Under the pieces are notes generated by a model. It did not search any database, was not told the origin of the DNA, and worked only from the letters and a program-made list of their open reading frames with translations. The position numbers and the translations under genes are program-made. This document shows positions 1 to 43,958 of a stretch of DNA of 43,958 nt, one piece after another. Source of the stretch: Tidjanibacter sp. (GTDB lineage Bacteria; Bacteroidota; Bacteroidia; Bacteroidales; Rikenellaceae); assembly GCA_017936005.1 (NCBI GenBank), contig JAGBGK010000026.1, forward strand, positions 1-43,958, given 5' to 3'. Each line of letters opens with the position of its first letter. Positions within the stretch are counted from its first letter, which is position 1.

Positions 1-11
1 AAATCAATGTT

Positions 12-37
12 GAATTTTGAATTTTGAATTTTGAATT
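12..37. repeat. Heptamer tandem array (GAATTTT), 3.7 units
   Basis: Three perfect GAATTTT units plus a partial one lie just 3' of the GH43 gene stop (46-48, minus strand). The same heptamer family recurs at 3797-3827, 36531-36556, 42497-42527 and 43931-43958. A period of 7 cannot be read as codon repetition. No terminator hairpin is visible in positions 1-45. Confidence 0.9.
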
Positions 38-45
38 GTCCAATT

Positions 46-1641
46 CTATTCCACTCTCACCCAGTCGATGTCCATACGGCCGTGGTCGTTTTTCTTGCCG
101 CTGGTTACGGCAAACAGACCCCATTTGGCTCCAATCCACACCCCCTCCTTGGCGGTGAACTCCTCCCATAGAGGCTCCCAACGCTTGCCGTTCAGCGAGT
201 AGAAGAACCTACACTTGGCACCCTCCACAATCTCCACACGCAACCACATCCACTCCTTGGGGGTGATGTTTTTCTCCTCCACGACTCGCTCGCCCAAGCC
301 TTTGTCGGCACCTTTGCAGATGGTCTGTACAAGGCGCAATTTGCCATCGCTCCTCACCAGCGAGATGGTGGCATAGTCCCTGCCGTGGATGACCATACCT
401 GCTCGGTCGCCATCCACACCGGCGGTGAAACGTACCTTGGCGGTGATGGTTTGCTTGGGTGCGGTAATCTTCTGGGCAATGATGTTTTGTGCTTCATAGA
501 TGTTGTCGTAGGGACGGCAGTTGAGGCGCAGGAAACCCTCGGGGGAGAGCATTGCCCAATCCCTCTGTGGGTGGCTGCCAAACCACTGCCATTGCAGGCC
601 CAGCTTACCATCGTTGAACTCGTCGCCCTCGGTGGGGGTACATATCTTGGTAGGCACGTTGGAGTGTGGCTTGCGGTAGGTACTCACGGGCTCGCCAATG
701 CCGTCCTTGTTGCTGTCCACACCCATTGTACACCACCCGTCGGCGGTCCACTCCATAGGTTGGAGGTGTACCACACGCCCGTAGGCATACCTATCCTCAA
801 AGTGCAGAAACCAACAGTCGCCTGCGGTGTCCTCCACCCAGCCGCCCTGGTGTGGGCCGTGGATGTCGGTATTGCCCTGATGCAGCACCTTGCGCCACTC
901 ATACCTACCAAGTGGCTCGCGTGAGCGCAGCACCAACTGCCAACCCTCCTTCACGCCGCCTGCGGGTGCGAAGATGTAGTACCAACCATTTCGTTTGTAG
1001 AATTTGGGGCCCTCCACGGTGGGGTGGTCGCCGTGGCCGTCGAAGAGGAGTACCTCCTCGCCAATAAGGCTCTTGCCATCGGGGGTCATCTCCGAGGCCG
1101 AGAGGATACTCTTCATTCCCGACCTACTACCTGCCCAAGCGTGTACAAGGTAGGCTCTGCCGTCGTCGTCCCACAGCGGGCAGGCGTCAATCATACCCTT
1201 GCCTTCCCACACGAGGTGTGGGGTGCTCCACTCGCCCCTCGGGTCGGTGGCGCAGGTCATATAGACACCCGTGTCGGGGTCGCCCCAATAGATGTAGTAG
1301 AGTCCGTTGTGGTACCTTATGGATGGAGCCCACACGCCGTTGCCGTGTTTGCTCTGCACCTCGTTGGGGATGTAACTCCTCACAGCACCCGCAAACTCCC
1401 AATTCACAAGGTCGGTGGAGTGGAGGATTTGGAGTGCGGGGATGCAGTCGAACGACGAGGCTGTCATCCAATAGTCGTCGCCCACACGGATAACATCGGG
1501 GTCGGAGTAGTCGGCATAGAGAACGGGGTTTTTGTAGGTGCCATCCCCTTGGTCGGCCACCCACGTTTTGCTCACACCCTGGGCCCACGAAGTGGCACCC
1601 AGAGCAAGCATTGCGATTGCAAGTGTGGTGAGTTTTTTCAT
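46..1641 (-). CDS. Secreted GH43-family glycoside hydrolase (beta-xylosidase/alpha-arabinofuranosidase-like)
   Basis: The protein has 531 residues from the ATG at 1641. An in-frame upstream start would add 24 residues without signal-peptide character, so the start in front of MKKLTTLAIAMLALG is preferred. A signal peptide ends near residue 20 (SWAQ). The N-terminal five-bladed propeller shows the GH43 triad: probable base D47 (YSDPDV), pKa modulator D152 (IDACPLWDDDG) and general acid E210 (VEGPKFYKRNGW). From about residue 330 a second, beta-sandwich domain follows, as in many GH43 xylosidases. The lack of a lipobox suggests a periplasmic enzyme. The family removes xylose or arabinose from side chains, so here it probably trims pectin or co-extracted hemicellulose; the exact substrate cannot be told. 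It has its own well-formed promoter (1702-1733) and is divergent from the gene at 1846. Confidence 0.9.
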   Translation of the reverse strand: MKKLTTLAIAMLALGATSWAQGVSKTWVADQGDGTYKNPVLYADYSDPDVIRVGDDYWMTASSFDCIPALQILHSTDLVNWEFAGAVRSYIPNEVQSKHGNGVWAPSIRYHNGLYYIYWGDPDTGVYMTCATDPRGEWSTPHLVWEGKGMIDACPLWDDDGRAYLVHAWAGSRSGMKSILSASEMTPDGKSLIGEEVLLFDGHGDHPTVEGPKFYKRNGWYYIFAPAGGVKEGWQLVLRSREPLGRYEWRKVLHQGNTDIHGPHQGGWVEDTAGDCWFLHFEDRYAYGRVVHLQPMEWTADGWCTMGVDSNKDGIGEPVSTYRKPHSNVPTKICTPTEGDEFNDGKLGLQWQWFGSHPQRDWAMLSPEGFLRLNCRPYDNIYEAQNIIAQKITAPKQTITAKVRFTAGVDGDRAGMVIHGRDYATISLVRSDGKLRLVQTICKGADKGLGERVVEEKNITPKEWMWLRVEIVEGAKCRFFYSLNGKRWEPLWEEFTAKEGVWIGAKWGLFAVTSGKKNDHGRMDIDWVRVE

Positions 1642-1701
1642 TGTTTGCGGATGTTTTTTTTGGGGAATTGCCCTCCCATCGGGGAAGGGACGATTCTCTC
1701 T

Positions 1702-1733
1702 CAAAGGTAGCAACTAAATTTAGATTTTCCAAA
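1702..1733 (-). promoter_or_regulatory. Bacteroidetes-type promoter of the GH43 gene
   Basis: On the minus strand a -33 TTTG (1730-1733) is followed after 20 bp by a -7 TACCTTTG (1702-1709). This matches the Bacteroides consensus TTTG-N19-21-TAnnTTTG. It predicts a leader of about 55 nt before the ATG at 1641. Confidence 0.75.
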
Positions 1734-1772
1734 TTCGCATCTGCTACGTCATCGTATTTATTAAAAAATCAC

Positions 1773-1780
1773 TATCTTTG
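1773..1780 (+). promoter_or_regulatory. Probable -7 box of the phosphatase-fold lipoprotein gene
   Basis: TATCTTTG matches TAnnTTTG exactly and lies 65 bp before the ATG at 1846. No TTTG is found at the -33 position, so it is only half a promoter match. It shares the 204-bp divergent spacer with the GH43 promoter. Confidence 0.5.
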
Positions 1781-1845
1781 TGCTACTCGGTGGGCCGATA
1801 GTTCTGCCCACACTACCACATTAATCACCATTTACTTTGAAACCT

Positions 1846-2718
1846 ATGCGACACCTTCTTGCAACACTGCTCCTATTCGCTTGTCTGTTTTGTGGTTGCA
1901 CTCCATCCTCCAACAAACCAGAGGACGACCTACACTTTGAAGAGGGCGGTAAGACCACCGAGTTAAAGGTTATATCCTACAACATCCGACTCAGCACCGG
2001 AAACGATGGCGATAATAGTTGGCAATACCGCAAGCAGGCCTCGGTCAATATGATACGCGCCGAACAGCCCACACTTATCGGTTTTCAGGAGATGCTCTCC
2101 GACCAGGTGAACTATCTGCTCGAATCGCTTCCGGAGTATAAGATGATTGGTGTGGGACGTGATGATGGAGCGAAGGCGGGCGAGTTTATGTCCATCTTCT
2201 ACCGCCCCGACAAGGTGGAACTCTTGGAGTGGGACACCTTTTGGCTCTCGGAGACCCCCGATGTACCCTCGAAGGGGTGGGATGCCTCCTACAAACGCAC
2301 CTGCACTTGGGCCACATTCCGTAGCCTTGCCACAGGCACCACCTTTGCCCACTTCAATACCCACCTCGACCACCAGGGCGTGGTGGCACAGAAGGAGGGG
2401 TTGAAACTTGTGGTGGAGAAGATTGGAGAACTTGTCCCTGCGGATATGCCTGTTTTCCTCACCGGCGATTTCAACATTCCCACCGACAACGAGGCTTTTG
2501 CGATGTTGGATGGTGTACTCTTGGATGCACGCAAAACCTCCCCGGAGACCGACCAACGTACCACCTACAATGCTTGGGGCGGACGTGAGGCCACCATCGA
2601 CCACATCTTTTACAGAAAGGCCACTCCCTACGTTTTCAAGGTGCTGCGTAATGAGAACTACGGTGCGCCCTACATTTCGGACCACTATCCCGTATCGCTC
2701 ACTGCTACGATTAAATAA
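1846..2718 (+). CDS. Lipoprotein, endonuclease/exonuclease/phosphatase (EEP) family
   Basis: This is a 290-residue protein and the only plus-strand gene. The ATG at 1846 is chosen over the in-frame TTG at 1837. Its signal sequence ends in a lipobox-like LFCG-C with C18 as likely lipidated residue. The EEP metallo-fold motifs are all present: N46 (SYNIR), E82 (GFQEM), H173 and D175 (NTHLDHQG), D208 and N210 (LTGDFNIP), D252-H253 (ATIDHIFY) and D279-H280 (SDHYPV). The family contains DNases, phosphodiesterases, sphingomyelinases and inositol phosphatases; the substrate here is not apparent. An extracytoplasmic Bacteroidetes EEP protein beside glycan enzymes could act on a phosphodiester or phosphate ester, but that is inference. 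It converges on the pectinesterase gene across a shared terminator. Confidence 0.88.
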   Translation: MRHLLATLLLFACLFCGCTPSSNKPEDDLHFEEGGKTTELKVISYNIRLSTGNDGDNSWQYRKQASVNMIRAEQPTLIGFQEMLSDQVNYLLESLPEYKMIGVGRDDGAKAGEFMSIFYRPDKVELLEWDTFWLSETPDVPSKGWDASYKRTCTWATFRSLATGTTFAHFNTHLDHQGVVAQKEGLKLVVEKIGELVPADMPVFLTGDFNIPTDNEAFAMLDGVLLDARKTSPETDQRTTYNAWGGREATIDHIFYRKATPYVFKVLRNENYGAPYISDHYPVSLTATIK

Positions 2719-2745
2719 CGTTGGTTTTGCGAGGATTGGCACAAC

Positions 2746-2781
2746 AACAAAGGCTTCAAGAATTTTCTTGAAGCCTTTGTT
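2746..2781. terminator. Bidirectional rho-independent terminator
   Basis: A perfect 17-bp inverted repeat with a 2-nt centre (arms AACAAAGGCTTCAAGAA and its complement) is followed by TTTGTGTATT on the plus side. It lies between the convergent genes ending at 2718 (+) and 2807 (-) and probably ends both transcripts, including the long uxaCBA operon. Confidence 0.85.
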
Positions 2782-2806
2782 TTGTGTATTATGCCAAATG
2801 TTTTCC

Positions 2807-3811
2807 CTACTCTTTGGTGAGGCTTGTGGGCATCCAGTCCCAACGGAAGGCTTCCGAGCCGGTTTTGAAGGCAAAGATGTTCTCGGGGGTGTAGTCGGCG
2901 GCCTCTTCGGGGGTTAATTCGTGGCTCCATTTCACCCTGCCCGAACGGTCGGCACCCTCGCCCGTGCAGCCATACTCGGCATAGAACGAGTGCTCCTCAC
3001 GCCTGCGGTCGTTCCAATTGTGCCACCCCTCGGGACGTATGGCCGAGGGGAGGTCGCAGCCTATAAAGACCGTCTTGGCGGTCTGCTTCCAGGGCCTACC
3101 GAGATAGAGTTTATTCACACCATCGGCGGCAGTTATGGTACAATCTCTGAAAACGTAACCATAGCGATTGCGCTCGGTTGTGGAGGCGGCTGTGATGTAG
3201 GAGTTCTTCTTGCAATGTATTCTACAAGAGTCGAATAGGGCAATGGATGGGCCGAAGATAAAGTCGGTTGTACCCTCGATGTAACACCCCCTCAGGTAGA
3301 GCCTCGAAGCATAGCCTTTGGTAAAGAAGGTGTCTTGGTCGCCAAGCATACGGCAGCCTATAAACTCGATGCGGTCGCCACGGGTTTCCACCGCCACAGC
3401 TTGTCCAACCTCGCCTGCATCGTTGCAGATGGTGAGGTTTTCCACCACCACGTCATCGGCCTGCACGGAGAAGGTCCAAGTGTCGTAGGTGGTCATCACG
3501 TGCCCATCGCTCTCCACTCGGCCCGTGTGGTCGTCCCACACGATTGTGGCCCCTTCGTGTCCTACGATGTGCACCTTGTCCTTGTAAACATCGAGTGTAA
3601 CCTTCTCCCTGTACTCGCCCGCCTTAATCTCCACGGTGCGCCAAGTGGTTGGTTTCGAGGGTAGTGCGTCAAAACACTCCTGCACCGAGCGGTAGTCGCC
3701 CGACCCGTCAGCCGCCACCACCCAGTGGGTCCTCTCCTCGCTCGGACCACACCCACACACAAGGCCAACAAGAAGGCCTACGATGATTACTGCTAATTTT
3801 GAATTTTGCAT
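2807..3811 (-). CDS. Pectinesterase lipoprotein (CE8)
   Basis: The protein has 334 residues. Carbohydrate esterase family 8 removes methyl esters from homogalacturonan, releasing methanol and exposing galacturonate for lyases and hydrolases. A signal sequence ends in a possible lipobox (VCG-C21), so it is likely membrane anchored. CE8 motifs appear in order: GQAVAV (Q137), GDQDTFF (acid/base D160), EGTTDFIFG (nucleophile D183) and LGRPW (R239, W241). The start codon and first five codons (MQNSK) are made by the TTTTGAA/TTTTGCA heptamer array at 3797-3827; no alternative in-frame start precedes the signal peptide. It lies 26 bp after uxaA, so it is probably the last gene of the uronate operon, which would couple demethylation to galacturonate breakdown. 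Confidence 0.93.
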   Translation of the reverse strand: MQNSKLAVIIVGLLVGLVCGCGPSEERTHWVVAADGSGDYRSVQECFDALPSKPTTWRTVEIKAGEYREKVTLDVYKDKVHIVGHEGATIVWDDHTGRVESDGHVMTTYDTWTFSVQADDVVVENLTICNDAGEVGQAVAVETRGDRIEFIGCRMLGDQDTFFTKGYASRLYLRGCYIEGTTDFIFGPSIALFDSCRIHCKKNSYITAASTTERNRYGYVFRDCTITAADGVNKLYLGRPWKQTAKTVFIGCDLPSAIRPEGWHNWNDRRREEHSFYAEYGCTGEGADRSGRVKWSHELTPEEAADYTPENIFAFKTGSEAFRWDWMPTSLTKE

Positions 3812-3827
3812 TTTGAATTTTGCATTT
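3797..3827. repeat. Heptamer array (TTTTGAA/TTTTGCA alternating)
   Basis: Four 7-bp units alternate TTTTGAA and TTTTGCA, then TTT. The stretch overlaps the first codons of the pectinesterase gene. It is identical over 31 bp to 42497-42527, where it encodes the C-terminus of the MFS protein. Confidence 0.9.
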
Positions 3828-3828
3828 C

Positions 3829-3857
3829 AAACCGGAGTTACAACGTAACTCCGGTTT
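3829..3857 (-). other. Hairpin spanning the uxaA stop codon
   Basis: A perfect 13-bp stem (arms AAACCGGAGTTAC and its complement) with a 3-nt loop contains the uxaA stop codon (3838-3840) and its last codons. It ends 17 nt before the ATG of the downstream pectinesterase. No T-run follows on the minus strand, so it is more likely an intercistronic stabiliser, processing site or attenuator than a full terminator. Confidence 0.8.
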
Positions 3858-5325
3858 TGAATATCGCCACCTCTTTGAAGCCTGTCTCCTCGTGTTTCAA
3901 GAGCTCGCCATTGGCGGTAGCCAACACTTTGTCGATGAAGCGGTTGAGTACCACGTCGGCCTCTTCGTCCTCCACAAGTGTACCTGCGTTGAAATCTATC
4001 CAACACTGCTTGAACTCATAGAGTCGGCTGTTGGTGGAAATCTTCATCGTGGGGACAAAACTACCAAAGGGAGTACCCCTACCCGTTGTGAACAACACCA
4101 TCTGGCAGCCACTCAGAGCCAATGCCGACGATGCTACAAGGTCGTTACCGGGTGCTTGTAACAGATTGAGTCCGTTGCGTTTAACCCTGTCGGTGTAGTC
4201 CAACACGTCAACCACAGTAGCCGCACCGCCCTTCTGCACACAGCCGAGCGATTTCTCCTCCAAAGTGGTGATGCCGCCCTTTTTGTTGCCGGGCGAGGGG
4301 TTTTCGTAGATGGGCTGGTCGTAGCGTTTGAAATAGTCCTTGAAGTCGTTGATAAGGCTCACCGTTTGGTCGAAAATAGCCTTGTTCTCCGAGCGGTCCA
4401 TAAGTATCGTTTCGGCACCGAACATCTCGGGAACCTCGGTGAGGATGGTTGTGCCGCCCTGTGCGATGAGCCAATCGGAGAAGAGACCCACCAAGGGGTT
4501 GGCAGTGATGCCCGAAAAACCATCGCTACCGCCACATTTCAGACCTATTTTGAGCTTCGACAGAGGCTGTGGAGTGCGTACATCGTGGCGGGTAATCTCC
4601 ACCAACTCGCCACACACCCTAACGCCCTCTTCAATCTCGTCCTCCACCTCTTGGGCAACGATAAACCTAACCCTCTCCTCGTCCCAAGTGCCAATCTCCT
4701 TCTGGAACTCGCTCACTTGGTTGTTCTCGCAACCGAGGCCCAACACGAGTACTGCACCTGCGTTGGGGTGGTGTACCATATCGGCCAGAGCCTTACGTGT
4801 ATTTATGTGGTCCTCACCGAGTTGCGAGCAACCATAGGGGTGGGTGTAGACCCTCACATCGTCCAGATGCGAGCAGTCCATCTCGGCCTTAACCCTCTTG
4901 ACGATAGCCTCGGCCTGACCGTTCACACAGCCCACCGTGGGGATAATCCACAACTCGTTGCGGATACCCATATCTCCATTTTTCCTCGCATAGCCCATCA
5001 CCTTGCGCTCGTCGGCAGGGTAGTGCTTGGGTGCGATTTTAGGCTCGTAGGCATACTCCAAATTGTCGTGTAGGTTGGTCCTTACGTTGTGGCTGTGAAT
5101 CCACTCGCCCTTGACGATGGGGCGCGTTGCGTGGCCGATGGGGTAGCCATATTTAATCACATTCTCACCCTCGGCAATGTCGCACAGAGCCACCTTGTGT
5201 CCTTTGGCAATGTCCTCAACGAGAGTCACTTGTATGCCACCAACCTCCACCACTTCACCCTTTGTGAGGTCGTCCAGAGCGATGGCCACATTGTCGGCTT
5301 CGTTTATTTTCAGATAGCGTTTCAT
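3838..5325 (-). CDS. uxaA: Altronate dehydratase UxaA
   Basis: The protein has 495 residues, the usual full length for UxaA. It dehydrates D-altronate to 2-keto-3-deoxygluconate, the third step of galacturonate breakdown, in the cytoplasm. Residues about 1-80 form a SAF domain; the larger domain contains HPYGCSQLGEDH (162-173), LGLGCENNQ (about 195-203) and KCGGSDGFSGITANPLVG. Family members use a metal, generally iron. The ATG at 5325 is chosen because GAGAGAAAG lies just upstream and UxaA proteins normally begin this way; a longer frame to 5451 would run through the intercistronic hairpin. It follows the HIT gene by 79 bp and precedes the pectinesterase by 26 bp, with hairpins on both sides. 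Confidence 0.96.
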   Translation of the reverse strand: MKRYLKINEADNVAIALDDLTKGEVVEVGGIQVTLVEDIAKGHKVALCDIAEGENVIKYGYPIGHATRPIVKGEWIHSHNVRTNLHDNLEYAYEPKIAPKHYPADERKVMGYARKNGDMGIRNELWIIPTVGCVNGQAEAIVKRVKAEMDCSHLDDVRVYTHPYGCSQLGEDHINTRKALADMVHHPNAGAVLVLGLGCENNQVSEFQKEIGTWDEERVRFIVAQEVEDEIEEGVRVCGELVEITRHDVRTPQPLSKLKIGLKCGGSDGFSGITANPLVGLFSDWLIAQGGTTILTEVPEMFGAETILMDRSENKAIFDQTVSLINDFKDYFKRYDQPIYENPSPGNKKGGITTLEEKSLGCVQKGGAATVVDVLDYTDRVKRNGLNLLQAPGNDLVASSALALSGCQMVLFTTGRGTPFGSFVPTMKISTNSRLYEFKQCWIDFNAGTLVEDEEADVVLNRFIDKVLATANGELLKHEETGFKEVAIFKTGVTL

Positions 5326-5347
5326 ATTGCTTTCTCTCATAAAATTG

Positions 5348-5385
5348 GGGGAGTGGGAGGCCCCTATGTGTGCCACACACTCCCC
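5348..5385 (-). other. Intercistronic hairpin upstream of uxaA
   Basis: The arms GGGGAGTG and CACTCCCC (8 bp) enclose 22 nt; an alternative inner GTGTG/CACAC stem is also possible. On the minus strand it is followed by a short AATTTT and then the uxaA ribosome-binding site. It could partly terminate transcription or protect the uxaA segment of the mRNA. Confidence 0.6.
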
Positions 5386-5404
5386 TCGACTATTCTGTTG
5401 TTCT

Positions 5405-5830
5405 TTACAGTTTGCTCTTGATTTGCTCAATAACCTCTGCATACTCCTCATCGGTGAGGTAGGTCTGCTTGGGGTTCATCGCAAACACGCCGCCCCACTC
5501 GGCCTCGCCCTCATACTTGGGCACGATGTGCCAATGTGCGTGGCGCAGGGTGTCGGAGTAGGCTCCCCAATTGACCTTGTTGGGCGCAAATGCTGCTTTG
5601 ATGGCCTGTGCTGTGCGCCTAACGTCCAGCATAAAGCGCACAAAGTCGGCCTCGGGGATGTCGAATTGCTCGCCCACGTGGTCCTTGTAGGCCACCACAC
5701 ACCTGCCCTGGTGGGTCTGCTCCTTGAAGAGATAGAGGGTTGACACATCCAGGTCGCAAATCTTAATCATCAGCTCGTCCAGCACCGCCTTGTTGCGGCA
5801 GTACAGACATTTATCCAATTCCTCTGTCAT
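5405..5830 (-). CDS. HIT-family nucleotide hydrolase/transferase
   Basis: The protein has 141 residues. The histidine-triad signature HAHWHIV is at residues 97-103 (H97, H99, H101) with the usual HIVPKY continuation, so the active site looks intact. A CxxC pair (C8, C11) near the N-terminus resembles the zinc-binding pair of some bacterial HIT proteins. HIT enzymes hydrolyse or transfer nucleotide monophosphates from dinucleoside polyphosphates, AMP-amidates or nucleotide sugars. The exact substrate cannot be told. The gene sits inside the uronate operon, 37 bp after uxaB and 79 bp before uxaA, so it is co-expressed with galacturonate catabolism. Confidence 0.93.
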   Translation of the reverse strand: MTEELDKCLYCRNKAVLDELMIKICDLDVSTLYLFKEQTHQGRCVVAYKDHVGEQFDIPEADFVRFMLDVRRTAQAIKAAFAPNKVNWGAYSDTLRHAHWHIVPKYEGEAEWGGVFAMNPKQTYLTDEEYAEVIEQIKSKL

Positions 5831-5867
5831 AATATTATGCTCTCTTTTAGTGGGTTACGATGGGATA

Positions 5868-7304
5868 CTACAACATCTTTTTCAGAGCCGCAGCCATACC
5901 CTCTGCCAAAATCACCTTCACATAGCCGGCAACCTTCTCCACGAAGGGTGCTACCTCGGTGAAGTCAACAGTCCAGATGTTCTTGTTCTCCACGATGGCC
6001 TTAACCGTTGCGTCCACATCCTCGCTGTTCCACACCTTCTGGATGAACTCAACGTGCTCGGCGGTGTCGTCGGGAGTGAAGTCAACCTTGCCGCTATACA
6101 GCGTGAGCAGTGCTGCAAACGTAAAGAGCTCCTTCTCGGCCACCTTGCCCGCCTTCTTCCAATTGTCCAGCACGGTGGGGAAGTTGCGGGTCTCCCACTT
6201 GCTGAGCGAGTTGAGCGAGATGGTTTTGAGCATATGACGGATGTAGGGGTTGTAGAACCTCTCCAAGATGCCTGCGGCAAACTCTTTCAGCTCGGCTTGG
6301 TCCTCCTCAATCATAGGGATAACCTCCTCGGCAACCATCGTGTTGATGAAGGCTTCGAGGTCGGCATTGTTGAATGCGTCCATAACGGTCTCGCAACCAA
6401 TCTGCAAGCCGATGGGTACCATACCCGTGTGCGAGCCGTTGAGGATGCGCACCTTCTTGTCGCGGAACTGCTTGATGGTGGGCATAAAGATAACGTGCAG
6501 ACCAGCCTTGTCGAGTGGCAACCTGCGCTGTACCTCCTCATAACCGGGGCCACCGATAGCCCACAAGTGGTAGAACTCGGCCTTAACCACGAGGTTGTCG
6601 TCAAAGCCCAACTCCTCCTTAATCTCGGCGATGTTCTCCCTGGGGAAGCCGGGAACGATGCGGTCAACGAGGGTGTCGCAGAAGTGGCAATACTTCTCCA
6701 CCCACTCGATGAAGTCGGCACCCAACTTGTTGTACTCTGCGTGGCGCAAAACATACTCCCTCAGGGTGGAGCCGTTGTTCTCAATCAGCTCGCAGCAGAT
6801 GATGCAGAGGCCCTTGGTGGGGTCGCCCTCGAAGTGTTTGAACCTCTTGTACAGTAGGGCGGTCATCTTTGCAGGATAACTCTTTGGGGGCAGTGCCCAC
6901 AGGTCGTCACCCTCCTCATAGCGGATACCTGCCTCGGTGGTGTTCGACACGGTGGCCTCCAACTCGGGCGAGAGGAAGATCTTTTCGTATGCCTCATACT
7001 CCTCATAGGGGTTGATGGCACACTGTACACACTTCACCAGACGGATGTCCTTCACGGGTTTTTTGTCCTTCACGCCCTCCAAATAGACGTGGTAGAGGCA
7101 GTCTTGCTGCTCCAACATACCGGCCATACCCTTGTCGATGGGCTGCACAATGGCCACACCGTGGTTCATAATGCCTGCCTCGTTGGCTTTGTCAATCTGC
7201 CAATCCACAAATGCGCGCAGGAAGTTACCCTCGCCAAATTGCAATATCTTGATGGGGAGAACGGGTTTCTCCACGTTCTGTTTGTTGAGTGCTTTGAGTT
7301 CCAT
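5868..7304 (-). CDS. uxaB: Tagaturonate reductase (altronate oxidoreductase) UxaB
   Basis: The protein has 478 residues, normal for UxaB. It reduces D-tagaturonate to D-altronate with NADH in the cytoplasm, the second step of the pathway. It belongs to the mannitol dehydrogenase/UxaB polyol dehydrogenase family: the Rossmann start is ILQFGEGNFLRAF (20-32), and KVRILNGSHTGMVPIGLQIG is the conserved substrate-site segment in the second half. It lies 34 bp after uxaC and 37 bp before the HIT gene in a tight operon. The GFGEGNF-like segment fits UxaB better than UxuB (fructuronate reductase), and uxaA beside it supports that choice. Confidence 0.95.
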   Translation of the reverse strand: MELKALNKQNVEKPVLPIKILQFGEGNFLRAFVDWQIDKANEAGIMNHGVAIVQPIDKGMAGMLEQQDCLYHVYLEGVKDKKPVKDIRLVKCVQCAINPYEEYEAYEKIFLSPELEATVSNTTEAGIRYEEGDDLWALPPKSYPAKMTALLYKRFKHFEGDPTKGLCIICCELIENNGSTLREYVLRHAEYNKLGADFIEWVEKYCHFCDTLVDRIVPGFPRENIAEIKEELGFDDNLVVKAEFYHLWAIGGPGYEEVQRRLPLDKAGLHVIFMPTIKQFRDKKVRILNGSHTGMVPIGLQIGCETVMDAFNNADLEAFINTMVAEEVIPMIEEDQAELKEFAAGILERFYNPYIRHMLKTISLNSLSKWETRNFPTVLDNWKKAGKVAEKELFTFAALLTLYSGKVDFTPDDTAEHVEFIQKVWNSEDVDATVKAIVENKNIWTVDFTEVAPFVEKVAGYVKVILAEGMAAALKKML

Positions 7305-7338
7305 AGTATTATGGGTTATTTAGGTTGTGTATTTACGT

Positions 7339-8748
7339 TTAGAACTTGAAGTAGTTTTTGGCGTTGTAGTACGAAATGTTCTCCACCATCTGACCGATGA
7401 AGTCCAACTCGCTTGCGGGCAGCAGACCGTTCTCCACATCGTTACCGATGAGGTTACACAATGTCCTGCGGAAGTACTCGTGGCGGGGGTAGGAGAGGAA
7501 GCTGCGGCTGTCGGTCAACATACCCACAAACCTGCTCAACAGACCCAACACCGAGAGGGCGTTCATCTGCTTCTCCATACCGTCCTTCTGATCGAGGAAC
7601 CACCAGCCACTACCGAACTGAATCTTGCCGGCACCGTAGCGACCATCCTGGAAGTTGCCCAACATTGTGGCAATCATCTCGTTATCCCTGGGGTTGAGGT
7701 TGTAGATGATGGTCTTGGTGAGTTTGTCCTCCTTGTCGAGCATATTGAAGAACTTGGACATATTCTTTGCCACCGTGAAGTCGCCAATGGAGTCGAAACC
7801 GGTGTCGGGGCCGAGCTGTGCGAACATACGGCTGTTGTTATCACGGATGGCGCCGTAGTGGAACTGCTGTGTCCAACCGCTTGCGTGGTCCATAATGGCG
7901 AACTCCACCATCATTGCGGTCTTGTACTTCTTGGTCTCCTCGGGAGTGAGGGCCGTTCCGCCATATACTTTCTGGAAGAGAGCCTCCACCTCTGCGTGGG
8001 TGTAGTCCTCGGCATAGAACTCCTCGATGCCGTGATCCGACAGACGGCAACCAACACTCTCGAAGAAGTCGTGGCGCACTTGGAGAGCCTCAATCACGTC
8101 ATCGAAACACTTGATTTCCACACCACTAACCTCAGCTAAGCGGTCGATGTAGGCACGGAAGTTGGCGGGGTTCTCCACAGCCATAGCCTTGTCGGGCCTC
8201 CACGTGGGCAACACCTTCACACCGAAGTTGTCTTTGGCGCACTTGATGTGGTGCTCCAACGAGTCGATGGGGTCGTCGGTGGTGCAGACGGTCTCCACGT
8301 TGTAGTGCAACATCAGGCCTCGTGCCGAACGCTCGGGTGTTTGGAGCATTGCGGAGCAGTGGTCGTAAATCTCTCGTGCGGTTGTGGGGTTGAGGAGCTT
8401 ATCCACACCGAAAGCGGTTTTCAATTCGAGGTGCGTCCAGTGGTAGAGAGGGTTGCGCATAGTGTAGGGCACGGTCTCTGCCCACTTCTCGAACTTCTCC
8501 CAGTCGGTGGTGTCCTTGCCTGTGCAGAAACGCTCGTCTACGCCGTTGGTACGCATAGCCCTCCACTTGTAGTGGTCGCCTTCGAGCCACACTTTGGAGA
8601 GGTTTTCGAAGACGTGGTCGTTGGCCACATACTCGGGGATGAGGTGGCAGTGATAGTCGATGATGGGCATCTTGGCTGCGTGTTCGTGATAGAGCCTTTG
8701 TGCGGTTTCGGTTTGCAACAGGAAGTTGCTGTCGTTGAAAGCTTTCAT
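7339..8748 (-). CDS. uxaC: Glucuronate/galacturonate isomerase UxaC
   Basis: The protein has 469 residues, standard for UxaC of the amidohydrolase-like TIM-barrel superfamily. It isomerises D-galacturonate to D-tagaturonate (and D-glucuronate to D-fructuronate), the entry step for monomers released from pectin. The metal-site motif IIDYHCHL (H33, H35) is near the N-terminus, and LEGDHYKWRAMRTNGV is characteristic. It is the first gene of the third operon. A 203-bp spacer upstream (8749-8951) holds the terminator of the previous operon, a probable operator (8840-8867) and a -7 box (8803-8810). Confidence 0.97.
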   Translation of the reverse strand: MKAFNDSNFLLQTETAQRLYHEHAAKMPIIDYHCHLIPEYVANDHVFENLSKVWLEGDHYKWRAMRTNGVDERFCTGKDTTDWEKFEKWAETVPYTMRNPLYHWTHLELKTAFGVDKLLNPTTAREIYDHCSAMLQTPERSARGLMLHYNVETVCTTDDPIDSLEHHIKCAKDNFGVKVLPTWRPDKAMAVENPANFRAYIDRLAEVSGVEIKCFDDVIEALQVRHDFFESVGCRLSDHGIEEFYAEDYTHAEVEALFQKVYGGTALTPEETKKYKTAMMVEFAIMDHASGWTQQFHYGAIRDNNSRMFAQLGPDTGFDSIGDFTVAKNMSKFFNMLDKEDKLTKTIIYNLNPRDNEMIATMLGNFQDGRYGAGKIQFGSGWWFLDQKDGMEKQMNALSVLGLLSRFVGMLTDSRSFLSYPRHEYFRRTLCNLIGNDVENGLLPASELDFIGQMVENISYYNAKNYFKF

Positions 8749-8802
8749 AGCGAAAAGTGTATTTATAGGTTATTGTTTTTTATTGCATAGTCTAACGCAT
8801 CG

Positions 8803-8867
8803 TAAAAGTACAAAAAACTTTTCACAATGTAATACAAATAATTGCCACAATATAAGGATTTTTTTGC
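8803..8867 (-). promoter_or_regulatory. Probable uxaC promoter and upstream operator
   Basis: On the plus strand AATTGCCAC (8840-8848), seven bases, then GGATTTTTTTGC (8856-8867) reproduce the arrangement upstream of susC (17874-17901). A -7-like TACTTTTA (minus strand, 8803-8810; one mismatch to TAnnTTTG) lies 29 bp downstream of the motif, against 28 bp at susC. The site is probably bound by the hybrid regulator encoded at 20494-24873. Confidence 0.55.
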
Positions 8868-8895
8868 AGAAAGGGCAGAAAGGTCAGAAACAGCA

Positions 8896-8921
8896 AAGGG
8901 CCACCCTTGCGGGCAACCCTT
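8896..8921 (-). terminator. Terminator of the susCD-lipoprotein operon
   Basis: The minus-strand RNA folds into a continuous 11-bp stem (with three G-U pairs) closed by a GCAA tetraloop: AAGGGUUGCCC, GCAA, GGGUGGCCCUU. It lies 30 bp after the stop at 8952 and is followed by pyrimidine-rich TTTCTG repeats rather than a clean U-run. Confidence 0.6.
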
Positions 8922-8951
8922 CGCCAAAAAAGTTTATTGTTCAATTAGGTC

Positions 8952-11900
8952 TTATTCCTCCTCAAACTCGATTACATAGAGGTCGGGCGATGTCGAACCA
9001 CCGGGTTTGCCAATACAAATCTTGGTCATCTCGGTGATGTCCTTAATCTCAAATGTGTAGGTGCCTGCACCGTTGAGAGGCTTGGTCAAGTCAAGAGGCT
9101 CAACAGCAACCTGCTCGCTGATGATTACACCACCATCTTTGGGACCACCATTGGTATAGATAGCAATCTTACAGTCTGCCGTAGCGTCTTTGCCGTGGCC
9201 TGCTTTCAGAGTGAGTGTACCTGGTTTGTCGGTATAGAAATAGGTGTAGGCATTACCACTGCTGTAAGTCATCGAGAAGTAGCTGCAACCATCGGCGGTG
9301 TTGTCGCCGTTGTTACGGATGCTGATCTTCTTGGTCTGGTCGCTTAGGTAGAGATAGCCGGGCTCTGGGTTGCCAGAGATGTCCACAACTGCACCATCCT
9401 TAATCATCATATCCTTGCCAACATTGTTCACGAGGTCTGCTTTTGCGGTGAACATCTCGTTGATATTCCATACCCAGTGATTCTTGGCGGGAGCAGCAGC
9501 AACGTAGGTGTACTCAATCTTGTAGTACCTCAGACCATTACCATCCGACCAGATACGGATGTCGTTGCCCTTGGTGATGTCGATGTCGAACTCGCTAACG
9601 GTGGGTGCGTCGCCCGAGGGAGAACCACCGGGGTTCTGCATCATCTCGCCATCAGCACCATACTGAACGGTAACAAGACGGGTGAGATCCTCGCCACTCG
9701 AGTTGCTACTCCAAACCTTCAAGGTACCACTTGCGGGAGCGGTGAACTGGAAGTAACGTTTGGTAGCCGAACCCTTACCGCCGTGCTGGATTGCCCATTT
9801 GAACTCATCGCGACCGGTGTCGTAGGTCTTGATGCTACCACCACCCGACTGAACGCTAAGGCCATCAACTGTGAGGTTAACCTCGGTGTTGTTGCTAGTG
9901 CCAATTGCTGCGATTGCGCTTGCCCAAGCATCGCTCGAGAAGTCCCAAGTGAGGGTTACGGGAGCGCCGAGGACAACCTCCTTAATCTTGAAGGTTGCGG
10001 TTGCGGTCTCCGATGCGCTGTACTTGCTCGAAGTCTCAACGGGATAAGCGGTCAGGGTAATCTCATACTCGCCAACGGGCAATACTGCTACCTGCTCGGC
10101 GGGCACGGTCAGTTCCAGAGGCTGGTCGGCAGTGAAGGTCAAGCTCTGACCAAGGCCGGTGAGTACATAGGTTGCTGCATTCTCAACGGCTGCCCACGAT
10201 ACGGTTACTGCCTCAGCAGTGCCCTCGTCGAGGCTGGTTGCCGAGAGGGTGATGGTGGGTTTAGCCAAGGGGAATACGGTCTGGTCGGGAGTGAGGTCTT
10301 TGGTCCACTCAACTTTGGTGAGGGTTACTGCGCTCGAAGCCAGAACGTAGATGTTGTTCTCGCCTGCCAAGTCGCCCAAAACAACCTTGTGGGGCTCGCC
10401 ATCGGCCAAGATGGTGTAGCGGTCGCCACCGGCCAATACCTGCATAGTCTCAATGCCGGTTGCGCCCTGTGCGGTAACCACGATAGCACCATAACCCTCG
10501 GTCAGCACACCAACTGCGCTGTACTCGGGCTCGCCCTCGGCGTTAACCATTGCGCCCTTGCTGAACTTAACGCCCTCGCCCATAACAACCTCTGCGGGTA
10601 CCTCTGCGGTAGCGTAGATGCGTACGTTGTCGATGATGGTAGCTTTCTCCAAAGTCTCGGTGTCGAACTTGCTCTTCACGGTGAAGTCCCAAACACGAGG
10701 CTCGCTTTCGAGAGTCAGCTCGGTAGCACGAACAACGATGGGCTGCTGTGCGTTCCACCAACGGGGGTCACCCACCTTCTTGGCGGAGATGTCGCTGGTG
10801 GTGTTGAGGTAGAGCTTGTTAGCCAACGAGTTCACGCAGGGATCCTCGGTCAGAATCTGACCGCCCTCTGCCAAAGCAGCAGCCTCGCTGAAAGTCTCGC
10901 CTGCGAGGTTGGTTGAACCAACGGTAAACCAAGCGGCACCCACATTGTAGTAGTAGTTGCCCGAGCAGGTAGGAGCGTAGGAGTCGGTGCTGTTACGAGC
11001 GATGCGTACCCACGATTTCGATGCGTCAGCCTTGTCCTCATTGTCGTGGAATTGGTTGAGGAACACACACTTGCTGATGTTGAACTCGGTAGCATTTGCT
11101 GCGCTCTCGGTCTTCCAACCAACGATACCCTGGTTGTTGGAGCTGCTCTTGGTCGAGGTAACCATATTGAACGTACAGTTCACGATGTTCACCTTCTCAA
11201 CTTGGAGGTCTTTGCTGTTGAACAGACGCATAAACGTACGGCCCGAATCGTAGAACGTGGAGTTCTGCAAACGGATATCCTTGTGGGTACCTTTACGGAA
11301 GTCGATAAGGTCGCCACCGCTTGCACCCTCGGGGTTGATATCGTGCAGATAGACACCGTCGAGCAAGAATTTCTCGGTCGAACCGGTGGAGTTCGAAACG
11401 TAGAGGCTACGCTCATAACCGGTAATCTCGCAGTTGATGAACTCGATGGTTGCGGGAGCATCGGCGGGAGCATCGTTCTGCAACAAGCTAATCTGGCCTG
11501 CGCCGTCGAAGTAGATGTCCTCCATGTGGAACACCTTACCGGTGGAGATAACCTGCAAGCCACTGATGACGGGTTTCTTACCATCGGCGGTAGTCTCACC
11601 AATGAAGGTGGGCTCACACTGAATCGAAGCCACCGAAGAGAGGTCGTAGGGTACGCCATCGTTGTATGCCAAACGGAGTTTAACGGGGCCGATAGTGCCG
11701 GTGAGGGCATTGATGATTTGGTCGGCTGCGTTAACAAGGTTGGTACCCTCGGTCGAAGGACGAGTCCAAGCGGTGGTGATACCACGCGAGCCTGCCTTAC
11801 CATAAATCAACTCGATGCGGTAGTTGGTGCAAGCCACGAGGCCCTCCACCTTCTTGTTGCACGCATTCTTGTCGGCGCTCTCCAAGGCAACAACCTTCTC

Positions 11901-12458
11901 CTCGCCACCCATCACGGGAGCAACGCGGACGCTGGTCAGGTCGGCCTTGTCCTCGGCAGCGTTCCACTCGATGACGATGTAGTCGGTGCCACGCTCAATG
12001 GCTTTGGGATAGAGGTTGCTACGAACGGGGTAGGTGGAGAAATCCTCCTCCAACACAGCCCAGTGCGAGTCCTCAACATTGGTTTTGTGGCCCTTAACCC
12101 TTGCGTAGAAACTCTCATCTACGGGCAGGTTCTCAACCACAAAGGGAATCTCTTCGGGCAATACGATGTAGGTTTCGATGGGCGAAGCCTCGTCGTAGTT
12201 GGGAGCAACGGTGTTGCCCTCTGCGTCCTCGGCAGCGGCAAAGAGTTGAAGTGTGTACTTCTCGGTGCCCTCCATAGCCTCCCACGAGAACTCGACATCA
12301 GTTCCTTTGGAGGCAATAACGCTTGCTTTGAATTCCAGCGGGGTCAGCGCACGGTTGAGCTCGATGGTGTCGATAATCTCGCCCTGCTCGGGAGCACAAC
12401 CCACCGCTGCCACGGCTGTCGCAGCAAACAATGCTATGTTTCTAAATAACTTTTTCAT
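8952..12458 (-). CDS. Large surface lipoprotein with FN3-like and beta-helix (DUF4957/DUF5123-like) domains
   Basis: The protein has 1168 residues and a lipoprotein signal ending in AVG-C21. Residues about 35-240 look like two fibronectin-type III-like domains. Residues about 250-590 resemble the DUF4957/DUF5123 beta-helix found next to SusCD pairs in pectin loci (repeated short strands such as IEFINCEITGY and LQNSTFYDSGRTF). Then come more Ig/FN3-like repeats (about 740-880) and two C-terminal beta-sandwich modules, the second starting at NHWVWNINEMF. No catalytic residues of a known family were recognised. Its position as third gene after susC-susD, with only 45 bp to susD, suggests a surface glycan-binding protein for pectic oligosaccharides. 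An inactive or undescribed lyase-like helix cannot be excluded. Confidence 0.85.
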   Translation of the reverse strand: MKKLFRNIALFAATAVAAVGCAPEQGEIIDTIELNRALTPLEFKASVIASKGTDVEFSWEAMEGTEKYTLQLFAAAEDAEGNTVAPNYDEASPIETYIVLPEEIPFVVENLPVDESFYARVKGHKTNVEDSHWAVLEEDFSTYPVRSNLYPKAIERGTDYIVIEWNAAEDKADLTSVRVAPVMGGEEKVVALESADKNACNKKVEGLVACTNYRIELIYGKAGSRGITTAWTRPSTEGTNLVNAADQIINALTGTIGPVKLRLAYNDGVPYDLSSVASIQCEPTFIGETTADGKKPVISGLQVISTGKVFHMEDIYFDGAGQISLLQNDAPADAPATIEFINCEITGYERSLYVSNSTGSTEKFLLDGVYLHDINPEGASGGDLIDFRKGTHKDIRLQNSTFYDSGRTFMRLFNSKDLQVEKVNIVNCTFNMVTSTKSSSNNQGIVGWKTESAANATEFNISKCVFLNQFHDNEDKADASKSWVRIARNSTDSYAPTCSGNYYYNVGAAWFTVGSTNLAGETFSEAAALAEGGQILTEDPCVNSLANKLYLNTTSDISAKKVGDPRWWNAQQPIVVRATELTLESEPRVWDFTVKSKFDTETLEKATIIDNVRIYATAEVPAEVVMGEGVKFSKGAMVNAEGEPEYSAVGVLTEGYGAIVVTAQGATGIETMQVLAGGDRYTILADGEPHKVVLGDLAGENNIYVLASSAVTLTKVEWTKDLTPDQTVFPLAKPTITLSATSLDEGTAEAVTVSWAAVENAATYVLTGLGQSLTFTADQPLELTVPAEQVAVLPVGEYEITLTAYPVETSSKYSASETATATFKIKEVVLGAPVTLTWDFSSDAWASAIAAIGTSNNTEVNLTVDGLSVQSGGGSIKTYDTGRDEFKWAIQHGGKGSATKRYFQFTAPASGTLKVWSSNSSGEDLTRLVTVQYGADGEMMQNPGGSPSGDAPTVSEFDIDITKGNDIRIWSDGNGLRYYKIEYTYVAAAPAKNHWVWNINEMFTAKADLVNNVGKDMMIKDGAVVDISGNPEPGYLYLSDQTKKISIRNNGDNTADGCSYFSMTYSSGNAYTYFYTDKPGTLTLKAGHGKDATADCKIAIYTNGGPKDGGVIISEQVAVEPLDLTKPLNGAGTYTFEIKDITEMTKICIGKPGGSTSPDLYVIEFEEE

Positions 12459-12503
12459 AACTTACTTATATTATTCAAAGGTATAAGTGTCAAAATTCTC
12501 TCT

Positions 12504-14336
12504 TTACTCGGTTACAGTTGAGCCTGCATAACCATAGTCGTTCTTGAGTTCGGTGTTGGCGTTGCAGGTTGCATCAAACAATGGCCAGAACTGACGAGTG
12601 TCGGGGTCGTTGAGGTAGAGTACATCGTAGGCATAAACCTTCGACTTATCCGAGTAGAACTTCTCGGGTTTGATATACTCCTTAACGTGGGTCCAATCGT
12701 CGCCTGCGGGAGCAGCCTTCTGGTTAGGCTCCAAGCCGTAGATGGTGAGGCCCTCGGCACCGTTGTCTTTCCAGTAGAGGTCGCCACTCAGGAAGGTGTA
12801 TTTACCCTGCAAGTTGGCCAGGTCGATGATGTTCTGCTTGGTTGCTTCGAGAGTCTCGCCCAAGATACCCCAGCGGATGAGGTCGCCCTTGCGCAGGAAC
12901 TCGCCCACAAACTCAAACTTCCTCTCCTCCTGAATGGCTTTCAGGATGTTATCCTCGCCGGTCAGACCATTTACATAACTCTGTGCCACACTCTCGTTGC
13001 CTTTGAATGCCCTCTCGCGTACCTCCAACAGGCACTGTTTTGCGAAGGCCTCGTCCCTTGCGCCACACTCGGTACTGTTGGCAATCTCGGCTGCCATCAG
13101 CAGAATGTCGGCATAACGCATCACGATGGGTTTCACACCACAGTCGTTACCGCCGGTGTAGGGAGCCTTAACCTGCCACTCGAACCTATACTTACCAAAG
13201 TACCAGTTGTTGATGTTGTTGAGTTTAGCAACGTGGCCTTTGTCCCACTGCCAGTTCACACAGCTGATGTCCCTACGAACGTCGCCCTGTGCATAGTCGA
13301 AGTAGAGGGTAGGCACGGGACCTGCGTTACCACCACGACCGCCGAGGTCGGCATCCTTGATTGCGAACGAGTAGTTCCACCTACCACGACCATCGCTGAA
13401 AGGAATTACCCACAGAGTCTCCTTACCTGCGGTGAGGTCCATATTGGAGGTTGCTTTCCAGAGGTCAACATAGTTTGCATAGAGGCTGTTGCACTTCTTG
13501 CTGATAGCCTCTTTGAGGTAGCCCAAAGCTTTGGGATAGAGCACGCTTGCCTGCAACTCCTCGTCGTTGGTCTTGCGTACCGAGCCGGGGTTGTTGGTGC
13601 CAAGCTGACCATCATCGGGGCGCAGTGCATAGCCACTTGCTGCCAATGCCAAACGAGCATACATACCAATGGCGAACGACTTGCTGATGCGGTCGGTCCT
13701 CATAGTCTGTGCGCTCTCGCCGGGCCAATAGAGCATAGGGATAGCGGTTTCGAGGTCTGCGAGGATCTGTTTGTAGATCACATCGCGGTTCGATTTGGGA
13801 ATGTAGATAGTCTCCGAGTTGATGGGCTCGAAACGTGCGGGAACATCACCCCAACCTTTCAGAAGGTCGTGGTAGAGCACTGCCCTCAACACCAAAGCCT
13901 CAGCATAGAGGTAGGCCATCTGGGGGTCATTCTCGATGTTACCATATTTTTTCAAGCCTGCAATACAGAGGTTAGCCCTCTCAACACCGGTGTAGAGGCA
14001 CTCGAATGGGCCATTGCTGTTACTCATCTGGCCGTTACCGGTCTTGGTGTCGTAGGCCGACAGGTCGAGTTTGTCGCCTGCGTCGGTGTTGTTGTTCCAC
14101 TCAATATCAGTATTGAAGCCGTAGTAGGGCAGGTAACGACCACGGTGGCCGTTGGTCTGACCGAAAGCATCGGAGATACCGAAAATGTTGTACTCTGCCA
14201 AGGTGTAGTTCGAGAATACAATCGACTCGTCAAACTCCGACTTGGTCTCCACATCCAGAAAATCGCCCGTGCAAGAGAAGAGCGACACGGATGCAGCAAT
14301 CATCAAAATATATGCAATTTTTTTCATCGCTTTCAT
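12504..14336 (-). CDS. SusD/RagB-family glycan-binding lipoprotein
   Basis: The protein has 610 residues. SusD proteins are outer-membrane lipoproteins that form the lid of the SusC channel and bind the incoming oligosaccharide. The signal sequence ends at LFS-C22 followed by TGDFLD, typical of the family (the start could also be M4). The all-helical tetratricopeptide core shows in FECLYTGVERANLCIAGL and ALVLRAVLYHDLLKGWGDVP (the RA-yxxL-x-xyGdvP region). The C-terminal half carries RYADILLMAAEIAN and IQEERKFEFVGEFLRKGDLIRWG, the conserved SusD_RagB endings. It starts 15 bp after susC. The context predicts pectic galacturonan oligomers as ligand. Confidence 0.96.
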   Translation of the reverse strand: MKAMKKIAYILMIAASVSLFSCTGDFLDVETKSEFDESIVFSNYTLAEYNIFGISDAFGQTNGHRGRYLPYYGFNTDIEWNNNTDAGDKLDLSAYDTKTGNGQMSNSNGPFECLYTGVERANLCIAGLKKYGNIENDPQMAYLYAEALVLRAVLYHDLLKGWGDVPARFEPINSETIYIPKSNRDVIYKQILADLETAIPMLYWPGESAQTMRTDRISKSFAIGMYARLALAASGYALRPDDGQLGTNNPGSVRKTNDEELQASVLYPKALGYLKEAISKKCNSLYANYVDLWKATSNMDLTAGKETLWVIPFSDGRGRWNYSFAIKDADLGGRGGNAGPVPTLYFDYAQGDVRRDISCVNWQWDKGHVAKLNNINNWYFGKYRFEWQVKAPYTGGNDCGVKPIVMRYADILLMAAEIANSTECGARDEAFAKQCLLEVRERAFKGNESVAQSYVNGLTGEDNILKAIQEERKFEFVGEFLRKGDLIRWGILGETLEATKQNIIDLANLQGKYTFLSGDLYWKDNGAEGLTIYGLEPNQKAAPAGDDWTHVKEYIKPEKFYSDKSKVYAYDVLYLNDPDTRQFWPLFDATCNANTELKNDYGYAGSTVTE

Positions 14337-14351
14337 AGTCTTTTAAGAGGT

Positions 14352-17300
14352 TTAGAATGTGAGGTTAAGACCAAATACTACACCTCTGCTCTTTGGATAT
14401 GCCGAGTAGTCAACACCCGGAGTAAGAGGAGTGCTGCGGCGCGAGTCAACCTCGGGGTCGTAGCCCGAATAGTTGGTCCAGCAGAAGAGGTTCGAGCCGG
14501 TAGCGTAGATACGCAAGCTCTGGATACCTGCACGTTTGGTCAACTTCTCGGGGAAGGTGTAACCCAAAGTTACGCTTGCCAGACGTACAAACGAACCGTC
14601 CTCAACAGCGTCGTCGCTGAATGCAGCGTTGTAAATCATAGGCGAGCCCTCGGTCTTGCCGGCATTCATCTCTGCCAACTTGTCGGGGTCGTTCACGAGT
14701 TCACCGGTGGTCCAGTCGACGTTGGTCCAGCGGTTCTCAACGGTCATAGTGTTCAACAAGTTACGATAGTTGTACTTACGAGTCGAAGTAAACTCAATCT
14801 TGTTGGCATTGTAAATCTCGTTGCCAAATACGCCATTGAAGTTGGCCGAGTAGTCGAAGCCACCAATCCAACCCGAGATAATCAAACCGCCGGTCCAATC
14901 GGGCAGTGCGTTACCGATAATCTCCTTGTCGGCGTCGTCGGTCGAAATCTTACCATCGCCCGAGAGGTCTTTGAACTTCCTTGCACCGGGACGCATATAG
15001 TTGGCACCAACAACCTCGCTTGCATCAGCAACGCCCTCTTTGAGAATCCACTTGCCGTCAACCATATCGAAGTCGTCAACGGTGTAGAAACCGTCGTAGC
15101 GGTAGCCATACATATTGCCCAGGGGCTGGTTTGCCTCCACGAGGTAGTCGCCCTTAATCTCGGTCGAAGCCCAGTTGGAGCTGTCGAGGATGTAGTCCAT
15201 ACCGAGAGTCACAACCTTGTTCTGGTTGTAGGAAGCGTTGGCCGAGATGGTCAAACCTGCGTTCTTGGTCTCAAATACGGTGAGGTTCAAAGTAGCCTCC
15301 AAACCCTGATTCTGTACCTCGCCGAGGTTGCGATACTGAGTATCATAGCCACTACCTGCGGTGGGGAAGTTAATCAACAGGTCTTTGGTGTTGTTGCGGT
15401 AAGCCTCAAACGAACCGCTAACCTTACCGTTCAGGAACGAGAAGTCCAAACCGATGTTGTGCGAAACGGTGGTCTCCCACTTCAAATCGGGGTTGGGCAT
15501 AGTTTTACCTGCCGACCAGATGATACCGCCCTGCGAAATCCAGCTCGAAGTGTTGGCCTTGAAGGTCTGCATAGTCTGGCCCGAGGGGATGTTGTTGTTA
15601 CCTGCGGTACCGTAGCTATAACGCAGCTTCAAGTTGTCGAGCGACTCAACGTCTTTCAGTCCACCAATCTCCGACAGACGCAATGCAACTGCACCCGAGG
15701 GGAAGTAACCCCAACGGTTTGCGCCCAAGAACTTCGACGAACCATCGGCACGCATTGTTGCGCTTGCCGAGAGGATACCCTTCCAATCGTAGTTTACACG
15801 ACCGAAGAACGAAAGGAGTTTGTCGTCCTGGCTGTAGAAGATGTTGTTCGAGCAAGCAACACCCGAAGCCATAAAGTTCCAAGCCATATCGGCGGTGAAG
15901 AAGTCGGGATAACCACCAAGTTCGGCAGTCTGTTTCTGTGCCTGAGTGAGGATATACTCCTGACCTACCAAGATGTCGAGTTTGTTGTCCTCCCAATCGA
16001 ATGCCTCACCCACGTTGTAGTGGATGGTGTTGGTGTTACGCAGACGAGTGCGGTCGTAGTCGTTGTAGGTAACCAGAGGCAGACCTTTCAGGGAGTTGCC
16101 CTGCTGGTCGGTGTATGCGGTGTTGGCAGTCTTGTAGGAGGTCAGACCATAGTAGTAGTAGTCAGCCTGTGCGTAGGTGTCCAAACCGCCCTCAATCTTC
16201 ACGTTGAGGCCTTTGAGAGCCTTCCAGGTAACTGCACCGTTGAGGTTCCAGTTCTGACGGCTGCGCTTCTTGTCGTTGTCATAGAGGCTCTGTACGGGAG
16301 GAGCCGAGTCGCCATAGTCCTCTTCGAGGTCGCTACCCTCCACACTGCTCTTGATTGGAATAGGAGTGTAGATAACGGCGTGTTTCAGACGAGCGTTGCT
16401 ACCCGAGGTGGAGCCACTACCATCGTTGAGCGAGTTGGCACCTGCACCACGAACCTGGGTATCCGAGTAACGCAAGTTGAAATCGAAGGAGAGTTTCTTG
16501 TTGGCTTTGATTTTGGTTTTCAGGTTAAGGTTGTTACGCAGGTAGTTGGAGCCGAGCATAATTGCGTCGTCCTCCATACGGGCGTAACTTGCGGTCCAGC
16601 TGAAACCCTCTTTACCACCACTGATAGAGAGGTTGTGGTTCATACTACGGCCCTGGTTACCGAAAATCTGACCGATGTAGTCGTTGCCTTTGAGTCCTTT
16701 GTAGAGGTCGATGTCCTGGAACATACCGAAGACGGGCTCGTAGCGGTCGCTCAAACCACCATTGAGGAGGTAGTTCTCATACTGCAACTGAACGAAGTCA
16801 TAGGGAGCCATAACTTCGATAGCATCCCTGTTGGCCATTGTCTTAACGCCGGCGTACATATTGTAGTTAACGCTCAACTTGCCCTCCTGGCCGCTCTTGG
16901 TGGTCACGATGATTACACCGTTTGCACCACGCGAACCGTAGATGGCGGTGGAGAATGCGTCCTTCAATACGTCGATACTCTGGATGTCGCTCGAAGGGAT
17001 GTCGTTGATGTTGTCAACGGGGAAACCATCCACGATGTAGAGGGGCGACGAGTCCTGGGTAATCGAACCTGTACCACGAACACGGATTTTGATGTCGGCA
17101 TCGGGATCACCCTCGGTGGTCGTTACCTGCACACCTGCCATTTTACCTGCGAGTGCTTCGCTAACGCTCACTACGGGTTGCGAGGTGAGTGTTTCGGAGT
17201 CAACCGAAGATACCGAACCGATAAGGTCCTTACGAGCTACGGTAGCATAACCCACAACCACAATATCCTCCATCACTTGGGAGTCGTTCTCCAAAGTAAC

Positions 17301-17579
17301 GGTGATGTAGGTCTGGCTGCCAATAGCCACAGTTTTGTCTTTCATACCGAGGTACGAGAAGACCAACTTTTTCTGCGGTGCGTTGGGTACGTCGAGACTC
17401 CACTCACCGGTAACACCTGTGGATGTACCGTTGGTGGTGCCATCAACAACGACCGATGCGCCAATGATAGGCTCACCTGCCGAGTCCTTAACAATACCGC
17501 TAACCTTTTGAGCCTCGGCTGTCAGAGCAAGGCTCAACCCCACGATTAGTAGGGCAAACTTTTTGGTAAAGTTTTTCAT
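14352..17579 (-). CDS. SusC/RagA-family TonB-dependent outer-membrane transporter
   Basis: The protein has 1075 residues. It is a TonB-driven beta-barrel that imports oligosaccharides with its SusD partner. In order: signal peptide (to about AEAQ24); carboxypeptidase-regulatory-like domain (VSGIVKDSAGEPIIGASV, residues about 26-110); a TonB-box-like stretch, DIVVVGYATV; plug domain with SEALAGKMAGVQV, the SusC signature SSPLYIVDGFP, and YGSRGANGVIIVTTKSG; then the 22-strand barrel ending in FGLNLTF. It is the first gene of the susCD operon, with a 373-bp upstream region containing a probable operator and a leader of about 250 nt. The substrate is inferred from its neighbours: homogalacturonan oligomers. 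Confidence 0.97.
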   Translation of the reverse strand: MKNFTKKFALLIVGLSLALTAEAQKVSGIVKDSAGEPIIGASVVVDGTTNGTSTGVTGEWSLDVPNAPQKKLVFSYLGMKDKTVAIGSQTYITVTLENDSQVMEDIVVVGYATVARKDLIGSVSSVDSETLTSQPVVSVSEALAGKMAGVQVTTTEGDPDADIKIRVRGTGSITQDSSPLYIVDGFPVDNINDIPSSDIQSIDVLKDAFSTAIYGSRGANGVIIVTTKSGQEGKLSVNYNMYAGVKTMANRDAIEVMAPYDFVQLQYENYLLNGGLSDRYEPVFGMFQDIDLYKGLKGNDYIGQIFGNQGRSMNHNLSISGGKEGFSWTASYARMEDDAIMLGSNYLRNNLNLKTKIKANKKLSFDFNLRYSDTQVRGAGANSLNDGSGSTSGSNARLKHAVIYTPIPIKSSVEGSDLEEDYGDSAPPVQSLYDNDKKRSRQNWNLNGAVTWKALKGLNVKIEGGLDTYAQADYYYYGLTSYKTANTAYTDQQGNSLKGLPLVTYNDYDRTRLRNTNTIHYNVGEAFDWEDNKLDILVGQEYILTQAQKQTAELGGYPDFFTADMAWNFMASGVACSNNIFYSQDDKLLSFFGRVNYDWKGILSASATMRADGSSKFLGANRWGYFPSGAVALRLSEIGGLKDVESLDNLKLRYSYGTAGNNNIPSGQTMQTFKANTSSWISQGGIIWSAGKTMPNPDLKWETTVSHNIGLDFSFLNGKVSGSFEAYRNNTKDLLINFPTAGSGYDTQYRNLGEVQNQGLEATLNLTVFETKNAGLTISANASYNQNKVVTLGMDYILDSSNWASTEIKGDYLVEANQPLGNMYGYRYDGFYTVDDFDMVDGKWILKEGVADASEVVGANYMRPGARKFKDLSGDGKISTDDADKEIIGNALPDWTGGLIISGWIGGFDYSANFNGVFGNEIYNANKIEFTSTRKYNYRNLLNTMTVENRWTNVDWTTGELVNDPDKLAEMNAGKTEGSPMIYNAAFSDDAVEDGSFVRLASVTLGYTFPEKLTKRAGIQSLRIYATGSNLFCWTNYSGYDPEVDSRRSTPLTPGVDYSAYPKSRGVVFGLNLTF

Positions 17580-17837
17580 GGTTTGAATTTTGGTTAATGT
17601 TAATTTGGTTGAGTTTTTATTTGTTTGGTTTGTTGTTTTGTGTCGTCAATCGGGATCGTTTTCATCGGGAACGATTGGGGCCTAAATGTGGGCTTTCCCA
17701 AGGGGTGTTGTGATGCGAAATAATGCGAAAGCAGACACCTCTCGCCTTGCGACCTTGCGCTTTTGTGGGGCGGAGATAGGGGTTCAATTCTCTGTGCTGT
17801 GTATGATGTGTTAGGTTTTAGGTGTGGTTGTACATTG

Positions 17838-17845
17838 CAAATATA
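17838..17845 (-). promoter_or_regulatory. -7 box of the susC operon
   Basis: On the minus strand TATATTTG matches TAnnTTTG exactly. There is no TTTG at the -33 position, as expected where an activator replaces that contact. A start site near 17831 would give a leader of about 250 nt. Confidence 0.6.
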
Positions 17846-17873
17846 AGAATTGCGTTCAAATTTCTTTGGTAAA

Positions 17874-17920
17874 AATTGACACTTTACACGGATTTTTTGT
17901 CATCATTTCTACGGTGTCAA
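17874..17920 (-). promoter_or_regulatory. Candidate operator for the hybrid regulator, upstream of susC
   Basis: AATTGACAC (17874-17882), seven bases, then GGATTTTTTGTC (17890-17901) match the uxaC upstream site in sequence and spacing. A further GTGTCAA (17914-17920) is the inverse of TTGACAC (17876-17882). The 28-bp distance to the -7 box suits an activator. Confidence 0.55.
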
Positions 17921-17952
17921 AATCTTCATTTTGCACCTTAATGGCCTAATTT

Positions 17953-20484
17953 TTACCTCGTTTCGGTCAGGCTGAATAGGTAGTGTTCCAAGTTGGAATA
18001 TCCGTCAGCCCTCAGCGTGGCACCATCATCAGGGTTTTTCCTATCCATACCGTTACGTTTTTCCCACTTGTCGGGCACTCCATCGCCATCGCTGTCTTTG
18101 GCCACTTTTCTCTTGCCTTTGAGAGTGGGCCAGCCGCCAACCTCCTCTTGGGAGTTGACGATTTTTCCACTTCCGGAGAGTATGTCCACCAACACCCTCT
18201 GGTCCACCGTATCGGCAGGCTTGGCACCAACGCCTCCCTGCACAACCACCTTCTCGTAGGCCGACCACGCAGGCTCGCCAAACATCTTCCTCGGGGCAGC
18301 CATCTCGATGTCGGCTCTGCTCTTACCGCCCTTGATACCCACGCCTTGCCAATTATCCTCGTTGATACTCTCGTTGCCTGCCATCACGTTGCCGCTGATG
18401 TGGTAGTGTCCCGTGGTGGCATAGGGTTTCTTGTAGACCGAGGCCTCCAAAAACTCCTTGTTGCTCTTGGTGTCGGGGCCGGGCATAAAGAGGTTGTTGC
18501 AGAATATCCACCAACCCTCTTCGCCACCATAGCAGGCTTTGTTTTTCCAATTATAGACCACGTTGTTATAGACCTCCACGGTGCCACGATAGAGCAACTC
18601 ATCGCTGCCCCAATAGATGAACGGGTGGTCCAGACGTGGGTTGCGTGAGGTGTGGTGAGCCAAGAGGTTGTGGTGGAAGGTGGCGTTCCTGCCGCCCCAA
18701 ATGCCTCCATAGCCGTGGTCGCCCTTCTTGTGTGTGGAGTGGTTGAGACTCTCGGCGATGAGGCAATACTGCATCGTGAAATCCCTGTTGCCGTAGGCCG
18801 AAGCGCACTCGTCCACGCTCCAACTCATCGAGCAGTGGTCCACGATAGCCCTCGTACACTTGCGAAACTCCACCGCATCCTCCTGCGACTTGGTCCCATC
18901 GCCCAAGCGGAAACGGAGGTGTCGCACGATGATGTTGTCGGCCTCAAAACGGGTGTCGTGGCCTGCGATGCACACTCCACCTGCGGGTGCGCTCTCGCCT
19001 GCGAGGGTGAAGTTACCCTCCCTGACGTGTAGCATCTCTTGGAGGTTGATAGTACCGCTCACCTCAAAGAGAATCATTCGTGAGCCCTTTTGCTCCAAAG
19101 CCCAACGCAACGTACCCTCCGAGCCGTCGTCGGCCAGAGAGGTGACTTTCAATACCTTACCACCACGACCTCCTGTGGCCCACATACCACCGCCCTCGGC
19201 GCCGGGGAATGCGGGTAGTTGTTCGGTTGCCACCAACTCGGCAGGGCGGTAGTCGATGTTGTGCATTGCCTCATACTCCAACGAGGCCCAGATGAAGGGA
19301 CCAACGCCCTTGCAGTCGTTCTCAATGATTGGCTCCGAGAGATAGTAGGCAAAGTCGCCCATACGGTTCTGCTTACCTCCCAAACCTCCCACAGCGCAAC
19401 ACTGAATCATTGAGATAGTTCCGTCGGCGTTCTCACGCATAAACCGCCTTACGAATTTCTCATACAGTTCGGCACCTTTCTGGCGGTATGTGCGGTCCAC
19501 AAATCCCAGACGGCCCGCTTTGAGCATTGCGTAGGTGAGCATAATGGAGCCTGTGGCCTCCTCGTAGTTACCCTCCCTTGTAGGGCAGTCCATCACCTGA
19601 TACCACATACCGCTCTCGGCATTGGCAAAGGCGGGGATGGTCTTGAAGATGTGGTCCAAAATACCCACCAGCTTATCCCTACCTTCGGTCTTGGGGGGCA
19701 ACATTTCGAGTACCTCCACGAGTGCCACGGTGTACCAACCCATAGCCCTCAGCCAAGCGTGCTGACTCTGGCCCGTGGTCTTGTCGCACCAGAACATCTC
19801 TTTCGAGGAGTCCCAAGCGTGGCGGAAAAGCCCCGTTGCGGGGTCGTAGGTCTTTTCGGCCACCAGAACGAACTGATTTACAATATCCTCATAGCCGTGC
19901 TTGCGGTCAATGCCACTACCTCCACCTCCAAACCTGCGCAGATACTCCGTCTTGAAAGGCTCTGCCATATAGAGTCCGTCGAGCCACATTTGGTTGGGGT
20001 AGGCTTTCTTGTGCCAATAGCCGCCCTCGGGGGTACGAGGTTGGCCCTCCAACTGCTTCCACATCAGTCGCAGAGCATTGCGATAGCGTTTGTCGCCCGT
20101 GCGGTCATAGGCCCTATAAAGGAGTCTGCCGGGGCAGATGTGGTCGAGGTTGTAGTTGGAGAGTTTATAGGTCTGGATACTCTCACCATCCTCGCTGACC
20201 ATTGTGTTCACCCAATCGAGTGCATATTTCTCAAATTCGGCCACTTGGTAGCGGTCGCCTGCGTGGACGATGGAGAGCAGTTCGAGTCCGGTGGTGTAGT
20301 TCCACTTGGGCTTCTTCACTCCATCCATATAGACAGCGTCGGGGATGCGTTTCATCTCGCTCTCGGCCATACGGACACTCAGGGGTTTATCACCTCTGAT
20401 TTCGGGTACCGAGCGATTGTCCTGTGCGGTGGCCGACAGTAGGGTGGTGGCCAACAATGCAACGCAGATTAGGAGTTTTTTCAT
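17953..20484 (-). CDS. Bifunctional GH105 unsaturated galacturonyl hydrolase - PL1 pectate lyase
   Basis: The protein has 843 residues with two enzymes in one chain. After a signal peptide (to about residue 21, no lipobox, so periplasmic) residues about 25-410 are a GH105 alpha/alpha-barrel. The catalytic aspartate is probably D169 in QMWLDGLYM, and WLRAMGWY and EEATGSIMLTYAML are conserved. GH105 removes the 4,5-unsaturated uronate that lyases leave on product ends. Residues about 423-840 are a PL1 beta-helix lyase: FPGAEGGGMWATGGRGG, DHCSMSWSVDE and SRNPRLDHP (active-site arginine region), ending in a calcium-type DSDGDGVPDKWE repeat. The lyase would create the unsaturated ends that the other domain removes. 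It starts 9 bp after the regulator gene. Confidence 0.93.
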   Translation of the reverse strand: MKKLLICVALLATTLLSATAQDNRSVPEIRGDKPLSVRMAESEMKRIPDAVYMDGVKKPKWNYTTGLELLSIVHAGDRYQVAEFEKYALDWVNTMVSEDGESIQTYKLSNYNLDHICPGRLLYRAYDRTGDKRYRNALRLMWKQLEGQPRTPEGGYWHKKAYPNQMWLDGLYMAEPFKTEYLRRFGGGGSGIDRKHGYEDIVNQFVLVAEKTYDPATGLFRHAWDSSKEMFWCDKTTGQSQHAWLRAMGWYTVALVEVLEMLPPKTEGRDKLVGILDHIFKTIPAFANAESGMWYQVMDCPTREGNYEEATGSIMLTYAMLKAGRLGFVDRTYRQKGAELYEKFVRRFMRENADGTISMIQCCAVGGLGGKQNRMGDFAYYLSEPIIENDCKGVGPFIWASLEYEAMHNIDYRPAELVATEQLPAFPGAEGGGMWATGGRGGKVLKVTSLADDGSEGTLRWALEQKGSRMILFEVSGTINLQEMLHVREGNFTLAGESAPAGGVCIAGHDTRFEADNIIVRHLRFRLGDGTKSQEDAVEFRKCTRAIVDHCSMSWSVDECASAYGNRDFTMQYCLIAESLNHSTHKKGDHGYGGIWGGRNATFHHNLLAHHTSRNPRLDHPFIYWGSDELLYRGTVEVYNNVVYNWKNKACYGGEEGWWIFCNNLFMPGPDTKSNKEFLEASVYKKPYATTGHYHISGNVMAGNESINEDNWQGVGIKGGKSRADIEMAAPRKMFGEPAWSAYEKVVVQGGVGAKPADTVDQRVLVDILSGSGKIVNSQEEVGGWPTLKGKRKVAKDSDGDGVPDKWEKRNGMDRKNPDDGATLRADGYSNLEHYLFSLTETR

Positions 20485-20493
20485 AGTGTCAAC

Positions 20494-23400
20494 TTATTGG
20501 TTTTCAAACTTTTCTTGCTTTATTTTCAACTTCCTGAGATACTCCACGGGCGAACTCTTATACTGCTCCTTGAAACAGCGACTGAAATAGCCCGGGTCGG
20601 AGAAGCCCACCTGGTAGGCCACCTCCGCCACGGAGAATTGGCCCGTACGCAGGAGTACCTCGCTCTTGGTCACCCTGTACTCCTTAATCAACTCCACGGG
20701 CGACTTACCCGTCAACGACTTGATTTTGTTGTACATAGTGGTCCTTCCCAACATCATATGGGTTGCCATATCGTCGATGGTGAGGTCGGAGTTTTCGATG
20801 TTCTCCTCAATCCACGCCATCATCTGTTGGAGGAATTGTTCGTCCTTGTTGGTCACCACCACATCCTGCGATACAGCCTCCACAATGCGGTTACGGGCCG
20901 AGCCTTTTGATATCTTCTCAAAGAGTAGCCTGCGCTGGGTGAGGAGGTTGTCGATGCGCACCAGCAGCAACTCCATACTGAACGGCTTGGTGATATATCC
21001 GTCGGCTCCATATTTCATTGCCAAGATGCGGTCCTCGGGGGTCTGCTTGGCGGTGAGCATAACGACGGGTATATGACTCGTTTCGAAGTTTTTGCGTATG
21101 TTTTCCACCAACTCAATACCATCCATCTCCGGCATCATCAGGTCGGTGATGACAATGTCGGGTTGTTCGGCATTAATCTTCGCCAGAGCCTCCACACCAT
21201 TGGTTGCCTCCACAACCTTGTAGGTGTCGATGAGGTTGTTGTAGATGAATGTTCTCATCTCGTTGTTGTCCTCCACAAGTAGGATTTTTTGTGCTCCTTC
21301 GGGCGGTGCAATCTCTTTGTGTGGGGATGTGGCGGGAGGTGTTTCGCTCTCTTCGGCAAACTTTATTTGGTTCATCTCGAAGTGTGCATTGCCCAACGGT
21401 AGGCTGATGGTAAAGGTCGTACCGTGCCCCACCTTACTATCCACTCCAATCGTACCCTTGTGTAGTTCGACAATCTCCCGACTGAGCGACAGACCGATAC
21501 CGCTACCACCCATATCGCCCCTCACAGCAGGCGCATATTGAGCAAACCTCTCAAAGATGTTGGAGAGTTGCTCTTTGGGAATGCCGATGCCGTTGTCCTG
21601 CACAACCACTCTCACACACTCTTCCTCCAAACGTTGGGTGAGCGACAGACTGATAGTGCCCTTGCTGTGGGTGAATTTGAGTGCATTGCTCACGAGGTTG
21701 TAGATGAGGCTTTCGAGCCTTTGACGGTCGCCCCAGATGTTGATACTCTCGTGGGAGAAGGAGAACATAAGGTTTATCTTGCGTTCGTCGGCCAAGTCCC
21801 TGAAATCGTCCATCACTCCTTTGGCTACCTCCACGATGTCGAGCCTCTCCACACACAACTCCATCTTGTTTTTGACCACCTTACGGAAGTCGAGTATCTG
21901 GTTGATGAGCGAGAGCATTCGTTTGGAGTTTTTGTAGGATAGCGTCAGGCTGTTCTCTGCTCTGGGTGAGAGGTTTTCGTGCTTTTGCACCTCTTCGATG
22001 CCACCCATAATGAGTGTGAGAGGTGTACGCAACTCGTGGGATATGTTGGTGAAGAATTTGAGCTTCATCTCTGCCGTATCCTGCTCCACGCGGGCATCGG
22101 TGCGCAATTTGGCCAGACGCAGGTAAAGACTGCCGACGAACCACAACATTCCAATCGCCAGAGCGATGTATATACACCACGCCCACCACGATAGCCACGG
22201 TGGTGTTACGATGTGTACGGGGAGGCTAATCTCCTCGCCGGCCATTTGAGGGTTACCCACATAGGCTTTCACACGGAAGGTATATTCACCCGGGGGTACT
22301 TTGGAGTAGTAGGCACTGTTGATGTTGTGTGAGTCGGTCCACTCCTTGTCGTAGCCTTCGAGGATGTAGAGGTAGTTCACACGGTTTTGCAGACGATAGT
22401 TGAGCGAAGCAAACTGTATGCGGAAGAGGGTGTAGTCCCACGGCAGTTCCACACTTCCGCCTTCGGCTATGGACTTACTCAATGGTGAAGATTTGTCGCC
22501 CACTATGGCCTCTTGGTTCTGCACCTCCAACGATGTGAAATGCAGTTTGTAGTCATAGTCCTCTTGGGTAATCTCCTCGGGGTTGATGATGTGTAGGTCG
22601 CTCACGCTGCCGAACAGGAGGTTGCCTGCGGAGTCGGTAGCGGCAGCGGCCTCGTTGTAGAGATTGGGTTTGAAGCCGTCGTAGCGTGTGTAGTTGGTAA
22701 AGATACGCTCCTTGGGCTCAAACTTGGAAATACCCCTTTCGGTTGCGAGCCATATTGCACCATCCACCGCTTCGGTTGCCGAGAGGACAATGTTGCTCGA
22801 CAGTCCGTCGCTGGTGGAGAAGGTCTCAAACGAGGGTAATCCCTGTGTGTTGTAACCCTTTATACGGCACAGACCGCCGCCATAGGTGGAGAGCCACACC
22901 TCGCCGCTACGGCTTTTGAGGATGTGGATGACATCACCCGCTTTGAGTCCATCGTTGTCGGTCGAGCGTTGGGCCACCACAAACCTCACACTCTCCGGAC
23001 TCTCCGAGGGGTTGAACACAATGAGTCCCTCCGAGGTGCCCACCAACATACGCTGGGGCGACTCGCAGATGATGTAACGAGCCTTTTCGCCCGGCTCGGT
23101 GGGGTAGTGTGGGAAACTATTGAGCGTGTTGTAGAAATTGTTTTCCTCGCTCGACGGGAGCATATTGATAGCACCGCCATAGGTTGCCACCCAGATACGT
23201 CCCTCGTTGTCCTCTTCGATGCAATAGACTTGGTCGTTGGAGAGCGAGTGTGGGTTGCCTTCGCTGTGGCGGAAGTGTTTGAAGCGGTGAGTCTTGCGTT
23301 TGCCACTTGGTGGTGTCAGGCGGTAGAGTCCGTTGCCCTTTGTGCCCACCCAAACATACCCCTTGCTGTCGGGTTTTATGGTGTAGATGGGACCGATACT

Positions 23401-24873
23401 ACCTCCCTGCGGGAGAGAGGAGTAGTGGAATAGCAACTCACGGTTGGGGCCAAAGCAGTAGAGGTGTCCCTCTTTTGTTCCCACCCACGTCTTGCCTTCG
23501 GGGGTGGAGACCACAGCCCTCACCTCGTCGGAGTAGGTGTTGTCGCCCACGGTATTACCTTTAAGGACGCGCGAAGTGTTGTTATCCTTTTGCAACACAA
23601 TGCGTTGCAGACCACGCTCGTAGTAGGTCGAGAGCCACAACACGCCGTCCCTACCAACCTCAAAGTTGGCCACACCGTTGGTCATTCTGCAATTCGACAT
23701 TGCGGGGTCGTTGTAGAATGCCTCCACGCTGTCTTTGGCTCGGTCGTAGTAGCCGAAACCCACGTGGTTCATCTTTATCCACACCCTGTCGCCCTGTTCG
23801 ATGACCATTGAGGTGGTGTCGGAGTAGTAGTTTACGGTGTTGCGTTTTTGGCTGAAATGCTTGTAGTTACGCTTCTCTGGCGAGAAACGTGTGATACCCT
23901 CCTTGGTGTCGGTAATCCACACCGTGCCGTGGGAGTCCACCGTGAGGTTGCGGATGCGTGTGGGGAAGGAGCCACGGGAGAAATACTCAATCCTTTCGCT
24001 CGATATTCCATATCCCCACAGACCGCTGCGGAGTGTACCGACATAGATTTTCTCTCCGTCGGGTGAAGCTGCGAGGGTGGTGATGGTGTCGTAGTGGAAC
24101 GGGGTGGTGCGCACCACTTGTGCGCTTTGGGTGTCAACCAACAGCAGCGAGTTGTCGGTGGCATAGACCATTCGCTCTCCCGCTTGTGTGTGGGCTTTGA
24201 TGGGGCCCTCTGTGTCGCCCACCTTACTTACCACACCATCGGGGGCAATGCGTATGATGCTGTTTTGGTTGCTAACGGCCCACAGGTTACCCTTTGAGTC
24301 CTCGCTCAGAAGAGATGCAGAGGTGCCCACGTCGGGGTGTCCCACAAGGTTGTAACACAGGATGTTACCCTCGCTGTCGTTGTAGAAACCCACGAGGCCG
24401 AAACCCACATACTCCACCCACACTCGGTCGGTGTGGTTGCAACACAACACCTGCCCCACACGATAGGAGAGCCCGTGGAGTTGCTCCACATATTCGCACA
24501 CATCCTCAAACGTTTCGTTCTTGCGGTTGAAACGATAGATGTGGTCGTCGTAGGTGCGGAACCATAGGTTGCTCTGCGAGTCCTCAACAACGGCACGGAA
24601 GCGGTTGTGTCGCACGGGCATACTCTTGGGGTCGGTGCAGTAGTTCTTGAACGAGTAGCCATCAAAACGGCTCACACCGCTCCAAGTACACAGCCACACA
24701 AATCCGCGCGAGTCGGTGTAAATGTCGTGTATGTTGTTGTGTGCCAGACCGTCAATGGAGGTATACTCCGTAAACACACCGCGCAGAGGCTCTGCCGCCA
24801 CTCTTTGTGGCGAGGCACAACACAGCGCGAGGAGCACTGTGGCGATGGCGATATGCCTGAATGTCTGGTTCAT
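20494..24873 (-). CDS. Hybrid two-component system sensor/regulator (HTCS)
   Basis: The protein has 1459 residues. HTCS proteins span the inner membrane, sense an oligosaccharide in the periplasm and activate the local glycan genes. In order: signal sequence (to about residue 27); periplasmic two-component-regulator propeller repeats (about 35-800, many WxGT/GLxRL-type blades); Y_Y_Y domain (about 815-885); one membrane helix (about 891-915); histidine kinase with H946 (NISHELRTPL), N-box NLVSNALKF and G-boxes DNGIGIP and GGSGIGLSLS; receiver domain with D1244 (ITDLMMPEMDG); AraC-type HTH (about 1355-1450, ending VAYQVGFSDPGYFSRCFKEQYKSSPVEY). All phosphotransfer residues are present. It is in the middle of the enzyme operon, so it probably amplifies its own expression. 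The likely signal is an unsaturated or saturated galacturonate oligomer. Confidence 0.97.
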   Translation of the reverse strand: MNQTFRHIAIATVLLALCCASPQRVAAEPLRGVFTEYTSIDGLAHNNIHDIYTDSRGFVWLCTWSGVSRFDGYSFKNYCTDPKSMPVRHNRFRAVVEDSQSNLWFRTYDDHIYRFNRKNETFEDVCEYVEQLHGLSYRVGQVLCCNHTDRVWVEYVGFGLVGFYNDSEGNILCYNLVGHPDVGTSASLLSEDSKGNLWAVSNQNSIIRIAPDGVVSKVGDTEGPIKAHTQAGERMVYATDNSLLLVDTQSAQVVRTTPFHYDTITTLAASPDGEKIYVGTLRSGLWGYGISSERIEYFSRGSFPTRIRNLTVDSHGTVWITDTKEGITRFSPEKRNYKHFSQKRNTVNYYSDTTSMVIEQGDRVWIKMNHVGFGYYDRAKDSVEAFYNDPAMSNCRMTNGVANFEVGRDGVLWLSTYYERGLQRIVLQKDNNTSRVLKGNTVGDNTYSDEVRAVVSTPEGKTWVGTKEGHLYCFGPNRELLFHYSSLPQGGSIGPIYTIKPDSKGYVWVGTKGNGLYRLTPPSGKRKTHRFKHFRHSEGNPHSLSNDQVYCIEEDNEGRIWVATYGGAINMLPSSEENNFYNTLNSFPHYPTEPGEKARYIICESPQRMLVGTSEGLIVFNPSESPESVRFVVAQRSTDNDGLKAGDVIHILKSRSGEVWLSTYGGGLCRIKGYNTQGLPSFETFSTSDGLSSNIVLSATEAVDGAIWLATERGISKFEPKERIFTNYTRYDGFKPNLYNEAAAATDSAGNLLFGSVSDLHIINPEEITQEDYDYKLHFTSLEVQNQEAIVGDKSSPLSKSIAEGGSVELPWDYTLFRIQFASLNYRLQNRVNYLYILEGYDKEWTDSHNINSAYYSKVPPGEYTFRVKAYVGNPQMAGEEISLPVHIVTPPWLSWWAWCIYIALAIGMLWFVGSLYLRLAKLRTDARVEQDTAEMKLKFFTNISHELRTPLTLIMGGIEEVQKHENLSPRAENSLTLSYKNSKRMLSLINQILDFRKVVKNKMELCVERLDIVEVAKGVMDDFRDLADERKINLMFSFSHESINIWGDRQRLESLIYNLVSNALKFTHSKGTISLSLTQRLEEECVRVVVQDNGIGIPKEQLSNIFERFAQYAPAVRGDMGGSGIGLSLSREIVELHKGTIGVDSKVGHGTTFTISLPLGNAHFEMNQIKFAEESETPPATSPHKEIAPPEGAQKILLVEDNNEMRTFIYNNLIDTYKVVEATNGVEALAKINAEQPDIVITDLMMPEMDGIELVENIRKNFETSHIPVVMLTAKQTPEDRILAMKYGADGYITKPFSMELLLVRIDNLLTQRRLLFEKISKGSARNRIVEAVSQDVVVTNKDEQFLQQMMAWIEENIENSDLTIDDMATHMMLGRTTMYNKIKSLTGKSPVELIKEYRVTKSEVLLRTGQFSVAEVAYQVGFSDPGYFSRCFKEQYKSSPVEYLRKLKIKQEKFENQ

Positions 24874-24914
24874 AGAGTTCGGTTTTGTAGGTTTGCTCCC
24901 TGTGCGCTTATGTT

Positions 24915-26564
24915 CTATTTGAGGGTGGGAGCAATGGTTGCCTCCACAATCCTATTGACCTCCTTTTTGGTCAACTTCTTGGCCCACTTAACCCTCTCTC
25001 TACCATCGGCACCCTCGCCTGTGGAGCCCCACTCGCCATAGAGTGCGGTGCGCTCGGCTTCGGGTTTGTTCCAATTGTGCCAACCCTCGGGGCGGATGTG
25101 GCCACCCAGCTCGCAGTCGATAAATAGGGTTTGTGCATAGATGCGCCAGGGGCGGCCCAAGTAGCACTTCTCCACACCATCCTCTGCGGTGAGTTTGCAA
25201 TTGAGGAAAATGAAGCCCCTCTCTTGTCCCTTGCAGGTGCTGGCGGCTGTGATGTAGGACTCCTTTTTGGAGTGTATGGTGCAGCCCACAAAGTCGGCCC
25301 TACCCGAGCCGAAGATGAAGTCGGTGGTGCCCTCAATGTAGCACTGCTCAAAGTAGCAGTGGATGTTATCCTTCACCACGCTGCCGTCACGATTACCCAC
25401 ACCATATATATACAAGGTGTCCTGATTGCCCAACAGACGGCAGTTGCGGTAGATTTGTACGCCTGTACCAACACTCTGCAACGCTACGGCCTGCCCAACC
25501 TCGCCTGCCGAGTTGGCGATGGTTATGTTCTCGATGGTTATGTTCTCGCCACAGTTGTAGAGCGTAGCGGAGCCCGAAGTACCGAGCTGCACGCCAGCAG
25601 GGCCAACCTTTTGTGCCCAATCGCCCCAAGTGAGCACCACCTCGCCTTCGCCCACGATGTGTATGTTACGTTTGGTTGTGGGGATAACGACCTTCTCCTC
25701 ATAGACTCCCTCACGGATGAGCACCCTCACGGGGCTGTCGGCTCCTTTGTGGAAGTTGGGAAGAGCCTCCACCATATCGCTCACCTTGAAGAAGTCGCCA
25801 CTACCGTCCTTTGCCACCACAAAGTCCCACTCCCTGTAATGGGGTGCAAGTGCGGGGACGGTCTTTACCAACTCTCGGCCAATCATTCGTGCCACGATGC
25901 GTGCGCCCTCCACCGTGAAGTGTGTGTTGTCGGTCTTACCGTCGGGATGACTCGGATATTTGCCTGCGGGCAGGTTCATAAAATACTTCCTACTACCCTC
26001 GTCGCCCAGCGGAGTGAGCCAATCGCGGGTAAGCTTCTCTGCGTCAATGAATAACACGCCGCTCTCCTTGGCCACCCTGTGGCACTCAACGAGGTATTCG
26101 CCGTGCGAATCGGCCAACCCCTCCTCTTTCCACCACCTGCGACACACTTGGGTGAGCAACACGGGGGTTGCCCCCTTGCTACGCACGATGTTGATGTATT
26201 TGAGGAGGTTTTGCCCATACTGCTCGGGAGTGGTAAAGCGCAGGGTGTCATCCACTTTGGTGTCGTTGTGGCCAAACTCGATGAGCACATAGTCGCCCTC
26301 CTTCATTCTCTCCTCCACCACCTGCCAATGGCCGAGGGTGACGAACGACTTTGTGCTACGACCATTCCTTGCGTGGTTTTCCACCACCACCTCATCGGGG
26401 TTGAAGAAGGGTTGCAAGACGTGTCCCCATCCCCTCTCGGGAGTGCCTTTGGAGATGTCTTTGGTGGCTGCTGTGGAGTCGCCACACACGAAGATTGTGG
26501 TCTGTGCGCCCACGCTCCACAGGGTGCAGAGCGTAGCCACTATGGTAAATAGGATGTGTTTCAT
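24915..26564 (-). CDS. Bifunctional CE12 acetylesterase - CE8 pectinesterase
   Basis: The protein has 549 residues. After a signal peptide (to about residue 20) residues about 21-235 are an SGNH/GDSL-type esterase of the rhamnogalacturonan acetylesterase (CE12) family: nucleophile S30 in CGDSTAA, block II NHARNGRS, N100 in GHND, and the DNTHFT Asp/His pair near residue 216. Residues about 245-545 are a CE8 pectin methylesterase with GQAVAL, GNQDTLYIYG, EGTTDFIFGSG and LGRPWR. The chain would remove acetyl and methyl groups together, preparing the backbone for the lyases. There is no lipobox, so it is likely periplasmic. It starts 6 bp after the upstream PL1 gene and ends 41 bp before the regulator gene. 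Confidence 0.94.
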   Translation of the reverse strand: MKHILFTIVATLCTLWSVGAQTTIFVCGDSTAATKDISKGTPERGWGHVLQPFFNPDEVVVENHARNGRSTKSFVTLGHWQVVEERMKEGDYVLIEFGHNDTKVDDTLRFTTPEQYGQNLLKYINIVRSKGATPVLLTQVCRRWWKEEGLADSHGEYLVECHRVAKESGVLFIDAEKLTRDWLTPLGDEGSRKYFMNLPAGKYPSHPDGKTDNTHFTVEGARIVARMIGRELVKTVPALAPHYREWDFVVAKDGSGDFFKVSDMVEALPNFHKGADSPVRVLIREGVYEEKVVIPTTKRNIHIVGEGEVVLTWGDWAQKVGPAGVQLGTSGSATLYNCGENITIENITIANSAGEVGQAVALQSVGTGVQIYRNCRLLGNQDTLYIYGVGNRDGSVVKDNIHCYFEQCYIEGTTDFIFGSGRADFVGCTIHSKKESYITAASTCKGQERGFIFLNCKLTAEDGVEKCYLGRPWRIYAQTLFIDCELGGHIRPEGWHNWNKPEAERTALYGEWGSTGEGADGRERVKWAKKLTKKEVNRIVEATIAPTLK

Positions 26565-26570
26565 AACCTA

Positions 26571-28466
26571 TTAGTTAAGAGTTGTGTATGCTCCTTGTTT
26601 GTTCTGATTGTTGGTGATACTCTCCACCAATTCGGCAAGATAGACTTCCAGGTTGGTGTAGCCCTCCGAGGGACGGAGAGTGGTGGTGTTGCCGTCGGCT
26701 GCGCTGTTGGGGTTGAGTCCTTTGGCACTCTCCCAACTGTCGGGCATACCGTCGCCATCCGAGTCTTTCACCTTTGCCACCTCGGCACTTGTGGCCGAGA
26801 GGGTAGGCCAACCGCCCACGTCGGTGTGGGAGTCGATGATTCCGTTGGTGCCACCATTGGACCCCTTGTGGGTGTAGTTGCCATTTTTCACCTCGCCCAC
26901 CACACGGCTGTCCACCGCATCCCTGCGGAGTGATGCGCCCACATAGGCGAGCACCTGCTCGTAGGCCTGCTGTGCGGTGTGTGTTGTGGTGTAGCACTGC
27001 TGGCTATCATCCTTGCGTATGGGCAGAGGGGAGGATGATTTCCACGAGTTGTGGTTGCTGGGCTTGGTGCCGTCGTGGAGATAGATACCACTCCAATTGT
27101 CTGTGTTGATGCTTGCCGCATAGGAGCCTGCGTGGTAGTTGCCACTCACATACATCTTGGCGTAACCATAGTCGGTCTTACTGCTCGAATAGATGCCGTT
27201 TGCATCCACAAAATATTTCCTTTGCTTGCTTGCGGGGCCCGGCTTGTAGTAGTTACCCACCACGTTCCAAGCCGCACCTTCGCCACCGTAGGTGGAGTTG
27301 CCGCCCCAGTTGTAGACCACATTGTTGCGGTAGTCGGCATTTCCTCGGTGGGAGTTCACATAACTATCATAGACCTCGGGGTGGTCAAAACGTGGGTTGC
27401 GACTATCGTTGTGGGCCAACAGGTTGTGGTGGAACGAGGCGTTCCTACCGCCCCAGATACCGCCGTAGCCGTGTGCGCCCTTGGAGTGTCCTGCGTTTTT
27501 GAGTGCCTCGGATACCACACACCACTGCATCGTGAAGTTCTTGTTGGCATAGAACGAGCAAGCCTCGTCGATGGACCAACTCATTGAGCAGTGGTCGAGG
27601 ATGATGTCGCTGTTGTAGCGGCCCCAGATGGCATCCTCCTGCGACTTGTCCTCGTTGCCGAGTCGGAAACGGACATAGCGAATGATGATGTTACTTGCGC
27701 TCACCTGCACGGTGCGTCCTGCGATGCAGATACCATCGCCGGGGGCTGTTTGGCCTGCAATGGTGAGGTTACCGTTGGTGATGCGGAGGGTATTTTTGAG
27801 GTGGATAGTGCCCGCCACGTCAAAGACGATGGTGCGTGCGCCACTCTTGCCCACAGCCTCTCGGAACGAGCCTGCGCCGCTGTCGTTGAGGTTGGTGACG
27901 TGATAGACCTTACCCCCACGACCGCCTGTGGTGTACATACCGCCACCCTCGGCACCGGGGAAGGCAAGGGTGTTGGCCGAGGGGGTAACCTCTCCGCCTC
28001 CCGTGTTATCACCTCCCGTGTTATCACCTCCCGTGTTGTCGCCGCCACCGGTGTTGCCACCCGTATTATCGCCCGTGTTGTCATCGCCGCCATTGCCACC
28101 ACCGCCAACATCCTCTGTTGCGTTGGTTTTCACGGTGACGTACTCCGAGTAGGGGCTCACAATTGTACCCTTCTTGGCCCTCACAGCCACCTGATATTCG
28201 GTGGCCTCGGTGAGGCCCGAGAGGGTTACGGTGGTGGTGCTGCTGGGGGTTGTGGTGTAGCCTGCCGAGTTCTTGCAGCGCACCTCATACTCTTCGGCAC
28301 CCTCCACAATGTTCCATTGCAGGGCGATGGTCGTGGTGGTCGTGGCTGTTACCTTCAACCCCGTTGGGGAGTCGATGGTTTCGGGTGTGGGCTCCACAGG
28401 GTCGGGGCCACAGCCCACCAAGCACAACGCACACAGTGCTGTCAGTATCCTAAATAGGTGTTTCAT
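26571..28466 (-). CDS. FN3-PL1 pectate lyase lipoprotein
   Basis: The protein has 631 residues with a lipobox at LVG-C19, so probably on the cell surface. Residues about 33-115 are a fibronectin type III domain (SPTGLKVTATTTTTIALQW). Residues about 118-160 are a flexible Gly/Asp/Asn/Thr linker encoded by 15-bp tandem repeats. Residues about 165-600 are a PL1 lyase beta-helix: FPGAEGGGMYTTGGRGG, DHCSMSWSIDE, SRNPRFDHP. The C-terminal DSDGDGMPDSWE is a calcium-binding type repeat. PL1 cleaves polygalacturonate by beta-elimination. The lyase part closely parallels that of the 17953-20484 protein, suggesting duplication inside the locus. It is the second gene of its operon, 41 bp after the GH28 gene. 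Confidence 0.94.
   Translation of the reverse strand: MKHLFRILTALCALCLVGCGPDPVEPTPETIDSPTGLKVTATTTTTIALQWNIVEGAEEYEVRCKNSAGYTTTPSSTTTVTLSGLTEATEYQVAVRAKKGTIVSPYSEYVTVKTNATEDVGGGGNGGDDNTGDNTGGNTGGGDNTGGDNTGGDNTGGGEVTPSANTLAFPGAEGGGMYTTGGRGGKVYHVTNLNDSGAGSFREAVGKSGARTIVFDVAGTIHLKNTLRITNGNLTIAGQTAPGDGICIAGRTVQVSASNIIIRYVRFRLGNEDKSQEDAIWGRYNSDIILDHCSMSWSIDEACSFYANKNFTMQWCVVSEALKNAGHSKGAHGYGGIWGGRNASFHHNLLAHNDSRNPRFDHPEVYDSYVNSHRGNADYRNNVVYNWGGNSTYGGEGAAWNVVGNYYKPGPASKQRKYFVDANGIYSSSKTDYGYAKMYVSGNYHAGSYAASINTDNWSGIYLHDGTKPSNHNSWKSSSPLPIRKDDSQQCYTTTHTAQQAYEQVLAYVGASLRRDAVDSRVVGEVKNGNYTHKGSNGGTNGIIDSHTDVGGWPTLSATSAEVAKVKDSDGDGMPDSWESAKGLNPNSAADGNTTTLRPSEGYTNLEVYLAELVESITNNQNKQGAYTTLN
27997..28041. 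repeat. 15-bp in-frame tandem repeat in the PL1 linker
   Basis: Three copies of CCTCCCGTGTTATCA (the last with two changes) encode repeated DNTGG units of the linker. The period is a multiple of three, so slippage would alter linker length without breaking the frame. Confidence 0.85.
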
Positions 28467-28474
28467 ATTTTTTT

Positions 28475-28502
28475 GCTGTTAGCTGTTAGCCGTTAGCTGT
28501 TT
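28475..28502. repeat. Heptamer array (GCTGTTA), 4 units
   Basis: GCTGTTA, GCTGTTA, GCCGTTA, GCTGTTT fill the 41-bp space between the GH28 stop and the PL1 start and would be transcribed as the PL1 leader. Confidence 0.85.
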
Positions 28503-28507
28503 TTGTT

Positions 28508-30178
28508 CTACTCAAACTTCACCGCACCCTTTGCCTTTGCCACGATGTTGGCATTGTCGGCCGTAGCGGTGGGGGAGGAGATGGTGATATTGCGGTTGCG
28601 GCTGCCGGTAACTTTCACAGCCTCGCTCATACCCTCCGGGCAGAGGAAGTCTTTGACAACCACATCTTTGGCATTGTTGATTTTCAGCGCAGCACCCTTG
28701 CGGGGAACGATGCGCACGTTCTCTAACAGCACACCCGTCGATTCGTTAATCTCGGCACCAATCTCGGCCTCGATGGTGGTGTTGCGCACCTCCACATTCT
28801 CCACATTCATCTCTGGCAGACCGTTGAACAACATAGCCCTGCGAGCCGAACGGCACACCACGTTATCAACGTAGATATTGCGGAATTGGGGAGTGGTTTC
28901 GTCCACAGGTTTGAGTACCATATCGGTTGAAGGCTCGCCGTCGCCATCTTCGAGTGCTTCGAGAGCCGACTTGCCACCGTAGAAGAGGTCAAACAGTAGG
29001 GCCTCGGTTGCGATGTCGTTCATCACCACGTCCTCGATGTAGATGTTCTCCACAACGCCACCCCTGCCTCGGGTGCTCTTGAACCTCAAACCCACATCGG
29101 TTCCCGAGAAGCGGCAGTTCTTAACATAGACGTTCTTCACGCCACCCGACATCTCGCTACCCACAACAAAACCTCCGTGGCCGTGGTAGCAGGTGCAGTT
29201 CTCCACGATGACGTTCTCGCAGGGGATACCCCTCTTGCGACCGTCCTCGTCCTTACCACTCTTGATGCAGATGGCATCGTCGCCTGCGTCAATCCAGCTG
29301 TTGGTCATCACCACATTCTTGCACGATTCGATGTCTATTCCGTCGCCATTCTGTGCAAACCAGGGGCAACGAACAGCAATGTCATTAACGATAAGGTCCT
29401 GACAGATAACGATGTGTATATTCCAACAGGGCGAGTTTTGGAACACGGGGCCCTCCAACATCACCCTCTGGCAATCCTTGAAGTTGACCATCACGGGGCG
29501 CAGGAAGTCCCTGATGCTCTCGAAGTCCTCACGTGTCTTTGCCCAGCGAGCAATGTTCTGGTCGGCATCGCCTGCGCCATATTTGAAGTTCTCCGTTGGG
29601 TACCAAGTCTTCTTGTCGTCGCTGAGCACGCCACCACTCTTTACGAGTTTGTTCCAATCGGAGGGAGCGATTTTACTCTGCTTAACAGCCCTCCACGGTG
29701 CGCCCTGACCATCGATGATACCCTTGCCGGTAACGGCCACGTCGTGTTTGCCGAAGGCCGACAGGAGAGGTTGGCAACGGTAGGTGTTCCTACCCTCAAA
29801 GATGGTTTCGATAACGGGGTACAAATCCCTATCGGTGCTGAATACGATGATGGCCTCCTCGTCGAGGTGCAACTCAGTGTTGTTCTCCAACACGATGGGG
29901 CCCGTGAGCCACACACCGGCAGGCACCTCCACCTTACCACCGCCCTTCTGGGCCAAGTGGGAAAAGGCTTTGGCGAAGGCTTCGGTGTTGAGTGTTACGC
30001 CATCGCCCACGCCACCAAAGTCGCACACCGACACCACTCGGTTGGGGATATCGGGACGCTCCACCTTCGGCATATCGAAAGGAAGTGAGGAGTAGAGTTC
30101 GCTCTCGGTGGTGCCGCAGCAACCCACCGCGAAGATGCCACAAAGGGCAACAACCAGGGTTCGGAAAAGAGGTTTCAT
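28508..30178 (-). CDS. GH28 polygalacturonase-family lipoprotein
   Basis: The protein has 556 residues with a lipobox-like AVG-C20. It is a right-handed beta-helix of family GH28, which hydrolyses galacturonan by inversion. Motifs in order: VCDFGGVGDGVTLNTEAFAKA (typical bacterial GH28 start), the NGDGID site (aspartate of the usual NTD), AGDDAI (two catalytic aspartates), GHGGFVVGSEMSGG (catalytic-site histidine) and RFKSTRGRGG (in place of the RIK substrate-binding motif). The domain layout matches exo-acting bacterial polygalacturonases more than fungal endo-enzymes. It is the first gene of the enzyme-regulator operon, with a -7 box at 30236-30243. Confidence 0.93.
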   Translation of the reverse strand: MKPLFRTLVVALCGIFAVGCCGTTESELYSSLPFDMPKVERPDIPNRVVSVCDFGGVGDGVTLNTEAFAKAFSHLAQKGGGKVEVPAGVWLTGPIVLENNTELHLDEEAIIVFSTDRDLYPVIETIFEGRNTYRCQPLLSAFGKHDVAVTGKGIIDGQGAPWRAVKQSKIAPSDWNKLVKSGGVLSDDKKTWYPTENFKYGAGDADQNIARWAKTREDFESIRDFLRPVMVNFKDCQRVMLEGPVFQNSPCWNIHIVICQDLIVNDIAVRCPWFAQNGDGIDIESCKNVVMTNSWIDAGDDAICIKSGKDEDGRKRGIPCENVIVENCTCYHGHGGFVVGSEMSGGVKNVYVKNCRFSGTDVGLRFKSTRGRGGVVENIYIEDVVMNDIATEALLFDLFYGGKSALEALEDGDGEPSTDMVLKPVDETTPQFRNIYVDNVVCRSARRAMLFNGLPEMNVENVEVRNTTIEAEIGAEINESTGVLLENVRIVPRKGAALKINNAKDVVVKDFLCPEGMSEAVKVTGSRNRNITISSPTATADNANIVAKAKGAVKFE

Positions 30179-30235
30179 AGGTTTTAGGTTTTTTTATTTA
30201 GTTTTACTTTCTCTTTATTCCAACGATGTCTTTTG

Positions 30236-30279
30236 CAAAGTTAATGATTAGGGGTGGGTAGTGATATGGATTTTTTGTC
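30236..30279 (-). promoter_or_regulatory. Promoter and candidate operator of the GH28-led operon
   Basis: On the minus strand TAACTTTG (30236-30243) matches TAnnTTTG and predicts a leader of about 50 nt. GGATTTTTTGTC (30268-30279, plus strand) is identical over 12 bases to the site upstream of susC. AATTGCCAC (30294-30302) also occurs but in a different arrangement. The rest of the 178-bp spacer (30179-30356) shows no gene. Confidence 0.55.
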
Positions 30280-30356
30280 CGAAAATCAGCACAAATTGCC
30301 ACCCTATGGATGTTGTCATACCACTTTGCGGGGTATGTATAGGTCTTTCTTGGGGG

Positions 30357-31526
30357 CTATTTACTCCTCACTTCCTTTGCCTTGAAGAGGTCCACATAGC
30401 GGAAGAAGGCTTCCTTGCTCCACTCCTCAAACTCCTCTCGGAGCCACACATAGGAGAACGAGTAGCAAATCTCGCCCTTGCTGTTGGGTTTCATCAGACA
30501 GAGGTAGTTGTCCTTGTCCTCCACACGCTCACAGCCGTCCACCTCTCCGTCGGCAGGCCACACCACGAGGCCCACACGCTCCTTCTTGTACTTAATGGTG
30601 TCGTTCTGCGGAAAGTCCTCCGCCCACACAGCAATGGCCCTATCGGTGATGTAGGGCTCTCGGTCCCTGAATTTCTTTTGTACGCCCGTACAGAAGGTCT
30701 TACCCTCCCAATTGCCGCCCAGGGTGTGCCTTACGCTACACTCCCTGCTGCTGCCCCAAAGGGTGTAGACCGATTGGAGCGAGAGGGTGTCGCCACAGTA
30801 GTTCCACCCCTCCACACTCATCTCCACAACCGTACGCACGGGGCCGTCGGCAATGATGCGAGCTACCCTGCGGGAGAACTTGTCGATGTGGGTGGCCTTG
30901 CCTTTCTTCTCATCCCACCCTTTGAGCGTACCCACGCCCACCGTGCCACTCACACGCAACACATCGTCGCCTGCTCCCTCGGCGAGGTGCTCGTCGGTGG
31001 GGTACCACATTGTCCGGGCAATCTCCAACCCTTGGTGGCGTTTACCATAGATGTCCACCGTTTGTTTCTTGTCGAAGTAGAGTCGGTAGGCCACCTCGCT
31101 GTTTTCGAATGCGGGGCCGTGGTGGTGGAGTCGGTTGTACATAGTGTCGGCTCCCTCCTCCACAAAGTCTATCTTACGCAGCGACTTATCCTTGTTTTTG
31201 TAGTACATCTGCGCCCACACCTTGCGTGGGTACTCCTTTTGTGCGCCTTTGCCACACCTTACTCTGATTGTGTTCTCTCCCTCCACAGCGTCCCACTCAA
31301 AGGCAACCACTCGGCCCACACCGGGGATGTTGTCCACCTGCGAGGCCACCTCCACTCCGTTGACGCTCACCACTGCCGAGGTGTACCTCTCGGCAATGGG
31401 AATCTCATATCTCACATACTGCTGTGGCTGCTCGAAGTGCTCCGTAAATTTCTGCGTACGGGGTTGTTCTGTGGCCACACCACACCAGAGGGATGTGGCG
31501 AGGACCAAGAGGGTAAATTGTTTCAT
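30357..31526 (-). CDS. DUF4861 family protein, pectin-locus associated
   Basis: The protein has 389 residues with an N-terminal signal sequence (about 20 residues, no clear lipobox). The whole length resembles DUF4861 proteins, which are frequent in Bacteroidetes pectin and rhamnogalacturonan loci and in bacteria that degrade pectin. Conserved stretches include RYEIPIAERY near the start, RLHHHGPAFENSEVAYRLYF (two adjacent-histidine region, about 132-151), DDVLRVSGTVGVG and GLVVWPADGEV. It has a beta-sandwich, aldose-epimerase-like look. No reaction is assigned here. It begins 6 bp after the AI-2E gene, so it may be read from the lipid-gene operon rather than the pectin promoter 179 bp downstream. 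Confidence 0.85.
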   Translation of the reverse strand: MKQFTLLVLATSLWCGVATEQPRTQKFTEHFEQPQQYVRYEIPIAERYTSAVVSVNGVEVASQVDNIPGVGRVVAFEWDAVEGENTIRVRCGKGAQKEYPRKVWAQMYYKNKDKSLRKIDFVEEGADTMYNRLHHHGPAFENSEVAYRLYFDKKQTVDIYGKRHQGLEIARTMWYPTDEHLAEGAGDDVLRVSGTVGVGTLKGWDEKKGKATHIDKFSRRVARIIADGPVRTVVEMSVEGWNYCGDTLSLQSVYTLWGSSRECSVRHTLGGNWEGKTFCTGVQKKFRDREPYITDRAIAVWAEDFPQNDTIKYKKERVGLVVWPADGEVDGCERVEDKDNYLCLMKPNSKGEICYSFSYVWLREEFEEWSKEAFFRYVDLFKAKEVRSK

Positions 31527-31532
31527 AGGTTG

Positions 31533-32633
31533 TTAGTCCATTTTGGAGGTTAGCGAGCGCACAAGGCGGTAGTTGTAGAAGAACTCCTTGGCCAAGATAC
31601 GCAACATCGTGTAGGCGGGTATGGCGATGAGCATACCCACAATGCCCGAACACGAGCCTGCCACGAGGGTAACGATGAATATCTCCAACGGGTGTGCGTT
31701 GACCTGACGGGAGAAAATGTTGGGCGACACAAAGTAGTTGTCGATAAACTGCGCAACGGCGATGGTGGCGGCAATGATGGCCACAATCCACACAACACTC
31801 AGCCCGGAGGATGTTACGAACGTGAGTCCGGCAAGGCCGCTCAGGAAGAAGCCAATCCACGGGCCAACGTAGGGAATGACGTTGAATACTCCCTCAATGA
31901 CACCCACAAAGAATGCGTCCTGCGGACGGAATCCGCACAACATCAATATCACCGAGATTACCAACATCATTATTGTACTCTGCGCCAACACACCCAGTAG
32001 GTAGCGCGACAGCATCGAGGTAATCTTATCCACCGCACGAGTTACGTTCTCCTCATACTTGGCAGGCGCAATGGCCAGCAGTATTTTCAGAAACAGTCCC
32101 TCCTCGTTCATAAAGTGGAACGCAATGAAGGAGATACTCACCGCAGCGATGGCAATGGAGCCTGCAACGGAGAATATGGACGAAAATACCGACGTGATGG
32201 AGTCCACATTGAGGATGTTACCAATCTGGCTGTGGAACATCTCTGCCAGCGAGGTGGTCGAAATGTCAATTTTGAAATATCTGTTCAGGAAGGCTCCCAC
32301 ATCGGCGAGTGGTTGTTGCAACGAGGCCAACAGACTCTGGTAGTCGAGCTGTGCAAGGTCGCTCACCTTGCCCGAAATGAGTGGGACGAACAACACGAAG
32401 AAGAGCAACACAACGGCCCACATCGTGATGACACCCACAATGGCGGCCACCCACCTCGGCACTTTGGCCTTGCCAATGTGTAGGCTTGCCACCTTGTTCA
32501 CAAGAGGTCCACACATAATGGCCAGCACACCGGCGATGAAGATGTAGAATACGATGTTTCCGAAGAACCAAAAGATGGCAACGGCGGCTGCGAGTCCGAG
32601 CGCACCGAGCAGATATTTGTGAGTAGGTTTCAT
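31533..32633 (-). CDS. AI-2E family transporter (PF01594-type membrane protein)
   Basis: The protein has 366 residues and about eight membrane helices, starting with LGLAAAVAIFWFFGNIVFYIFIAGVLAIM. The C-terminal GVIEGVFNVIPYVGPWIGFFLSGL and QFIDNYFVSPNIFSRQVNAHPLEIF stretches are the hallmark of the family. Members have been linked to AI-2 export, Na+/H+ antiport or simple permease roles; the substrate cannot be predicted. It is 36 bp downstream of psd and 6 bp upstream of the DUF4861 gene. Confidence 0.93.
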   Translation of the reverse strand: MKPTHKYLLGALGLAAAVAIFWFFGNIVFYIFIAGVLAIMCGPLVNKVASLHIGKAKVPRWVAAIVGVITMWAVVLLFFVLFVPLISGKVSDLAQLDYQSLLASLQQPLADVGAFLNRYFKIDISTTSLAEMFHSQIGNILNVDSITSVFSSIFSVAGSIAIAAVSISFIAFHFMNEEGLFLKILLAIAPAKYEENVTRAVDKITSMLSRYLLGVLAQSTIMMLVISVILMLCGFRPQDAFFVGVIEGVFNVIPYVGPWIGFFLSGLAGLTFVTSSGLSVVWIVAIIAATIAVAQFIDNYFVSPNIFSRQVNAHPLEIFIVTLVAGSCSGIVGMLIAIPAYTMLRILAKEFFYNYRLVRSLTSKMD

Positions 32634-32669
32634 AGTGGTCAGTAATTCAAAAATCAGTAAATTAGGCGG

Positions 32670-33350
32670 TTAATTGTTGGCAGTCGGCAGTTTGGCCAGC
32701 ACGGTCTGCGAGCCAACGACCTTGTCGCCAATGCCCACGCAAATCTCGCTGCCGAGGGGAACAAACACATCCACCCTCGAACCAAACTTGATGAAGCCTG
32801 CCTTGTGGTTCTGCTCCACTTGGTCGCCCACCTCGGGGTAGGATACGATGCGCCTTGCCACCCATCCGGCAATCTGGCGGAACATAATAGTGGTGCCCGT
32901 TTTGGTCCTCACACCAATGGTCGTGTGCTCGTTCTCGGTGGAACTCTTGGGGTTGGAGGCAAAGAGGAATGCTCCGTTGTAGTGGTCCTTGTAGGTAATC
33001 TCTCCACCCACGGGGTACCAATTGACGTGGACGTTGTAGAAGTTCATATATACCGACAACTGAATACACCTGCCGCCCATCACTTTGGGCTCGTCAATCT
33101 CCTCAATAACAACTATTTTACCGTCGGCAGGCGAGAACACAGCGCCCTCCTCTTGGAAGAGTGGCCTCACAGGGTCCCTGAAAAACCTGATGACGAAGAT
33201 GATGCGCCACAAAAGGAATGCCTCCACGGGTACAACCACCCACCACGGCCATTTATAGACCAAAGCCGTGGCTGTAACCACGGCAATTATGATAGCAAAC
33301 ACAAAGGTGTTCTGCTTTACGTTTTCTCGTCCTTCGGGATTTATTCTCAT
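32670..33350 (-). CDS. psd: Phosphatidylserine decarboxylase, short type
   Basis: The protein has 226 residues, the normal size of the short Psd type common in Bacteroidetes (the E. coli form is longer). It makes phosphatidylethanolamine from phosphatidylserine at the inner membrane. Two hydrophobic helices cover about residues 16-55. D76 (SPADG), H108 (NVHVN) and S191 (KFGSRVD) form the self-cleavage/catalytic set; cleavage at G190-S191 would create the pyruvoyl group. The start overlaps the cdsA stop by 4 bp (ATGA), so the two are translationally coupled. The phosphatidylserine synthase that makes its substrate is not in the window. Confidence 0.95.
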   Translation of the reverse strand: MRINPEGRENVKQNTFVFAIIIAVVTATALVYKWPWWVVVPVEAFLLWRIIFVIRFFRDPVRPLFQEEGAVFSPADGKIVVIEEIDEPKVMGGRCIQLSVYMNFYNVHVNWYPVGGEITYKDHYNGAFLFASNPKSSTENEHTTIGVRTKTGTTIMFRQIAGWVARRIVSYPEVGDQVEQNHKAGFIKFGSRVDVFVPLGSEICVGIGDKVVGSQTVLAKLPTANN

Positions 33351-34162
33351 AGTCCAAAAATTAGCATATAAACATAGGCTACTGGGGCGGCCAAGAGCAG
33401 TGCGTCAAACCTATCCAGCATACCTCCGTGTCCGGGGATGAGGTTGCCGGAGTCCTTCACTCCGCACTCCCTCTTTATCTTCGATTCCAACAGGTCGCCT
33501 ACCACACCTGCAAGTGCAATGACAAGTCCCAAGCCACCCCAGAGTAGGATGTCGCCCTCCATAAAGTAGCCAAAGACCATAGCGAAAGCCACCGCAAAGA
33601 GTAGACCGCCAAACAGTCCCTCCCACGACTTCTTGGGCGAAATGGTGGGGCACATCTTGTGTTTACCGATGGAACAACCCACGAGGTAGGCGAAGATGTC
33701 GTTGACCCACACCGTGAAGACAACCATCAGCACCCGTGCAGGTTCCCACTCGCCCGTGCCGCCACCGATGAGCATCAGTAGCGCAAGTGGAAGTGCGATG
33801 TAGAGCAACATCAGGGAAGCCACAGCGGTGTTACCCAGCGTGGTTGTGCTCTTGCGGAAGACCTCATAGATGAATATGAAGGGTACAAACAACAAGCCCA
33901 CGAGCAACATCAGTGGCGAGGGGTTGAGTGCCACACCCACAATCCACCCCGCACCGAGGCAGAGTGTTAGTAGGTATGGAGGCAGTGCCTCCGGCATACG
34001 TCCTGTGGCGAGTTCAAAGAGTTCGGTCATCGCTCCCACACAAATCAGCGTAGCAACAATGGCTGTGGCCCACGAGCCCAACAACACCGAGCCTACCACG
34101 ACCACCCCCAATACCGCACCACTTATGGTGCGCACTCCCAAGTTCTTACCTTTCAAACTCAT
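33347..34162 (-). CDS. cdsA: Phosphatidate cytidylyltransferase CdsA
   Basis: The protein has 271 residues with several membrane helices. It makes CDP-diacylglycerol from phosphatidic acid and CTP, feeding phospholipid synthesis. The family signature SKIKRECGVKDSGNLIPGHG (about residues 228-247), followed by GMLDRFD, is complete, preceded by PTISPKKSWEG. It overlaps psd by 4 bp and lies 181 bp downstream of ftsH. A repeat-rich leader (heptamers at 34174-34224) precedes its start. Confidence 0.96.
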   Translation of the reverse strand: MSLKGKNLGVRTISGAVLGVVVVGSVLLGSWATAIVATLICVGAMTELFELATGRMPEALPPYLLTLCLGAGWIVGVALNPSPLMLLVGLLFVPFIFIYEVFRKSTTTLGNTAVASLMLLYIALPLALLMLIGGGTGEWEPARVLMVVFTVWVNDIFAYLVGCSIGKHKMCPTISPKKSWEGLFGGLLFAVAFAMVFGYFMEGDILLWGGLGLVIALAGVVGDLLESKIKRECGVKDSGNLIPGHGGMLDRFDALLLAAPVAYVYMLIFGL

Positions 34163-34173
34163 ATCTTTTTTTT

Positions 34174-34224
34174 CGTCAACCGTCGACCGTCAACCGTCAA
34201 CCGACTTTTTAATTAGTAATTAGT
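34174..34224. repeat. Two heptamer arrays: CGTCAAC and AATTAGT
   Basis: Four CGTCAAC-type units (34174-34201, one unit CGTCGAC) are followed by two AATTAGT units (34211-34224). They lie just upstream of cdsA. AATTAGT units recur upstream of the RNA methyltransferase gene (41425-41438). Confidence 0.85.
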
Positions 34225-34247
34225 AAATATTTTCCCTTTCTTTTTCT

Positions 34248-34269
34248 CGGGTATCTTTTTTAATACCCG
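34248..34269. other. Hairpin between ftsH and cdsA
   Basis: A 7-bp stem (CGGGTAT/ATACCCG) encloses an 8-nt loop. It lies about 75 bp after the ftsH stop on the minus strand. No T-run follows in either direction, so it may be a weak terminator or an mRNA end structure. Confidence 0.45.
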
Positions 34270-34283
34270 TGAAGTTAGGGAAT

Positions 34284-34336
34284 AATTTTCAATTTTCCAT
34301 TTTCAATTCCCTTTCTGCCCTTTCTGCCCTTTCTGC
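34284..34336. repeat. CAATTTT-type heptamers followed by CCCTTTCTG 9-mers
   Basis: About three degenerate CAATTTT/CATTTTC units are followed by three CCCTTTCTG units (to about 34336), ending 8 bp from the ftsH stop. CCCTTTCTG-like runs recur at 8869-8895 (minus strand), 38290-38320 and 41460-41485. Confidence 0.75.
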
Positions 34337-34343
34337 TCTTCTC

Positions 34344-36527
34344 CTACTCTTTCTTTTTGCGCTCTCCGAAGATGCGCTCCAAGTCCTCCGAGAAGACAAC
34401 CTCCTTCTCCAACAGCAACTCGGCCAACTCGGTGAGGCCCTCGCGGTGGGTGGTCAGTATCTCGGTGGCCATAGAGAATGCCTTGTCGAGGAGTGCTTTG
34501 GCCTCAATGTCAATCATCTGTGCAGTCTGCTCGCTGTATGGCTTGGCGAAGGAGTAGTCGCTCTGACCGGTGGAGTCGTAGTAGGAACGGTTGCCCACAG
34601 CCTCGCTCATACCGTAGTACGACACCATTGCATAGGTCATCTTCGTTGCCCTCTCCAAGTCGTTGAGTGCACCCGTAGAGATAGCCCCAAAGTTGAGTTG
34701 CTCGGAGGCCCTGCCTGCCAACAACGATGCCACCTCGTGCATCATCTGCTCGGTGGTTGTTATCTGCCTCTCCTCGGGCAAGTACCAAGCAGCACCGAGT
34801 GCCTTGCCACGGGGGATGATGGTAACCTTAATTAGCGGGTTGGCGTGCTCCAACAGCCAACTTACCGTTGCGTGGCCTGCCTCGTGGTAGGCTATGGTGC
34901 GCTTCTCCGTGGCGGTTATGATTTTGTTCTTCTTCTCCAAGCCGCCGATGATACGGTCCACAGCAGCGAGGAAGTCCTCCTTACCCACAGCACTCTTGTC
35001 GTGGCGTGCAGCAATCAGGGCCGCCTCGTTGCACACGTTGGCGATGTCGGCACCCGAGAAACCGGGGGTTTGCTTGGCGAGGAACGAACGGTCGAGGCCC
35101 TCTTCGAGTTTGAGCTTTTTGAGGTGTACGTTGAAGATAGCCTCCCTTTCGTGCAGGTCGGGCAGGCCCACCTCAATCTGGCGGTCAAACCTACCGGCCC
35201 TCATCAGAGCCTTGTCCAAGATGTCGGCCCTGTTGGTGGCGGCCAACACGATAACACCCGAGTTGGTACCGAAACCGTCCATCTCCGTGAGGAGCTGGTT
35301 GAGGGTGTTCTCCCTCTCGTCGTTACCCGAGAAACCTGCGTTCTTACCCCTGGCACGACCAATGGCGTCAATCTCGTCAATAAATACGATGCAGGGGGCT
35401 TTCTCCTTTGCTTGTGCGAAGAGGTCCCTCACACGCGAAGCACCCACACCCACAAACATCTCCACAAAGTCGCTACCACTGATGGAGAAGAAGGGTACGT
35501 TGGCCTCGCCTGCCACAGCCTTTGCGAGCAGGGTTTTACCCGTTCCCGGAGGGCCCACAAGGAGTGCGCCTTTGGGAATCTTACCGCCCAACTCTTTGTA
35601 CTTATCTGGCTTGCGCAGGAAGTCTACAATCTCCATAATCTCCACTTTGGCCTCCTCCAAACCTGCCACGTCTTTGAAGGTCACCTTGTTGGCGTTGTTC
35701 TTGTCGAACACCTGTGCTTTGGCTTTGCCCACATTCATCACACCGCCACCTCCTGCGGGGCCACGAGAGGCCGAGCGGAACATCATCACCATAAAGAAGA
35801 TGAGGAGCAGGTAGGGGAGGAACGATAGAATCTCGCCCCAGATGTTGGTGGGGTACTCATAACCCGGCACGGGCACCTCCACACCGTGTTTGTCGGCTAC
35901 ACGTTGGAGCTCCTCGCGGAATATCTCGGGGTTACCCACGTTGTATGTAAACTGCTTGCCTGTGTCGGGAATACCCTTGTAGGCGGGCATCTGTTTGTAC
36001 TTCTCCACAGCCTCTTTGGTGAGGGTGATGTGTGCGGTCTTGTTGTTCACCACCACAATCTTGTCCACGTCGCCCGCCACAATCATCTCTTCCAAGGCCT
36101 TCCAGTCGGTCTTTACGGGCATACCTTCGCCACCCATCACGCTTAATACGAAGAGTCCCACAATCATCACACCCCAGAAGGAGAAGATGAGTCGGCGCAT
36201 CCTCCTCGGGCCGCCCATCATAGGGCTACCCATAGGGCCTCCCATAAAACCACCCTGCTGTGGCCTGCGGCCCTGCTGTGGGCCCCTGCCATTCATATCG
36301 CCTTTGGGCTGGTTGCTTCCGCCCCTATTGGGAGTGTTTTCTCCATTTTCGGCTGGTTGTGTGTCCCCGCCATTTTCGGCACCACCCTTTTGTGGCTGAG
36401 TGTTACCACTTTCGGGTTGCTGCTCTGGTTGTTGAGTGCTGCCACTTTCGGGCTGTTCGCATCCACCCACACCACCTTCGGGCCGCTGTTGTTTCTCGTA
36501 ATCAGTATTGTTGTTGTTCTTAGTCAT
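34344..36527 (-). CDS. ftsH: ATP-dependent zinc metalloprotease FtsH
   Basis: The protein has 727 residues from the ATG at 36527 (an in-frame TTG two codons earlier is less likely). FtsH is a hexameric inner-membrane AAA+ protease that degrades misfolded membrane proteins and regulatory substrates. A Gln/Gly/Asn/Pro-rich stretch of about 100 residues precedes the first membrane helix (about 105-125); the second is at about 232-250. The AAA module has Walker A GPPGTGKT (325-332), Walker B IVFIDEID and the arginine-finger region MRAGRFDRQI. The zinc site is HEAGH (548-552). The N-terminal extension is much longer than in E. coli, where the helix starts almost at once. The gene lies downstream of rsfS across a repeat-filled 268-bp gap. 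Confidence 0.97.
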   Translation of the reverse strand: MTKNNNNTDYEKQQRPEGGVGGCEQPESGSTQQPEQQPESGNTQPQKGGAENGGDTQPAENGENTPNRGGSNQPKGDMNGRGPQQGRRPQQGGFMGGPMGSPMMGGPRRMRRLIFSFWGVMIVGLFVLSVMGGEGMPVKTDWKALEEMIVAGDVDKIVVVNNKTAHITLTKEAVEKYKQMPAYKGIPDTGKQFTYNVGNPEIFREELQRVADKHGVEVPVPGYEYPTNIWGEILSFLPYLLLIFFMVMMFRSASRGPAGGGGVMNVGKAKAQVFDKNNANKVTFKDVAGLEEAKVEIMEIVDFLRKPDKYKELGGKIPKGALLVGPPGTGKTLLAKAVAGEANVPFFSISGSDFVEMFVGVGASRVRDLFAQAKEKAPCIVFIDEIDAIGRARGKNAGFSGNDERENTLNQLLTEMDGFGTNSGVIVLAATNRADILDKALMRAGRFDRQIEVGLPDLHEREAIFNVHLKKLKLEEGLDRSFLAKQTPGFSGADIANVCNEAALIAARHDKSAVGKEDFLAAVDRIIGGLEKKNKIITATEKRTIAYHEAGHATVSWLLEHANPLIKVTIIPRGKALGAAWYLPEERQITTTEQMMHEVASLLAGRASEQLNFGAISTGALNDLERATKMTYAMVSYYGMSEAVGNRSYYDSTGQSDYSFAKPYSEQTAQMIDIEAKALLDKAFSMATEILTTHREGLTELAELLLEKEVVFSEDLERIFGERKKKE

Positions 36528-36530
36528 TCT

Positions 36531-36556
36531 CAATTTTCAATTTTCAATTTTCAATT
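36531..36556. repeat. Heptamer array (CAATTTT), 3.7 units
   Basis: The array ends 3 bp before the ftsH start codon, so the region that should hold the ribosome-binding site is made of repeat (TTGAAAATTGAAAATTGAG on the coding strand). No clear Shine-Dalgarno sequence is visible, as is common in Bacteroidetes. Confidence 0.9.
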
Positions 36557-36573
36557 AACCCACCTTCGGTGGC

Positions 36574-36686
36574 TTTTAGTTGCTCTCGCTCGGCACAGGC
36601 GTTGCCTGTTTTGTGTAGATGTTAGGTCTGCACACCTTTGAGCCTTTGGATGCAGTCAAGCACCCTCTGCTCTCGCTTACTCGCAA
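36574..36686 (+). repeat. GCGAGAGCA-border repeat element, copy 1 (long form)
   Basis: The plus strand begins TTTTAGTTGCTCTCGCTCGGCA and ends with CTCTGCTCTCGCTTACTCGCA. These borders match copies 2 and 3, but the 70-bp centre is different and contains a CAGGC/GCCTG hairpin (about 36597-36609). It lies between rsfS and ftsH. Confidence 0.7.
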
Positions 36687-36715
36687 CTTTTTCAATTGAC
36701 CAAGCTTCGCTTGCT

Positions 36716-36777
36716 CTAAAATGCTCCTGCTCGGCATAGTCCACAAGTGGCCTCTGCTCTCGCTTACTCGCATTTGC
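36716..36777 (+). repeat. GCGAGAGCA-border repeat element, copy 2 (62 bp)
   Basis: This is the reverse complement of 38517-38578, with 57 of 62 positions identical. Together the two copies form an inverted pair around rsfS and oxyR. The copy is followed by CAATTTT-type sequence before the rsfS stop. Confidence 0.85.
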
Positions 36778-36795
36778 TCCAATTTTCAATTCTCT

Positions 36796-37146
36796 CTACT
36801 CTTCGCTCTCGTAGCGGGTGGCGGGTGCGTCGGCCCAGAGTTGCTCCAAGCGGTAGTACTCCCTCAGGGGGGTGAGGAAGATGTGGACCATCACGTCCAC
36901 ATAGTCGATGGCAATCCACGCAGCGTTGGTTTTACCCTCCACCCTGCGGGGTTTTTCGCCGAGTTTCTCTTCCAATTCCTCCACGATACCGTCGGCAATG
37001 GCGTCCACCTGTGTTGTGGAGTCGGCATTACAGATGACGAAGGCATCGCAAATGGTGCCTTCCAATTCGGTCAGGTCGAGAGATACGATGTTGTGGCCTT
37101 TTTTGTCCTGAATGGCCCCAACGATGTTGTCAATAAGTTTCTGCAT
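36796..37146 (-). CDS. rsfS: Ribosomal silencing factor RsfS
   Basis: The protein has 116 residues, full length for the family. RsfS binds ribosomal protein uL14 on the large subunit and blocks subunit joining, slowing translation in starvation. The conserved segments are present: DLTELEGTICDAFVICNADSTTQVDAIADGI (about 24-54), GKTNAAWIAIDYVDVMVHIF (about 70-89) and REYYRLEQLWADA near the end. The gene precedes ftsH, as in many Bacteroidetes. It has its own -7 box at 37206-37213. Confidence 0.94.
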   Translation of the reverse strand: MQKLIDNIVGAIQDKKGHNIVSLDLTELEGTICDAFVICNADSTTQVDAIADGIVEELEEKLGEKPRRVEGKTNAAWIAIDYVDVMVHIFLTPLREYYRLEQLWADAPATRYESEE

Positions 37147-37196
37147 ATTCGTTTTTGTGTTGTTATTTTCCTGTCGGTCCCCTCTTTTTCGGTGGT

Positions 37197-37220
37197 TTTA
37201 TCTTACAAAGATAAGATAAA
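37197..37220 (-). promoter_or_regulatory. rsfS promoter inside an inverted repeat
   Basis: TATCTTTG (minus strand, 37206-37213) matches the -7 consensus and gives a leader of about 53 nt. It overlaps an 8-bp inverted repeat, TTTATCTT/AAGATAAA (37197-37204 and 37213-37220). That could be an operator or the end structure of the oxyR mRNA, which stops at 37226. Confidence 0.55.
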
Positions 37221-37225
37221 TCTTC

Positions 37226-38140
37226 CTAAATCCACCCATTGGGAGTAGAATTTTTCTTCACCTCCTCCACGATTGTATCTCGCAGTGCGTTCACGATGCT
37301 CTCTTTGGCGTAGGTGCGCCTCACTCCGATGACTATTTTTCGGCTTGCTGCGCCTCTTGCGAGGGTTTTCACCCTGCTCTGTGCGCTCTCCGAGAGATAG
37401 GGGATGGCCATCTCGGGGATGACGGTTATCTTGTCCGTGGAGTCCACAATCCTCATCAGCGTTTCGAGCGAGCCGCTCTGGAAGGAATATGAGTGCTCCT
37501 GCTTCTGGTTCAGGCCACAGAGCTCCAACACCTGGTCGCGCAGGCAGTGGCCCTCGGCCAACAGTAGGAGGTCTTTGTGTGCGATGTCCTCGATGCGTAG
37601 GTTGGTGCGCGCAAAGAGTGGGTTGTCGGGCGACACGTAGGCGTAGAAGCGGTCATCAAAGAGTTCGTGCTCGGTGATACGGTCGGGGCAGGTGCCACCG
37701 GCAAGGATGGCTGCATCCAACTCGTCCTTGTCTATTGCCTTGATTATCTCGGGCGTTGTCATCTCCCTGATTTCCAGCTCCACCTTGGGGTATTTGTCGG
37801 CAAAGACCTGCACCACACGGGGGAGCAGATAGGGAGCGATGGTGGGGATGACACCGAGTCGTATTTTGCCTGCCACACTACCACGCAACTCCTCCACACA
37901 CTCTCTGACGTTGTTGTAGGCGAGTAGGGCCTCTTTGGCCTTTTCGATGACGATGGCTCCCACCTGGGTGGGCACTACGGGTTTCTTGGTACGGTCGAGG
38001 AGGATGACTCCGAGTTCCTCTTCGAGGTTTTTGATTTGCATACTCAACGAGGGCTGTGTTACGAAACATAGCTCGCTGGCCTTGGAGAAACTACCGCAAC
38101 TTGCCACAGCAAGCAGGTATTCGAGTTGGATTATAGTCAT
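37226..38140 (-). CDS. oxyR: Hydrogen-peroxide sensing LysR-family regulator OxyR
   Basis: The protein has 304 residues. The N-terminal winged helix (residues 1-60, YLLAVASCGSFSKASELCFVTQPSLS) is of the LysR type; the rest is the effector domain. The peroxide switch GHCLRDQVLELC is present, with cysteines at 199 and 208, the same numbers and spacing as in E. coli OxyR. Oxidation to a disulfide should turn on catalase, peroxidase and Dps-like genes elsewhere. A -7 box (38157-38164) lies only 17 bp before the start, next to a 12-bp inverted repeat (38170-38204). No peroxide-defence gene is adjacent. Confidence 0.96.
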   Translation of the reverse strand: MTIIQLEYLLAVASCGSFSKASELCFVTQPSLSMQIKNLEEELGVILLDRTKKPVVPTQVGAIVIEKAKEALLAYNNVRECVEELRGSVAGKIRLGVIPTIAPYLLPRVVQVFADKYPKVELEIREMTTPEIIKAIDKDELDAAILAGGTCPDRITEHELFDDRFYAYVSPDNPLFARTNLRIEDIAHKDLLLLAEGHCLRDQVLELCGLNQKQEHSYSFQSGSLETLMRIVDSTDKITVIPEMAIPYLSESAQSRVKTLARGAASRKIVIGVRRTYAKESIVNALRDTIVEEVKKNSTPNGWI

Positions 38141-38156
38141 AACTTATGATTTTTCG

Positions 38157-38204
38157 CAAAGTTATAAAATTTTTCCGTCCGCCAACACACGACGGACGGA
38201 AAAA
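38157..38204 (-). promoter_or_regulatory. oxyR promoter with flanking inverted repeat
   Basis: TAACTTTG (minus strand, 38157-38164) is a perfect -7 box. Directly upstream, 38170-38204 is a 12-bp perfect inverted repeat (TTTTTCCGTCCG/CGGACGGAAAAA, 11-nt centre) covering the -33 region. It may be an operator for self-control or a hairpin ending upstream transcripts. Confidence 0.55.
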
Positions 38205-38262
38205 AGTCAACCGACCAATGTCGACCGACAACCGTCTTACATACCCCTCAGTCCTTCGGACA

Positions 38263-38284
38263 GCTCCCCTAACGTTAGGGGAGC
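38263..38284. repeat. Perfect 22-bp palindrome
   Basis: Half-site GCTCCCCTAAC followed by its exact complement. The CCCCTAA/TTAGGGG core is shared with palindromes inside the MITE-like units at 38425-38445, 41869-41891 and 42385-42407. Confidence 0.85.
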
Positions 38285-38326
38285 AGCTTTCCTTTTCTGC
38301 CCTTTTTGCCCTTTCTTGCCCTTAAA

Positions 38327-38470
38327 CAGACCTCACCCGCCTTCGGCACTGCTCGGCAAGGCCGCCGAGCGCAATTTCGACCACCCCTCCCTTACCTCCC
38401 CTTTCGTAGGGGAGGAGAAATCATTCTCCCCTAAGTTAGGGGAGATGGTGCGTAGCACCAGAGAGGTCTG
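38327..38470. repeat. MITE-like unit C (144 bp, CAGACCTC/GAGGTCTG ends)
   Basis: The unit begins CAGACCTCACCCGCCTTCGG and ends AGAGAGGTCTG, giving inverted 8-bp termini. It holds palindromes at 38395-38415 and 38425-38445 and a TGGTGC/GCACCA hairpin (38446-38460). The same ends bound units A and B around the DUF559 gene. It has no coding content. Confidence 0.75.
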
Positions 38471-38516
38471 TTGTTTTTTGTCTAACGTCTATTTCAATTT
38501 TCAATTTTCCATTTTC

Positions 38517-38578
38517 GCAAATGCGAATAAGCGAGGGCAGAGGCCACTTGTGGGCTATGCCGAGCGAGAGCATTTTAG
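38517..38578 (-). repeat. GCGAGAGCA-border repeat element, copy 3 (inverted)
   Basis: 62 bp, 57/62 identical to the reverse complement of 36716-36777. Preceded by CAATTTT-type units and followed by an AT-rich hairpin near the htpG stop. Confidence 0.85.
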
Positions 38579-38611
38579 ACAAAATTTATTTTGTCAATTT
38601 TCCATTCCCTC

Positions 38612-40675
38612 CTACTGCTTGTGGATGAGTTCCACGCTGCGGCGGATGAAGGCATTGAGGCTCTCGCCTTTGAGCATACCGTTGGAGAGCAACGCAAGGT
38701 CAACGAGTTGTTTTACAAGCACATTGTTCTTGCCCTCGCCACGCAACAGCTCGGTGCGGCCTGCACGGAGCGAGTCGATTTTCTTTTCGAGGTCCTCACG
38801 GTGGCTACGCTCCTCGGTGGATATCTCCTCCTCTTTTTTGTCTTTGAGTAGGGTGTTGAGGTTGGTCAGCTGGCTCTCGGCGGCGGCAATCTTCTTGTCG
38901 GCCGAAGCGATCTTGTCGCCACACTCCCTCTCCACATCGCCGAGGATTTCGGCCACGAGGGGGTGGTTGCCGTTGACGGCAATGGTGTAGGCATCGGGCA
39001 TCTGTGCATAGAATTGGCTCATACCGCCACCACTGATTTGGGCCATCTCCTTCATACGCCTCATCCACTCGTTACGGGTGATGGTTACGGGCACCTCGGT
39101 AGGCTCCATCGACTCGAAGGCGATGTTGTAGTGAATCTTCTCATCGGTGGGCAGCTGGCTCTCAAATACGGGGCGCAACAGCTCCTGCTGTGCCGTTGTG
39201 AGTGCCATTTTGAGGTCGTTTTCCTTTTGGATTAGTTTTTCTACCACGTTGGAGTCAACCCTCACAAACGATGTCTTTTCGTTCTTGCTCTCCACCCAGT
39301 TGATGAAGTGGCTGTCGAGGGGGCCGTCCATAAGGAGTACATCGTAGCCTTTGGCCTTGGCGGCCTCCACGAAACTATATTTTTCCTCCACGCTGTCGGC
39401 ATAGAGATAGACGAGCGTACCGTTCTTGTCGGTCTGGTTCTCTTTGATGAGGTTGCGGTACTCTTCGAGGGTGAAATACTTACCCTCCGAGTTCTTCAAC
39501 AACACAAAGTTTTGGGCCTTCTCGGCAAACTTCTCGTCGGTAACGATGCCATACTCGATGAAGATTTTCAGGTCGTCCCACTTGCTCTCAAACTCGGGCC
39601 TCATTGTGTTGAACAACTCCTGCAAACGGTCGCCCACCTTGCGGGTGATGTAGCCGGAGATTTTCTTCACGTTGCTGTCGCTTTGGAGGTAGCTCCTCGA
39701 CACGTTCAGAGGAATGTCGGGTGAGTCGATAACGCCGTGCAACAGAGTGAGATACTCGGGCACGATACCCTCCACCGAGTCGGTAACGAATACCTGGTTG
39801 CAGTAGAGTTGGATGCGGTTTTTCTGCACCTCAAAGTTGTTTCTGATTTTGGGGAAATAGAGGATACCCGTGAGGTTGAAGGGGTAATCTATGTTGAGGT
39901 GGATGCTGAACAGAGGCTCCTCGGCGGTGGGGTAGAGTGCCGCATAGAAATCCTTGTACTGCTCCTCGGTGATGTCGTTGGGCTTGCGTGTCCAGAGGGG
40001 GTCGGTGTCGTTGATGATGTTGTCCTCGTCGGTGTCGACATATTTGCCGTCCTTCCACTCCTGCTTCTTGCCACACACAATCTCCACGGGCAGGAAACGG
40101 CAGTATTTACGCAACATATCCTCAATACGCCCCTTGTCGGCAAACTCCATAGCATCTTCCGAGAGGTGCATAATGATGTCCGTACCACGCTCCCTCTTGG
40201 TGTCGCTCTCGGTGAGAGTGTATTCGGGTGTACCGTCGCAACTCCACAACATAGTGGGCTCTTCGAGGTGGAAACTCTGGGTGCGAATTTCGACCTTGTC
40301 GCTCACCATAAACGACGAGTAGAAGCCCAAGCCGAAGTGTCCGATGATGGCTTGGTCTTTGTATTTGGCCATAAACTCCTCGGCCGAGGAGAAGGCTATC
40401 TGGTTGATGTAACGGTCTATTTCGTCGGCAGTCATACCGATGCCGCTGTCGGATACGGTGAGTGTGCGAGCCTCTTTGTCGACGCTCACCCTCACCTTCA
40501 ATTCGCCCAACTCGCCCTGGAACACTCCGCTACCTGCCAGGGTGCGCAATTTCTGGGTTGCATCCACAGCGTTGGCAACGATTTCGCGCAGGAAAATCTC
40601 GTGGTCCGAATAGAGAAATTTCTTGATTACGGGGAAGATGTTCTCGGTTGTTACCCCAATGGTTCCGTTTTTCAT
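38612..40675 (-). CDS. htpG: Molecular chaperone HtpG (Hsp90)
   Basis: The protein has 687 residues, within the usual range for bacterial Hsp90. It is a cytosolic ATP-dependent dimeric chaperone for stress-damaged and client proteins. The N-terminal GHKL ATPase shows EIVANAVDA, DSGIGMT and GHFGLGFYSSFMV; the middle domain shows GIVPEYLTLLHGVIDSPDIPLNVSRSYLQ. The C-terminal dimerisation region has a charged stretch (DKKEEEISTEERSHREDLEKK). Expression appears to start from a sigma-54-type promoter (40776-40791), with a leader of about 90 nt containing GTCTAAC heptamers. Confidence 0.97.
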   Translation of the reverse strand: MKNGTIGVTTENIFPVIKKFLYSDHEIFLREIVANAVDATQKLRTLAGSGVFQGELGELKVRVSVDKEARTLTVSDSGIGMTADEIDRYINQIAFSSAEEFMAKYKDQAIIGHFGLGFYSSFMVSDKVEIRTQSFHLEEPTMLWSCDGTPEYTLTESDTKRERGTDIIMHLSEDAMEFADKGRIEDMLRKYCRFLPVEIVCGKKQEWKDGKYVDTDEDNIINDTDPLWTRKPNDITEEQYKDFYAALYPTAEEPLFSIHLNIDYPFNLTGILYFPKIRNNFEVQKNRIQLYCNQVFVTDSVEGIVPEYLTLLHGVIDSPDIPLNVSRSYLQSDSNVKKISGYITRKVGDRLQELFNTMRPEFESKWDDLKIFIEYGIVTDEKFAEKAQNFVLLKNSEGKYFTLEEYRNLIKENQTDKNGTLVYLYADSVEEKYSFVEAAKAKGYDVLLMDGPLDSHFINWVESKNEKTSFVRVDSNVVEKLIQKENDLKMALTTAQQELLRPVFESQLPTDEKIHYNIAFESMEPTEVPVTITRNEWMRRMKEMAQISGGGMSQFYAQMPDAYTIAVNGNHPLVAEILGDVERECGDKIASADKKIAAAESQLTNLNTLLKDKKEEEISTEERSHREDLEKKIDSLRAGRTELLRGEGKNNVLVKQLVDLALLSNGMLKGESLNAFIRRSVELIHKQ

Positions 40676-40687
40676 ACTCTTTTAATT

Positions 40688-40715
40688 GTCTAACGTCTAA
40701 CGTCTAACGTCCAAC
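40688..40715. repeat. Heptamer array (GTCTAAC), 4 units
   Basis: Three GTCTAAC units and one GTCCAAC lie in the htpG leader, 12 bp before the ATG. The same heptamer is repeated four times upstream of the MFS gene (43896-43923). Confidence 0.9.
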
Positions 40716-40775
40716 GTCGGTGATTATTATGTTGTTTTGTTAATTGTTTGCCTTTGTCCTACGGAACCACAAGGG

Positions 40776-40791
40776 AGCAAACAGTGTGCCA
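40776..40791 (-). promoter_or_regulatory. Sigma-54 (-24/-12) promoter of htpG
   Basis: The minus strand reads TGGCACACTGTTTGCT, matching TGGCAC-N5-TTGC with the correct 12-bp GG-to-GC spacing. A start near 40766 is predicted. No TAnnTTTG box was found in the same spacer. Confidence 0.7.
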
Positions 40792-40802
40792 CCACCCAAA
40801 GG

Positions 40803-40840
40803 CTGACACTTTGGCAGACTTCTGACACGTTTTTCTGCCA
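40803..40840 (-). promoter_or_regulatory. TGTCAG/CTGCCA repeats upstream of the htpG promoter
   Basis: On the minus strand TGGCAG (40835-40840), TGTCAG (40822-40827), CTGCCA (40812-40817) and TGTCAG (40803-40808) follow one another. They form imperfect inverted pairs, about 12-50 bp upstream of the -24 element. They are the likely site of an enhancer-binding activator. Confidence 0.5.
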
Positions 40841-40859
40841 CAAAAGAGTTGGGAACTGA

Positions 40860-41390
40860 CTATTTGTGCAGGTGGCTGAACAGGTGCCACAATACGACAC
40901 CACCCGTTACGGCCACGTTGAGCGAGTGCTTGGTGCCCACCTGCGGAATCTCTATTGCGCCATCGCAAACATCTACCACCTCTTGGGCCACTCCGTCCAC
41001 CTCGTTGCCGAAGACGAGTGCATATTTCTTGCCCTCTTGTGGAGTGAAGTCGCTCAACATAACCGAGCCTTCCACCTGCTCTACTGCCCACACCTCATAC
41101 CCTTCGGCCCTGAGGTCGGCCACGGCGGCGAGGGTGGTGGGGTAGTGTTGCCAACCCACGGTGAGTTCGGCGCCGAGGGCTGTTTTGTGTATCTCCTTTT
41201 GGGGTGGTGTAGCGGTTATGCCACACAATGCGAGTCCTTCGGTACCAAAGGCATCGGAGGTGCGGAAGAATGCACCCACGTTGCCTGCCGAGCGTACATT
41301 GTCGAGTATGGCCACGAGGGGTGTTTTGTCCATTGCCTTGAACTCCTCCACCGAGAGTCGCCCCATCTGTTGTTGTGTCAGTTTCTGCAT
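40860..41390 (-). CDS. TrmH/SpoU-family (SPOUT) RNA 2'-O-methyltransferase
   Basis: The protein has 176 residues. The three SPOUT motifs are intact: NVRSAGNVGAFFR (31-43), FGNEVDGV (127-134) and IPQVGTKHSLNVAV (148-161), which form the trefoil-knot S-adenosylmethionine site. The enzyme methylates a ribose 2'-OH in tRNA or rRNA. The short length and lack of an N-terminal substrate-binding domain fit a tRNA-type TrmH/TrmL-like enzyme, but the target cannot be told. The htpG promoter region begins immediately after its stop codon. Upstream is a long repeat-rich spacer with no clear -7 box. Confidence 0.92.
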   Translation of the reverse strand: MQKLTQQQMGRLSVEEFKAMDKTPLVAILDNVRSAGNVGAFFRTSDAFGTEGLALCGITATPPQKEIHKTALGAELTVGWQHYPTTLAAVADLRAEGYEVWAVEQVEGSVMLSDFTPQEGKKYALVFGNEVDGVAQEVVDVCDGAIEIPQVGTKHSLNVAVTGGVVLWHLFSHLHK

Positions 41391-41917
41391 ATCTTTTTTT
41401 TAGTGGTCTAACGTCTTTTTTTTCAATTAGTAATTAGTAAAGAGTAATTAGTAAATATTTTCCTTTTCTGCCCTTCCTGCCCTTTTATGAAAAAAATCAA
41501 ATAAAAATAAAAACTGTGGTGTGAGTGTGTGTGATGAAAAAAAATGTTTCGCCTCTTCGGAGGCAAACTCCATTTTCATTTTCATTATCATTTACATCAT
41601 CATTTTCATTTTCATTTTCATTATTTATTATTTATTATTTATTAGCTTCGACTTTGGCTATTCTCTTGGTCTAACCAACAATTGCTTTCGGTTATTCTGC
41701 TTTGCATCCCATTCTCCTTTGCTTTCCGTTCGGTTTCGCTTTGGTTTACGTTTGCTTTCGTTTTGCCTTTCCGAGAGTATCTTTACACTCTTTTCTTGTA
41801 GGTTTCTCTATTGGTGTGCTATTACTTGTTTTCTACGGACCTCTCCCGCCCGTTGGGCACCCTCCCCTAACTTAGGGGAGGGTTATTTGGGGGAGAATTG
41901 TTTTTGTTCTTCACCCC
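41391..41917. other. Repeat-rich intergenic region (527 bp)
   Basis: No gene is supported. It contains GTCTAACGTCT (41406-41416), AATTAGT heptamers (41425-41438 and a degenerate copy to 41456), CCTTTTCTGCCC-type DNA (41460-41486), TTTCAT hexamers (41571-41620), TTATTTA heptamers (41621-41644), a pyrimidine-rich stretch with TTTCG/TTTGC motifs (41645-41800), and most of MITE-like unit A (from 41836). Confidence 0.8.
41621..41644. repeat. Heptamer array (TTATTTA), 3.4 units
   Basis: Three perfect TTATTTA units and TTA follow directly after TTTCAT-type hexamers (41571-41620). Confidence 0.85.
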
Positions 41918-41969
41918 TTATTTACCCTCTCCTAAGTTAGGAGAGGGTGCCGAAGGCGGGTGAGGTCTG
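41836..41969. repeat. MITE-like unit A (134 bp), downstream of the DUF559 gene
   Basis: The ends are CGGACCTC and GAGGTCTG. The two ~46-bp arms are imperfect inverted repeats, each with an inner palindrome (41869-41891, arms CCCTCCCCTAA; and about 41925-41947, arms CCCTCTCCTAA). It is nearly identical and in the same orientation as unit B. The last 17 codons and stop of the DUF559 gene lie inside it. Confidence 0.85.
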
Positions 41970-42343
41970 TTTTGTTTCCTCTTTGTAAGTTCCTGTATTA
42001 TCGCCGTCATTGCAATGTCGCTTTGTTTCAGGACAACATCATTTGGTATTCTTAAAACGGCAATCCCCTTGCTGCCTAAATATGCAGTACGCTTTGTGTC
42101 TCTTGCAATCTCTTCTTCCATTAAATGGTGAATGCCGTCAACCTCCACACATAATTTCGCAGCAGGACAATAGAAATCTAACACATATGCACCCACAGAG
42201 TACTGACGACACCACCTTGTACCTTCAAGTCGCTTGGCTCGTAGAAGTTGCCATAGAGCATCCTCTTCCGGCGTGGACTTTGCTCTAAGCTTACGCCTCA
42301 GCTCTTTCTGGTCAGGTTGGTTGTGTGTGCGTTGCGTTTTCAT
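41918..42343 (-). CDS. DUF559 domain protein (Vsr/PD-(D/E)XK endonuclease-like)
   Basis: The protein has 141 residues from the ATG at 42343; a longer frame to 42382 would start inside repeat B. DUF559 is related to the very-short-patch-repair/restriction-endonuclease-like fold. Key residues visible: STPEEDALWQLLR (23-35), D56 in YVLDFYCP, E67 and D69 in CVEVDG, H72-H73, then a Rossmann-like strand GIAVLRIPNDVV. The metal-binding set appears intact, so a nuclease activity is plausible; no substrate is known to me. Residues 125-141 (ending PSAPSPNLGEGK) are encoded by repeat A, and the ATG is only 14 bp from repeat B. The gene plus repeats looks like a cassette. Confidence 0.85.
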   Translation of the reverse strand: MKTQRTHNQPDQKELRRKLRAKSTPEEDALWQLLRAKRLEGTRWCRQYSVGAYVLDFYCPAAKLCVEVDGIHHLMEEEIARDTKRTAYLGSKGIAVLRIPNDVVLKQSDIAMTAIIQELTKRKQNRPHPPSAPSPNLGEGK

Positions 42344-42357
42344 ATTGTTGTTTTCTA

Positions 42358-42492
42358 CAGACCTCTCCCGCCCGTTGGGCACCCTCCCCTAGCCTAGGGG
42401 AGGGTTATTTGAAGGAGAATTGTTTTTGTTCTTCACCCCTTATTTACCCTCTCCTAAGCTTAGGAGAGGGTGCCGAAGGCGGGAGAGGTCTG
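42358..42492. repeat. MITE-like unit B (135 bp), upstream of the DUF559 gene
   Basis: CAGACCTC and GAGGTCTG ends. It is a direct repeat of unit A with few differences; similarity continues outward to 42348. Its palindromes are at 42385-42407 (arms CCCTCCCCTAG) and about 42447-42470 (arms CCCTCTCCTAAG). It ends exactly next to the MFS stop codon (42493-42495). Confidence 0.85.
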
Positions 42493-43887
42493 TCAATTTT
42501 GAATTTTGCATTTTGAATTTTGCATTTCCCTCTCGTCCAGCCTCTTGACAACCCTCTGGTAGATGACCAGCGCAATGGCGGCAACAGCAGCAATGGCGGC
42601 AAAGTAGTACCAGATGTAGTGTGCATTAGCCGAGGCTGCGAGCCACTCCTCGTGGGTGGCAAAGCGGCTTGGGTCGGGGCAGTATTTATCCAGCAGCCAT
42701 CCCGACATCGCAAAGCCCACAAGGGTACTCACAAACGACTCCAACTGTGCAAAGCCGAGATACAAACCCTCCTCGCCTTTGGGCGATTGGAGCGAGAAGT
42801 ATTCCAGGTAGCGTGGCGAGATGAGTGCCTCGGCAAGAGCCTGAACAACAATGCCACACAGCATCATAAAGACCACGGGGTGGAGTCCCAGCACACTACC
42901 CGACAGCAGGTGGCCCGACGACATAATGAGTGCCGACAGAGGTATGATACACATACCCAACATCATTGAGAAGAGTGCCGAGCGTTTGGAGAGTAGTTTG
43001 GTTAGCCCGTTGACGGTGAGGATTACCACCAGAGGGTTGAGCATAGTGTACCAACCGATAGTGCTAGCCTCGCCTGCCAGACGGATGACATACTTGGGCA
43101 TTGTGGCGTAGAGCTGGTAGTAGACAATCCAGAAGCCGCTGACAATCAGTATGAGAGCCACCAGACGGCCATTGCAACACAGCTTGCCGAACGAACGGAA
43201 GATGTGTCCCACGGTCTTGGTGGGGTCGGGTTGTGCCTTGTCGCTGCGGTAGAAGATGTAGATGGCTACGAGTGCCACGGCGGTCATCGCTACCGAGAAC
43301 CAGTTGAGGTAGATGAGGCCCGTGTCGCCCAACGACCTACGCAGTGGGTCCACGAGGAACTTACCAGAGAAGGAGCCGATGTTAATCATTGCATAGAAGA
43401 TGGCAAACCCTCGTGCGCGATTGCTCTCGTCGGTCTCTTTGGCCACCGAGCCGCTGATGATACCCTTGATGAACGAGCCGCCCACCATCAACACGATGAG
43501 TATGGGGACGATACCGTAGCGATAGGGGCTATCCACAAGGCCCGTAAAGACGGTCTTTTCGCCATAGCTCACGAGTCCTGCGTTCTCCAACCCTGTGGGC
43601 AATAGGGCGAGTCCTGCATAGCCTACCGTGAGTAGCGAGAATGCCAATAGCATCGACTTGCGGAAACCAATGCGGTCGGCATAGGCACCCGTGAATGGTG
43701 GCAGGAAGTAGAGCAACGAGGCGTAGAGTCCGCTGATGATACCCGCCTCTATGTCGCTAAAACCGAGTATGTTACTCAGGTAGAGTGTGATGACTACGAA
43801 CACTCCGTAGTAGGCTGCCCTCTCGAACATCTCGGCCACGTTGGCCACCCAGAAGGCGCGTGAAAATTTTGGTTTCTTCTCTTTCAT
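42493..43887 (-). CDS. POT/MFS-family proton-coupled transporter
   Basis: The protein has 464 residues with about 12-14 membrane helices. The N-terminal EMFERAAYYG (19-28) matches the ExxERxxYYG motif of proton-coupled oligopeptide (POT/PTR) transporters, and GAYADRIGFRKSM is the MFS loop 2-3 motif. A di-/tripeptide or related small-molecule importer is the best guess. It is not specially similar to hexuronate permeases. The last ten residues (MQNSKCKIQN) come from the TTTTGAA/TTTTGCA heptamer array that ends the frame, so the original C-terminus may have been replaced. The gene is preceded by GTCTAAC and TTTTGAA arrays. Confidence 0.88.
   Translation of the reverse strand: MKEKKPKFSRAFWVANVAEMFERAAYYGVFVVITLYLSNILGFSDIEAGIISGLYASLLYFLPPFTGAYADRIGFRKSMLLAFSLLTVGYAGLALLPTGLENAGLVSYGEKTVFTGLVDSPYRYGIVPILIVLMVGGSFIKGIISGSVAKETDESNRARGFAIFYAMINIGSFSGKFLVDPLRRSLGDTGLIYLNWFSVAMTAVALVAIYIFYRSDKAQPDPTKTVGHIFRSFGKLCCNGRLVALILIVSGFWIVYYQLYATMPKYVIRLAGEASTIGWYTMLNPLVVILTVNGLTKLLSKRSALFSMMLGMCIIPLSALIMSSGHLLSGSVLGLHPVVFMMLCGIVVQALAEALISPRYLEYFSLQSPKGEEGLYLGFAQLESFVSTLVGFAMSGWLLDKYCPDPSRFATHEEWLAASANAHYIWYYFAAIAAVAAIALVIYQRVVKRLDEREMQNSKCKIQN
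42497..42527. repeat. Heptamer array identical to 3797-3827
   Basis: Alternating TTTTGAA/TTTTGCA units, identical over 31 bp to the array at the pectinesterase start. Read on the minus strand it encodes the C-terminal tail of the MFS protein. Confidence 0.9.
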
Positions 43888-43895
43888 TTTTTTTA

Positions 43896-43923
43896 GTCTA
43901 ACGTCTAACGTCTAACGTCTAAC
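43896..43923. repeat. Heptamer array (GTCTAAC), 4 perfect units
   Basis: Lies 8 bp upstream of the MFS start codon. Same unit as in the htpG leader. Confidence 0.92.
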
Positions 43924-43930
43924 GACTTTA

Positions 43931-43958
43931 TTTTGAATTTTGAATTTTGAATTTTGAA
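43931..43958. repeat. Heptamer array (TTTTGAA), 4 perfect units at the window edge
   Basis: The array reaches the last base, so it may continue beyond the window. Confidence 0.92.

Follow-up and report, generated by a model that had tools for sequence, protein, structure and literature searches.

A tandem-repeat motif predicted to be the operator of an HTCS regulator at pectin breakdown, uptake and galacturonate catabolism promoters of Tidjanibacter sp.

Results

We analyzed a 43,958-nucleotide stretch of a Tidjanibacter sp. contig (JAGBGK010000026.1), referred to here as the window, in which the genes of interest all lie on the minus strand and fall into three presumed operons. The first opens with a GH28 polygalacturonase-like gene (28508 to 30178), continues with genes for an fn3 domain joined to a PelZ-like pectate lyase region (26571 to 28466), a GDSL esterase-pectinesterase fusion (24915 to 26564) and a 1459-aa hybrid two-component system (HTCS) regulator (20494 to 24873), and ends with a GH88-family hydrolase that carries a C-terminal PelZ-like pectate lyase region (17953 to 20484). 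The second comprises a SusC-like TonB-dependent transporter (14352 to 17579), a SusD-like protein (12504 to 14336) and, as its final gene, that of a 1168-aa DUF4957 protein in which DUF5123 falls below the cut-off (8952 to 12458). The third consists of uxaC (glucuronate/galacturonate isomerase, NF002794; 7339 to 8748), uxaB (tagaturonate reductase, NF002969; 5868 to 7304), a HIT-domain gene placed within the operon by the intergenic gaps (5405 to 5830), an altronate dehydratase (uxaA)-like gene with GD_AH_C, GD_AH_second and SAF domains (3838 to 5451), and a closing pectinesterase gene (2807 to 3811).

A previous, sequence-only reading of this DNA had placed a hybrid regulator with an AraC-type DNA-binding domain in the locus, and this is borne out. 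The regulator carries a Reg_prop propeller sensor, Y_Y_Y, HisKA, HATPase_c and Response_reg domains and an AraC-type HTH_18 domain on a single chain, and its gene neighbors susC and susD, as expected of the HTCS class. Sequence relatives in the PDB include 12aw (a hybrid two-component system protein) for the receiver-HTH part and the sensors 4a2l, 3v9f and 3ott for the propeller; these are other proteins, and their ligands are not transferable to the HTCS described here. Within the genus, the HTH domain is 79 to 90% identical and the sensor 52 to 80%, although in three of eight orthologs it is the receiver, not the HTH, that is the slightly better conserved domain.

The plus strand carries exact matches to AATTG[AC]CAC-N7-GGATTTTTT at 8840 to 8864 and 17874 to 17898, upstream of uxaC and susC. 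The starts given in the earlier reading (8840 and 17874) are correct, whereas its ends (8867 and 17901) overshoot the 25-base motif by 3 bases. Its two-copy bipartite motif with a seven-base spacer is real: with up to three mismatches allowed, the window holds 2 matches against 0.03 expected, and none of 100 shuffled windows yielded two. Across the draft genome (1,971,499 bases, 88.8% complete), the window copies are the only exact ones, the next-best match has 2 mismatches, and up to three mismatches gave 12 matches versus 4 for a reversed control pattern. One-mismatch matches outside orthologous loci occur in G002, G020, G035, G059, G066, G078, G081, G088, G111 and G112.

Read on the coding (minus) strand, this motif proves to be the middle of a longer element, a 34-base tandem repeat with a period of 21, TGnCAAwwwwTnC-N8-TGnCAAwwwTTnC. 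The candidate operators are TGACAAAAAATCC-N8-TGTCAATTTTTAC at susC (17869 to 17902) and TGCAAAAAAATCC-N8-TGGCAATTATTTG at uxaC (8835 to 8868), which scored 28.9 and 18.5, respectively (P = 0.001 for each), when the scoring matrix was built from other clades only. The GH28 gene, too, is preceded by a copy, the third and a more diverged one, TGGCAATTTGTGC-N8-GGACAAAAAATCC, which the original two-promoter list had missed (30268 to 30301; score of 21.8, P = 0.001; E = 0.025 in the genome-wide profile), so that a candidate operator precedes each of the three presumed operons. Counted from the start of half-site 2, the -7 box lies 36 bases downstream in the susC promoter (TATATTTGC; 17837 to 17845) and 37 bases downstream in those of uxaC (TACTTTTAC; 8802 to 8810) and GH28 (TAACTTTGC; 30235 to 30243). 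The spacings of 28 and 29 bases first reported for susC and uxaC agree with these, since they equal 36 and 37 minus the 8 bases to the edge of the motif as originally defined. A -7 box (TAnnTTT) stands at 36 to 37 bases in 17 of 19 sites. As a weak test of whether the HTCS gene is expressed from a promoter of its own, TAnnTTTG was sought in the 250 bases preceding it and not found; the pattern also misses the uxaC box (TACTTTTA), and the same search misses the susC box, located 266 bases ahead of susC.

Over 17 sites, agreement between the half-sites averaged 7.1 of 13 letters in the direct orientation and 4.8 in the inverted orientation at the same register. For susC alone, the inverted reading gives 7.2 matches (shift of 23) versus 6.8 for the direct one (shift of 21); for uxaC the values are 7.0 and 8.0, and at GH28 the inverted reading fits better in two of five sites. 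We dropped the inverted site as the general form because the direct repeat scores better averaged over sites; at susC alone the two readings score alike, and the inverted one may hold there. Our preferred description of the site is a tandem repeat whose two half-sites resemble each other, point the same way and are spaced about 21 bases apart, as expected of an HTCS-type operator. The Bacteroides Crp-like consensus, wwwTATGTTnTAnAACATAwww, is a palindrome.

Chance similarity, or the recent duplication of one promoter, is an extremely improbable source of this element. That window and genome hold only two exact copies would suit such an origin, but the expected count is far lower (0.03), pairwise identity of the half-sites is 0.72 to 0.88 (five genomes) versus 0.30 to 0.31 in the 60 bases upstream, and there are a third, diverged copy, copies in another family, and conservation at orthologous promoters (see below).

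Our main test of conservation used a half-site matrix from other clades only (whole clades being left out of training), a tandem spacing of 21 and 1000 Markov shuffles per promoter; the training sites were first chosen by eye, and additional matrices were trained on all 17 sites. In HTCS-bearing loci, the site was present at susC in 7 of 7 (P = 0.001), at uxaC in 7 of 7 (P ≤ 0.002) and at GH28 in 6 of 7 (P ≤ 0.003), counts that are not independent because the genomes share kinship. The weak GH28 site was that of G005 (P = 0.034, and 0.052 in an earlier run in which same-clade relatives were in training for some genomes and the G013 GH28 site was one base off register). In that earlier run, G079, which belongs to another family and whose HTCS is 40% identical, gave a P of 0.002 at uxaC and 0.001 at GH28 before either site entered training. 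Where the cluster is present without an HTCS ortholog, the site was found in 0 of 5 susC promoters and 0 of 4 testable GH28 promoters at P < 0.01, and in place in 0 of 5 uxaC promoters. The best place at the uxaC promoter of HTCS-less G019 (P = 0.005 in the main test and 0.040 in the earlier run) overlaps the -7 box, and the traces at HTCS-less susC promoters are single half-site-like stretches in G010 (P = 0.143) and G022 (P = 0.037). The site is conserved at orthologous promoters along with the HTCS, and the proposal that an operator of the locus's own HTCS ties pectin uptake to galacturonate catabolism gains support from this comparison.

The contig is continuous across the site of the absent HTCS gene in four of the five HTCS-less relatives. 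Whole-genome searches of these relatives returned only paralogs (31 to 34% over 800 to 1000 residues, in G010 and G020) and short kinase/receiver matches, and absence elsewhere in the genome is less certain than at the locus because the genomes are drafts (59 to 100% complete).

The same relatives bear on the idea that the conserved block, rather than being a regulator site, is part of the core promoter or an UP-like A/T tract. The block is A/T rich and its distance from the -7 box is constant, but in HTCS-less genomes these genes still have -7 boxes and lack the block, the TGnC and C positions of the half-site are conserved outside the A/T core, and no other place in the own genome matched the susC or uxaC score (best 150 of 876 first-look places), all of which makes this idea very improbable. 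It is also improbable that the sites belong to some other regulator and simply accompany the cluster; examples of such a regulator would be a second HTCS or a LacI-type UxaR/KdgR whose gene lies elsewhere. The own genome does encode further HTCS-like proteins (two more matches) and three LacI-type regulators above the cut-off, and KdgR and UxaR (LacI) are assigned galacturonate catabolism in B. thetaiotaomicron. Yet the tested promoters lack sites where only the HTCS gene is absent from a kept cluster, the form of the site agrees with the prediction for AraC-type HTCSs, and the two own-genome paralogs examined share only 34 to 35% HTH identity. A LacI-type operator is further disfavored by G005 (99% complete), in which the sites occur and LacI-family matches at E ≤ 0.001 do not.

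How far the predicted regulon extends was examined by a profile search that scored 150 of 876 first-look places in the own genome and the best 150 in each other genome. The three best places in the own genome were the susC, uxaC and GH28 promoters, and no further convincing member of a wide regulon emerged among the 150 scored; weak members may be missed because only the best 150 places were scored per genome. The fourth-ranked place (G000:C45:1026, E = 0.030), flanked by genes for what may be a DNA-binding protein and for an arginine-decarboxylase-like protein (named by eye), does not qualify as an HTCS target on this evidence, since HTCS-less G010 and G018 score at that place too. Among the best 150 places of each genome, G019, G020 and G022 had none at E ≤ 0.5, and in G079 another place ranks above GH28 and uxaC.

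The link to uxaC is not universal: in G002 (same genus, HTCS 44%) the PUL promoters score and the uxaC promoter does not, and scans of the HTCS regions of G040 and G057 (47%) gave no clear site, nor any at their uxaC genes. Contig C35 of G002, scanned because of its one-mismatch match, reached a best score of 5.9. Among 13 more distant loci, G073 scored 16.4 without a -7 box and 14.7 with one at 36, and G026, G112 and G057 scored 13.1, 12.5 and 11.4, versus a 95% null of 9.6 per 20 kb (1 of 60 shuffles reached 21.4).

Discussion

We consider it very probable that the HTCS encoded at 20494 to 24873 binds this motif, which stands before three presumed operons. The support is comparative only, with binding and induction by the HTCS as predictions. 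In this ruminant-gut bacterium, a single pectin membrane sensor probably switches on breakdown, uptake and galacturonate use through the same tandem site. The original assignment of the susC and uxaC operons to the regulon stands but was incomplete, as the operon encoding the HTCS also appears to belong.

Presumably, periplasmic pectin oligosaccharides would be the ligands of the propeller sensor, and their binding would lead the kinase to phosphorylate the receiver domain within the same chain. Two such HTCS proteins may then place their AraC-type domains on the 21-base repeat in a head-to-tail arrangement, separated by two helix turns, and from this position bring RNA polymerase to the -7 box, whose distance is constant at 36 to 37 bases. 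A single signal would in this way increase breakdown outside the cell, import, and the catabolism of galacturonate in the cytoplasm all at once, and, with the HTCS operon among the targets, the sensor itself may be raised by positive feedback.

Placed on the tree, the distribution of the HTCS points to three or more losses, provided that the ancestor carried it. One tentative, somewhat doubtful possibility is that the pectin sensor was lost at least three times in the genus from an intact cluster, and that on each occasion its operators for uptake, galacturonate catabolism and enzymes degenerated, whereas the genes and their -7 boxes were retained and the -33 TTTG elements improved. This would amount to repeated rewiring to a sensor-independent cluster, with the HTCS and its operators as a detachable control layer. 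There is a hint that promoters of HTCS-less genomes have the stronger -33 elements (P = 0.009 in a pooled, one-sided post hoc test; 17 versus 14 related promoters), with no single gene below 0.05; this comparison drops G017 (a near-duplicate of G013) and the G079 uxaC promoter and uses one -7 candidate per promoter, picked by eye. The idea that a LacI regulator has taken the place of the HTCS was rejected, there being no match above the cut-off in HTCS-less G018, G019, G020 and G022; HTCS-less G010 has three. The occurrence of the same cluster in related species with and without the sensor makes the cost and benefit of regulation measurable.

The Bacteroides regulators with which this system can be compared are HTCS_Rgu-1 (BT4111/BT4124), HTCS_Hep (BT4663) and HTCS_Fru, the last of which we take to be BT1754. 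PMC12125979 concerns a Vibrio XylR-like regulator, not an HTCS, and was set aside as a comparison. The kind of operator is already known, since Bacteroides HTCS sites are predicted to be direct repeats averaging 21 bases (PMC3878776). HTCS_Rgu-1 of B. thetaiotaomicron likewise pairs a pectin/rhamnogalacturonan cluster with an AraC-type HTCS, and its predicted operator, two 12-base sites in direct repeat with a 9-base spacer, has the period of 21 seen here (PMC3878776). The response-regulator fragments of BT4124 and BT4663, which combine a receiver and an AraC-type domain as here, show phosphorylation-dependent binding to susCD promoters in gel shifts, binding that was measured there and is predicted here (PMC11253607). 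What differs is the regulon. The HTCS_Fru and HTCS_Hep regulons serve other substrates, whereas the genes here encode a hexuronate isomerase, reductase and dehydratase (PMC3878776). The HTCS_Rgu-1 regulon stops at periplasmic monosaccharides, the cytoplasmic catabolism of galacturonate being under LacI regulators (PMC3878776); here, in contrast, the uxaC-uxaB-uxaA group bears a predicted HTCS site. At the DNA level, this predicts direct control of sugar-acid catabolism in the cytoplasm by a glycan sensor of the periplasm, a task given to separate LacI-type regulators in B. thetaiotaomicron.

Results

The sequence-only reading had placed a shared 25-base motif upstream of susC and uxaC, and a pattern scan of the window bore this out, with exact copies at 17874-17898 and 8840-8864 (0.03 matches expected by chance in the window at three or fewer mismatches). 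No further exact copy was found in its own draft genome (G000; 1.97 Mb, 88.8% complete), of which the window is one contig. Read on the transcribed sense, the two copies each widen to TGnCAAwwwwTnC-N8-TGnCAAwwwTTnC, with a period of 21 (17869..17902 and 8835..8868, minus strand). A half-site matrix made from susC and uxaC sites picked out one more site in the window, at 30268-30301, before GH28. Measured from where the second half-site begins, the -7 box (TAACTTTGC at GH28) is 37 bases away at GH28 and uxaC and 36 bases away at susC; across seven genomes, a TAnnTTT box stands at 36-37 bases in 17 of 19 sites, and the two that lack it both belong to G079 (susC and uxaC). Agreement between the half-sites, taken over 17 sites, is 7.1 of 13 letters as direct repeats versus 4.8 of 13 as inverted repeats in the same register. 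For susC alone, the inverted register is as good (7.2 versus 6.8 direct); for uxaC alone, the values are 7.0 inverted versus 8.0 direct. In the uxaC promoters of G016, G005, and G009 (stretches L060, L061, and L062), inspection by eye shows an imperfect palindrome, CAATGTGGCrAAAwTTyrCATTG, that the second half-site overlaps; it was not seen in G000, G013, or G017 and is possibly the site of a second regulator.

All of the pectin-cluster genes concerned lie on the minus strand, in what we infer to be three operons: GH28, a lyase with fn3, an esterase fusion, the HTCS (20494..24873), and a GH88-lyase (gaps of 41, 6, 41, and 9 bases); susC, susD, and a DUF4957 protein (15 and 45 bases); and uxaC, tagaturonate reductase, a HIT protein, an altronate dehydratase-like protein, and a pectinesterase (34, 37, -47, and 26 bases). 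The groups are spaced by 373 and 203 bases, with 178 bases ahead of GH28. The closest named relatives found (5 loci) come from the gut of goats and sheep and are Tidjanibacter MAGs. The HIT-domain gene (5405-5830), which overlaps uxaA by 47 bases inside the galacturonate operon, is also present in G013 and G017, and in G016 and G005 uxaA directly follows uxaB. A PelZ-like pectate lyase region is common to the GH88 fusion (17953-20484) and the fn3 protein (26571-28466), and each matches the other's gene at ~40-48% identity in the compared loci, which suggests a duplication.

HTCS orthologs in the same arrangement occur in G013, G017, G016, G005, and G009 (same genus) and in G079 (same order, another family). 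Promoters were scored with a matrix from other clades' sites only, against 1,000 Markov shuffles of each promoter; the clades left out whole were G000/G013/G017/G010, G016/G005/G009/G018/G020/G022/G019, and G079. The expectation that the motif would recur at orthologous loci held in HTCS-bearing genomes, at susC (7/7, P = 0.001) and uxaC (7/7, P ≤ 0.002); six of seven GH28 promoters scored P ≤ 0.003, the remaining one being that of G005 (P = 0.034). A less strict run gave a similar outcome at P ≤ 0.002 (susC 7/7, uxaC 7/7, GH28 5/6, with G005 at P = 0.052 and G017 left out of scoring). Identity across five genomes is 0.72-0.88 in the half-sites versus 0.30-0.31 in the 60 bases upstream.

Five relatives (G010, G018, G019, G020, and G022) keep SusC orthologs (73-92%) and uxaC (91-97%), and whole-genome search of all five yielded no HTCS ortholog, only 31-34% paralogs over 800-1000 residues (G010, G020) and short kinase/receiver matches. 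Four of them have GH88 directly after the esterase gene on one contig, and the HTCS gene is therefore missing there; the contig of the fifth, G022, begins inside GH88 and so does not span this junction. No promoter reached P < 0.01 at susC (0/5; lowest 0.037, G022) or at GH28 (0/4, the G010 gene being cut by the contig end; lowest 0.626). At uxaC, four genomes gave P values of 0.075-0.709. G019 gave 0.005 (0.040 in the less strict run), with its best place starting 69 bases before the gene; this place runs into the -7 box at 58 and so does not count as an operator in the position seen elsewhere. Both sites were present in 7/7 HTCS-bearing versus 0/5 HTCS-less genomes (Fisher P = 0.001, relatedness ignored). 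Between GH88 and susC, the HTCS-less G018 and G020 (L117, L118) carry, upstream of the susC promoter, inverted repeats that resemble hairpins and end in T runs, which by eye look like terminators.

In a four-protein tree, the genomes lacking the HTCS fall at three or four separate points: G010 groups with G000/G013/G017 (support 100), G022 with G005 (100), and G018 with G020 (99), this pair joining G009 (67); the remaining one is G019. Given this scatter, and since the HTCS of the outgroup G079 sits at the same position, we read the pattern as at least three losses. The -33 TTTG elements tend to be better in HTCS-less promoters (pooled mean 3.0/4 versus 2.1/4, one-sided P = 0.009), in a comparison of related promoters that was chosen after the fact and in which no single gene is significant; if real, the trend hints that promoter conversion went along with the HTCS losses.

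Specificity was gauged with a sequence-only profile of 17 sites over 12 genomes, scored on the best 150 of 501-1263 first-look places per genome. Among these 150 in G000, susC (E = 1.2e-4), uxaC (3.8e-4), and GH28 (0.025) came top, followed by an unrelated intergenic place (0.030). At E ≤ 0.5 among the best 150 places each, G019, G020, and G022 had no match, G018 had one (0.096), and G010 had two (0.22, 0.37); the G005 GH28 site was absent from the matches among its best 150. In the best 150 of G079, a place outside the cluster (G079:C1:380669, L148; E = 0.027), between two divergent genes by eye unlike pectin genes, ranked above GH28 (0.17) and uxaC (0.30). TGCCAAA/TGACAAA-like boxes precede a gene named by eye as arginine-decarboxylase-like in HTCS-bearing as well as HTCS-less species (L157, G000:C45; L140, G018; L141, G010), perhaps as the operator of another regulator; in L160 (G013), the boxes alone were read. 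Within the genus, HTCS identity is 79-90% in the HTH domain and 52-80% in the sensor. Of four domains, the HTH shows the highest conservation in 4/8 orthologs compared, is tied with the receiver in G079, and stands 1-2 points below it in G009, G040, and G057; the HTHs of two own-genome HTCS paralogs show 34-35% identity.

In G002 (same genus, HTCS 44%), a site scoring 23.3, with its -7 box at 36, precedes GH28 and another scoring 16.8 precedes the esterase, and a scan of its uxaC promoter found none; a scan of G040 and G057 gave no clear site at uxaC or near their HTCS. In G079, the site lies between uxaC and uxaB, which point away from each other. The uxaC link thus seems to be a property of loci with uxaC in or near the cluster, G079 included.

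Discussion

The sites, their spacing, their conservation, and their coupling to the HTCS gene are direct observations. By analogy with known HTCS biology, periplasmic oligogalacturonide would be the signal, upon which the HTCS would become phosphorylated, bind head-to-tail, two turns apart, on the predicted operator, and activate the promoters, presumably its own included. No TAnnTTTG box was found in the 250 bases upstream of the HTCS gene, a pattern that fails to pick up the boxes of uxaC and susC as well; expression of the HTCS gene from the GH28 promoter is weakly suggested.

In Ravcheev et al. 2013 (PMC3878776), HTCS sites are predicted as direct repeats at an average distance of 21 bases, and the predicted operator of the pectin pair BT4111/BT4124 consists of two sites of 12 bases separated by 9. 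The same paper describes only two HTCS regulons with cytoplasmic kinases and inner-membrane transporters, and LacI proteins are the regulators to which it assigns galacturonate catabolism. Fragments of BT4124 and BT4663 bind susCD promoters in gel shifts in a way that depends on phosphorylation (PMC11253607). Coupling of both levels is already known as a response, since uronate isomerase and tagaturonate reductase genes of Segatella copri rise on homogalacturonan (PMC11784079); among the papers listed in the open-licence literature, we found no published tie of uxaC to an HTCS operator. Several HTCS genes of S. copri are described as constitutive or not upregulated (PMC11784079), and that of Bacteroides xylanisolvens PUL 49 as the exception in a susC mutant (PMC4769552). 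Lying behind its own predicted operator, the HTCS of the window would differ from these.
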